The notes beneath the pieces are model-generated. The model saw nothing but the letters and a program-made list of their open reading frames with translations, was not told where the DNA came from and searched no databases. Of a stretch of DNA of 64,000 nucleotides, positions 1-64,000 are shown piece by piece (the stretch's first letter is position 1; every line of letters begins with the position of its first letter). This DNA comes from Harmothoe impar (lineage: Eukaryota; Annelida; Polychaeta; Phyllodocida; Polynoidae). Both the position numbers and the translations under genes were made by a program. Where the stretch lies: NCBI GenBank assembly GCA_947462335.1, contig OX381708.1, positions 43,279,377 through 43,343,376 of the forward strand, written 5' to 3'.

Positions 1-61
1 TTCCTATTACTTACACACTAGGCTTTTAGCAAACAGCATAGGCGCTGAAAACGATGTAGAT

Positions 62-618
<557 letters not shown>

Positions 619-3600
619 CTAAATGAACTTCAGAACAAAGTCGAGCCAATTTCTGCCCAGCTCCAACATACTACAGATGGACTTGTGTTTGTTCATAGTG
701 GCCCTGCAGTATCCCACTGCTCGTGCCAGTCTCGCTTCATGGCACATAAACTGGTGACCGACGACATCCATGAATCGCTGTGATGTAATATGCCCGAGCA
801 GCATGTCACCCATTTGATCTGCAAGGCGGTACCATGGCTGCCCATCACCTGTATCAGGGAATAGCCTTCGGATCTCTTCTGTCTTCCAATCTAACCAATA
901 TGGCTTTGTTGCACATTCTGATGACGTGACGTCAGAGAACACGTCATGGATGACCTCCGCTAGGGGGCGGCACTGGGCATGGTCATGTGACACTTCACAC
1001 ACCGGACTGTGTCTGATGAGGAGGGCCAGTACCAGCAGGCTGCCCACTAAATGCTCCAGGTCCTTAGCTGTGCTTTCTCCTGTGGAATTTCAATGTAATA
1101 AGGTCTTTGAGACATTGCCAGATACATTCATATAATACTCAACCTGGCAAGTGTAATGACAATGACAATGGAATTGAAGCTTGTTGTTTTGCTTCACACA
1201 CTAACAATAAGGCTTTTCAATGCCAAGAGTAATCAAAAACATGGAAATTCTTGAATTGGAATCCCAGAGAAGGGTAATCATCAAATCTTAATTATGTATT
1301 GATAAAAATATTGATTCTATTATGATTATCAGGATTTGCTTGTGTGCTTAATCAATGGTTGCCCGTGGAAAACAGTGTTTTTTTTGTTTTCAATAAATAA
1401 ACTTGTCCTATTACTTGTAAATTGATAAAATGTACCAATCCATTATGCAGGGGTTGAACAAAAAGGACCAGGAGAATAAGAGCTTACCCAGAGAGTTAAG
1501 TCCTGCCTCTATCAGCTCTCGATGGCAACGTTCTACCACCGACCCGAGCAACCTGGTCAGCTCCGGCCCAAGGGTCCACCATATGCCCTGTGTGATCAAA
1601 CTGGTCCAGTTATAAATGTATATAGTGCAAAAAGTCCCTATTTAGATGATATTTACATGGACTACTGTTGAGTAAAGCCTTATCTAATACATTTTGAAGT
1701 GGATATGGGACATTTTGACCAGCAAGACATTTTGGTATTTCACAAAATCATTTATCGGTCTTGATGCACAATCTGTTATTGTTTAAATATTTGTAGGGGC
1801 TAGGGTTATACGGGTATGTTATATGACGAGTGCTGTTGGATGTTGTGTTGCGAGCTCAGTCCGAACCCTTCAGTCCGACGGTAGGTGGCAGCACCTACCC
1901 CGGGCTTGGGGTATGGACAGAGGTCGCTATAGGCTTCCGGTCTGCGTGTGCGCGCGCAGGCTGGCTGCCTATATATACCCAGCATCTGACGGTACTCGTC
2001 GGTTACTCTGAGCCACGCTGGCAAGGAGACCCTGTGATCAATACGGCTGATTAGCCTACTGACCCGTTCCGAACTCTATAGGGAGTTCGCACACATAGAT
2101 ACTGCTAGTCTAGGTTTTCTGAATAAACCCGATTTGCAACCTGTAACACTTGATCCGAACTGTGTCGACTTTGTTCTTTAATTGATACTCTACCAATATC
2201 ATAAAGAGACAAAGTATCGTTTATTACACTGGTGCCGTGACCAGTTCTGAGTGAAACGCAGGTTAGCCTGTGCAGTAGCGCAGACCTCCTGCTCTGGACG
2301 GAGCAGCGAGGTCTCCCGATGAGGCATCAGCCTTATCACCGGAGGGGTTAGATGCCGTCAAGGAGGCAGATACCCGCAGGAGTGCGAATGTTCCATCCAG
2401 GACAAGCGCATTTTTGGGATACAAAGGTCCCGAAATAATGAATTGCTCATTAGATGAAATGAGCCTGTCAATATTCAACGTTGGTGGGTCAAGATCAGCC
2501 GCTCCGAATCCACGGAGGGCTACCATCTTGGAGGAACGTCGTTTCGACGACATGAGAGAGGCCAGAATACAGGAGCGTGTGCAAATGGCCCAAATGGAGT
2601 TGTTGACCATTCAGAAACAGTCGAATGAATGGAAAAGCAGTCTGATTGCATTGGAAGGTGCAGTCACACATAGAGCTTCCAAAATCAAGGAGAAAGACGC
2701 AAGGCTTTCAACTTTGTTGGAGGAGAACGAGAAGCTGGTGCAATCCCTTAGCAGGGTTCGAGTGGAGTTCGATCAGAAACAGGCTGATCTACAGGGACTC
2801 CGTTCCGACTTTGTTCAGGCAAACACTGATCTGAATCAGATTTGTGCGGCCCGAGATGCCGTCATCCATGAAGCAGAGGAGACCCGATCAGAACTTGTTC
2901 GGGACACTGAAGACTTACGGGAGGCTCGCCGAAGTCTACTGTCAGAATGTGACATTCTGAAGGCAAAAAGAACTTCTTTGGAGAAATTTTTGTCAGAGAC
3001 CAGGGAGAGTATACAGGATAGCAGTACCTCGTACGCTTCCGCTGATAATGACAGTCCGAAAGGTCCTCATTACAGGAGTTTTACAGACACCCCAAATCTT
3101 CCTATGGGACGTGGGATGACTGTAGAAGGTGCCTTGTCTACTTCAACGCCAGGACGACCACTAAAGGTTGGCCGAGCAAGGGGTAGAGGTAGGGCGAGTG
3201 ATTACTCACCTAGGGTGGGTATCAGTGGTATCCGTCCAATTCCGAAGCAGGTCTTTTCGGCTCCGACAGGTGTAAACACGGCGGGCAGGGGAAGGTCATT
3301 ATCGGAGTTGGTGCGGAGTCCACGTTCTCAGTTGAAACTGGATGAGCAGCAACTGGATTCGGAACGCTTGAAGAAAGCATCCGAACAAGATAAGGCGGCC
3401 AAGACCGACTTAACTCCCTCGAGTTTGTCACAATGGCGAGAATGCCAAGCAAACATACTGTTCAATGAACAGAAAAACTTGGAATTGGAGAGGCGAGATG
3501 TGTATCGCAAGCAGCAGGCTGCTCTTGAGCAGCAACAGGAACGCATGAAGGAGAATGCAGCCCTCGCTGAGGAATTAGCAGAGCAGGAGGCGGCGGTTTT

Positions 3601-6600
3601 GAGAGCTCGACAAGAAGGGCTCCGAGCGGCCGGTGAAGCTGCGAAAGCTAAATTGGCGGAGGCACAGCAAGAGGAGGAGGCTGAGAGACAGGCCAAGGAA
3701 CTGGAAAAAGAGAAAGCGGCGCATCAGCGATTGCTTGCTCTGGCCCAGCAGTGTCAGTATATGACTGACCAGGAGAAAAATTGGTGGTTCAGTCAAGGTG
3801 TGGACCCCACTAAGGATTTGGTGTCGTATGGTACCTACCAGACCTATCTGGAGAGGCAGAATAACGTGCCTACCAGAGGCGCTACTCCGGGGATCACTCC
3901 GGGCGCAAAGAGTCCGAGGAGGGCTCCAAGGAGAACAATTCTGAGTACAGAATTGCAAGAGTTGTACGATACAAACCCAGCAATAGCTGGGATCGGATTG
4001 CACAACGTGGGTACAGAAAAGGACGCCTCGGCTTCCATTTCTAAATGCCTGGCGATAACCTCTAAAATTAGGGGGTCATCCAACGCTGCTAGACGCATTG
4101 CTAGCGAGCCTTTTCCCTACTGGCAGAAAAACTCTTGGGAAGAGTGGTTGGGAGCCACCGTTGAGGACATCAACCTCAGTGGGTGGGATCAACAGGATGC
4201 AATTCCGTATGTCTGTAAGGGATTGCGCTTGGGAGATGGCCTGATGGCCGTGGAGCAGTGGAAAGATGAATGCGGACCCCGCGGCACTTTCAAACAACTG
4301 GTAGAGATCGGAACTATCCTATACGGAGACTCCGCTCGGATTGACCCGATGGTCGCTTTTAAGAAGCGAGTGCAAGGCAAGCACGAGGCCCCGAGGGTTT
4401 TCGGACTTGCACTGATGAGACTCCTGAAGAAGGTACATCCAGCTTCAGGAATCCATGATGCCTTATTCTCTAAGGAATTGTTCTCTCAGTTTGTTGCTGG
4501 ACTGAGGGACCCAGAAATACAACATGTGGTGTATGATACCTGGAGAGCAGATACGTCATTAGATGACCTTTTTAAGGCCATCGACATACATGCTCTCAAG
4601 AAGTCGCTGTTAGGGGACCGGGTGCCCACCCGGGCCTCGGCCATTATAGAGTGTTCTCCGGAGCAGTCTGATGGTTCGGGCAGTGAGGAAGAGGGAGCGA
4701 TAGCTTCTGCAGCTCAGTTTAAGAGGAATGGGAATTCCTCTAAAACGCCGTGGAAAAATAGGAAGCCGGAAGGGGGCGGAAACCCTCCTCCAAAGAAGGA
4801 ATCATCGGACCCAAAAGCTCCGATAATGGACGCAGCGTTTTTCACATCGCTGTTTGAGAAGATGACGACTTCCATTCAGGGGGCTACACAGCCTAACCGG
4901 AGGAAGATCAATCGGCGGACCGCCAAGTGCTATAGGTGCCTGGAGATCGGTCACTTTGCTGCGGAGTGTACGGCTCCGACTCCGAAAGTTCCCGGGAAGG
5001 AGGGAAACTAGAGGGGGTGGTCCGAGAAGGCGAGCGGACGACCCCTGCATATGATGTACGCCAACATACCAGAGAGGTAGAGCCTAGTGAAATTCCGAAG
5101 GCAGGAAGGGAATCAGGGGTGGCTTCGAGCTTGAGGGGCTCGGATGCCGGCCTGGTTAACATTCCAGTCCAACAGTTGCCCGGCAATGAGGCAGGGAGGC
5201 CCATTACGGATCGGAACGAGGAAGTTGTGGCTGTCACAGACACCGTGTGGGTAGGGAGTACCCAGCTTTCCCCGGATCATCCATGTTTCGACCATTTGAA
5301 GAAACATGGCCTTGATTTGGCTGCTCCGAAGGATTTTAAACGCTTTACTGTAAACCCGTCTCCGCTGGGGGGGAGGCGGTGGTATGTGTCTGTTACTGTG
5401 GCCGGTAGAGCGGGCGAATTTTTAGTAGATACGGGAGCTAGCCACTCCTTTATCTCCTCTAACTTCTATGCTCTTATGCCGGATAGTCGTGATAACTTCA
5501 AAACGAGGGTAAACGCCTGTTCGGCCGATGGGTCAAGTATGCAGACGTATGGGCGCGCGTTCATACCGCTCCGAATTGGAGGGAAGGAGTATGTGGCTTC
5601 TCCCACCATTGCGGATATTGCAGACGACGGTATACTCGGATTGGATTTTTCGGCGTTGTATGACGCGGTCCTGAATCCGGGTACAGGGGTACTACTGATA
5701 GAGCACCCGTACCGTGCGGTAGAGCAATGTGTGCTCCGACAAGTGTCGACAGTGGCAACGGTGGTCCAAACTGTAAAGATTCCTCCCGGACAGACGTGTG
5801 ACGTGCTGGTCCGAAGCAAGGGGCTTAGGAGAGAGGAAGAGGCAGTTGTGGAGCCGGATGTGGCCATGTTGGGTAGTATCGGTTTGACGGGCATGGACAC
5901 CCTAGTGGGTGATGGTGCTTGGACCGTAGTGCCGGTTTCTAACCCCGGGTTGGAACCGAAGTATCTAAGGAAAGATACAATACTGGGGAAGGTGTTCACC
6001 AGTGAGGCAGTGATGCCTGCTGGACAGGTGAGCATGAAGGGTGACCCTTCTCCGACCGTTCTGAGTGAGGGACTTGAGAAAATGATCTCCGAAACGGATT
6101 TGACGGATCGGAGGGATCTCGATTCCCTAAGGAGGCTGGTAGTGAAGTATCAGGATGCATGGCAGGTGGAGGGGGAGCCTTTGGGCCGAACCGACAAAGT
6201 GTTGCATTCTATCAATACGGGTGATGCACAGCCTTTCAAGATGCCTTACCGACGCTTGCCTTTGGGTAAGAAAGCGGTGGTAGAGGAACAAGTGAAGACC
6301 ATGTTGGAACAGAAGGTGATCGTGCCTAGCACTAGCCCCTGGTCCAGCCCGGTCCAGATGGTTACTAAGAAGGACGGGTCTATCCGATTTTGTATCGACT
6401 ATAGGCGCCTGAATGGGGTAACCAAGAAAAATGCATATCCTCTCCCCCGGATTGATGAGACTCTGGACTCTTTGGGTGGGAACCAATGGTTCTGCACCCT
6501 TGATTTGCAGTCCGGATATTGGCAGATCGGGATGAAGGAGGAGGATAAGGAGAAAACGGCTTTTACAAGTCACATTGGACTGTATCAGTTTGAGCTGATG

Positions 6601-9600
6601 CCCTTCGGGTTGTGCAACGCCCCGGCCACTTTTGAGGCTATGATGGAAACTCTTCTGAGTGATCTGTTGTGGCGCAAATGTTTGGTATACTTGGATGATG
6701 TCATTGTCTTTGGCAAGACTTTTGAAGAGTGTGCGTTGAACCTCGGAGAGGTTTTGGAACGAATTCGGTCCAATGGCTTGACATTAAAGCCGAAGAAATG
6801 TGAACTTTTTCGGAAGTCCATGGTCTATTTGGGCCGGATCATCTCCACCGAAGGTGTGCAGGCTGATCCGGCTAAGTTGGAGACTGTGGAGACTTGGGAA
6901 GTTCCAAAAGGACCAAAGGATATCAGATCCTTTTTAGGGTTCTGTTCCTATTACAGGGACTTCATCCCCGGATTCTCTAGGGTGTCTCAGCCATTACAAC
7001 GGTTGAGCCATTGGACTCCGGGGAGGAAAAAAGAACCCTTCCCATGGGGGATGGAACAGAATGAAGCCTTCAAAGAGATTAAGGCGTTGTTCCGAACCAC
7101 CCCGGTGCTGAGATACCCTACGGAGAAGGGGCATTTCATCCTTGACACTGATGCGAGCAATGAGAGCATCGGGGCCGCATTGTCCCAAATCCAGGACGGA
7201 GTAGAGGTCCCGCTGGCGTTCGCTAGTAACAGTATGAACAAGGCACAGAGAAATTATTGTACTACCAAGCGAGAGCTGCTCGCAGTAGTGGTGTACACGA
7301 AATCGTTTCGGCACTTCTTATATGGAGGAAATTTCACACTCCGTACCGATCATTCGGCCTTGAGATGGGTCCTTAATTTTAAGGACGCCGAGGGAATGAT
7401 TGGTCGGTGGTTGAATCACCTCAGCGAGTTCGGACTGGAAAACTCTCATATCCAGCACCGAGCAGGCACGAAGCATATTAATGCTGACTGTCTGAGTAGA
7501 CGTCCGGTACGCCGTTGTGTGCGTCCGGAGTGTGGGGATTGTGGTGCTCACAATGCTGTGGTAGCGAGTGTGCGTTTGCCTTATGATGGGTTGTTGCAAA
7601 ACCTGTTGGATTGGTCCACCGACACTATAAGGACGTACCAGATGGCCGATCCTACCATAGCACGACTGAGGGAGCTTGTCCCTACTGGGGTCTGTCCAGT
7701 GAGACCCGAAATATCACTGGAAAACCGTGAAATGCGACGTTTCTTGGCTCAGTTCCACGAACTGGAGGTCCGAGACTCGTTGTTGTGCAGGTGGAAGACT
7801 TGTCCCGGAAAGCGGAGGGTGTTACAAATGGTAATCCCTGCTGCTATGAGGAAAGACATCCTGTACTACTGCCACGGCCATTCCACTAGTGGGCATTTCG
7901 GAAAGAAACGCTCGTTGGAAAGGCTGAGTCGGAGATACTACTGGCCCGGCATGTCAGGCGACCTTTTAAGGTGGATCGAGACCTGTCCGGCCTGTTGTTT
8001 AGGCAAACCTGGTCCTGGATTAGGAAAATTGCCACTGCAACAAGAGCTATTCGGAGTGAGATTTGCTCGAATAGCTGTGGACATTATCAGTGGAGTTAAA
8101 CCAACTCCAAAAGGTAATACGTGTATGATGGTGGTCTCGGACTACTATACGAAATACACCCGAGTGTACCCACTCGAGGATCATACCGCTGCTACTTGTG
8201 CGGAAGCATTGGTGAAGGGGTGGATCCTCCATTTGGGGGCTCCTTTGATGTTACATAGCGATCAAGGGAGAGAATTTGAGTCCAAACTATGGACAGCTAT
8301 GTGCCATCAGTTGGCTATATGCAAAACTCGGACCAATCCGTACCGACCACAGTCCGACGGGCAGGTGGAGCGGTTCAATCGGACCTTGATCCAGGTTTTG
8401 AAGCCATTAGTGAACTCCCATATGGATGATTGGGATGATCAATGCGAATTTGTGGTGCATGCGTATAACAATACGGTCCACACTTCGACAAATTGCACAC
8501 CGAACCTCTTGGTGTTCGGAGAGGACTTGATCATGCCGGCGGATTTAGTATTCGGGGTGGTAGGGATCAGTCCGGAAGCACCATGTACGGTGCTGTTTGT
8601 GGAATCTCTACGAGAGAGGTTCAAATTTGCCTACGAAACAGTTAGGGCTCATTTGCTCAAAGCTGCGAATTGGCAGAAGGTGGGTTACGACACCGGATTG
8701 AAGTTGCGACGATTCGTAGTGGGGGATAGAGTGATCCGCCTACACGAACCGCTCTGCAACGTCAAGCTGGCGAATAACTGGGATGGACCACACACTGTGG
8801 TTAAATGTATCAGTCAAACGACTGTGTTGATTCAGTCCGAAGCAGGACGCATCCGGACGAGCCATGTGGCTCGGTTGCGTGCTTGGGCTGGAAGGGAGCT
8901 CACCCCGGAAACGGAGGTGGAGAAGGGAACTTCGGAGGCTAAATTTGTACCTTTGGAAGGGGTGTCAGTGGATACCCCTAAGAGAGTGGTACAAAAGAAG
9001 CTCCGGAAGACCGTGAAAAAGAAAGTCTCGGCAGGCGAAGGAAGAAGGGCACGGAAAACTAAAATCAAGGCTGGAGTTTTAGTTAAGAACGAGTGTCCTT
9101 CGGCCAGGTTACGAGAGGTGGACGGGAAACCCGTTCGGCGAAGCCCAAGGCTGGTGGCTAGAGGGGCTGTAACCTAGCTTGTTTACACAACGAGTGTGGT
9201 GTCCTGTGTTGTCCTATATGTTATATGTATGTTACCAACAGGGGCGCTCAGAGTCAAGATGAAAAGAATGTAAGAGTGCTCCCCGAGGGTGGTGGACGGA
9301 TAATCCGGTGGGGTAATCTTCGATTTCCCATAAATATCCACTAATACTCCTGATGAGCTCTTTATTCGAAGTATATTTTGACTTTTGTGAGCCGCCTACG
9401 TAGCAGTGTGATCCCCCGAGCCCGAGCTGCGGGCGGGAAAGGTCGTGACCTGATTAAACAGTAATTGGGTCACACCGGGTAACGGGATCGCGTCCAATCA
9501 CGCGAGACGCTGCGCATGCGCTTTGTTTTAAAAACAAAAGCGAGGGAACGCCATATTGATTTTGGGCTCGCCCCGGTCAATAGCGGTGTTGGTCGGCAGC

Positions 9601-12600
9601 GTGGAAGTTGGTGTTTTGGACAGCTAGAAGAGGAGAAAAGTCTGTAAAAGAGTTGTAAGCAGTGAGTACTCTTTCCTGGTGCGTCTGAGACAAAGAGGGA
9701 GACGGGGAACTAGTGTTTTCCCCGTCAAAACTCCCGTCGAAAGACACTTTGCCGAAGTGAGGATGGCCGAGCAACAGCTCCGTCAATCCGAACTCACCGG
9801 ACACTCCGAGGTGGCATCCGCCACCGAGGAGGCAATGGATGCTCAGAGCCCTAGTGGTGATGAGTTGAGCCAGACACTAGCGGATCTCCGTGTAGATCCG
9901 GCCGTGTCCCCGATCCGAAAGTCCCCGTCGCCGGACGGCAGCGAGGACTCCGGAGTGCTGCAAGGACTCGCCTACACCCAGGTAGCGGCGGATCCTTCCG
10001 AGACGACTGCACGTCCCTCCCGGATATGCAGTCTCAGCATATCACCAAACCTCCAGAAGACGGTTGCCCGCAAACTGTCTATGGGGAGTGGGAGTGATTC
10101 CGACACTTCATGTCCGAGGACGCGCGGTGGGAAGGGTGCTACCCGAGATCGGTCCAAGTCGGCCGATACTAAGGCTAGCACTAAGGCTATCAAACACACT
10201 GGTGTGGGGAAGAAGCCTCCGGGAAAGGACGAGCCTAAAAAGCCCGCTCCGAAGAAGGAAAGTACTGCGAGTACGAAGAAGCCGGGTTCCAAGGCTGCCA
10301 CTGCAGCGGCCTCCAAGGATCCGAAGACGGTGGACCCCAAGGCTCCTGCTACGAAGGCGCCTAAGGGTCAAAAGAAAGCTGATCCGAAGCCTGGTGCTAA
10401 GGACCAGCCGGGGAAGGGGCCGACGTCCGACAGCACTAAAACTGTCAAGACTCCGGGTCCCAGTAAGTCCAACCTACCGATCCCTGCCAAGGGGAAAGGT
10501 AGTGGGAAGGCAGTTGTAACCACAGCTGCTCCGACCCCAGCCGTTGACGTGTTGTCCTTCTCGCGAGGGCTGGACAACAGCTCAGAAGTAGCTGCTACAG
10601 CCGCTGCGATGGCTGGTACGAAGGGACATGGGGGAGCCCGTCCGAAAACGGTAGTTCCTCCCGAGGCACCTCGGACCAAGGAAGCTATGGATACAGCATC
10701 CGCAGCCCATACGGTCCAGGTAGTGCAGGATGTGCTGTCTGGCATCACATTCAACCTCCCGACTCCCCTGGAGCCAAGGAAGGAGGTACCCGTTCGGGTG
10801 GAGTTACCTCCTCCAAAAGAGGTACCCGTCCGAGTGGATACTCCTCCACAGTCTACCAAGCCTGCTCTGGAACCATCCAATACCATGGATATTTCGGAGG
10901 AAGCCGGGAAACTGGACCAGGCTGCAGGTGGTGGTCCAACTGGATCGGGGGTGCAAATTCTCGCTCCACATCAGCATGACGCATGGGAGAAGGAGGACGC
11001 CGACGTCCCATCCCTGCTCCGAGGTGCTATCATCGATCAGATGAGCGCCACAGAGGTCAGATCCTTCGATCTGATCCAAATGCGAACCTTCCGGGGGCTG
11101 GACGAGTTGTCTGCCAGGTTCCCGGCTTGGTTCCCAGATCGCCTAACGGCGGCCATGAACGATCTTAGCAAACAGTCAGAGACAGCTCGCTTAGTTGCTG
11201 AGACCGAGGGACGTCCCGAACTTATCGCGGCCTTGGAGTACGACCTGCAAACTGCAGCGGAATTCAAGACCGTGCATAGCCGCGGGAGAAGAGGAGACTT
11301 CTGACGCCAGCAATGAAGCTGGCTCGGAGTATGGAACAGAAGACCAAAGAGTCCATTCTGGATGCCACTCTGGAGGATGAAATGATCCAACAGAACACGG
11401 CCGCGGCTAGGTCTGCAGACACTAGTCAAATGGAAAAGGCCAATCGGAGGGACCAATACCTACCAGAGACCATCAAGGTAACCTCTCGGAAGGGGGGTCG
11501 ATCCGACGAGGAGGTAGAAGCGGTTCTGAAGGGATTGGATGAAAATACAATCCCGGACGACGAACTTCAGGTTCTGGTCCGGAATGCACTCCGAGCCAAT
11601 GCTGCAAGTGGGTTTAAGTATTTTAAACCCATGTGTGTGAACGACTGCGTCAAGGACAAGCGGGCCTCACACATTCCGGAGGAGGTGGGTCCTGACGGTC
11701 TCTCTGATGACGAGGAGTGGATTAAGACGGATCCACTCGAGAAGTCGGTACAGTTGTACCACTTTGAGCTTCTGGACAAGGTCCGAAATGGTAGTACCAA
11801 ATACCATTCGCCTTTCCAGAAAGCTAAGTTAGCATGGGCTATGGCTAGATGGCATCCATTTAGCAAGTGCCCCTTTGAGCCTTGTCTGAACGTCGACGAG
11901 ACACTGGAAACGCCCCGAACTTGGCCTAGCAAGGTTCGGTACGCAAGGCATATTACCCGCTTTCATTTGCGTCACTACATGCGGTATGACTGCTTGAGTG
12001 TGGGTACAAAGCAGAGCAAGGGTTGTCCGAATGGTGGCTGGTTCTACACTAGAGCCGATATCATCAGGCATCTTGCTAAGCAGCACGGGTTGGCTCTGGA
12101 TGTCGCAGCGGAACGCATCCAGACAGCCCATCAGGAAGTCTACTCCCACTTCCCTCCAGTAGTGGGCCGAAATGAGAATCTCGAGGTGGATTTTGGCACC
12201 AACGAGAGAGGAAAGGTCCGGGTCTTTTACAAGGTAAACCCGGACGGCAACTACAACCGGGTTCCGGAAGGTGAGCTCTTCGATGAATTCGAGGAGTACC
12301 AGAAGCGTACCAGCACGCGAAAGGTGCGGCGCGCTCAGAAGAGACCTAGTGGGTCTTCGGAGCAGGCCGACTCTAAGAAGGCCAAAACGGATGAAAGGAA
12401 ATCCGTTATGGAGAAGGCGGATCCGGGCTATAAAGGGCCGGCATTCACCTCTCACACGACTGACTGGAAGAAGGGTCCCCAGGGCAGGCCACCTCGGTCT
12501 GTTCCGGAGGATCCGAACTCCAGCACGATGGGGTCCTTCGCAGAGGAGTTCCCCGAAAACGAGATGGTTCCGGGTGATGAGTCGCAGACTCTAACCCAGA

Positions 12601-15600
12601 CCGGTAAGACGAAGGCTCCAGCAAAGAAAACGCCGAAGCCAGTTCAGACCCCGGATCTCCCACCCGAGACCGCAGAGGAGGGGCGTCTAGTCTTGCGACT
12701 GAAGAGCCCTCCTTCGTTCCCTCCCGCCGACTTCACTTCCTATGAAGCCGGACAGGAGGCCTTCGGTCAATGGCAAGACAACTTTCATCGGTTGCTTGCT
12801 GGCCTGAGTCAGGAGGTGGCGATGTTGTCCTTAAACACGGTGCATCATCTCCATCAGAGGGAGGTCGCTACCCAGAAGGCAGCGGCTACGGAGTCCGTAC
12901 AGGAAGAGCGTGAAAACGCTCGGACTGAACGATGTGCTGCTAAAACCGAAAGGAAGAAGCAGAAGTTGGCAGTTAAGAACGCCGAGGAAAAGCTGGACCA
13001 CGAACGTCGTCGGTTCCGGGACTGCTTCGCGCATGAAATGCACGAGTGGGATGGAACTCGGGCTCAAATCGAGCTCTGGCTCCAGGAGCTGACTCTGGCG
13101 GAAGCGGCGTCGGACTCTGAGGAGGAAGAGGAGCCGGCTCAACCCGGTTCCGGAGACGAGTCGGACTCCGGATAGGATTATCCTATTCTAGGAGCCGATT
13201 AGGAGAAAGGGGGGGTATCCTAAGTATACCAACCCTACAAGCAAAACCCTTAGAAAGGGTTTAGGAGTGTCCGGACAGAGGAACGCGGCAGGCTGGCTAC
13301 GCAAGGATCCAGTCTGCCAGGTGGTACTGACGGAGGAGGACAAGGAGATCCGGAGGGGACGCTGAACTCGGGACTGGAGCACTTTACCAACATGGATCCG
13401 ATACAGGATGTTTTTTTATATAAACTATGGATATCAGGACCGAGTGCTCCTAATTATAAGTCCGAAGATCGCCTGGAGGCAGGACTATTTTTTTTTCTCT
13501 ATTTATCACCTAAAAAGCTCCCGAGCATGAGCTATGAACTTTCTCGTTCCGGTGAGTAAGAGCTGAACGAAGTAGGTTCTGAAAGCCGGGCGGAATGCAA
13601 CACCATCAACAGAGGATCCGGATCTTCACTACAAAACCACGTATGATGTCTTTTTGTAATAATACTTTAATATGTCTTTAAAACTTTAAAAGAAGTGATA
13701 TTGTTTATCACTTATAAGTATTATTCGTTACGAGTTTAATTAGCTCGGGGTCCTGAAGGGACGAAAATTTTTTACTGTGATATTGTACTTTTTCAAGTGT
13801 TTGTATACTATATGTATAGATTATCCTAGGGAATGGGGCGTAATTGTCATTACGGTCTATATATGTAGAAATGTGTGTAATTAATACCTTTTTGTGTTCA
13901 ACAGTATACGTCATATTGTTTGTAAGGTATAACTTTAATAAACCCCTAAGGTGGTATTTATAAGATAATGCCAGTCCGAAGTGTTTTCGGACTTTAACCT
14001 TAATTAATTTTTTACCTCCCGGTTATTATCTGGTAGGGGGTAGTGTAGGGGCTAGGGTTATACGGGTATGTTATATGACGAGTGCTGTTGGATGTTGTGT
14101 TGCGAGCTCAGTCCGAACCCTTCAGTCCGACGGTAGGTGGCAGCACCTACCCCGGGCTTGGGGTATGGACAGAGGTCGCTATAGGCTTCCGGTCTGCGTG
14201 TGCGCGCGCAGGCTGGCTGCCTATATATACCCAGCATCTGACGGTACTCGTCGGTTACTCTGAGCCACGCTGGCAAGGAGACCCTGTGATCAATACGGCT
14301 GATTAGCCTACTGACCCGTTCCGAACTCTATAGGGAGTTCGCACACATAGATACTGCTTGTCTAGGTTTTCTGAATAAACCCGATTTGCAACCTGTAACA
14401 CTTGATCCGAACTGTGTCGACTTTGTTCTTTAATTGATACTCTACCAATATCATAAAGAGACAAAGTATCGTTTATTACATATTTATGAATGCATATGTA
14501 TAACAAAATAACAATTACCGGTTGTAGATGATCTAATGTATCAAGGTCAACTCCAAATTGTGCAAAGCTTGCTGTACCCATGTCACCTGCAAGAAAAGAA
14601 AAGGCTTTATATGATACACATCATAATTACTGCTTACAGCATAAAGCACATGAATTTGATCCCCAGTCTCAGATCAAGTAGAAAACATAGCCTTTTTGGT
14701 CCTGAAGGGGTCAATGTGTTTACAAATGACGTAAATTCTGATGTGCTTCTTGTTTGTCATTGATTAGCACAGGTAGTGCACAGTACCTGTTTCACATACA
14801 GCATGAATTACCGTAAAACTTCTTGTACAAGCCTAACTCGCGTATTTGCCACATCTTGACTTTGGGAATATCCTATAAGCCGCATAGGGGGTTTCATTAT
14901 GACAACGTTAGTACTGTTGTATACATTTAAAAACACGCGTACAAGCCGCACCCTGACTTTGAACCTATAAGCCGCACTGGCGATCTGACTTGGGTACTAG
15001 CTACAGCTTCTACATGAGGTTTTGAGGTACCGTAAATTCTCGCGTAGAAGCCACAGCTAGTACGAGAAACAAATCGCGTGGCTAATAGGATAGGCCCAGA
15101 GTCAGGGTGCGGCTATTATGCGAGATTTTGCTACTATAGTACAGTATTAAAGCCACCATAATCAGATGGCAAGTGCAGCTGATAGGATTGGCCCAAACTT
15201 AGGGTGCTGCTTATACGAGAGTTAGGCTTATATGTGAGAATTTACGGTAGTCAAAAGTCAAAAGGAATTACCCAATTATCACTTCACAGAAATTTGTTTC
15301 ATGACAAATTGAGGGAAGTCATAATGATCCTACCTTGGTGATTAGACTTGGCCTTAACTGGCAGAGGTTTCTTTATTTGATGGAGGGCTTGTTTCTCCTT
15401 GTTCTCTTGAGCAGGTGTCTCATCCCCAATACCCTGGTTAGGTGGCCCAATGACACCTCCTCTAAAAGATCCAGTCATCTGGTCATCTCCATATAGTCTT
15501 TCTTCTGATTTGGAAGTCATTGTTACAGCAAAAGAAGAATATGATACCCTGGTACTGTCAGCAAACTCCTGAGCAGCAGACTGGCTTTGATGCCCAAGTG

Positions 15601-18600
15601 GTATTGCAATATTAGACTTGGTTCTAACTGGCTGGAGGTTCCTAACTTGGTCCTCCTCTTTGTTTTCGGCTGGTATTTCATCCTCAAATTTCCTTTAAAG
15701 CAAAGATTGACAATCTTGTATAATATTATACACATCTCAATCCTTTTTATTACGTACATTATTGTTGCTGTATGATACATTTATTTTGCCTTTGCCAAAC
15801 AATCCTTTATCAAATTTGAAGTTTCATAAGTAATGTCTTCTTTCCAATGTTGATTTATGTACATATTAGCAAAATGTAAGGATGAAATTATGTTTTAGAA
15901 AAATGGCATCTTTAACTGTGAATGGAATCATATATGACACAGACTGATGATTAGAAATTGCTAACATCAAACTTTTTACGGGGGGATATTTTTTTTATCT
16001 CAAAGACAAGATTTTTTCTAATAACCTTGGTGTTGTCTTAAAAGAGGGGTTTATGGTACATGACTTACATAGACTCTGCAAATTACTATAAACTATATGT
16101 CTATATGTCAAACTGATAGATGGGACATGCACATACCTCTTGGATGAACAAACTGTGGCAGATCCTGACATGTCAACTGGCCCTGAGCTCAACGTCTGAA
16201 CACCAATGCTTTGGTGATCTGTTTTTGGAGCCATCAGTAGTTGAACTTTCCCTTTCTTTATGAGACACAAGTAGTAGTAAAGGGTTCGTTGTTCTTCAAA
16301 GGAGAGCCAGACACAGTCATCAGACATCATTCTAACATTTTGGGAGAAATTTGTATCTTTGCATATTTTAAGTTTCTCAAACAGATTTGAAAAATCCTGA
16401 GCATGGTTTTCCACTGGTGGTGTCAAGACCGCCTGCGAATTTTGAATATCACACTCTGCAGAGCCTTGCTGTGTCATCAAATTACTATTGGCTGCCTGGA
16501 GATGAAAGCCAGACTGAGCAGGCTGAGAACCAAATCCAGTTTCTGTTTGAGTAGGCTGGGAACCAAATCCAGTTGCTGTTTGAGTAGGCTGGGAACCAAA
16601 TCCAATTGCTGTTTGAGTAGGCTGGGAACCAAACCCATATCCAGACTGAGCAGGCTGTGAGCCATATCCAAAGGCCGTTTGAGTAGGCTGCCTGCCAAAT
16701 ACAGGGGGTTGCTGTCTCGGTTGAAAACCAAATCCAAAGGCAGGCTGCCTGCCAAATGAAGAGACTTGCTGTGTGGGATGATAACCGAATCCAAAGGCAG
16801 ACTGTGAGGGATGGGTACCAAATGAAGGTGCTGTTGGGTGTGTAGGCTGAGAACCAAACCCATATCCAGACTGAGCAGGCTGTGAGCCATATCCAAAGGC
16901 CGTTTGAGTAGGCTGCCTGCCAAATACAGGGGGTTGCTGTCTCGGTTGAAAACCAAATCCAAAGGCAGGCTGCCTGCCAAATGAAGAGACTTGCTGTGTG
17001 GGATGATAACCGAATCCAAAGGCAGACTGTGAGGGATGGGTACCAAATGAAGGTGCTGTTGGGTGTGTAGGCTGAGAACCAAATCCACAGGTAGACTGCG
17101 AAGGGAGAGTGCCGAATGAAGAGGCTGCTGTCTGGCCAAACGAAGAGGCCGCTGTCTGGCCAAATGAAGAGGCCGCTGGCTGTGTAGGCTGAGAACCAAA
17201 TCCAAAAGCAGACTGTGAAGAAGGGGTACCAAATGAAGGTGCTGTTGGGTGTGTAGGCAGAGAACCGAATCCACAGGCAGACCGCGAAGGGAGAGTGCCG
17301 AATGAAGAGGCCACTGGCTGTATAGGTTGAGAACCGAATCCAAAGGCAGACTGGGAAGGAGGGGTGCTGCATGAAGAGGCCGCTGTCTGGCCGAATGAAG
17401 AGGCCGCTGTCTGGCCGAATGAAGAGGCCGCTGTCTGCCCGAATGAAGAGGCCGCTGGCTGTGCAGGCTGAGAACCGAATCCAAAGTCAGACTGCGAAGG
17501 AAGGGTGCCACATGAAGAGACCACTGGCTGTGTAGGCTGAGAACCAAATCTAAAGGCAGACTGGGAAGGAGGGGTGCCGCATGAAGAGCCTGCTGTCTGG
17601 CCGAATGAAGAGGCCGCTGTCTGGCCGAATGAAGAGGCCGCTGGCTGTGCAGGCTGAGAACCATATCCAAAAGCAGACTGGGAAGGAGGGGTCCCGAATG
17701 AAGAGGCTGCTGGCTGTGTTGGCTGAGAACCGAATCCAAAGGCAGACTGGGAAGAAATCGACTGTGTTTGCTGACCACCTGCAACCTGGTTTACTGATCT
17801 AAATATTCCTCCAGAGGGTGGGAAAGTGTGTTGGCTAGATAACCCTAATGCACTTCCTCCAAACAGCCCACCTCCTCCTGATGAGGCCATGGTTTGGTCC
17901 GCTGACCCAACGAGTGATCCTCCTCCTGATGAGGTAGTGACCTGGTTAGGTGAACCAAACAGTCCTTCCCTTGATAAAGAGCCTGGATGTGTTGACTGAG
18001 AACCAAAACTAAACCCAGATGTTGTCTGTGAAGGTTGCTTGTCAAATGAAAGGCCTGGCTGTGGTGGCTGGGAACTCAATGAAGATCCTGGTGGTGTCAG
18101 CTGGGAACCAGATGAAAATCCTGAACCAAATGAAGACCCTAGTTGTGGTGGATATGTACTTTGGTCAGCTGAGGAGCCAGTCGTTTGGTTACATGATCCA
18201 AACAGCCCTCCTCTTGATGAGGTCCCAGACAGCCCTGCTCCTGCTAAAGCAGTAGTCTGGTTAGATGACCCAGATAGGGCCCCCTCTCCTGATGTTGTAG
18301 TGGGCTGATTAGATTCTAATGAGGCCTGGACTTGGCTAGCTGATCCAAATGTTCCTCCTCCTGATGAGCTGGTAGTTTTGCTAGATGATCCAAACAGCCC
18401 TCCTTGTCCTAATAAGCCGCAAACTCCTCCTGGTGAGCCAGTAGATTGGTTAGATGACCAAAAAAGTCCTCCTCCAGATGAGGCAGTAGCTTTGTTAGGT
18501 GATCCAAAAAGTCCCCCTTCTCCTGACGAAGCACTGATTTGGCTAGATGATCCTAACATTTCTCCTCCACCTGATGAGCCAGTAGTTTGGTTAGGGGACC

Positions 18601-21600
18601 CAAAAAGCCCTCCTCCTCCTGATGAGGCAGTAGTTTGGTTACATGACCCAAACACTACTCCTGATGAGGGAGTGGTTTGGTTAGATGACCCAAAAAGTCC
18701 TCCTGCAGATGAGGCAGTAGTTTTGTTAGATGACCCAAAAAGTCCTCTTTCTCCTGATGAAGCACTGACTTGGCTAGATGATCCAAACAATCCTCCTCCT
18801 GATGAGCCAGTAGTTTGGTTAGGGGATCCAAAAAGCCCTCCTCCTCCTGATGAGCCAGTAGTTTGGTTACATGACCCAAACACTCCTCTCCCTGATGCGG
18901 CAGTGGTTTTATTAGATGACCCGAAAAGCCCTCCTCCAGATGAGGCAGTAGTTTTGTTAGGTGATCCAAAAAGCCCTCCTCCTCCTGATGAGCCAGTAGT
19001 TTGGTTACATGACCCAAACACTCCTCTCCCTGATGCGGCAGTGGTTTGATTAGATGACCCGAAAAGCCCTCCTCCAGATGAGGCAGTAGTTTGGTTAGGT
19101 GAACCAAAAAGTCCTCTTTCTCCTGATGAAGCACTGACTTGGCCAGATGATCCAAACAATCCTCCTCCTCCTAATGAGCCAGTAGTTTGGTTAGGGGACC
19201 CAAAAAGCCCTCCTCCTCCTGACGAGCCAGTAGTTTGGTTACATGACCCAAACACTACTTCTGATGAGGGAGTGGTTTGGTTAGATGACCCAAAAAGTCC
19301 TCCTGCAGATGAGGCAGTAGTTTTGTTAGGTGATCCAAAAAGTCCTCCTTCTCCTGATGAGGCACTGACTTGGCTAGATGATCCTAACATTTCTCCTCCA
19401 CCTGATAAGCCAGTAGTTTGGTTAGGGGATCCAAAAAGCCCTCCTCCTCCTGATGAGCCAGTAGTTTGGTTACATGACCCAAACACTCCTCTCCCTGATG
19501 CGGCAGTGGTTTGATTAGATGACCCAAAAAGCCCTCCTCCAGATGAGGCAGTAGTTTGGTCAGGTGATCCAAAAAGTCCTCCTTCTCCTGATGAGGCACT
19601 GCCTTGGCTAGATGATCCTAACATTTCTCCTCCACCTGATAAGCCAGTAGTTTGGTTAGGGGACCCAAAAAGCCCTCCTCTTCCTGATGAGCCAGTAGTT
19701 TGGTTACATGACCCAAACACTACTCCTGATGAGGGAGTGGTTTGGTTAGATGACCCAAAAAGTCCTCCTGCAGATGAGGCAGTAGTTTTGTTAGATGACC
19801 CAAAAAGTCCTCTTTCTCCTGATGAAGCACTGACTTGGCCAGATGATCCAAACAATCCTACTCCTCCTAATGAGCCAGTAGTTTGGTTAGGGGACCCCAA
19901 AAGCCCTCCTCCTCCTAATGAGCCAGTAGTTTGGTTACATGACCCAAACACTACTTCTGATGAGGGAGTGGTTTGGTTAGATGACCCAAAAAGTCCTCCT
20001 GCAGATGAGGCAGTAGTTTTGTTAGGTGATCCAAAAAGTCCTCCTTCTCCTGATGAGGCACTGACTTGGCTAGATGATCCTAACATTTCTCCTCCACCTG
20101 ATAAGCCAGTAGTTTGGTTAGGGGATCCAAAAAGCCCTCCTCCTCCTGATGAGCCAGTAGTTTGGTTACATGACCCAAACACTCCTCTCCCTGATGCGGC
20201 AGTGGTTTGATTAGATGACCCAAAAAGCCCTCCTCCAGATGAGGCAGTAGTTTGGTTAGGTGATCCAAAAAGTCCTCTTTCTCCTGATGAAGCACTGACT
20301 TGGCCAGATGATCCAAACAATCCTCCTCCTCCTAATGAGCCAGTAGTTTGGTTAGGGGACCCCAAAAGCCCTCCTCCTCCTGATGAGCCAGTAGTTTGGT
20401 TACATGACCCAAACACTACTTCTGATGAGGGAGTGGTTTGGTTAGATGACCCAAAAAGTCCTCCTGCAGATGAGGCAGTAGTTTTGTTAGATGATCCAAA
20501 AAGTCCTCCTTCTCCTGATGAGGCACTGACTTGGCTAGATGATCCTAACATTTCTCCTCCACCTGATAAGCCAGTAGTTTGGTTAGGGGACCCAAAAAGC
20601 CCTCCTCCTCCTGATGAGCCAGTAGTTTGGTTACATGACCCAAACACTACTCCTGATGAGGGAGTGGTTTGGTTAGATGACCCAAAAAGTCCTCCTGCAG
20701 ATGAGGCAGTAGTTTTGTTAGATGACCCAAAAAGGCCTCTTTCTCCTGATGAAGCACTGACTTGGCCAGATGATCCAAACAATCCGCCTCCTCCTCCTGA
20801 TGAGCCAGTAGTTTGGTTAGGGGACCCAAAAAGTCCTCCTCCTGATGAGCCAGTAGTTTGGTTACATGACCCAAACACTCCTCCTCCTGATGCGACAGTG
20901 GTTTGGTTAGATGACCCAAAAAGTCCTCCTGCAGATGAGGCAGTAGTTTTGTTAGGTGATCCAAAAAGTCCTCTTTCTCCTGATGAAGCACTGACTTGGC
21001 TAGATGATCCAAACAATCCTCCTCCTGATGAGCCAGTAGTTTGGTTAGGGGATCCAAAAAGCCCTCCTCCTCCTGATGAGCCAGTAGTTTGGTTACATGA
21101 CCCAAACACTCCTCTCCCTGATGCGGCAGTGGTTTGATTAGATGACCCAAAAAGCCCTCCTCCAGATAAGGCAGTAGTTTGGTTAGGTGATCCAAAAAGT
21201 CCTCCTTCTCCTGATGAGGCACTGACTTGGCTAGATGATCCTAACATTTCTCCTCCACCTGATAAGCCAGTAGTTTGGTTAGGGGACCCAAAAAGCCCTC
21301 CTCCTCCTGATGAGGCAGTAGTTTGGTTACATGACCCAAACACTCCTCCTCCTGATGCGACAGTGGTTTGGTTAGATGACCCAAAATGTCCTCCTGCAGA
21401 TGAGGCAGTAGTTTTGTTAGGTGATCCAAAAAGTCCTCCTCCTGATGAGGCAGTACTTTGGCAACATGACCCAAAAGGTCCTCCTGATGAGCCAGCAGTT
21501 TGGTTAGATGATCCAAACAGCCCTCCTCCAGATAAAGCAGTACTTTGGCTAGATGACCCAAATGTTCCTCCTCCTGATGAGACAGTGGTTTGGTTAGGTG

Positions 21601-24600
21601 ACCCAAAAAGGCCTCCTCCTCCAGATAAGCCAGTAGTTTGGCTAGGCAGGTTTTGAGCTGCTAATGAACTGCCTTTTGATTGCGAGGATTTTTCATTAGA
21701 GGCTTCAAATACACTTCTTCTAAATGAGCCACTAGCATGGGTAGAACCTCCAAACAGTGCCGTTTCTGATGACACAGTATGCTGGCTGGAAGACCCAAAC
21801 ATTGCTATTGGTGATTGGCCTGTATCTGGGCTTTGGGCAACATTACCTCTGTCTTCTTTCACTTTTTCATGAACAATTGGGCCAACTGATTCTTTCTTTT
21901 TCAAAGATGGTGCTGAAGTTCTAGTGCTCTCAGGGCTTTCATCATGAAACAATGGCATAATCAAGTCCACTTCTTTCTGACTCCTGGGTGTTTCAAATCC
22001 TAGAAAAAAAGAAACAAAGATACATGATTATGACTGACAACAAAATGCAACCGATAGAACATGTAAGGCATCCCCTTCTGGTTGAGTAAAGATGTTAGTC
22101 TACTTCCCAGTCCTTACATTTAGTCCGGCCCTTCATAGTGCTTTCCTTACAATGCTCCGTCTGATGTTGATTACAGGAAAGACAATCTCAGGACCCTATT
22201 ATAGCAAGCACTGGTGCTAACATACCTTGTAAACATAGTTCACCTTCATCTTCGTTCACCTCTTGCATTATTGTTGCAGTCCTGAAATCAGTAACATATT
22301 GGAAAATTAATTGTATTCATTGAACAAAAGAAACTAGATACCCAATGATGTTTTCTTATCTGAATAAAAGCTGATAATTGCATAAGCCAAGTTGCTTGAA
22401 TTTTTGAGAGTTGAGAGTATAAAAATAGACGTAACCATTCATAACATACATAGTGAGTACATATGGGCTTCTTCCTGGCTAATTTCGGTGGGGGGTCGAC
22501 TTTGTGAAAGAATGCTTACATTACTTAATCAATTGATTTGTCTGTTTCTAGGTAGCTTTTTGACCATACCACTCAGGTTTTCGCTGTCTATATACAGTCT
22601 GAATAACTACCTACAGGAAACCAGCCAGTGCTCCCAGATGAATGTATGTATGTTAAGATTATGTATTTTACTTACTCTATTATCTCCCGAAGCTCCATGA
22701 TACGGACTACATGTGTGTCTTTGTATGAGTTTTCTGAGAGGCAATCCAGCTCTGCTACAAGTGCTGGGTATAAAGGGAAAGAAAATACAATTTATTCATG
22801 ACAACAGTGTATTCGTAACCTTCATGACATGCCCATAACTTTGAATGTTGTGTTCTGGGAATTCAATTAACACAGTAATTCTGGACCGCGTCATATGGTG
22901 AGTGCATCTTCATGCGGCCTTTTACAGCTAAGTCAATGTGCACCAATTTTAGCGCTAGAAACCTAGTTTTATGTACTAAATACTGATAGCATTCGTTTCA
23001 ATCCACCTCAAAACGGAACACTCTACAGGAATATGTCATAATAAGGTCTTAAAAGTGACTTTCAAAGCTAAATTCGGACCATATTTTCAGACATGGCAGT
23101 TTAGATTTCAAAATGTTGTTTACAAACAAGGCTGGCTGTCAAAGTCACCAGAAGCTTTACTATAATAATTATGACTCAATGTAATTTAGTTTTGTTGTAA
23201 ATCCGCTGACAAAGAGAAAGCCAAACAAAAATTCATACTCACAGTCAAACTCCTCCCTGGCATTTTGAATCATTGCCTCATCAAAGCGGACCCTTTGAGG
23301 AGCAGTTGGCTGCTCATCAGAGACTGCATCTTCCCAGCCCATGTACATCAATGTGTCAACATCCTCTTGAGCCACCAGGTCTTCCAGACTAGGCTTGATG
23401 TCATTGATCTGATATATATTGCATTAAAGAAAAAGAAAATTAATGCCTAAACTTAACTGCTGGCCAGCCCCATAAAAGGGATTTGTATGCTTTACAAGAA
23501 CAAATATAAGAAATTCATATTAAGGGTGACAATGACAGCTCAGAGGTACATAAAAGTATAAAGAGCAAAGTACACAAAGGCTTTCAATAATTTACCAACC
23601 TCATCACCTGAGCGTTTTTCCACAGCAACAAAACTTGTGAACTGGGAGACAATGGAGAATTTCTTACTCATATTTATGATGAAGTTTTTTCTCTTTCTCT
23701 TCAGCACCTGTCATAAAGAAGAACACCATAATCATTATAAGGATCTAATTGGTGAATAGGCAAAATTAATAATGGTTTAAAGCAGTACTGCAAAGCGACC
23801 TACGGCATTGAGTGTCTTGTCCTTATTTAACAGACCATCTTCCCAGTCCTGTATGATAGACCTGGCAGTCAGCTGGTGCAACATCTGTGATAAAGAAAGA
23901 CAATCCTCATTTATATTTCAAATAAAGTTGCACTAATTCATCCACAGATGTTTTAAGGAACTAGAGACAAATGATAGAAATCATTATGATACTGTGCAAA
24001 CATATAAACACCTACCTTCCCTGTTGTGATGCACAATTCCGAGGTGGACACCAGAGTTGACACTTCTTTCCCTCCAATTCTGGCCTTCAAGGTGGCCTGA
24101 TTGTCAAAACAAGTACTTAAGGGAGTGCTCATTTTTTAACAACAGGGGGGGGGTGGTGGATTTGGGGGGGGGGGGGGTAAAAAATTTGGACCCCTTGACC
24201 GGGGGGGGGGGTAAAAAATTTAGACCCCTCTTGGGGGGGGGGTGAAAAAATTTCAACCTGTTTTGAGGGAAAAAGCCCGCGCGTTACTATGCTACAAAGG
24301 GGCGCGAACGCGCGCGATTTTCGGCCTGCCGGGGGGGGGATAAAATATTTCGACCCCTCTAGCGGGGGGGGTGAAAAAATCTCACCGCCCCCCCCTGTCG
24401 TTAAAAAATGAGCACTCCCTAAGATCATTATAAATGAAAGAATAGTGGCGGGCAGAGATCGGAAGGAGCAAGTAAATGCATAACATGTTAGGCCACACTT
24501 TTTTAAAATTTGGGTCACGGGATCCTTCAAAAATTTATCAATGCACGGAGGACGAAATTTAAAAAAATTTAAAATACCATAAATTCCCGCGTACTATCCG

Positions 24601-27600
24601 CGGGTTGTATGCGAATCCAACCCAGCTTTCATTTGATACCAAACATGCCCATATAGGGTGCGGGTTATACAAGGGTTTTTGTTACTATAGAACAGTACTA
24701 AAATCGAGATTTTCAGATCCAAAATCGGGTTATAGGATTCTCCTGAGTTGGGGGTGCGGGTTATACGCGAGATGCGGGTAATACGCGGGAATTTACCGTA
24801 AATAAAAGTTAGCCTCTGGGCATTTTATTAATTTTTTGTACAGAAATTTTGTATATGCCAATGTCAGAGGGAAAAATAAAAGGACCGCCCACAATGGAAA
24901 GAGGGCTTCGCCAATAGAAATACCGTAAAACCCCTCCGTAATATGGAAGCCGACGAGGGCCATATACATGCATTATGTCTCTTAGTACTTTAGTACATAG
25001 GCCCATGTACAATACTCTACAGGAAATACTATATGCATATTTCCATTGCTGTCAACAGTGAAAAATGTGCTGTCAGTCTGTCAACTTCTGTATTTGAGTT
25101 GCTGTCAATGGAGGAAAAACACTGTCTGTCTGTCATCTATTTTTATTAAAGCTTCTGACAGGTATCCTTTAGGCCTGGGAGGTAAGAGGGGTATGGAAGA
25201 AGGTATAGTCAAATTTTATTTTTAATAGGCGTTTTTATTTTCTATAAGCCAAATTTTTTTCTGTGATAGGGGGTTCGGCTTCTAGGTGGGGTTTTAATAC
25301 ATTAGAATAAAGAGAAAACGATTTTTAAACCTAATTTGTATAGGACGATTTTTTTTCCCAAGTTGGGGGTTCGGCTTATAGGTGTGGTCATCCTGTAGGT
25401 GGCGTTTTACGGTACCAAAATATTTACGCAAACAGATTTTTTTGAAAAGATTTCAGAAATGGGGAAAATTTCAAAGTCCCATTTTACCTAAATGAAAAGT
25501 AGTAGTTGTTTTCCTGTTGATTTGAGCTTTCTTTTGGTATATAATTTCATATATCTTTTATTTTTTTCCTGGTTTTTATTTTCTCTGGATTTCACATTGG
25601 AGGGAATTTTAAAAAAAGACTAAAATTCAAATTTTATTTTTATTCAGATTTTGGGCTTTCCTAGTGCGGCGGGCCCGTAACCCAAATAAAAAAAGTGTGG
25701 CCTTACTAGTGCAATCTGATGCTAGAACTTGCATTTATTAGATGAAACATATACATACAAATGAATTAAATAGATTATACATACCTGAGTACAGTTGGGC
25801 ACAAAGCCATATACCACCAAACGTGACCCATTGAAGAGACTGCTGATGTGTTGTGGGGCCTGTAGGGGCTTTCTTTCATCTTCAAACTGCTCCCAGTCAA
25901 CATCAACAGAAGTGAGCACTGGTTGAGATGCTCGTTGGAGTTGCTCTTTGATGGAATGTACCCATCGCGATTTCCTGGCTGGGTCAAAGTGTGTGAATGC
26001 TCCAGCTCCGTTCTGAGCCAATTTCCGCATGCAGTGCTTGTTGCAAGAGTTTCTATACGGGATAAAAAGAAGTCAGTGTTTTTATTTTCAGTATCATTGC
26101 ATATGGTCTTGAACCCAAACATATGATTAAAGATGAAAGGTTGTAACTTCCTAAAACTTCAATGATGTCAGGGCACCGAGATTAACAAAGTCAGCTAAAG
26201 GAAGAAAGTACCCTAAATTTTCATGTATAAGCCTAACACGCGTATTAGCTGCATCCCTAACTCTGACCAATCCTATGAGCCTCACATTAAAATTACTAAT
26301 TTAGTACTGTTGTATACTTATAAAAACTCTTGTAGAAGCTGCCCCCTATATAGGTATGTTTAGTATCAAATGAAGCTGAATCCGACTGGTGTAAAAGCCG
26401 CAACTTCTATGTAAGCATTTACGATAATCAAGAGAGCTCATTTACCCAATTCCCATGGTGAAGATGCGTGTGTGACATTGGTTTTCGAACACAGCTTGCA
26501 ACACCATGTCCTCATTCTTGATGTTACCATCGGAGAGAAGGAATATGTTTCGCGCTGTGCCATCTGATGCAGGTAGTAGGAAGTGTGGCTTGAGGGCTCC
26601 GTAAACCTCTGTGTTCCCATAGTGTAGATGTTGATTCTGTTTGTATAAGAATAAGAAAGAATGGAAGGAATAATACCTAACATATTAGCACTGCCCCTGA
26701 ACATTTTGGTATATTCATCCTGTAGAAATTGACTTTGAAACAGATGGACAGAAACTAAAAAAATGTCCATCATACATGCCAGAGCTAACTGTTGACACTA
26801 CAATAATATAATTCGGTGCAGTACACAACGGTGCATATTTTTTCAGATAGTATGTCTAATATCTGACCCTTTGAACAAACCAACTGGAAAATTACCTGTA
26901 CAAAGTTGAAGGCAAGTTTCCTGTTCTGCTGTGTGTTTTGCCGACACCTTGGGAACAATTCAACAAAACCTGAAAGATATATAACAGAATCCTTAAACAC
27001 ATCCCAGCAATACATTCACAAACTATATTTTATCATAAATTTTGGGACCTTTCTCAGGAATCTTCTCAAATAGGGAACATATATGATGGTAGTTTGATAT
27101 ACATATGTATATCTATATTATCCATATTAGTCCAAATGTTACATACATGAAGATTTGGTTACCTACTACTATAGATATGTCCTTATATTCTTACCTGTCC
27201 CAAAAATTACAACATTAAACATCCATGACTGTGGGCAGTGGATGAGGCAGAGGAGAAGTACTTTGCGGGCTGCATGGATATCCTCAGGGGACATGGAGTT
27301 GGACATATCCAGGAGTAGCACCAGCTCTGAGCTGCTCTGATTTACTGTGTCAAACTCTGGGTAAAATGCCAGCATACATGCCTAGAACATAACAGAAATT
27401 GTATGTAAAAATTGTTATTTTCCAATGTTAGGCAGGCAAATCTGTCTAAAATCTTATTTAAAAACAACAAAGAGAATTTGGCTTGTAGTTTTACTAGATC
27501 TTGATTATTTCAGTGGTGTATTTTCTAATTCTTTGGTTATTTCAAATATCAATCAAAAGATGGATGTCTGAGTAATGACTAGTTAGATTAACCTACTCGA

Positions 27601-30600
27601 CTGTCATCTGATTCTGGGTGTCGCTCCACCCACATCCGTGGACTGTGCACTGAAGCTAGTGCCACCTGAAGGATGAACTGATTGTCTAGGGACTTGTTCT
27701 TTTCCAAAGCCACCAATGCCTTGGTCTCTGTTTTCTACAAATGACAAATTTCTAACGATCAACATAGTTTTTTCATTAATGTCAGTATATATATATACAT
27801 GAGTACCGTTAATATTTTCAGTTTATATAATTGGCATTGTTATTTAGCGGCAATTGCAAAGTCCACTATCTTTGGCTTGGTAAAAGAGTTGACCCTAAAA
27901 GACTTACCTTTATTTTGATTTGGTGGGATGGTGATTTTATAGACTCAATGAAGAATGGCATCTCAATTGCAACCTGTAGTGATGTCTCTCTTGGTTTAGA
28001 CACCTGAGCCATGTCCAGACCAACCTGTTCATAGAAATAGATGAGTATGCAAAAGTTACAGAAAATATATAGCGGTTTAAAACTATATCTATTTAAGAGT
28101 AACACCAATGTTAACTAAGGGAGTGGGCTATGTCTGTATAACGTGTTATTTGATTATTGTATTTCCATTACATCTTGTGTTCAAATTTTCCAAATTGCAA
28201 TTTTGACCCAAAATATGGAATCTACACCCTAGGAAACCCTATAATCAATGTATTACACAAGCAAATCAGACAATCTTGAGTTTCTGGTGGCCATCTTGGA
28301 ATTTCCCAAATTGTAATTTTGACCAAAAATATAGATTCGACACCCTAGGAAACCCTATAATCAATGTATTACATAAGCAAATCAGACAATCTTGAATTTT
28401 TGGCGGCCATCTTGGCAGCCATCTTGGAATTTTCCAAATTGTAATTTTGACCCAAAATATGGATTCTACACCCTAGGAAACCCTAAAATCCATGTATTAC
28501 ACAAGCAGATCAGACAATCTTGAATTTTTGGCGGCCATCTTGGCAGCCATCTTGGAATTTCCCAAATTGTAATTTTGACCCAAAATATGGATTCTACACC
28601 CTAGGAAACCCTAAAATCCATGTATTACACAAGCAGATCAGACAATCTTGAATTTTTGGTGGCCATCTTGGCAGCCATCTTGGAATTTCCCAAATTGTAA
28701 TTTTGACCCAAAATATGAAATCTACACCCTAGGAAACCCTATAATCAATGTATTACATTTATAAGCAAATCAGACAATCTTGAATTTTTGGCGGCCATCT
28801 TGGCAGCCATCTTGGAATTTCCCAAATTGTAATTTTGACACAAAATATGGAATCTACACCCTAGGAAACCCTAAAATCCATGTATTACACAAGCAGATCA
28901 GACAATCTTGAATTTTTGGCGGCCATCTTGGCAGCCATCTTGGAATTTCCGAAATATTAACGAATAGATAAGTAAAGTCCAACTTTTACCTTTATGATAA
29001 AAAAGAAATAAAAAAGAAATATTGAGTTTCAAGGAAATTATACCAAAAAATGTCTTTTCTTCTGTAACTCGGTAAGTAATGGCCCTACGGAGCTGAGACT
29101 CTACCCGTAGACTCCTTGTCAAAATATGATAGCATCTCATTTTATATCATGTATGTAGTAACAATTATGTATACTTGGAGACGGTGCCTTTGCATTATAA
29201 CATCAAACATAATACTGTGGCTCCAGAGGGGTCAAAAGCGACCTGGCACCCTGGCAACCTGGCGCACTAATTTAAGCGACCTGGCGACCTTGGGAGATAT
29301 TTGCATATAGTAAAAGATGGTCTAAATGAGTAGCAGGTCAGCACACTGCTGCATTTGTAAACAAATGTGGGGAGACTCTTTGTAGTAGGCCAAAAAAAAG
29401 TAGTTTTTTTATACTCTAAATTGAAAAAAGGTGATTTAAAATGCCATCATATTAGGGATAAACTATAGTTATTATCAAAGTGTGTAGTCTACTTTCCTCG
29501 AATTTAAAGGTAACTCCCAAAAGTTCAATCGAAAATGTGATATCAAATGCCATCACACCAGGGACGAACTATAGTTATCAGCAAAGTATATGGTCCACTC
29601 TCCTCAGATTTAATGATAACTCCCAATAGTTAAATTTGAAAACGTGATTTGATATGCCATCACACCAGGGATGCACTATAGTTATCAGCCAAGCATATAG
29701 TCCACTCTCCTCAAATTCCCAAAACTTAAAATCGAGAAAGTGATGTAAAATGCCATCACAACAGGGATATTATTTTATACAACATTTTTCTTGATTGAAC
29801 TTTTCCTAAACCCCGCCTATAAGCTGAATGTGAGTTTCAGGGAATAGATTTGGCTTATATGAAATAAAAATACCAAATAAAATTCGGCTTATACATGTAG
29901 GCGGTTTTTTTACGGTAGTTATCAGAAAAGTATATGGTCAACTCTCCTCTAATTCAATGGTAACTCCCAATACTGTAAATTGAAAAAAGTGATTTAAAAT
30001 GCCATCATATCAGGGGCAAACTATAGTTATTATGCCATCACACCAGGGATGCACTATAGTTATCAGCAGTATATGATCCACTCTCCTCAAATTCTCAAAA
30101 CTTAAAATCAAGAAAGTGATTTCAAATGCCATCACAACAGGGATGAACTATAGTTATCAGCAAAATATATGGTCCACTCTCTTCAAATTCAAGGGTAACT
30201 CCCAATACTCTAAATTGAAAAAAAGTGATTTAAAATGCCATCATATCAGGGACAAACTATTGTTATTATCAAAGTATGTGGTCCACTTTCCTCAAATTTA
30301 ATGGTAACTCCCAATAGTTCAATCGAAAATGTGATTTCAAATGCCATCACACCATGGACGAACTATAGTTATCAGCAAAGTATATATGGTCCACTCCCCT
30401 CAGATTTAATGGTAACTCCCAATAGTTAAAATCGAAAAAGTGATTTAAAATGTAAAATTCACCAGGGATGAACTATAGTTATCAGCCAAGCATATGGTCC
30501 ACTCTCCTCTAATTTAATCGTAACTCCCAATACTCTAAATTGAAAAGAAAAAGTGGTTTTAAATGCCATCATATCAGGGACAAACTATAGCTATTATCCA

Positions 30601-33600
30601 AGTATGTGGTCCACGTTCCTCAAATTTAATGGGCACTCCCAATGGTTAAAATCGGAAAAGTGATTCAAAATGCCATCCCACCAGGGATGAACTTTAGTCA
30701 TCAGCAAAGTATATATGGTCCACTCTCATCAAATTCTCAATAGTTTAAAATCGAGAAAGTGATTTAAAATGCCATCACACCAGGGATGAACTATAGTTAT
30801 CAGAAAAGTATATGGTCAACTCTCCTCTAATTCAATGGTAGCTCCCAATACTGTAGATTGAAAAAAGTGATTTAAAATGCCATCATATCAGGGACAAACT
30901 ATAGTTATTATCAAAGTATGTAGTCTGCTTTCCTCAAATTTAAGCATAACTCCCAAAAGTTCAATTGAAAATGTGATTTCAAATGCCATCACACCAGGGA
31001 CGAACTATAGTTATCAGCAAAGTATATGGTCCACTCTCCTCAGATTTAATGGTAACTCCCAATGGTTTAATTTGAAAACGTGATATGGTATGCCATCACA
31101 CCAGGGATGCACTATAGTTATCAGCAGTATATGATCCACTCTCCTCAAATTCTCAAAACTTAAAATCAAGAAAGTGATTTCAAATGCCATCACAACAGGG
31201 ATGAACTATAGTTATCAGCAAAATATATGGTCCACTCTCTTCAAATTCAAGGGTAACTCCCAATAATCTAAATTGAAAAAAAAGTGATTTAAAATGCCAT
31301 CATATCAGGGACAAACTATTGTCATTATCAAAGTATATGGTCCACTCTCCTCAGATTTAATGGTAACTCCCAATAGTTAAAATCGAAAAAGTGATTTAAA
31401 ATGTAAAATTCACCAGGGATGAACTATAGTTATCAGCCAAGCATATGGTCCACTCTCCTCTAAGTCAATCGTAACTCCCAAAACTCTAAATTGAAAAAAG
31501 TGATTTAAAATGCCATCATATCAGGGACAAACTATAGTTATAATCAAAGTATGTAGTCTGCTTTCCTCAAATTTAAGGACCACTCTCCTCAGATTTAACG
31601 GTAACTCCCAATGGTTAAAATTGAAAACGTGATTTGATATGCCATCACACCGGGGATGCACTATAGTTATCAGCAAAGTATATAGTCCACTCTCCTCAAA
31701 TTCTCAAAACAGGCAGCTCCCCTTAAAGCCCCAGCTCTCCTATAAATAGGGCTGAGTACCTGTCCTGACTGCGCCCTGACTGTCGGTGGAGGGGTACCGA
31801 GAACTGCGGGTTTAATGTAGATCTACACACAGTAACTGTACACTGGTCGCTGCCATGTTGTATTACTGTAACTGCAATGACCGTAGTAGGTGTCAACACT
31901 ATCAACAGTAAAGAAAAAAACGCAAGTCACCCGTGTCTCACCATGCCCTGTGTGTGTTGGGGGGGGGGGGGGGGGCTGCCAGGGGTGACGAGGTACAGCC
32001 CACTTGACCACCGCCTGCCAGACTTGCCGACTCAGCGTTCCGGCTCAACAACCCTGTTGTCTGGAATGTGGGACGCGCTCCCGGGGAGGGGGGGGGGCAC
32101 TCACTCGCTTCTCTTCTCAGCAAAGGCTCCCGAGCCAGCGTTGGTGTTAGTGTCTACTGCTGCTGTACATGTAGGGCCTACACATTAAAGTGAGAGTACC
32201 CCCCCCCCCCTCTCTCCACGACGTGAATTTTATTGATGAATTTTGGAAAGGATCGGAAGAAATGCCACACTTTACACCAAAATATTGCTTAGATGTAGAG
32301 TGTTTTGAAGAAACTAGTGACATATATCATCACCAATTTTTGTATAGAATACAACTAAAAAGGAATTAAAGTGATACAGATGTGCAAACATGTCCAAAAT
32401 TAGCTTCTCCAAATGTTCACTTTTTTTTGGCAGAACTCAGGTTTTTTTCAGTTTTTCAAAGAAATCTCTTATTTTAGGTGATAAAACTTATTTTTTTCCC
32501 ATTTCTTTTGACAGATACAGATACCTGAGGTGTTTTGCAACAGAATGATATAGCTCAAATAGTTCACATGATATTGCATAAAGGTGTAATAGATGAGAGA
32601 AAAGACGTCTGCACGAAAAAAGAGGGTGACTATATAAGAGTGGGCTTGACCTAGTTTCACAGCGTTACAGAGAACATAGCCCACTCCAACTATGTATAGG
32701 TACAAAGGAAAAAAATCCATTGATCGATACATCTTGTATTTGTGTAGTGTCCTGATAAACATGCTACCTGGGTTTGAGTGTTGAGCACTTCATTATGCTT
32801 CCAGGTGGCAAGGCGGCTGGGTAGGGAAAATACGATGTTATCTCCATCCACTGTTAGTTCAGTGATATATGTGATCTTGATCAAAACTGAAGCACCTGGG
32901 GGCAGATTTCCAACACTGACTGTCGAAACTTCCTTCAATGAAAAAATAGAGTTGAAAGACTTTAATACAGTGTTCACTGACGGCAACACAAAAGTAGGGA
33001 ATGGTAACTCATTTCTCACATTGGTGTCAATATCACTTATCAAGGCTTTAAATCATTACCAAAATAATCTGTTTTGATATGCATCATTTGTTTCCACTGT
33101 GAGACCTTTATTTAAACCATTGTTGGGGGAAAGAATCAAGGATGATTACTATCTACAACTGCATCCATAGACTTATAATATTATGTGTACCTGGGAGTCA
33201 TATCAGATTTTATAACGACATTATTTTTAGTTCAATCACTGACCGGTGTCTCGCCTTGTTGCTCCATAAGGTAGGCTCCATGTCCCTCTTTGATTGCCTG
33301 TTTGTACTCAGTCCTAGCCTCTTCCTTCTCCTTCACCTTCCCAACGACATGTTTCCCATTGATGAACGCCTCAAAACCAGACACTACAGCTAAATCATCT
33401 ACTGCAAACACATATTTCCCCTCTACAGCATGCTTACCAGCATTTGTGTAGGACTGCAAAAGCACCACCTGAAATTAACATATAAAGTATAAAGTTTGTC
33501 ATCGCTTCAAAGACTGCATTCCACATAAAACAGGAATGCAAGAGTATAATGAGCTATGCAATATTATTATCATTGTTTAGATCTCATTTAATTATCACTA

Positions 33601-36600
33601 TTATTAAGACTTGGTTTAATTTACATAATATTAAAATAATCTTACAAAGAGTAAATAAAGCCAGGGGTTGATAGTATGACTTTTACTGATCTCAAATGGT
33701 GCTGGTACATGTACAAGTGGGATAGGACAATATCAGATGGAAAATATAAAGAAGGAAAAAAAAGTTTTAAAAAAGTAAGTAGGTCAACGTTGCAGGTTAT
33801 TATCTTGATATAATCTTCAGATACTCTTACCAAGAGCTTTAGTCTTAATATAATTTTCCTAATAGACCTAATATAATCTTACTAAGAGTTTTGTTATTAT
33901 TTAGAAAGGGTTATAGGCATAATATAATCTCACTGTCTTGAGGGGAAGAGTAAGACTGTGCACTAGTGTGCAATCTATTGTGGTTTCCGTCTGAGCAGAC
34001 AGACAGATGAGAGTAGTAGGTGGTCAACCCTTCTCGGTACCAGGTAGCATTGTAGGAGGTACATACATTAGTGTGCCATCTATATGACATGTGGTGATTG
34101 TTTTTAAGATTATTGTTAGAACGTGTGTCCATGCATTCAAGTAAGCTAGACCATACATTCTGGTAACTGAGACATGTCTTACCTTTGCAACAAGATCCAC
34201 CATCTTCGCTCTGATATGGACCTCTTTGAGCACAATCTTGGCCTGGTCACCAGCAACCAGGCCCAATTGGATATTCTTGAGAGGGTCCTTCACATCTTTT
34301 ACATCTGACAGGTCTGATCAAAGTATTAAATAGTTGTTGTGAATTGCGCAATCAACTGTTAATTTAGAATTTTCTCTAAATGGATTATACGAGTATCATT
34401 GTCAGATTCTACAGAAGGAAAAGCATTCTGAGGTTATCTGATATTTCCATTAATGAACCATCATGTACCTAACCAAAAGATTACACATATGCCAGTGGGT
34501 CATACATTTGTGAAGTGGGATTTCAATTTTCTTATACATTGTAGAGGATGTATGGAAGGAGACTTTGTAACATCTTACCAATTTTCTGCTTGAGCTCCTC
34601 AACAGGCGTATAACATAGGTCACTACAAAGCATGTCTCTCGGATGAGTATTGGGTGCCTGTTGCTGCTGAACATTCTTTGTAAAAGGTGAACCGATCTGC
34701 CCAAATGATATTGTATTTGAAGTTCCTTTAAGATGTTCTTGCTTTTTCACGTATTTGTCGGTGGTACAAGAAAACTCCACCAGATAACGCATTTGCTGTT
34801 GTGCAGTATGGTAGACCACATACTCATCATCCTGAAAATATAAATATTCAAACAGTGAATAGAGCTGTTAACCCTATTACCCCCTATGATAATGTCTTTG
34901 ATTATACTAAAATTCCCCTATTATCTATGAAACATTCCTTACCCTGAAGTCTGAGGCAGTGCCCTGAGTAGCTCGCACCCCATGTAGGCTGTGGAAGTCG
35001 GTAGGGGGACCCTGGCATTTCATGTTGTGTGTATACGTAGACAAGCAGTTCCCCAAAGCCACCTCATGAACCAAAAGGAAGCGGCTTCCCGACTCAGTAC
35101 TTGGTCGCGAGTATTTGGCACATGTCCTAAACATGATAAAAAATCATTATAAGAAAATTGGACATACATGGGAAATACAGAGCCAATATGTTTATGACTT
35201 CATCAATAGTTCAAGAGGTTGAAACTGGAATAGAAATTTGTGTAGCAATGAACAATGTATTCTTTATCGAGTACATCTCTCTACTTTCTTTAATTTGACC
35301 AAAGAGTCTGAAATGTGTAACGCATATGTACTGTGAAGTAGTGTCTGATTTATTTTACTAAAACTGGTCATACTTATTCTAAGAATAAATTAACAATGAC
35401 TTCATGAATGTAAGAGATATCAACATGTTATAAGAAAGACTTAGGCACCATAGCTTTTGAATATACAGTAGTCCAGCATTATAGCACTGCAATGCCCTAT
35501 GTGGATATATCTAATACTGGACATCAACACCCATGTAAGAGAATCTTTCTAACAGAAAGCTATATTCAGTCTCATCAAAGTAGAAATCCATAGGTGGCTA
35601 TATGAAGGAGAAGGCCATGTTCATCCCTATGTGTATGTGGGTGTATACGTGTCCATATGTGTGCCCTTGTGTGTGCCCATATGTGTCTGTGTGTGTCCCT
35701 GCATAAACAAAACTATATAGCATTCAGCCCTACATCATTATGATGGTAATAGCTTTGTATACTATGAGAGTGTACCTTTGTGTAATAGGCATCATATGTA
35801 TCCACGATGCACAATCTGGGCCCATGCTGCATCCATAAGGTGGAACCTGCAGCAGAACCTGTGCCAGAACCTGTGGCAAAAGCTAGTACACAAGCAATGC
35901 CATGCCATGCAAATACTGTTCAGTGCAATGGAATGGCATGGAATGCGATCGCATGCAATTTGGTGCTGTGCAATTTGGTGCAATGCAATTTGGTGCTGTA
36001 AAATTTGGTGCCAGGCTATGCCATATGCCATGGCATGCAATACCATGGCGTGACGTGCAATTCAGTGCAGTGCAATGCCATACCGGGAAATGACTTGCAA
36101 TGCTATACAATTCCGTGCTATTCTGCGCTTTGCAATGCGGTGCCATGCAATGCAGTGCCATGCAATGCTGTGCTGTGCAATGCAGTGCTGTGCAATGCAG
36201 TGCTGTGCAAAGCAGTGCTGTGCAATGCAGTGCTGTGCAATGCAGTGCTGTGCAAAGCAGTGCTGTGCAATCCAGTGCTGTGCAAAGCAGTGCTGTTCAA
36301 AGCAGTGCTGTGCAATGCAGTGCTGTGCAATGCAGTGCTGTGCAATGCAGTGCTGTGCAATGCAGTGCTGTGCAATGCCAGGTTGTGCAATGCCATGTTG
36401 TGCGATGTCATCCAATTCAGTGTCATGCAATGCGATGCGGTGTCGTGCACTGCAGTGCCGTTCAATCATGCAATGCAATGCCATGCAGTGCCATGTCATG
36501 AGGTGCCATTCAATTCATTGTCACGCAATGCAGTGTTATGCAATGCCATGCCATGTAATTTGGTGCCGTGCAGTGCCGTATAATGTGGTGCCGTGCAATG

Positions 36601-39600
36601 CGGTCTCATGCAGTTCAGTATCATGTAATACCGTGCCATGCAATGCAATGCCTTGCAATGGCATGGCGTGCAATCCAGTGCCATGGTGTACAGTGCAGTG
36701 AACTGCTGGGCATTGATCCCATTGATGGAATCTCCATGGACCCATGCTGGACCCAGGTGCATAGTTGATACCTACATACTGAGCATAAGGTCAAATTAAA
36801 CAGTGCAATTTACTTGTTTGTGCAATGTTTGTGATGTGCAATTCGGTGCAGTGCAATGCCATACCGGAAAATGACTTGCAATGCTATACAATTCCGTGCT
36901 ATTCTGCGCTTTGCAATTCTGTGTCAATTCTGTTCTGTGCAATGCGGTGCCATACAATGCTGTGCCGTGCAATGCTTTGCAATGCAGTGCTGCGCAATGC
37001 AGTGCTGTGCAATGCAGTGCTGTGCAATGTCATGTCATGCAATGCCAGGTTGTGCAATGCCATGTTGTGCGATGTCATCCAATTCAGTGTCATGCAATGC
37101 GATGCGGTGTCACTGCAGTGCAGTGCCGTTCAATCATGCAATGCAATGCCATGCAGTGCCATGTCATGAGGTGCCATGCAATTCATTGTCACGCAATGCA
37201 GTGTTATGCAATGCCATGCCATGTAATTTGGTGCCGTGCAGTGCCGTATAATGTGGTGCCGTGCAATGCGGTCTCATGCAGTTCAGTATCATGTAATACC
37301 ATGCCATGCAATGCAATGCCTTGCAATGGCATGGCGTGCAATCCAGTGCCATGGTGTACAGTGCAGTGAACTGCTGGGCATTGATCTCATTGATGGAATC
37401 TCCATGGACCCATGCTGGACCCAGGTACATAGTTGATACCTACATACTGAGCACAAGGTCAAATTAAACAGTGCAATTTACTTGTTTGTGCAATGTTTGT
37501 GATGTGCAATTTGGTGCAGTGCAATGCCATACCGGGAAATGACTTGCAATGCTATACAATTCCGTGCTATTCTGCGCTTTGCAATTCTGTGTCAATTCTG
37601 TTCTGTGCAATGCGGTGCCATACAATGCTGTGCCGTGCAATGCTTTGCAATGCAGTGCTGCGCAATGCAGTGCTGTGCAATGCAGTGCTGTGCAATGTCA
37701 TGTCATGCAATGCAACGCCTTGCAATGCCATGCAGTGCCATGTCATGAGGTGCCATGCAATTCAGTGTCACGCAATGCAGTGTTATGCAATGCCATGCCA
37801 TGTAATTTGGTGCCGTGCAGTGCTGTGTAATGTGGTGCCGTGCAATGCGGTCTCATGCAGTTCAGTATCATGTAATACCGTGCAATGCCTTGCAATGGCA
37901 TGGCGTGCATGGCGTGCCATGTTGTACAGTGCAGTGCAGTGCTGGGCATTGATCCCATTTATGGAATCTCGATGGACCCATGCTGGACCCAGGTACATAG
38001 TTGATACCTACATACTGAGCATAAGGTCAAATTTAACAGTGCAATTCACTTGTTTGTGCAACTTGCACCTCACTGCCTGAACTCAATTGCCCTTAAAGGC
38101 CCAGATCTCTATAGCCCTCCAGCGACAGTCAGAGTGGGGCCGGGACAGGTACTCTGCGCTATTTATAAGGGCACTTGGGGTTTAATCAGATGGCAAGAAT
38201 AAATTAAATTATGATATGAACATGACAAAAACACCATAGATCTGAGGTATAACTGGGCCACTACAGAGGTACAATGTGCTATGGAATTGGTGTCCAGTTA
38301 TGAAATACAGATACTTACATTGCGGAATCTGAGAAGTATAACCCATCTCCAAGCATTCCTGGGTCTGACCGGCTCCCACCATAATCATCCACAACGATCT
38401 TGGGCATTAACAGACCTCTGTAATGTTCACAAATCAATTTAATCTGCATCTATTATATAAAGGAAGTTTTCATTTATTGCACATATTCATTGGAAATAAT
38501 GTCATACTAATTCCAGGTTGCTTACTAATAATTGATAGAGTTATGTGGTTTACCTTGATAAGATGCCCACAAAGTTCTGTGGTCTGGAGGCATGCAGTAG
38601 AAGCTGACGGTTACTCAGGTCATGTGTGAATCGTTCACTCTCTACAGACCTTCTAACCCTGTACACTCCCTGTACTTGAACACCCTCATCCCTATATACA
38701 GAGGTAAAGGGGATGGGAGTTAACTTGGACCTTTGTCATGAATCAAGCTAAATGTAATATACATGTACTACATTGCATTGAAACCTCAAACATAAAACAC
38801 ATAATAGGGTAATTGCATGTGGTAATTCCTTGTCACAGTGATGTTATGAATTATTCTTTATCCTTGGGAATTGGCTGTCTAAGACAAATTCTTCATTCAG
38901 GATCCTCAGCAGGGCCATTCCACTAAACGCCCTAGTTCATTCACTATAGATATATCAAACATATAGGTATTAGACCTTATTATCATCAAGAGTTATGATA
39001 ATAATGATGTTCAAAGAAAAACAAGCAAATAGAAAGTTGCTACATTCACATTCCACAGTTAACAGAATGGCAAATGATGGAAGGAATTTGATAAAGGCAT
39101 ATTGATGCATAATATATACAGGTTTGATGCATACATCTTTTCTTATATTGGAATGACCCTGCTGAGAGTCCTTAACTGCATCTTTCTTGAGATCATAATT
39201 AAATTCAGAACAATACATTTTAGTAACCTATGTTATAGTTAGGAGTCGGCATTGAGGCCCTTGAATATTCTTAGATCAGGGATTCTTTTTCTGGAGAAAA
39301 TGTGCGTACATACTTTATGGAAGCCCCCTTTACTGACGGGGTTGTCACCCAATTTTCAAGCCCTGTAAAAGTCTACCCCCCCCCCCCCCATAGGTTTTAA
39401 AACAAGTCACAAAAGAAAATCGATTTTCATCCACAAGCCCTCAGTGATGAAGGTATGCTATGTGGACAAATTGCCACTGACCACTACCATGGGAACCCTG
39501 TGTTAATGTGCCTGAAATTGGCTGTAACAGTGTAAGACACTTTTTGTCAGACTCAATGGTGCTTGTTCTTCTGTGCTCAGATGTATTACTGAAGATGAGG

Positions 39601-42600
39601 GATAACTTTATAGTACTTCTTATACTTACTCTGTGTTGAACCTTTCTACCAGTTGTTTAATAGTAGAGTAGTCTGGATCTGCTGTCTCCACATAGTCAAT
39701 GCTGCAGTGCAGGTAAAACAGCTTGGCTGCTGCACGCTTCATCGAGTTTGGTATTAGAGACTCCCTTATATCACGCATATCTCTTAATAACTGCAAAGAT
39801 TTTTAAAGTTTAGCCATTTTATGTTAGCTCGCCTCCTATTTTCAAGAATTGAAATCCGTAGACCAACTTTTGTTTTATTTTGTGTGGCCTAAAGTTACAG
39901 TTTTCATAATTCTTAGGCAACAGAGATGGTTTGCACTGTCATCATCAATAACTTATGATAGCACTGGTCTATAATTTGTCACTAATAATAAGATGGGTGA
40001 TTTTTTATGAGAAAAAAAATAAAGCCAACCTGGCAGAGATCTTGCTTCTGAGCTACTTGCTTCATGAGGTGGATCAGACATGGGTGCTCGTGAGGTAGGT
40101 ACTTGTAAAACTCCTCAGACAGCATCTTCAGTTAATAAGTAAAATAAATGAGTTCATGAGATAAAGAAGAAAGGATTTCATAATGTGCATATCTCTTGTT
40201 TTATCATGTTCTATTATTACTGATTTATCACAACAAACTGATTAATTTAACATACATAATAGATTCCAGCATTTAACCCTTTGGTGCCCAACCACGCCAA
40301 TTGGGGCAGTTTTAGGCCTGAAAAACCTACATAGAAGTAGAGAATCATCAAGACACTTCTACTGTGTCAAATCTTACCCTCATATGACGCCCCAGGACCT
40401 CACGATTTCAATGAGAACATCAATCTTGCTGTGGATTGTATATTATGAGGAATAGTGGAAACTCAACTAAAGAATAGGTCATCAGAGATGTAATCCATCA
40501 TGGTTATCCAAATGTCATCTAAAAAGCATTCTTTTCACTAGTATGCACTTCAATATATGAGAAAGATATGAAAAATTGTCATAAAATCATAATATATCAA
40601 TTTTTCCTGTAGATGCTGATTATAGCATCAATATTATTCAGTTTCCATTCAGAAGCTTCGTATTTGGAACGTTTTCTAGGCTAGGAATATCATATTTATA
40701 GCTAAATGACGACCACATTGGCCCTACAAATGCAGTATATTGCTTATAACAACAAATGGAATGTGTCAGGTTGCCATGGCAACCAAAGTTAAATGATTTT
40801 ATATAGTTAAGTTTAAGTCTATTTCAAGACCTTTCAGGAAATGTAACAATCATGATCCTTGTCTTAGAGTAAGAAATGAAGTTGTACATGACTTCAAACA
40901 TCAGAACAATCATGTTGAATAAAACAGACATTGATCAAGTAGTTCTGGGCACCAAAGGGTTAAGCTCCTTTTGAGGCTAGCTAAAATACAGTACACATGT
41001 AGGTAGGTGAACAGCTGATAAAATGCAACATACTTTTGGTACAAACATTGTCTCCAGTGTGTGAGATGTGCCGTTGGACTTTCACAGCTTGTAACCAACA
41101 GAGTAACATAACACCCACCCCAGTCAACATTGCTTAGTGGGGTTCATATGTATATACCGCATCGTCGCGTTTTGGCGCCGGGTCTTGAATAGGCGCCTCC
41201 CTTCAATAGGGGCCTGGGGTAGGAGGGTTCTGAAGTTAATAGGCGCCGGGCCTTGAATAGGCGCCGGGTGGACAGCTTATAATATTAAAGGGACATTCTC
41301 ACCACTCGCACTTAACCACATAGTAGACTAGAACAGTACTAGAGTAGTGAGTGGGATACGCTCGGTGATTGTGCCACTTTAAGACATCAAAACCTCGGGA
41401 GAGGGGGGTGGGGGTAGGCCTAGAACAAAGGATATATAGGGGATTATCAGTTAGGTGTGAAAGGAAGCTAGCCAATTAAGCTGTCAGGGGGACGGTGGGT
41501 CAGAAGCCCTGACAGTATGTGTAGCAACACCTCAATGTAGCATTCACCCCGGCCGGCATTCATGTAGCTTCACACTGCTGTTACACCCCTTATATAGTAT
41601 TCCCCCAACAATACATCTGTAAAATGAATAGGCGCCGGGCCTTGAATAGGCGCCTCCCTTGAATAGGCGCCGGGGGTAAAGGGTATTGAAAACAATAGGC
41701 GCCCGGGCCCCAAAACGCGACGATACAGTATATGTGTTTTTCCTTGGACAAGCTGATTTACCCATATCTGGGTTATGGTCCTTTTTGTCCAGGGCTATAG
41801 GTGAGAGCCCAGACGGTTCTGCCCAGACTTGAAGTGCCCGGCTCAAGCTGAGATTTATTCCACAAGAACAAGAATGCACAATAAATGGTGATCTTTGGAG
41901 GAAAATCAGATGTCAGCACATTTTGAAATATTCACAATGCATCTATGAAAAGAAAAGTTTTCTGGGCTGGCTCATCTGGGCCCCCACTTATAGCCATGGA
42001 CAAAATTGACCATTACCCAGATATGGACAAGCTCAGCTGGCCCAAGTAAAACACATAATTATGGGCCCCAGGGACCAATGCTGTCTGGGACATTACCTCA
42101 CCTAGGTGGGGGTTTGGTTGTTCCAGTTTGGCACCGGTGTCACAAGCCAAACATTATAGATATCAAGAACTCATTTGCATTACAAATGTATGCATAGAAT
42201 GTCCTATCATCTCAGCTCAATGTATTAATAAGGCTTGGTACATGAACTGCAGCAAAGTTGTGTTATTTTTGTAAGTGTAACTATGTTTCTACATAAAGGT
42301 ATCATTTTGCTGTGATCCAATGGGATCATATATCTATCCAACAGCCCCTCCCTCGTTTTCCCCTTCTCACACACCCACAAACTCAAGCAGTCCTATTCTG
42401 ATCACATTATCCAATGTGTGTTGAAGTATGCAAATAGACTTGGTCCCTGTGTGATCGGAAAGTCAATGTTACCAAGGGAACTCAATATATTAACAAAGAT
42501 GGACAGAGTCAGGCAGTATACTCTGTACACACAATCACATTAAGGCTACATGTTTAATGCATGACATGTTAGTGGTACTGTAATTTGTCAGTAATGTTTA

Positions 42601-45600
42601 GGTGTATTGATCCCAAAATGGGTTGTTGTTTGTAAGATTGTTACATTATCAACATACCTCTTAAAGCTAATGCATGCAATGCATTTTTGTCAGTATAAGA
42701 TAAACTCTCCATGAAACAGGACATTCAAACTACAACTACATTGTACTTCAACAACCGGATAATATACGCTATAATGCTCTAATGCAATTCACCACTCTAC
42801 TGTAAATGGACAATTACTAAAACACTATTATCCACTGAAACGACCATTTTCAGTTGGCCAGCACTCAGCATGATAGCTAATATAGAGGCAGGGAAGGAAG
42901 ACATGGAAGGAACTGGACCAACTTCACAAGATAAGTTAACTGTCAAAGATGTACTTCATAGTTTCTCTACTACAGCATCAATGCATGGTCTAAGCAGAAT
43001 CACTGGAGTGCAGTACACTCCATTTAAAATTATATGGGTTTTAGCTACTTTGGTATGTTCCTGCATCCTTTTTGCCCAAATACAAAAACAGACTAGTGTA
43101 TTTTTCAAATATAATAAAAAGACTCTTGTTAATGTTAGATATTCCGAAATAGAGTTCCCAGATGTAACACTGTGCAACCATAGACACATAGATGTTGATA
43201 TTCTCTTCAGTTTATATAACCAGAGCTTTATGGACATGAACCCAAGAGACTTAGCAAAGGAGAAACATATCAAAAGAGCAAGACCTGGTCTAGAATTAGA
43301 TTTCATGGAAATACAAGCAGACTATGTGGAGACGGTGCGTAAATACTTGCCTTCACCCAAATATAGTAAGTTAATAGCACGGCCATTTTCAAGAACAATG
43401 TTCTGGTCACTGATGAACATGTCAAATGATGAAGTGGACTTGTTGATTGAACCTATGTATGAACTGGTACCAATCTGCTGGTGGGGAGAGCAGGAATGCA
43501 GGGAAGGAAAGATGGAAATAGCAGATGAATATTTCATGAAATGTCTGACACTGAGAGCCCCAGCTGACATGGTAGCCCAAGCAGGGATTGAAAACGGTCT
43601 GTCAGTAATTTCTTTAGTTGGGTCTGGTATGATCCCTTGGGATAAATTCCAAACGAACTATTCTGGTCCACTTATTCCTGGTCTTTATGAATTCAACCAC
43701 CCTCTTGGTGGTGCTGAGGGTCTGCGTGTGGTAGTGCATCAAAGGAATACACCTCCTTTACCAATGACTGAAGGGATCACAATACCTCCTGGATACATGG
43801 GATCACTGGGAATTACTGTGCATGAATATAAAAGGATGGGAAATCCACATGGTAACTGCACTGATTCTGATCCGTACGATAATAGCCAAAATAGCACATA
43901 CCGCATGTCTGTTTGCTTGAACAGGTGTATTCAAAATCACACAGTAGAAGATTGTAGCTGCAGTAGCCCTAGCTTACTGATAAACTTGTGGACTGCACAG
44001 AATATATTGAGTTGCACAGCAATTAAACGTCCCCAGCCTGTATGCCAGGTAAAAGACCCACCACTTGAATGCCTTGAACCCTTTATAGAAGTGGAGGAAA
44101 AAATGAACTGCTCAAAGGCAACGAAGAAAAAAGTTCTGAAACACATAAATAGATATTGCCAATGTCACCCCTCTTGTGAGGAACTTTCTTACAATGTAGG
44201 TTTTAGCTTGGCTACTTGGCCATCTAGAATGGAAGCTGATATTATATGGAAGCAGGAACTGGAACCTAAAATACAGTCATTTCTTTTACATGAAGGTATT
44301 TCTGATGTAAAACGCCAATTATACAAAAGCTATTTCACAGATTCGAACAGATATGATGCAATGAAAGATTTCACTAAGCTTAATGTTTACATCTCTGACA
44401 CAGCTGTTAAAATGACTATGGAAGAAGAAGATTATCCATTTCTAAATCTGGTGTCAGATATTGGAGGAGCTATGGGCCTCTGGGTGGGCATGTCTTTATT
44501 GAGTCTTATGGAATTTGTCCAACTTTTGGTTGATCTTTTAGCAACACTGGTTAGCGCGAACAGCAAAGTTGTCTAACTACATGTCCTAACATCGAAAGGC
44601 GGAAAATGAGAGAGCATTATACACACAATATATGTAGTTATGGAAATAGATATAACTAAAAACTATATTAGCTTGAGCAGTACCCATTGAATAGACATGT
44701 AAATGTTGTGTTTTTCTCTCAAAGGAAAACTGTATCCCATGATTAAATTGATACGTACAATGTCATACCACTTAATGCAGCCATACATATATACCTAGCA
44801 CTCTTATTCAGTACTTATATTGTAACTATCCATTGAAGCAAATAAAGGTTTTTGGTATTTCAAGACTATCCTACGATTAAACTACTAGGCTGCAATACAT
44901 ATAGCGAACACTTTTATCTGTTACTTGTATCATACCTGCCTATTGGAACAAATAAAATGCACTAACTTAAACACTTCATGTTGTTTTATTTTGCACCTGC
45001 ACGTAACATTACGAAGAATGAATTACCCTTCGCTAGTGGAAGACTTGCACTTATTTAAGGTGTACAGATGCATGGGCATCTGAATTTGAATACCCTCAAA
45101 GGCTATTAATTGAAAAAGGTTTCCACTTCTCCAGGACCGATAAGAAAACCAGGTTTATTAGTTAAAATGCTCACCTGCAGTCTCTGGTCTTTCAAGGCTG
45201 GTACATCCTGATCCGCTTCTCCCTGTGCATCATTGTTATAATCGTCCCAGATCACATCCCTGATGTCCACCAGCACTGCCTCTGCTGCCTCAACCTACTC
45301 AAGAATATGTATACTCAATTATTAATACTAATTATTCAATTATTAGTACAAATTACCAGAGCATTGGGAACTAGTGTAAACATATTTCAAGCTGTGTGGC
45401 ACCCTGGGTGTGGCATATAGTGAAGAGACCATTACCAGTGACTCCATTCCCTTTTGTCAAGTATAAGACAATTTTCTCATGGTATTTTATCTGGAGAAAT
45501 TTAGTACAATAGCAGGTCTACATGTATGGTGTTGAGTGGATTCATCCGCCGTTGAAGTAGAGTTTTCCGAGCTAGTTTACCTGGTCTAATGTTATGTTCT

Positions 45601-48600
45601 CAGGTGACACTGCAAGCTGTTCATCTAATTCTCCCACCGCTTCTGCCCAAAACAACTCCACAACACGTGTCACCTCTGGGTGAGGGGTCACTGTGCTCCA
45701 TTCTGTGTCCCTCAGGTACTGAAAGTATGAACACACATTTCTCCCAATTCAAGTGATTCCCAGTCATTTCTTCTAAGACACATTAGATTAGGCTAGTTTG
45801 AAAGTTTATTAATAAAGAATACTGATAGTTGACCACATGCTTTTCAACCTCGACAAAAAGGTATGGCTTTCGTAAGGCTGTAAACAAGTTTTGAATACAA
45901 TGTACCAGGGTAATAAGTGGTAGAGTAAAGCTGGACACAAAAGAATAATAAGGCAAACCCTAAAAGGTCTAACTGATAATAGATAAGAGTGAAGACACTA
46001 TACAAATCACTACAAGAGAGAAAAAATAATGCCTTTGCTTTTACATATCAGCATCTAAGTTTCCTTACAATCTAGCGACAAAAGTATCAGATCATATTGA
46101 AATTTAATACCTCTCTGTACTTGATGGACCCAATGCATGGGTGTAGCATTCCTTTACTTCGTGAGTAGCCATGCATAGGACAAGTATAGCGTTCATACAT
46201 TTGTGCATACACCGACAATGCTTCTTCTGTTGTTTCCACATAGCGACAATCCTTTGTGCCAAAATTGCTGTCATTACTCTGGAATCAATAGGAACCAGTA
46301 CAATATCAATATTACTACATTTTCATTTTAATATTTTCTCATGTAAATTTTTTCTCTAAAGGTTCAAGCAACCCTATAACATAAGATATTGCTTACTTTA
46401 GATTGGGGAATGGCTCCATAGTGCATGAAGATGCGGTATGGGTACTTGTACTGCTTCTCAGTGGAAGCATGTATCTCTATTACTATGAACTTCCTTTGCC
46501 TCCCTGCAGGGAACTGTGCAGTCTGCAAAAGAATTGTATGAATGTATTATTTAACATGACCTTTGGCTGCCAATTGGATTTTATATTGAAAATCATCCTC
46601 ACTTGAAGCTACCTTAAATGGATTGTATGTTTTGTCACAGATACACAGTGCACATGTTTATTTTTGTCATGTATAAATATATGAGGAGTTTGGTTCCAAA
46701 ATGCAATTTGAAAAGTGGCACCACATTATGACAAAGGTAAAGGGCATAGCTATGTAAGTCAATGCAATTTTGAAACAAATTTTCCTAAAAATTCAAATTT
46801 TCAAGTTTTAAGGTCCAATCAGGTATACATACAAATTACATCTGAGGCATCAGTGCCACTATGTTAGCCTTACAGATCTCAATACATGCTTCAATTCTGG
46901 AATACAATATCAAGTTAAATGGTTATGATATTAAATGCAGACATATATATATAAAATGTTCTTTCTTGTTCAGAGCTGAAGACAAATTGTCAAGCAGGAT
47001 GCATAGCAAAAATAAAATTGATGTTTGATGTTTGAACAATTGCATTACAAAGCTGTATGCATGGTAAGACATGCCTGTTCTTGGATTAGGGTAATACCCT
47101 TGGCCAGTTGGTAGCTCTCCTCGTCAAACTCTGGAGCTGATGCATCCCTCCAAGTCCATACTTGTAGTTTTTCAATATCCACATCCTTCTGGGACTTTTG
47201 AGCAGTGTTTGTTACTCTTGATTTAGCGGCTATTTTATATGGTAAAAAAAGTAACAAAATACATCAGGCCTATTTTGGGAAATGTTAACATTTTTAATGT
47301 ATTTTTGGCCAAAAAGAGAAGTAAAAGAATTTTAGTTCTTTTCAAATTGGGTCCAACCCTACCTAGCTTTTTTCACCAGGTTACTAGAAAGACACTCTTT
47401 TTGCCCTTACAGTATGTTACATCTTTTACAACATACCAATAGTTAGGTCTGTATCTTGTTTTCCAATACATAATATTGCAACATCTAGGCCTACTATCAC
47501 ATCTAATTAACTGGTGCATGTATCCATTCTATATTATATTGCATTGCAAACAACTTACACCCTATTTTTGTATATAATATATTTACAGCACTGTTGCATT
47601 ACCTAGGTATTAGGAATTTGGCTAGTTTACTAGAGCACCAAGTGTAACTGTCATCTTTGAAACCATGGTACTCAGCAGCGGCGGTAGATGCCTGATACAA
47701 CACTAGGATATATAATTATACTAGATCCGTTACATAAATGAATCTAGAGCCTATAGATTATCTAATGAGTTTCACTCCCTGTTAACAACATCTGTACTAA
47801 ATGCTACCAGGCCAGTGGGAGGAAGATGCAATCTCCTTATCTGGCTCTGCATCTAACATCAACCAGATATAAGCTGACATTACAATAATACTCACTCATG
47901 ATTCTGCCAGCGCTGAATGCATCTCTTTTGGTTGAGCCTGCTGCTAGAAAATTATCGTAGTCAACAAGTTTCCCATTTTCTATGCAGGAGTCAACAAAGT
48001 CAGCAACCAAAACAGGTACACCATAACGCTGAGCAGTCTGGGACCGGTATGATCCAGCTTGCTCTTTAGGGTCGGTCAGCAGGAGAAAGGATGACTAGAA
48101 AATGAAAAACATTATGTCATACATTCAGGCTTAGTTGTACATAATATAAAGTGGTTCATGACTTTCCTTTTAATGCTGCAATGAAATTAAAGAACCGGTT
48201 TCCTTTATTTTAACAATTCAGTTAGAAGCAACCATACTACCAACATGATACATAGCTCATTGTAAAAAAAAACAGGAGATAGCATTATCCACAAATACTT
48301 CAGTAAGCTGTATCTCAAAATATTGGGGGAAACACTGACATGATTTATTTTGAAGGGAAAAATAGTAATGACCTGACTTTTCTTGAAACTCTTAATTTTC
48401 TGCAAAACCATCGTATAAGACCCTGAGGGCACAGAGGTGCCCTGGGTCAATTATTTTTGAAAAATTATCCTTTAATAAATGAGATTCCTTAACTCATTTG
48501 CGAACTGAGCAACAGGTACCTACTTGCTTTGACACTGCGTAGGCAACTGTACCACCATTTTGTGTTATCTTCTCACTGAAAGCTTGCTTCTGCTTAAATT

Positions 48601-49524
48601 TCCAGGATGGACTGAACTCCACAGCAATCTTACATCCATCAAAGATGATTTCCTGCAATATACAAAACACGCTCCCATTTAATCATTGGGTAATAACTTA
48701 AACTGCTCCCAAATAATGTCACCAACCAATTATTGCACCAGATAATTTCAAAGTAAACTTACATGTTGTGGCACTTGCTGCATTTGTTTGAGAAAGAACT
48801 TCTCAAGCTTTTGACACATCATGGTGATATCCTATAAAGAAAGATAATCTTGATTAGACATTTCTGAATGCTCTAAATAAAGAACATAAAGGGATTATGT
48901 CCACCTGTTTCAATGCATCTAATGTTATAGGAATTTAATCAAAGAATATCACTTAAATGAAGACTTTAATAACTGACCATACAAGGATGGCTACAGAAAT
49001 ATATTATATGGATATGTGACGCTAACGAAGGATACCACTCACGCTGCCAGGTACGTTGAACAAATAAGTATTGGTGAACATTTGGTTGAAGTCCTGGACA
49101 CATTCTGCTACACTGCAGTAGACATTTGTTGCAAGGTTCTTCTTTATAGTTCCCAAATCCATAGGATGCTTGATGATCTGGCGATACTCCTGATTAAGTA
49201 GAAAAGGCACTGATTATGTACCAAGCTGTTACTTCAGGCTTTTCTTCCCAGTACGTTTACGACTCTATGATGAGAAAGCCATAATATTTCCAGGCATTAT
49301 TCATTGCAATTTTCGAATGTTAAGTGTATGGAGAAAGTACTTACTGGTATGTGAAGTGCTTCAGCATCTACAGGTTCGTGGAATGGCCATGCATCTTGAT
49401 GTCCCCATACAGCTTTCAGAACCTCTTCTTGTATAAACTTGAGCTGCTTTGTTACTATTTCCGGTCTCTTTAATTGAGGGTCCCTACTGGCCCCTGACCT
49501 CGTACCATTATCCATAGAGCTCAT
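619..49524 (-). CDS. PARP4: PARP4 (vault PARP) homologue with N-terminal bromodomain and FG-repeat exon, 36 coding exons
   Basis: Mono-ADP-ribosyltransferase expected to reside in vault particles through its C-terminal MVP-binding region. I reconstructed 36 coding exons by following GT/AG borders (one GC donor) and phase. Exon lengths sum to 11289 nt, an exact multiple of three, giving about 3762 residues against about 1724 in human PARP4. Domain order: bromodomain (about 20-132), BRCT (133-241), WGR-like (242-390), helical region (391-562), catalytic ART (563-787; H596, Y636, E706), VIT (788-961), VWA (about 1001-1286; D1071, S1073, S1075), linker (1287-1479), FG repeats (1480-3433), MVP-interaction end (about 3554-3762). 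The start is the first ATG of the first coding exon (49522-49524). Sixteen nt of 5' UTR precede it in that exon, after an acceptor at 49541, so a non-coding exon must lie further right. Orthology rests on collinear similarity across the whole human protein. Introns host an LTR element, a nested channel gene, MITEs and satellites. Confidence 0.93.
1792..2228 (+). repeat. 5' LTR of the 12.7 kb element
   Basis: 437 bp, TG...CA. A TATA-like box lies at 1970-1977 and a polyadenylation hexamer AATAAA at 2122-2127. The sequence matches 14044-14480 except for one visible A/T difference in the segment just after ATAGATACTGCT. Confidence 0.97.
2230..2241 (+). other. Primer-binding site, probably tRNA-His
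   Basis: TGGTGCCGTGAC starts one base after the LTR and is complementary to the 3' end of metazoan tRNA-His (including CCA) as I remember it. The match stops after 12 nt. Confidence 0.7.
2438..5011 (+). CDS. gag: Gag polyprotein of the 12.7 kb element
   Basis: Structural polyprotein of 857 residues if started at the first ATG (2438). The frame is open further upstream only with non-ATG starts. The N-terminal third has heptad-like, Glu/Lys/Arg/Gln-rich coiled-coil stretches, and a second long coiled coil (residues about 330-440) is rich in Ala, Glu and Gln. A basic Arg/Gly patch (RARGRGRAS) lies between them. The C-terminus has one CCHC zinc knuckle, C831-x2-C834-x4-H839-x4-C844, for RNA packaging. 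At 857 residues it is long for a Gypsy Gag. Its last codons form the slippery heptamer GGGAAAC just before the TAG stop, and the pol frame overlaps it by 76 nt in the -1 frame. Confidence 0.9.
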   Translation: MNCSLDEMSLSIFNVGGSRSAAPNPRRATILEERRFDDMREARIQERVQMAQMELLTIQKQSNEWKSSLIALEGAVTHRASKIKEKDARLSTLLEENEKLVQSLSRVRVEFDQKQADLQGLRSDFVQANTDLNQICAARDAVIHEAEETRSELVRDTEDLREARRSLLSECDILKAKRTSLEKFLSETRESIQDSSTSYASADNDSPKGPHYRSFTDTPNLPMGRGMTVEGALSTSTPGRPLKVGRARGRGRASDYSPRVGISGIRPIPKQVFSAPTGVNTAGRGRSLSELVRSPRSQLKLDEQQLDSERLKKASEQDKAAKTDLTPSSLSQWRECQANILFNEQKNLELERRDVYRKQQAALEQQQERMKENAALAEELAEQEAAVLRARQEGLRAAGEAAKAKLAEAQQEEEAERQAKELEKEKAAHQRLLALAQQCQYMTDQEKNWWFSQGVDPTKDLVSYGTYQTYLERQNNVPTRGATPGITPGAKSPRRAPRRTILSTELQELYDTNPAIAGIGLHNVGTEKDASASISKCLAITSKIRGSSNAARRIASEPFPYWQKNSWEEWLGATVEDINLSGWDQQDAIPYVCKGLRLGDGLMAVEQWKDECGPRGTFKQLVEIGTILYGDSARIDPMVAFKKRVQGKHEAPRVFGLALMRLLKKVHPASGIHDALFSKELFSQFVAGLRDPEIQHVVYDTWRADTSLDDLFKAIDIHALKKSLLGDRVPTRASAIIECSPEQSDGSGSEEEGAIASAAQFKRNGNSSKTPWKNRKPEGGGNPPPKKESSDPKAPIMDAAFFTSLFEKMTTSIQGATQPNRRKINRRTAKCYRCLEIGHFAAECTAPTPKVPGKEGN
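5002..5046 (+). promoter_or_regulatory. -1 ribosomal frameshift signal between gag and pol
   Basis: The heptamer G GGA AAC (5002-5008) lies in the correct gag phase, immediately before the gag stop TAG (5009-5011). Downstream, 5013-5018 can pair with 5041-5046 and 5020-5024 with 5035-5039. This makes an almost continuous 11-pair stem with one G-G mismatch and a 10-nt loop. The spacer is 4 nt. Slippage would place the ribosome in the pol frame, which is open across the site. Confidence 0.85.
5008..9177 (+). CDS. pol: Pol polyprotein (protease, RT, RNase H, integrase) of the 12.7 kb element
   Basis: Made as a Gag-Pol fusion by -1 frameshifting. The open frame itself begins at 4936, and residue numbers here count from there. 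Aspartic protease has the active site FLVDTGAS, D165. Reverse transcriptase has [12 protein letters not shown] and YLDD at 585-588. RNase H has D737/D739 in LDTDAS. Integrase has an H2C2 zinc region around residues 980-1024 and the catalytic triad D1049, D1109 and E1145 with exact DD35E spacing. A GPY/F-like motif [10 protein letters not shown] follows. The basic C-terminal tail ([12 protein letters not shown]) has no recognisable chromodomain. All catalytic residues are intact and no stop interrupts the frame, so it could be functional. Confidence 0.94.
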   Translation, partial: LEGVVREGERTTPAYDVRQHTREVEPSEIPKAGRESGVASSLRGSDAGLVNIPVQQLPGNEAGRPITDRNEEVVAVTDTVWVGSTQLSPDHPCFDHLKKHGLDLAAPKDFKRFTVNPSPLGGRRWYVSVTVAGRAGEFLVDTGASHSFISSNFYALMPDSRDNFKTRVNACSADGSSMQTYGRAFIPLRIGGKEYVASPTIADIADDGILGLDFSALYDAVLNPGTGVLLIEHPYRAVEQCVLRQVSTVATVVQTVKIPPGQTCDVLVRSKGLRREEEAVVEPDVAMLGSIGLTGMDTLVGDGAWTVVPVSNPGLEPKYLRKDTILGKVFTSEAVMPAGQVSMKGDPSPTVLSEGLEKMISETDLTDRRDLDSLRRLVVKYQDAWQVEGEPLGRTDKVLHSINTGDAQPFKMPYRRLPLGKKAVVEEQVKTMLEQKVIVPSTSPWSSPVQMVTKKDGSIRFCIDYRRLNGVTKKNAYPLPRIDETLDSLGGNQWFCTLDLQSGYWQIGMKEEDKEKTAFTSHIGLYQFELMPFGLCNAPATFEAMMETLLSDLLWRKCLVYLDDVIVFGKTFEECALNLGEVLERIRSNGLTLKPKKCELFRKSMVYLGRIISTEGVQADPAKLETVETWEVPKGPKDIRSFLGFCSYYRDFIPGFSRVSQPLQRLSHWTPGRKKEPFPWGMEQNEAFKEIKALFRTTPVLRYPTEKGHFILDTDASNESIGAALSQIQDGVEVPLAFASNSMNKAQRNYCTTKRELLAVVVYTKSFRHFLYGGNFTLRTDHSALRWVLNFKDAEGMIGRWLNHLSEFGLENSHIQHRAGTKHINADCLSRRPVRRCVRPECGDCGAHNAVVASVRLPYDGLLQNLLDWSTDTIRTYQMADPTIARLRELVPTGVCPVRPEISLENREMRRFLAQFHELEVRDSLLCRWKTCPGKRRVLQMVIPAAMRKDILYYCHGHSTSGHFGKKRSLERLSRRYYWPGMSGDLLRWIETCPACCLGKPGPGLGKLPLQQELFGVRFARIAVDIISGVKPTPKGNTCMMVVSDYYTKYTRVYPLEDHTAATCAEALVKGWILHLGAPLMLHSDQGREFESKLWTAMCHQLAICKTRTNPYRPQSDGQVERFNRTLIQVLKPLVNSHMDDWDDQCEFVVHAYNNTVHTSTNCTPNLLVFGEDLIMPADLVFGVVGISPEAPCTVLFVESLRERFKFAYETVRAHLLKAANWQKVGYDTGLKLRRFVVGDRVIRLHEPLCNVKLANNWDGPHTVVKCISQTTVLIQSEAGRIRTSHVARLRAWAGRELTPETEVEKGTSEAKFVPLEGVSVDTPKRVVQKKLRKTVKKKVSAGEGRRARKTKIKAGVLVKNECPSARLREVDGKPVRRSPRLVARGAVT
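9178..9762 (+). promoter_or_regulatory. Spacer between pol and ORF3 with candidate internal TATA-less promoter
   Basis: The 585 nt after pol hold no ORF but contain a CCAAT box (9494-9498), a palindromic TGCGCATGCGC matching the NRF1 consensus (9511-9521) and CGCCATATT matching YY1 (9549-9557). They cluster within 65 bp, about 200 bp before the first ATG of ORF3. The surrounding 9.4-9.6 kb is CpG-rich. This resembles a housekeeping-type promoter. A splice acceptor for a subgenomic RNA would be an alternative. Confidence 0.5.
9763..11304 (+). CDS. Accessory ORF3 of the 12.7 kb element, function unknown
   Basis: 513 residues from the first ATG. The frame is open back to a GTG at 9679. I do not recognise the family. 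An acidic and Ser-rich N-terminus is followed by a long histone-H1-like segment rich in Lys, Ala and Pro ([21 protein letters not shown]), which suggests nucleic-acid or chromatin contact. Then come Pro/Val-rich repeats around EVPVRV, and a better-ordered C-terminus with [22 protein letters not shown] and [15 protein letters not shown]. There is no signal peptide or membrane segment, so it is not an envelope protein. It lies between pol and ORF4 in the same orientation. Confidence 0.75.
   Translation: MAEQQLRQSELTGHSEVASATEEAMDAQSPSGDELSQTLADLRVDPAVSPIRKSPSPDGSEDSGVLQGLAYTQVAADPSETTARPSRICSLSISPNLQKTVARKLSMGSGSDSDTSCPRTRGGKGATRDRSKSADTKASTKAIKHTGVGKKPPGKDEPKKPAPKKESTASTKKPGSKAATAAASKDPKTVDPKAPATKAPKGQKKADPKPGAKDQPGKGPTSDSTKTVKTPGPSKSNLPIPAKGKGSGKAVVTTAAPTPAVDVLSFSRGLDNSSEVAATAAAMAGTKGHGGARPKTVVPPEAPRTKEAMDTASAAHTVQVVQDVLSGITFNLPTPLEPRKEVPVRVELPPPKEVPVRVDTPPQSTKPALEPSNTMDISEEAGKLDQAAGGGPTGSGVQILAPHQHDAWEKEDADVPSLLRGAIIDQMSATEVRSFDLIQMRTFRGLDELSARFPAWFPDRLTAAMNDLSKQSETARLVAETEGRPELIAALEYDLQTAAEFKTVHSRGRRGDF
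11313..13175 (+). CDS. Accessory ORF4 of the 12.7 kb element, two C2H2-like zinc motifs, coiled coil and acidic tail
   Basis: 620 residues. The start ATG is 8 nt after the ORF3 stop and in the -1 frame relative to ORF3. Two zinc-finger-like motifs are visible: C186-x4-C191-x21-H213-x4-H218 and C227-x10-C238-x14-H253-x4-H258. The inter-Cys/His spacing is unusual for a classical C2H2 finger. Basic patches follow (KVRRAQKRP, residues about 330-345), then a charged coiled coil (about 515-590, [15 protein letters not shown]), and an acidic tail ([11 protein letters not shown]). No transmembrane segment is seen. A DNA- or RNA-binding role is plausible, but I do not recognise a family. Confidence 0.75.
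   Translation: MKLARSMEQKTKESILDATLEDEMIQQNTAAARSADTSQMEKANRRDQYLPETIKVTSRKGGRSDEEVEAVLKGLDENTIPDDELQVLVRNALRANAASGFKYFKPMCVNDCVKDKRASHIPEEVGPDGLSDDEEWIKTDPLEKSVQLYHFELLDKVRNGSTKYHSPFQKAKLAWAMARWHPFSKCPFEPCLNVDETLETPRTWPSKVRYARHITRFHLRHYMRYDCLSVGTKQSKGCPNGGWFYTRADIIRHLAKQHGLALDVAAERIQTAHQEVYSHFPPVVGRNENLEVDFGTNERGKVRVFYKVNPDGNYNRVPEGELFDEFEEYQKRTSTRKVRRAQKRPSGSSEQADSKKAKTDERKSVMEKADPGYKGPAFTSHTTDWKKGPQGRPPRSVPEDPNSSTMGSFAEEFPENEMVPGDESQTLTQTGKTKAPAKKTPKPVQTPDLPPETAEEGRLVLRLKSPPSFPPADFTSYEAGQEAFGQWQDNFHRLLAGLSQEVAMLSLNTVHHLHQREVATQKAAATESVQEERENARTERCAAKTERKKQKLAVKNAEEKLDHERRRFRDCFAHEMHEWDGTRAQIELWLQELTLAEAASDSEEEEEPAQPGSGDESDSG
13176..14043 (+). other. 3' non-coding region and polypurine tract of the 12.7 kb element
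   Basis: No ORF. A perfect 8-bp hairpin (AGTCCGAA / TTCGGACT, 5-nt loop) lies at 13973-13993. The purine-rich stretch GGTAGGGGGTAG (14032-14043) directly abuts the 3' LTR and is the likely polypurine tract. Confidence 0.75.
14044..14480 (+). repeat. 3' LTR of the 12.7 kb element
   Basis: 437 bp, TG...CA, near-identical to the 5' LTR, followed by the target duplication TATT at 14481-14484. Confidence 0.97.
14809..15249. mobile_element. TACCGTAA-type inverted-repeat element (probable dimer)
   Basis: It begins TACCGTAAAACTTCTTGTAC and ends with the inverted form TTTACGGTA. A second start (TACCGTAAATTCTCGCG) occurs internally at 15028, making the right half about 222 bp, the size of related copies at 24.6 and 61.75 kb. 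The element is non-coding and lies in a PARP4 intron. Confidence 0.7.
16137..21999 (-). other. PARP4 exon 32: 5.86 kb exon of GLFG/FG nucleoporin-like repeats
   Basis: One open exon with acceptor at 22000 and donor at 16136 (GTATGT), encoding residues 1480-3433. After a short charged lead, the chain is built from units such as [14 protein letters not shown] and [14 protein letters not shown]. Several dozen GLFG or FG motifs are separated by Ser/Gly/Thr/Asn/Gln-rich spacers with few charged residues, like FG nucleoporins. From about 18.4 to 21.3 kb the units form a higher-order repeat of about 230 bp. A second block (16.5-17.8 kb) uses [18 protein letters not shown] units and holds a 225-bp direct tandem duplication (16636-17085). 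Vertebrate PARP4 has a shorter Pro/Ser/Phe-rich region here. If the donor is skipped, the frame reads on to a stop at 15995. Plus-strand ORFs across the exon are shadows of the repeat. Confidence 0.88.
22226..24096 (-). other. PARP4 exons 26-31: post-VWA linker
   Basis: Exons 24016-24096, 23804-23884, 23600-23707, 23243-23408, 22676-22763 and 22226-22281 encode residues 1287-1479. [20 protein letters not shown] matches human [19 protein letters not shown], and [13 protein letters not shown] matches DVDFLPYMSWQGE. The last two exons are acidic and lead into the FG-repeat exon. Confidence 0.88.
24121..24419. mobile_element. 299-bp MITE, PIF/Harbinger-like
   Basis: Terminal inverted repeats GGGAGTGCTCATTTTTTAAC match the right end apart from one base, and 3-bp TAA duplications lie at 24118-24120 and 24420-24422. 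The interior is G/C homopolymer runs and is non-coding. The TWA target and GGG terminus suggest PIF/Harbinger. The element ends 24 nt upstream of the acceptor side of PARP4 exon 26. Confidence 0.8.
24575..24800. mobile_element. TACCGTAA-type inverted-repeat element, ~222 bp
   Basis: It starts TACCATAAATTCCCGCGTAC and ends ATACGCGGGAATTTA, with CCGCGGGTT-like repeats inside. It is a degenerate member of the same family as 61751-61977. Confidence 0.7.
24921..25414. mobile_element. TACCGTAA-type inverted-repeat element, 494 bp
   Basis: It begins TACCGTAAAACCCCTCCG and ends GGCGTTTTACGGTA, with GGCTTATAGGTG and related inverted subrepeats inside. The interior is AT-rich and non-coding. Confidence 0.65.
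25785..28024 (-). other. PARP4 exons 20-25: VIT/VWA linker and VWA domain
   Basis: Exons 27908-28024, 27597-27734, 27195-27381, 26896-26969, 26446-26636 and 25785-26052 encode residues 962-1286. The metal-ion-dependent adhesion motif DxSxS is present as D1071-M-S1073-N-S1075. [13 protein letters not shown] supplies the second VWA metal region. [16 protein letters not shown] upstream matches human LPRMWVEKHPE. The intron upstream of exon 20 (28025-32767) is filled by two satellite arrays. Confidence 0.92.
26209..26426. mobile_element. TACCGTAA-type inverted-repeat element, 218 bp, diverged
   Basis: The ends read TACCCTAAATTTTCATG and ATTTACGATA, and the internal phrase GTATAAGCCTAACACGCG matches the 14.8 kb copy. 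It lies in the intron upstream of PARP4 exon 25. Confidence 0.6.
28184..28951. repeat. Satellite of ~127 bp, about six copies, with YY1-like motifs
   Basis: Units carry ACACCCTAGGAAACCCTA, CAATCTTGAATTTTTGG and, in most copies, GGCGGCCATCTTGG followed by CAGCCATCTTGG. Copies are near-identical and contiguous in the intron between PARP4 exons 19 and 20. The first copy lacks part of the CCATCTTGG pair. Confidence 0.9.
29400..31712. repeat. Satellite of ~105 bp, about 21 copies
   Basis: Units share AAATGCCATCACACCAGGGA, ACTATAGTTATCAGCAAAGT, TGGTCCACTCTCCTCA and AACTCCCAATAGTT, diverged by point changes and small indels. At about 29783-29921 the array is interrupted by a fragment ending TTTTTTTACGGTAG, related to the TACCGTAA elements. 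Confidence 0.9.
31711..31815 (+). repeat. Short dispersed repeat with CTTAAAG and TATAAATAG
   Basis: CCTTAAAGCCCCAG, TATAAATAGGGCTGAGTACC and CTGACTGTCGGTGGAGGG recur in inverted orientation at 38091-38180. It is non-coding and of unknown type. The rest of the intron to 32767 shows only G/C homopolymers. Confidence 0.55.
32768..34313 (-). other. PARP4 exons 17-19: VIT domain
   Basis: Exons 34183-34313, 33244-33468 and 32768-32932 encode residues 788-961. [20 protein letters not shown] and the stretch [20 protein letters not shown] are nearly identical to the human PARP4 VIT (vault protein inter-alpha-trypsin) domain. Confidence 0.93.
35900..38060. repeat. Short-unit (10/20-bp) tandem array with higher-order copies
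   Basis: Units of the type GTGCAATGCAGTGCTGTGCA repeat with a basic step of about 10 bp. The array is organised into three long copies marked by CCATGGACCCATGCTGGACC near 36735, 37403 and 37971 (steps about 668 and 570 bp). All reading frames stay open because the unit lacks stops, but the peptides are Cys/Met/Val/Ala repeats and not genes. Confidence 0.9.
38091..38180 (-). repeat. Inverted copy of the CTTAAAG/TATAAATAG dispersed repeat
   Basis: In reverse orientation it carries TTATAAATAGCGCAGAGTACC and CTGACTGTCGCTGGAGGG, matching 31711-31815. It directly follows the short-unit tandem array. Confidence 0.55.
41151..41735. mobile_element. Inverted-repeat element with AATAGGCGCC motifs, ~0.58 kb
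   Basis: Ends are ATCGTCGCGTTTTGG (41161) and its complement CCAAAACGCGACGAT (to 41724), and weaker complementarity extends outward through ATATAC. The interior repeats TTGAATAGGCGCC near both ends. It is non-coding, lies in a PARP4 intron, and I found no clear target duplication. Confidence 0.7.
42870..44576 (+). CDS. DEG/ENaC family cation channel subunit, intronless, nested in a PARP4 intron
   Basis: 568-residue subunit of a trimeric, amiloride-sensitive-type sodium channel at the plasma membrane. Visible family features: cytoplasmic His-Gly gating motif (H39-G40 in SMHGLSR); TM1 about residues 52-70 ([16 protein letters not shown]); FPDVTLCNH just outside TM1; a large Cys-rich extracellular loop with sequons such as NQSF, NMSN, NYSG, NSTY and NHTV; the conserved [10 protein letters not shown]; and TM2 about 527-560 with the selectivity-filter position GMS (540-542), where ASICs have GAS. 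Length is normal for the family. The single-exon structure on the strand opposite PARP4 suggests retroposition or the intronless style of some invertebrate DEG/ENaC expansions. An acceptor-like TTTTCAG (42848-42854) just upstream could mark a 5' UTR exon. Ligand and ion preference cannot be told. Confidence 0.93.
   Translation: MIANIEAGKEDMEGTGPTSQDKLTVKDVLHSFSTTASMHGLSRITGVQYTPFKIIWVLATLVCSCILFAQIQKQTSVFFKYNKKTLVNVRYSEIEFPDVTLCNHRHIDVDILFSLYNQSFMDMNPRDLAKEKHIKRARPGLELDFMEIQADYVETVRKYLPSPKYSKLIARPFSRTMFWSLMNMSNDEVDLLIEPMYELVPICWWGEQECREGKMEIADEYFMKCLTLRAPADMVAQAGIENGLSVISLVGSGMIPWDKFQTNYSGPLIPGLYEFNHPLGGAEGLRVVVHQRNTPPLPMTEGITIPPGYMGSLGITVHEYKRMGNPHGNCTDSDPYDNSQNSTYRMSVCLNRCIQNHTVEDCSCSSPSLLINLWTAQNILSCTAIKRPQPVCQVKDPPLECLEPFIEVEEKMNCSKATKKKVLKHINRYCQCHPSCEELSYNVGFSLATWPSRMEADIIWKQELEPKIQSFLLHEGISDVKRQLYKSYFTDSNRYDAMKDFTKLNVYISDTAVKMTMEEEDYPFLNLVSDIGGAMGLWVGMSLLSLMEFVQLLVDLLATLVSANSKVV
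44841..44846 (+). terminator. Candidate polyadenylation signal of the DEG/ENaC gene
   Basis: AATAAA lies 265 nt after the channel stop codon. A second AATAAA at 44951-44956 is an alternative. Confidence 0.55.
46111..47229 (-). other. PARP4 exons 6-8: degenerate WGR-like region
   Basis: Exons 47075-47229, 46397-46522 and 46111-46278 encode residues 242-390. [11 protein letters not shown], then YRIFMHYG, then a helix ending in YERYTCP resembles the WGR fold, with HYG in place of Trp-Gly-Arg. The fold assignment is an inference from this pattern. The donor of exon 6 (47074-47075) reads GC rather than GT. Confidence 0.65.
47896..48652 (-). other. PARP4 exons 4-5: BRCT domain
   Basis: Exons 48524-48652 (phase 0) and 47896-48094 (ends phase 1) encode residues 133-241. 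The motif [15 protein letters not shown] matches the glycine turn of a BRCT domain (human PARP4 has IKENGGKFSFSL). [20 protein letters not shown] matches the terminal Trp/Phe helix. This is the position where vertebrate PARP4 starts. Confidence 0.88.
48763..49524 (-). other. PARP4 exons 1-3: BET BD1-like bromodomain
   Basis: Exons 49345-49524, 49043-49189 and 48763-48831, all phase 0, encode residues 1-132. The fold is a bromodomain closest to the first bromodomain of BET proteins. The WPF shelf is at residues 46-48, a PVDA motif follows at 51-54, the conserved Tyr is at 62, PMDLGTIKK is at 69-77, and the acetyl-lysine-anchoring Asn is at 105 in the motif TYLFN. The last exon supplies the final helix ([13 protein letters not shown]). 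All acetyl-lysine pocket residues I know of are present, so binding of acetylated lysine is plausible. Human PARP4 begins directly with BRCT and lacks this module. The intron to the BRCT exon is only 110 nt and phase-matched, which argues for one transcript rather than two neighbouring genes. Confidence 0.9.
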
Positions 49525-49656
49525 TGTTGTAGTGCTCAATCTGCAATAATAGAAGGTAGGAGAAATAGAATCATATCCTACACTTACCCTGTAAAAGGAA
49601 CCCTTGAAAAACATTGTGACAAGCAGCAATGGATACTAGTATATGTTAGCGGGATG

Positions 49657-49745
49657 AAAATAAGTCGAAGCACAGGGGAGGGACGGAGGGAGGGAGGGAC
49701 GGACGGACGAAGAGGGAGTGAAGGGAGAGTGAGTGAGGTGATGAG
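49657..49745 (+). repeat. Purine-rich G/A tract
   Basis: About 90 bases almost free of pyrimidines on the plus strand apart from scattered ACGG, built of GGGA and GAGT steps. It lies 120 nt beyond the acceptor of the first PARP4 coding exon. Confidence 0.75.
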
Positions 49746-49794
49746 TGAGTAAATTGGAGTGGGGTAGATGTAGGTGCCTAGAGGCACATTCTTT

Positions 49795-50635
49795 TAGCAC
49801 TGGATAACGATTTTGCACTGAAAAACAGTTTTGCACTGAAAAACAGTTTTGCACTAAAAACGGTCTTGCACTATGAAACGGTTTTGCACTTTGAAACGAT
49901 TTTGTATTTGAAAACGATTTTGCACTTGAAAATGGTTTAGCCCTAAAAACCAGTTTTGCACTGAAAAACAGTTTTGCACTGAAAAACAGTTTTGCACTGA
50001 AAAACGTGCCGGCACTGAAAAACGGTTTACAATTACCACTGGAAAAACTCTTTTGCACTAAAAAGCTGTTTTGCACTTAAAAAAGTTTTTGCATTGGAAA
50101 ACGGTTTTGCACTTAAAAACGTTTTTGCACAAACAAATGTTTTGCGCTGAAAAAACATTTTGCACTACAAAAACGTTTTGCACTATAAACGTTTTTTTGC
50201 GCTGGAAAGCGTTTTTGCACTAAAAAGCGCTTATGTTCTAAAAAATACCGGTTTTGCACCAAAAAAAATGTTTCTGCACTGAAAAACCATTTTGCACTAA
50301 AAAACGGTTCTGCACTATGATCTTTTTGCACTGGAAAACGTTTTCACTAAAAAACGCTTCTGCACTGGAAAACGGTTTGCACTAAAAAAAAATCGGTTTG
50401 CACTAAAAAACATTTCTGCACTGAAAAACGTTTCTGCACTGAAAAATGGTTTTGCACTATAAAATGTTTTTGCACTGAAAAATGGTTTTGCACTGAAAAA
50501 CAGTTTTGCACTGAAAAACAGTTTTGCACTGAAAAAAGGGTTTTGCACTGAAAACGGTTTTGAGCTCAGAAACAGTTTTGCACTCAGAATCGGTTTTGCA
50601 CTGGAAAACAGTTTGCACTGGAAAACTAGAGACTT
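49795..50635. repeat. ~18-bp minisatellite TTTTGCACTGAAAAACAG, about 45 copies
   Basis: Units of 16-19 bp of the form TTTTGCACTGAAAAACAG, with variation at the ends (CGG, CGT, AAC), fill about 0.84 kb upstream of the PARP4 coding start. Minus-strand reading frames of Phe-Ser-Val-Gln-Asn type are repeat artefacts. The following 50636-50961 shows nothing recognisable. Confidence 0.92.
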
Positions 50636-50961
50636 TGCCTATCATGCCTATATTGTTTGTGGTTAGGGAGTGGTCATTAGCTTTACAAGAACAGGTAACA
50701 GGTCGCCTTAACGCAGTTACGATAGTACTTGTTATTGTAGGTCAAAACAGTTACCATAGTCCACCTGATTCTAGAAGCCCTTCATACTTCTGGTCTAGAC
50801 AATTTCATGATGTATTTATAGTGGCCCAAATGATAAAGTATGGTTCCAGCTGTAACTATACAGCTATGCAATACCACAGCTGCCATAAACACAGTGTAAT
50901 CCCCACTTTTGATTCTCTATGCTACAGTGGGGATCCCTAAATGGTGATCTGGCAACTGCAG

Positions 50962-51192
50962 TGTCATATGACGCAGTTCCTGCTACAGCCAGAGCGCGGG
51001 AAACGCTACTAGCGCTACAGGGGCGCCACCTTGTGTTAATCAGGGGTACTAAGCGTCTGGGAATTGTCTGTGCATCGTGCGTGTTATGCAATACACCGGA
51101 GGTCGGTCAATACATCCTCAGATCAAGATCAGAGTTGTTATCACTTATAATAATACAAAGTATCAAGACATCCAGCAAAGCAGGATGCCACA
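50962..51192 (+). repeat. 5' LTR of the 5.05 kb element
   Basis: 231 bp, TG...CA. It differs from the 3' LTR at CATATG/CGTATG near the start and CCTCAG/CCTGAG near the end. No obvious TATA box is seen. Confidence 0.95.
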
Positions 51193-51203
51193 TGGTGTCA
51201 GAA
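51193..51203 (+). other. Primer-binding site, probably tRNA-Leu
   Basis: TGGTGTCAGAA directly abuts the LTR and is complementary to the 3' end of a metazoan tRNA-Leu including CCA, as I recall it. Confidence 0.7.
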
Positions 51204-51413
51204 TAGGTCATCTTCCATGCCCACAACAAGAAAAGTGCCAAATTGAAGTGAGACACTCAAGTTGGTGTTGAAAAGTGATGAACTCAAGAATCTGTGAGGA
51301 GAGAACTTTTCTAAAAAAACCTCCAGAAGCATTTACCAAGACCCCAAGCTGTTCATTGTGTGTATAATATTGACTGTCAGTAGACCTACATTAAAAGCAG
51401 TGACAATTTTGAA

Positions 51414-54400
51414 ATGGCTGCCAACAGTGTAAAACCCCCAGAAACCCTCAAAATTGAGAGGGGTAACCCATCACATTCATGGTCTCTGTGGAAGAGAAGG
51501 TTTGAGATATATCTCAAGGCCATAGGCTCCAGCACAGAGCCTAATGAAAAAAAGGTGGGACTCCTACTGAATCATATTGGGGATGATGGGATAGACATTT
51601 ATGACAGTTTTGTATTCCTCCCACAACATCCAAATCCAGTCCAGGGACAAGCTCCCATACCAGCTGAGGACCCAAATAACTATAATACTGTGCTACAAAA
51701 GTTCACAGAATATTTTGGAAAAAGGGACCCCCAACTGCTACTAAGGGAAAAGTTTTGGTTCACCCTCAAAAGGGGACCATCTCAAACTCTGGAGTCATGG
51801 GTGCTAACAGTCAAGAAGAGTGCAGGTGAATGCAAATTCCCACAGACCTACATGGACCAGGCTGTGCGCGATAAACTGACATTTTCATGTACCGACCAGT
51901 CGGCAAAGTCGAAGCTCTATGATGCCGGTGCAGGGCTTACGCTGGAGAGAACAGTAGAGATACTCTACCAAAAGGAGACTACGCGCTATGAGCTCCAAGA
52001 GTCAAAGAGTGCCAATATCGACGTAGTCCACAGCAAGGCCAAGAAGAAGCCGGACCCGAGCAGAACCGAGAAAAAGAGAAATACTGGTGACAAAATCAAG
52101 TGCGGATTCTGTGGTACCGAACACCTCAAAGGGAAGAAAAATTGTCCCGCAGTGAATCACTCCTGTGAGAAGTGTAAAATAAAAGGACATTTTTCCCAAG
52201 TTTGCCGTACTTCAAGAGCGCGGATTTCTCAAGTCGCAGAGGAAGAGTCGGGAGACGATATACCCGATGACGGAGTGTCGCACGTATTTATCGGCAGCGT
52301 AACGAGCGAAGTAAATGCGGCTTCATCAAAATCCGTCCCAGACGACAAATCGAGTTCAAGCAAAGGCTGGTACATTAAACTCAGAACTGGCTCCGATACT
52401 CTATCGTGGTACATAGACTCTGGAGCCGAGATATCGGTGATGCCCGATACATACTACAAGAAGTCCTATGGAGAGATCCAACCAACAAGAAAGACGCTGT
52501 ATGCTACAGGCGAGCATCCGTTACAGACGCTAGGATGTGCTCGTATGCAGTTGAGTCGCGGAGACACTACCGTCCACGAAGACGTCAACGTAGTGCGAGG
52601 CGTTAAATCGCTTCTCCTCGGACAACCTGCAATTGAGAAACTAGGACTGATACCTAACATCCCTGGCGCCTATAGGGTCAAAGCCGTGAACAGTGAAATC
52701 CCGAAGTTGGACACGAAGGACGAAGTGGTCAAAGCTTACCTGAAGCTCTTTACAGGACTTGGTAAGCTGAAAGGTGAATATGCTATAAGACTCAAAGATG
52801 ATGCTAAACCATTCTGCCTCTATACTCCACGTAGTGTGCCAAAGCCTCTGATGAAAAAGGTAGAGCAGGGAATCGCAGCATTAGTAAAGTCAGAAGTTAT
52901 CGAGCCCGTAGACGAACCAACAGATTGGTGTGCACCCATGGTGGTTGTACATAAACCAAACGGGAATCTACGGCTGTGTGTGGACTTGACAAGACTCAAC
53001 CAGGGCGTCCGACGTGAACTCTACCAGATGAAAAAGGTAGAGGAGACCCTGGCGTGTATTTCAAGCGGAGCTGTATTCTCCAAGCTAGATGCAAATTCTG
53101 GCTTCCACCAGGTACTGTTGACTCAAGAGAGTTCAAAGCTGACGACATTCATCACGCCGTTTGGAAGGTACATGTTCAGGAGACTTCCCTACGGTATATC
53201 ATCTGCTCCTGAACACTTCCAAAAGAGAATGGACAAAGAACTGACTGGACTACAAGGAGTGTTGTGTCACATGGATGACATTCTTGTAATTGGAAAGGAC
53301 AAACAAGAGCACGATGAACGCTTGGCGAAAGTGCTGAACCGCCTCCAAGAGAGCGGCATCACTCTAAACCAAGACAAGTGTGAGTTCTCCACAACCAAGC
53401 TTCGCTACCTTGGCCAGGTGATAGATGCTGATGGCATCAGGAAGGATCCAGCAAAGGTCAAAGCCATCATAGAGATGCCAGACCCCAAAGACGTCCCAGA
53501 TGTCCGACGATTCCCCGGCATGGTGAATCACCAGATGAAATTCCTACCGAACCTTGCCGAAATCACCAAACCAGTCAGAGATCTCCTCAAGAAAGATTCT
53601 GCATGGACTTGGGATCTTCCACAAAAGAAAGCGTTTGAGAAACTGAAACAGGAACTAGCTTCAGACGAAGCTCTCGCTTTGTATGACCCCGAACGTGAAA
53701 CGATAGTGTCAGCAGACGCAAGTAGCTACGGTCTTGGGGCAGTTCTGAGACAACGTCAAAAAGATGGAAGACTGAAAGCCGTTGCATATGCCAGCAGGTC
53801 AATGACAAAGACTGAATGCCGATACGCGCAAATCGAGAAGGAAGCATTAGCGACCACATGGGCACTCGAACATTGGAGTAACTTAGTTATCGGTATGCGA
53901 GTCCACGTGGAGACTGACCATAAACCGCTTGTGCCACTATTCTCAACCAAACTGATCGACGAACTGCCAGTGAGGATCCAAAGATTCCGACTGAGATTAA
54001 TGCGGTTCGACTTCACAGTCAGTCACGTGCCCGGTAAAAGTCTAATGACCGCAGATACCTTGTCAAGAGCGCCTCTTGGTGAGCATATGCTGGAGAGCGA
54101 AGAACTTCATAAGCAAGAAGAACTACGTAAGGAATCTGACGCATACGTACAAGCAGTACTTGTCTGTCTACCATCATCTGACCAGAGACTCAACGAGATA
54201 CGGTCAGAGCTAAAGAAAGACGATGTCCTGAAGGTAGTGATACACCATATTGAACATGGGTGGCCGGAGAACAGACGTGACGTCTATGGACCTTTGGTTA
54301 AGTTCTGGAACGAACAGGGCAACCTTACAGTTCACGATGGACTACTCCTTTGAGGAAAACAGCTTGTCATCCCAGCAAGTCTGAGGATTGACGTCTTACG

Positions 54401-55508
54401 CCATCTACATGATGGGCATCAGGGCATCACTAAGACCCGTGAGAATGCCAACGCATCAGTGTGGTGGACAGGAATGTCCAAAGACATCGAAAAGACAGTG
54501 AAAAATTGTAACATTTGTGAAAAGTACAGACATGAACGTGTCGAACCGATGAAAGGAACTGAGTTCCCAGAACGACCGTGGTCTAGAGTAGCGGCAGACT
54601 TTTTCCACCATAAGGGGTCCATGTACCTCCTCATTATAGACTACTATTCTAGAGACATGGAAGTGTGCCAAGTTGGCAAGAACGTTGATACCACTGAGAC
54701 AGTAAAGAAGATGAAAAGAGCATTCTTCCATCAAGGTATACCCGACATACTATTCAGCGACAATGGTCCTCAATTCGCATCAGCGGAGTTCAAAAACTTT
54801 GCAGCAGAATACAGATTTGAACACATCACATCATCTCCAAGATACGCACAAAGTAACGGAGAAGTAGAGAGAGCGGTGCAAACCATCAAAGCGATCCTTA
54901 ATAAGGCTGACGATGAGTACCTTGCCCTTATTTCTTATCGCAACACCCCTCTACTGTCAGGATTCTCCCCAGCTCAGCTGAACATTGGTCGCAGACTAAA
55001 ATCACTGGTGCCGTGTCACCCGGATGAACTAAAACCGCGCATCCCAGATGCAGCGCTCGTTCGAAGGAAGGAGAAGGAATACCGGAAGCAGATGGCAGTG
55101 AACTACAACCAACGCCACCGAGTCACAGAAGCAGACGAACTGTCACCAGGAGACCGAGCATGGCTACCCGACCTACGAGTGGAAGGGAAGGTCATAGGAA
55201 AAGCCCCCGGACCGAGATCCTATATAATCTCTACACGGAATGGACTAGTGAGACGTAACCGTAGAATGACGAGAAATCTCGGGCCCGGACAAAATGACAA
55301 CATTGATCCGACCACCATACTAACCAAAGTGGTCACACCGCCTAGTGATCATGTGCCTCCAGTGGAGATCACTGATATACCTCCAGTGGTCCCTCCACCG
55401 ACTCCACCAACTCCTGATCGAGGTGCCACACCCCGTGTGCCCGATCCGGGACCAAGGAAGTCGTCGAGACCTAGAGTCGCGACGAAGAGACTGATTGAAG
55501 AAGTTTAA
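51414..55508 (+). pseudogene. gag-pol: gag-pol of the 5.05 kb element, interrupted by one in-frame TGA
   Basis: The ATG at 51414 opens a single gag-pol frame. It runs 979 codons to a TGA at 54351-54353 and continues in the same frame to 55508, so the copy carries one nonsense change and no frameshift that I see. Domains: gag with a CCHC knuckle (CEKCKIKGHFSQVC) preceded by a Cys-rich segment; protease with DSG, D335 (WYIDSGAE); RT with HMDD at 619-622 instead of the usual YxDD; RNase H with D768 (SADASS). After the stop, integrase has D at 54597, D at 54759 and E at 54867, which gives DD35E spacing. The C-terminus is Pro-rich. The stop separates RT/RNase H from integrase, so this copy should not transpose alone unless the stop is read through. 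Confidence 0.92.
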
Positions 55509-55765
55509 TAACTATTCCCTTTCAGAGACATTAATAAGTCAGAAATATTCTAAAGTGACAAAAGAACATTGTCTATTACGTTTGAACATTGACTAGTGCA
55601 TTTGAACATTGACTATTACATTGAACATTGAGTAACATGTAACTGACTTATTTCCAGAGACATACATATACATATATATCTTTACTTGAGAGTAACTTCA
55701 TAGTAACTATTATGTCATGAACACTTCAAGAACACTTCTAAGTATGTCTTAACATAATACTCCTT

Positions 55766-55777
55766 AAAAAAGGGAGA
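55766..55777 (+). other. Polypurine tract of the 5.05 kb element
   Basis: AAAAAAGGGAGA immediately precedes the 3' LTR. The 55509-55765 stretch before it is a short AT-rich 3' region with repeated GAACATTGACTA-like phrases. Confidence 0.85.
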
Positions 55778-56008
55778 TGTCGTATGACGCAGTTCCTGCT
55801 ACAGCCAGAGCGCGGGAAACGCTACTAGCGCTACAGGGGCGCCACCTTGTGTTAATCAGGGGTACTAAGCGTCTGGGAATTGTCTGTGCATCGTGCGTGT
55901 TATGCAATACACCGGAGGTCGGTCAATACATCCTGAGATCAAGATCAGAGTTGTTATCACTTATAATAATACAAAGTATCAAGACATCCAGCAAAGCAGG
56001 ATGCCACA
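55778..56008 (+). repeat. 3' LTR of the 5.05 kb element
   Basis: 231 bp, TG...CA, two differences from the 5' LTR, followed by the TGCAG target duplication. Confidence 0.95.
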
Positions 56009-56319
56009 TGCAGTTACCATAGTCACCTTCCTCACTGTGATAGAACCATAGGCTTATAGGACCACTTTCAAAGGCACAAAGAACACGCAATTTTTCACAT
56101 AAATTACAGAAAAAACTGTAAACTCTCCTGTAAATTTTACATGTTATCAAGCATGACATAAGGTTCCCAGTTATTATAATGTGTTATGCTTAATTCACTC
56201 TCCCTCCCCCTCAAAATTCTCATATCTATTCTCACAATTTTACATTGAAAACAAGCATAGAAAGAAAATTAAATAAAAGGGGAAAAAAAGGCTTCATTAA
56301 ATACGGGTACTTGTTTTTT

Positions 56320-57000
56320 CCGAAAAGAACAAGAATGTTATTTACGTCAAAATTACGTTTTAAAACTTTATATAACGTTATGCCATAGTAAGGAGCCTTA
56401 GAGAAACGTTATAAAATGTTGTTTACTGGGAAGTTGGCGCAAATAGACTTGTTAATAAGTGCACATGGGGACGAACTAGCCCAGGCGATATGCGAATAAA
56501 TCGTGCAAAAGGTTGTAGAAGCATGAAATCGGACACGCTTGAAGTCTATGTGAATATGATGAATTTCAAAGTTACAGCCAGCAGAAAAATGCATTATCAT
56601 AGGCAGGGCGGCCATTTTGTTTTGGCATCATTAAATAACACATTTCCTACAATAATCCAAAACTCATGTGCATTTCCGGATGATATAGTTTAATAGGACA
56701 TGTCATGCTTAAAGTCCATGTGTATATAACAAAACTTAGACTTGGAGCCACCCGGTAAACCGATTATTAGAGCCATGGCAGCCATTTTAATCTGCCATCA
56801 ACAAAACAAAAGAATATAATCATCACCTTCAACTGGCCTGAAAAAAAAGGTGTATAACTGCCAGAAATAGGTCAGTCAGTCATGCCAAACTTAAAGTCTA
56901 TGTCCATATGACGAATCTCAGAAATGGAGCGAGTCGGAAAACTTAATATTTCAGGCATAGTAGCCATTTTGTTATGCCATAATTTTGGCAATTATACACC
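56320..57000. repeat. Left arm of a large inverted repeat, with ~0.2 kb internal units
   Basis: Contains TTATATAACGTTATGCC and TTGTTTACTGGGAA, then units with GAAGTCTATGTGAATATGA, AGGGCGGCCATTTTG and CATGGCAGCCATTTTA, repeated with changes at about 56500, 56700 and 56880. The same words occur in reverse at 61280-62500. Confidence 0.75.
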
Positions 57001-57246
57001 ATTTTGTAGTTGGGTTAAGGTGGGTCCCGGCCTGGCATGGATTTCTATGCCCATAATAATTTTTGGAAGATTCTGAGCAAAATTGAGCATTTTATGGGGA
57101 GGACTAACTGGTTAGTACTGGTATTAATCCCCAGGGGGAGTACCAGCTTCCCGTTGTGACGCCATGACGTCACTGCTAGCTGCTACTACATGTACTCTAT
57201 ATATTGACAGTTAAAATTTTCTAAGACTCTTAAGTGAAGTAATTGC

Positions 57247-60200
57247 TTGATTCAGGTAAAGTGGGACACCTAAGCCATACTCTGACTTTATGTACCATTC
57301 ACACATTTGGTACTTATAGTAGAAAATGTCAAACACATCAAATAGTTTCAGTATTTATTCCTTTAAACCAAAATATAAAAAATATATGAAATACCTTAGC
57401 CAATGTGGCCTAAATAGCCCATTTCTTAGAGATGCCATTTCAAAATTGAAACGTCCCACTTTACTTGTATTTTTGGTAAAGTGGGACACTTGCTTCATGT
57501 AAAGTGGGACAATTAATAAGAATCTACCCCCATGCTTTACGAGGATGCAATTGTTAAGGAATTGCACAGCATAGCTGTGGTGACCTGCTTCATTCTAAAG
57601 TTGAGGGGTGATGATGAAGTTCAATTGAACTAGTTTGCTGTTTTGAAAGGGTTAGCATACAGAAGTCATGATGCATAAATGAAGTCCTGATCAGTTGAAG
57701 CAGTGTGCCGTCCTTAAAGGGTTAGTGTACAGAAAGCATGATGCATGAATGAATTGCGGTTTAGTTGAAGCAGTGTCCTGTGCTAAAAGGGTTAGCATAC
57801 AGAAGTCATGATGCATAAATGAAGTGGTTTAGTTGAAGCGGTGTGTCATCCTGAAAGGGTTAACATACAGTATTCATGATGCATAAATGAAGTGCTGTGT
57901 GGAACAAGCAGGGTGCCATTCTTAAAGTGTTAGCATGCAGAAGTTATGATGCATAAATGAATTACTGTTTAGTTGAAGGAGTGTCCTGTTCTTAAAGGGT
58001 TAGCATACAGAAGTCATGATGCATAAATGAAGTGCTGTCTGGTACAAGCAGGGTGCCATTCTTAAAGGGTTAGCATGCAGAAGTCATGATGCATAAGTGA
58101 AGTGCTGTTCAGTTCAAGCAGTTTGCCATCCTTAAAGGATTAGTGTACAAAAGGCATTATGCATAAATGTATCATCATTTAGGTGAAACAGCTTGCTGTC
58201 CTTAAAGGATGAGTATACAAAAGTCATGATGCACAGATGAAGTGCTGTTAAGTTGAAGCAGTGTGCTGTTCTTAAGGGGCTAGCTTACAGAAGTCACGAT
58301 GCATGAGCAAAGTGCTCTTCTGTTGAGGCAGTGTGCCATCCTTAAAGGGTTAGCATACAGAAGTTGTGATGCATAAATGAATCGCTGTTTAGTTGAAGGA
58401 GTGTCCTGTTCTTAAAGGGTTAGCATACAGAAGTCATGATGCATAAATGAAGTGCTGTCTGGTACAAGCAGGATGCCATTCTTAAAGGGTTAGCATGCAG
58501 AAGACATGATACATAAATGAAGTCCTGATCAGTTGAAGCAGTGTCCTGTGCTTAAAGGGTAAGCATACATAAATCATGATGCATAAATGAAGTGGTTTAG
58601 TTGAAGCAGTGTGTCGTCCTGAAAGGGTTAACATAAGGAGGTCATGATGCATAAGTGAAGTGCTGTTCAGTTCAAGCAGTTTGCCATCCTTAAAGGGTTA
58701 GCATACAGAGGTCATGATGCATAAATGAAGTGCTGTTTGGTACAAGCAGGGTTCCATTCTTAAAGGGTTAGCATGCAGAAGTCATGATCCATAAATGAAG
58801 TCCTGATCAGTTGAAGCAATGTGCCATCCTTAAGGGGTTAGTGTACAGAAAACATGATGCATGAATGAATTGCGGTTTAGTTGAAGCAGTGTCCTGTGCT
58901 TAAAGGGTTAGCATACAGAAGTCATGATGCATAAATGAAGTGGTTTAGTTGAAGCAGTGTGTCGTCCTGAAAGGGTTAGCATACAGAAGTCATGATGCAC
59001 AGATGAAGGGCTGTTAAGTTGAAGCAGTGTGCTGTTCTTAATGGGCTAGCATACAGAAGTCATGATGCATAAGTGAAGTCCTGATCAGTTAAAACAGTTT
59101 GCCATCCTTTAAGGGTTACTGTACCGAGGCCATCATGCATAGATGTATAGCTGTTTAGTTGAAGCAGTTTGCCGTTCTTCAAGGGTTTGCATACAGAAGT
59201 CATGATGCATGAATGAAGTGCTGTTCAGTTGAATCAGTTTGCTGCCTTTAAAGGGTTACAGAAGGTATGATGCATAAAGGAGTTTACGAATGCATACTCC
59301 TTCCTGCCAGCCGGGAACAACTCTACTGCAGAACTACCTAAAATTTGCGAATACAGCCACACTGCAGCTACGTCCCGGTCCACTGCCCCTCCATACAAAG
59401 CTAGTGTTCGCGGAGTCAGTGCTGTGGGATAGGACGCGCTCGTTCCCTCTTTGAGCTTACGGCCGCTCCGTGTCCCATTGTATGACCTGGATGGCTTCGC
59501 CAGCAGGTCAATAATCCATATGACAAAAATGGTAAATGTCAATTTTTGAAGGTGAGATATATTTTGACGGACTACATCAAAAACATTAAGGAAATTTATG
59601 TAGGGTCCTTTACAGGATGAATCAATTACACAGAGTATAAATGTAAAACTGCCAAAATACTGTGCATCTGGGCTTAACTCTGGGCAAGGCTACACTACAT
59701 TATGTTACATGACAACATATTTGTACCCTAACTGAATCTCTATCCTCAAATTATTTGACATAGGCCTAGTGCTAAATAATGTTGTGCACAATTATATAGC
59801 TCATACTCTTAATTGTAAGCATCTGAAATGAAATGTTTTGTTAATGAGGCAGTAATGCAGGAGCATTTCAGGGGCATATCAATCACTATAAATAACTGTA
59901 AATGGCAATAATTTCTATAAATCGTAAGAAAGTAGTATTGGTTAATGATTTCTATGGTTTTAGCCTCAATGTATATCAAATACCATTTCTAAATGAATTT
60001 GCTACAGATTTTACCATTTAACATCATAATGTATGATGAAAAATTATTAGAGATAAGAAATCTCACAATAATTATCTAAATTATGATGGAAGTCAATGGT
60101 TCGATGATGGAAGTCAATGGTTTGCTCATCTAAATAATGATCATCAGTTAAGTCACTTGATAAACCACAATCTGGAGCACTAACAAAGCCCTATTCTGGC

Positions 60201-60787
60201 TGTTAGACTTAATAATTTGGTATTATTTACACAACTAAGTATTGTAATGATATTTGCTATATGATATTTCTTCTCCTTATAAATCAAAATGTAGGCATAT
60301 TGGGTAATGCTACTCTGAGAAAGGGGATTAATATTGTGTCCCACTTAACCTGAATCTGCCTGTCCCACTTTACCTAACACCTTCAGCTAAAGTGGGACAC
60401 TTGCATTTAAGGTCTCAGTGTACTTCATTTCCATATCTGACTAATAAAAATATATCAAGATGTAAAGAAGCAATATATGTATCTAATATTTACATACATT
60501 TTGAAATATCATGTTACTATTCTTAGTACCACTACTAACAAATGATTTTACTATTTCTTATGTACTTCCGAATTTATAGCGGCAAAAGCTCTCCACCCAT
60601 ATCATGTCGAAATTTAGAAGGTATAATTACCTCTAAACTTTGGTGAGATAGGTACAATGAAGAGGGGTCAAACATATATTTCTAAGAAAAAAATAAAATT
60701 TTACACCCAGGAAAGAAATCAACCCCTAAAAATAGCCTTAATGTTAATTGTCCCACTTTACCTGATGTCCCACTTTACCTGAATCAA
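57247..60787. mobile_element. 3.5 kb non-coding element with ~22-bp inverted ends (GTAAAGTGGGACA type)
   Basis: The left end contains TTCAGGTAAAGTGGGACA and the right end its complement TGTCCCACTTTACCTGAA. Further copies of AAAGTGGGACA in both orientations lie subterminally at about 57478-57510 and 60335-60405. No transposase-like ORF is found inside, so it would be non-autonomous. I found no clear target duplication. Confidence 0.65.
57590..59280. repeat. ~70-bp satellite, about 24 copies
   Basis: Units carry CTTAAAGGGTTAGCATACAG, AAGTCATGATGCATAAATGA and AGTTGAAGCAGTGTGCC in order. The array fills the left half of the 3.5 kb inverted-ended element. The following 59281-60330 holds no recognisable gene. 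Confidence 0.92.
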
Positions 60788-61279
60788 CCTACATGACTAT
60801 ACTACTGAACTACCAGCGGTTCTCCCACTATTCTCCAGGCGGCGCTATGGTCAATTACACCCAATATCGCCCATGTTTGACGGGCGAGTCTGCTAATTTG
60901 CTACGGGAAAAGTCATGTTTCATGGCCTAGAACCATTAATATTGATCGTATCAACAAACCATGGACATCTATGGACTCCTGATGACATTTGCTACGGATA
61001 TTTACCACTTTGAATTAAGCTACGATGAGATATTTGCATGTATAGCCACATTTTAATGGTAGAGAATGGGCGATCTGCCCGTCAGGAGACCCGGATGTTG
61101 GGGTTGGTGCGCGATGCCACTCATAGTTCTGGCATTGATAGATGCCCTGTTATTTTATATGAAGACTTTTAGGAAGTTACCCATAATGCAATGCTTCAAT
61201 GATGTGATTTAGTCCGTTTTTGCATTAAATTTTTATTTCAAAGGGTCAAAACCCTCAAATTATGTACGGCAACCCATAT

Positions 61280-62497
61280 CAAGATTCCCAGTAAACAAAT
61301 AACGTTATACACCATTTTATAACGCTTTATAACGTTATATAACGTTATATGTCAACGTTTTTCTAATGCTCTTTAGTGTGACATAACGTTATGTAAAGTT
61401 TAAAACGTTATTTAGACGTAAAATAATGTTTTTTTGTTAGCTGGGTTATGTTTATTCATGAGCAAATAATCTAAGCAATCTTTTGGGGATGTTTAAGAAA
61501 AATCTGATGACTTTTGCTACTATTTTCTTTTAATTATGTAAAGAGATAATGACAATTTATTCCTTCTCCCAAATATCACATTTCCCCCCAAAATGCAAAG
61601 TAATAAAAATTACAAAATTATTTTTAGAATAAAGGTGAATAACCATGTGTTTATCATGTAAGGTTTCGACATTCTACAGTTATTGGTTCATAGAAAATAA
61701 AATCAGACAAAGTTTGACATTATTTCTGTTTTTTTTGTTTAAAATTAAATTACCGTAAATTACCGCGTATAACCCGCGGGTTATACGCGAACCAAACCCT
61801 CAGTGCGGGTACTACAAAATTCCCAAAGTCTAGGTGCGGGTAATACGAGGGTTTTTGGTAGTATAGTACAGTACTAAAATCGCAATTTTCAGACCTCTGG
61901 TGCAGGTTATAGGGTTATCTCAAAGTCGGGGTGCGGGTTATACGCGAGGTGCGGGTTATACGTGGGAATTTACGGTACTTATATTTTTCAAAATTCCATA
62001 TTTTAAAAAGTAGCGTGGTAACCCCTACTTTTCTTTTCATTTTCTATTTTCAAATGATTTAGGGTACCCACAGAAAAAAATGGTGGAATTCTGATGACTT
62101 TGATTCAATGGGATCGACCCACGTTAAAGGACATAAGGTTATTCCTCTGTTTTGCTGATGCCAAAATAAAATGGCTGCCATGGCTCAAATAATGGGTTTT
62201 CCCAGCGGCTTCAAGTCAGAGATTCATCATATGGACATGGACTTTAAGCATGATGTGACTGACTAACCTATTTAGCCCAGTAATACACCTAAAACTGGGG
62301 TTATTGCAGGAAATGTGTGATTTTGTGACCCTTAAAAAAAAAAAGGCCGCCCTGCCTTTTAATAATAATCTATATTTTTGCTGGCTCCCAACGCTGAAAT
62401 TCATCCCATGAACATGTCCTTCAAGCGTACCCAATTTAATGCTTTCACGAAAATTTGCATGATTCACCCCATATCTGGCGCATAACACCTGGGCTAG
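61280..62497. repeat. Right arm of the large inverted repeat
   Basis: It reads in reverse the words of the 56.3-57.0 kb arm: TTCCCAGTAAACAA, ATAACGTTATATAACG, CATATGGACATGGACTTTAAG, AAAATGGCTGCCATGGCTC and GGCCGCCCTGCC. A TACCGTAA element (61751-61977) interrupts it. Confidence 0.7.
61751..61977. mobile_element. TACCGTAA-type inverted-repeat element, 227 bp, best-preserved copy
   Basis: It begins TACCGTAAATTACCGCG and ends GTGGGAATTTACGGTA. Inner GCGGGTTATACGCG repeats occur at both ends. The element is palindromic and non-coding. Confidence 0.78.
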
Positions 62498-62843
62498 ACT
62501 TGCCAAGTGACTAGATGCCACCCATTTTACCTGTGATCTCAAAAAGCCCACTTTTTCTGGTAATCTTAATACTTTTCCAGGCCTATCCTCTAGATGGCAC
62601 CACTGTAGGTTGGTAACACTGCTGTATATATCGGGGTCTCTGCCCCCGCACCTCTTTTTCTTTCTCTCTTATTTTTCTTTTATGAAATGTCAGTAATAGA
62701 ACTATAACAGAACCCATTTAGCTCTAAAGGATGGGACGATACAGTGGTGCCATCTTGAGAAGAGGGGGAATCATAAAGATTACAGGGGAAATGGGTTTTT
62801 AAGATTACAGGTTGAATGGGTGGCATCTAGTCACTTGGGAAGT
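62498..62843. mobile_element. 346-bp MITE-like element
   Basis: Inverted ends share AAGTGACTAGATGCCACCC. Inner inverted words ATGGCACCACTGTA and TACAGTGGTGCCAT sit near the middle. It splits the sequence GGGCTAG/TTCGTCCC of the large inverted-repeat arm, whose unbroken copy is near 56475. The target duplication is ambiguous. Confidence 0.7.
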
Positions 62844-63009
62844 TCGTCCCTAGGTGCTGACTTAAACCCCACTTTAATAGTTAACAGGAGGCGGGGTCCA
62901 CCTAACACCAAAATACTACCATGTCACAGTGTCATTAAAGCACAAATGTTACATACTATAAAGTCTGCTGCTGCCATCAACTGATCATACCTGGTCATTG
63001 GACCAGTGA

Positions 63010-63045
63010 CCTCCCCCCGCCCCCCCCCCCCCCCCCCCCCCCTCC
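63010..63045. repeat. Poly-C tract
   Basis: About 35 C residues with single G and T interruptions, in otherwise featureless sequence between 62844 and 63460. A minus-strand ATTAAA at about 63168 could serve the neighbouring gene. Confidence 0.85.
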
Positions 63046-63461
63046 CACCTCTGCATGACTCAGTTCCTCAGGGCAGCCCATCGATCTGCATAATATGAGC
63101 CCCCTAGTCGTGTAATAGGGCCTTTTATAGTAGGCATATATGCTATGCTTTCATATGGGGAGGTTTAATGCACGCAGTGCGTAGTTCACTGACAGTTACA
63201 CAACATTACTTCTTATATAAAAGGTGTCTTAAGGCCCAGAGGCATCGATAGCTGTGAGTGCCTTCGTCATGTTGCATTGGTTGATATATAAGGGACTATT
63301 AGCTTAAAGTGCCGTACATGGAATTAAATAGTGTAGTATCACATACCATCTAGGCCCCTACATGCAAAGACATTAAAGTAGCTTATAACAGATATGCCTA
63401 TGCCAGGAACATGGATGGTACTGCAAAATATGCCAAAAGAATCACACTATCAGAACCCACC

Positions 63462-63843
63462 TTATACTTCCGCTGTCTCCACCCACATTTGTAGCAAACT
63501 GGACAGATACCTGGGGTTAGATCGTCCTGAAAACGTCTGGAGTTGTTTACCTCGAGTAAGGTTGGGTACCTGCCTGCTCTGACAGGGGTGTACACCAGTA
63601 ACAAGCAGAAATATTGCACAACACATTCAACCGGAGATCCTGTTCTGAGACAGGTAAGGTAGGAAGTAGGCTCTGTACTTTGGCCGTATTTTTATCCACC
63701 ATGCAAAGCTCGGTCGTCAGCCAATTCATTAGGGCACTAGGGCTGCATTGAGAGATATGGACTGGCAGGACAACAATAAGACTATGCAGTTGAGTAGAAA
63801 CAAAGTGACACAGATAAGTCTCCAATTCTTCATCAGATTGCAA
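63462..63843 (-). CDS. Last two exons of an unidentified minus-strand gene, 5' part outside the window
   Basis: Exon 63570-63843 (acceptor CTAG at 63844, donor GTACCC) is open for 91 codons and ends in phase 1. The next exon, 63462-63526, has the acceptor TTTTCAG, matches that phase and ends in TAA after VETAEV. The conceptual sequence (for example NWLTTELCMVDKNTAKVQSL) has the mixed, non-repetitive look of real helical protein, and the frame closes neatly across the splice. I do not recognise the family. The exons point away from PARP4's start, so they appear to be the 3' end of the next gene upstream on the same strand. Phase does not allow a direct splice to PARP4 exon 1. Confidence 0.5.
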
Positions 63844-64000
63844 CTAGACAATATTATGGTGGCGCCATCTACAGGAATATATGAACTTTCTCGCCTTTCC
63901 ATGCATCATATTCAGTCCTACAAATAAGTATTTCAAACAGCATCCCCAGACAGCTGGTGGCCAGTGGTGTAGGGTTCTACACTAGGGGAATGGTAGTGAC

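Follow-up and report, generated by a model that had tools for sequence, protein, structure and literature searches.

Structure of the locus

We analysed a stretch of 64,000 nucleotides of the Harmothoe impar genome (hereafter the window), whose reverse strand carries a PARP4 gene with bromodomain-encoding exons directly upstream of its BRCT exons. The following parts of this gene were delineated (positions are those of the window, given in the direction of reading):

49524-49345 (-), exon 1, coding part, 180 nt: opens with the ATG at 49524 and encodes the N-terminal linker and the beginning of the bromodomain, including the WPF motif
49189-49043 (-), exon 2, 147 nt: middle of the bromodomain, including the conserved Tyr and the anchoring Asn
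48831-48763 (-), exon 3, 69 nt: last part of the bromodomain
48762-48653 (-), intron between the bromodomain and BRCT exons, 110 nt, phase 0, GT-AG, with one ATTAAA at 48683
48652-48524 (-), exon 4, first BRCT exon, 129 nt, first codon GAA
48094-47896 (-), exon 5, second BRCT exon
47229-47075 (-), exon 6 (probable), post-BRCT region, resembling by eye the PARP4 of a hemichordate
38691-38554, 38417-38319, 35126-34943 and 34831-34579 (-), PARP catalytic exons (PF00644, E 1.2e-26)
34313-34183, 33468-33244 and 32932-32768 (-), VIT exons (PF08487, E 1.2e-34)
27381-27195, 26969-26896, 26636-26446 and 26052-25785 (-), vWA exons (PF13768, E 3.4e-21)
21999-16026 (-), giant FG-repeat exon, 5974 nt, 1991 aa, nucleoporin-like
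1587-619 (-), C-terminal region, with weak similarity to the PARP4 C-terminus

The lengths of the first four exons are all multiples of three, and the introns that separate them (155, 211 and 110 nt) are without exception GT-AG and of phase 0. The donor of exon 3 is consensus-like (CAT|GTAAGT) and has the same phase as the BRCT acceptor; read through from exon 3, the 110-nt intron runs into a stop after 4 codons. The bromodomain exons have no stop of their own, and the spliced frame of bromodomain and BRCT exons is free of any stop. When exons 1-6 were joined, the resulting 293-residue peptide matched the Pfam Bromodomain family (PF00439, E 2.4e-20, residues 33-117) as well as BRCT_2 (PF16589, E 3.6e-8) and BRCT (PF00533, E 4.2e-7); the presence of both domains in one joined reading is far beyond chance. 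The donor of exon 6 is uncertain (47098 GT or 47075 GC, among others). At the other end, an acceptor-like site (TTATTGCAG) precedes the start ATG at 49524, and a further 5' exon is therefore likely.

Two repetitive elements were observed upstream of the start codon: a long, degenerate array whose units resemble 'TTTTTCAGTGCAAAAC' (49800-50640, (-), recognised by eye) and, just upstream of the bromodomain exons, a Gypsy-like retrotransposon with an open pol frame (51384-55508, (+)).

The body of the PARP4 gene

The gene model was built with a human PARP4 as guide and then rebuilt with 12 database PARP4s; it runs on to the opposite end of the window. The PARP, VIT and vWA families (PF00644, PF08487 and PF13768) follow one another in this order within a 787-residue piece of the model, and the BRCT domain lies N-terminal to the PARP domain. 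In its catalytic part 92 of 160 residues are identical to PARP4 of the hemichordate Glandiceps, and alignments with two PARP4s show that the H, Y and E residues, which we take to be the catalytic triad of PARP4, are retained. Towards the C-terminus, the human guide gave weak matches (E 0.13 and 0.30) at 1608-1486 and 729-646; the end of the protein (619-1587) may correspond to the MVP-interacting part of PARP4. The joins in the C-terminal region (15.3-1.6 kb) are uncertain because mobile elements lie at about 2-13 kb, and the later model, which also took in pieces of mobile elements (2-15 kb) and small exons that are doubtful (32060-31942, 31775-31760), is not trusted in these parts. Both gene models skip exon 6. 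The exon-chaining script worked with hand-set splice weights, a start fixed at 49524 and exons 1-5 and the FG frame as given input; since the start and exons 1-5 were prescribed, the model lends no independent support to the joint between bromodomain and BRCT.

In a PARP4 tree of 42 rows, computed by a quick method, the window protein (end branch 1.25) fell inside a set of seven rows with 98% SH-aLRT support (two vertebrates, two lancelets, Owenia, Lineus and the window itself) with no firm nearest row; among the rows compared, the closest PARP4 shared 47% with it.

A probable single gene across the bromodomain-BRCT joint

The 5' end of the BRCT region was compared with that of PARP4-like proteins recovered by database search (the best 120 of 633; these rows are not independent, as, for example, twelve of them, P0104-P0115, are forms of one bass species). 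BRCT was matched in 116 of the 120, and in 87 of these 116 at most five residues precede the point at which the BRCT exon of the window begins, while 26 have 6-60 residues and three have more than 60. Most listed relatives thus start with their ATG where the exon of the window opens with GAA (Glu). Upstream of this exon ten codons are in frame, none of them ATG, before a TGA is reached, and the sole Met in the 109 residues of both BRCT exons is residue 109. For an intact BRCT to start at an ATG, a coding exon further upstream is therefore required; the only candidates that we found, in a non-exhaustive look, were the bromodomain exons, 110 nt away and in the correct phase. We infer that splicing bridges the joint and predict a mature messenger that spans it. 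The first-pass annotation, made from the letters alone, had described three phase-0 bromodomain exons fused to PARP4 through a phase-matched 110-nt intron: the exons are borne out by their lengths, GT-AG introns and Pfam match, and the fusion is supported by phase, splice dinucleotides, the lack of a start Met in the BRCT exon and the stop-free spliced frame. The fusion anatomy was seen in one sequence from one species, and the evidence for it, read from genomic DNA, is strong but indirect. Against it may be set a conceivable alternative 5' exon that lacks the bromodomain, near-cognate GTG and TTG codons in frame inside the 110-nt intron and the ATTAAA in that intron.

The bromodomain might nevertheless be an optional first module, with two promoters or first exons, so that only some of the PARP4 messengers would carry it. 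The BRCT acceptor could take any upstream phase-0 exon, and the acceptor-like site that precedes the start codon suggests additional 5' exons; against this, the same non-exhaustive look upstream revealed no other candidate exon, and we consider such an arrangement unlikely.

Less probable still is a separate small gene, whose messengers would terminate within intron 3 or beyond it and encode a single-bromodomain protein of ~136 residues, with PARP4 starting independently. The stop met four codons into the read-through of exon 3 would fit such a gene, as would the ATTAAA at 48683, which could serve as an early polyadenylation site. This reading is however at odds with the donor of exon 3, which is in phase with the BRCT acceptor, and with the lack of any Met before residue 109 of the BRCT exons or of an in-frame ATG upstream of them.

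Identity and conservation of the bromodomain

Bromodomains are domains that bind acetylated lysine. Among 397 matched sequences of solved structures, the best 60 were all named BRD4, BRD3 or BRD2, and a BRD4 chain with two bromodomains matched the domain of the window far better through its first (131 bits) than through its second (69 bits). In the alignment with solved structures the WPF shelf, the 'EYRQ' Tyr and the 'YLFNVPG' Asn are all in place, as had been claimed at first pass, and we assume that they act in acetyl-lysine binding as shelf, binding Tyr and anchoring Asn. We computed a tree of 51 rows (25 first and 25 second bromodomains of BET proteins, BD1 and BD2, plus that of the window), for which the 25 BET proteins were hand-picked from the 120 that showed two bromodomains among 153 matches. 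With a support of 100/100, the domain grouped with the 25 BD1 sequences, apart from the 25 BD2 sequences; its end branch is long (0.81), which leaves its position within BD1 unsure. Its median identity is 55% to BD1 (up to 60% for single rows of the 25) and 37% to BD2, as compared with 71% among the BD1s themselves. The original BET-type label can hence be narrowed to BD1 by the bit scores and the tree.

That the exons might be a decaying copy, a BET BD1 fragment drifting without function in PARP4, is a reading for which the long branch and the low identity (a median of 55% to BD1 against 71% among BD1s) could be cited. We hold it to be very improbable: the three exons are open and have GT-AG borders, and the losses are concentrated at variable positions, with 34 of the 40 positions conserved at >=95% among BD1s being kept, versus 31 of the 69 others. 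This difference in retention suggests that constraint, rather than decay, acts on the domain. Of the positions conserved in both BD1 and BD2, 20 of 23 are kept. The six BD1-conserved positions that were lost show the changes N>K, L>I, D>E, C>T, Y>F and M>V, of which Y>F immediately precedes the anchoring Asn and C>T lies four residues before it.

An assembly chimaera of two unrelated loci, for which nothing direct speaks beyond there being a single sequence, is barely credible, since a random join would hardly yield a matching donor, acceptor and phase within a 110-nt intron together with a BRCT exon devoid of a start Met.

When four full-length BET proteins were compared with the window, nothing besides the bromodomain exons matched at E <=0.1, and we therefore see no second bromodomain, ET domain or other remainder of a BET gene in it. 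A neighbouring BET gene was considered as the source of the exons, and the same four queries revealed none in the 64-kb window. The copy of BET BD1 exons would have come to lie beside PARP4 by exon shuffling.

The giant FG-repeat exon

The exon at 21999-16026 encodes 113 FG and 48 GLFG motifs within its 1991 aa and holds tandem repeats with unit lengths that include 231 and 465 nt. FG density reaches a maximum of 45 per 500 aa; in PARP4 relatives (best 120 of 633) the median is 4 and the highest value 41. Its placement is like that of the largest exon of vertebrate PARP4, which, according to PMC4038475, is highly variable in sequence and length, under positive selection and, in human PARP4, almost wholly disordered.

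Comparison with known PARP4-like and BET proteins

The gene shares with animal PARP4, or vault PARP (Clade 5A, PMC2964712), the order of BRCT, PARP, VIT and vWA and a large low-complexity exon (PMC2964712 and PMC4245714). It differs from animal PARP4 in the 1991 aa of its FG exon, in lacking a start Met at the BRCT exon and in having a bromodomain, a family (PF00439) matched in 0 of 120 PARP4-like rows (best 120 of 633). These rows stem from a search with a 1788-residue query, of which residues 1-1230 were scored, among proteins of about 983-3129 residues (633 found). Direct comparison of the bromodomain with the same 120 rows gave nothing better than E 1.2, and the three proteins with more than 60 residues before BRCT (P0030, P0040 and P0089) showed no bromodomain match.

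Conversely, searches with the bromodomain-BRCT part (residues 1-241) returned 92 proteins (lengths of about 1208-3845) and 62 proteins (about 303-963); in 0 of these 154 was a PARP or BRCT family found, and the BRCT compared with them directly gave nothing better than E 2.3. All of these protein searches reach only sequences that share exact 5-residue words with the query within the stated length ranges. As regards BET proteins (BRD2, BRD3, BRD4, BRDT and fsh), the domain resembles their first bromodomain; unlike in them it is single and attached to PARP4, with no BD2 or ET elsewhere in the window.

Gain of extra domains is a trait that the gene has in common with other Clade 5 PARPs, for which ubiquitin-related, 14-3-3 and actin-type modules are described in PMC4245714; several PARP4-like matches (best 120 of 633) likewise bear PF00240 or PF00244. 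In two surveys of PARP evolution (PMC4245714 and PMC2964712) the word-start 'bromo' occurs 0 times. Among the literature matches listed, judged by titles and the beginnings of abstracts, none describes a bromodomain-PARP4 fusion. The combination thus appears unreported in anything that the searches showed, and the novelty across animals that was initially proposed has survived protein and literature searches within these bounds.

Proposed function

We propose that the BET BD1-type exons, in frame upstream of the PARP4 BRCT, form with it one predicted protein, whose bromodomain likely tethers the ADP-ribosyltransferase to targets bearing acetyl-lysine (a reading of the sequence to which we assign a probability of about 0.68). 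The pocket of the bromodomain would bind acetyl-lysine and keep the enzyme on the acetylated target, the surroundings of which the catalytic domain could then ADP-ribosylate; binding may in this way steer or gate the modification of chromatin or of acetylated vault partners. Chromatin could be a target because PARP4, besides its presence in vaults, is reported from the nucleus, the telomere and the mitotic spindle (PMC2964712). The FG exon, for its part, could favour passage through the nuclear pore.

A more far-reaching version, rather unlikely in our estimation, would see in the protein a natural converter of acetylation into ADP-ribosylation, i.e. a vault ADP-ribosyltransferase equipped with a BET reader and a nucleoporin-like FG domain that is nearly 2000 residues long, an enzyme which might cross the nuclear pore to mark acetylated chromatin, or whose bromodomain might serve as an integrated bait for viral mimics of acetylated histones. 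The bait idea follows from the proposal, made in PMC4038475, that PARP4 acts against viruses.

What PARP4 does in vaults is described as still unclear (PMC4245714) and the function of vaults as elusive (PMC13100048). A well-known ligand class on PARP4 would offer a direct handle, as the ligand of the bromodomain would tell the intended target of the enzyme. The predicted fusion would moreover constitute a natural single-chain link between the acetylation and ADP-ribosylation marks.

Additional elements within the window

A second Gypsy-like retrotransposon with an open pol frame lies at 2279-9177 (+), and two long overlapping open frames at 9628-13175 (+) had no Pfam match at E 0.001. A low-complexity array inside a PARP4 intron (35721-38080) has open frames on both strands. 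Also within an intron of PARP4, on the opposite strand, an apparently intronless frame of 597 codons (42783-44576, (+)) encodes a DEG/ENaC-type sodium channel (PF00858, E 4.8e-66).
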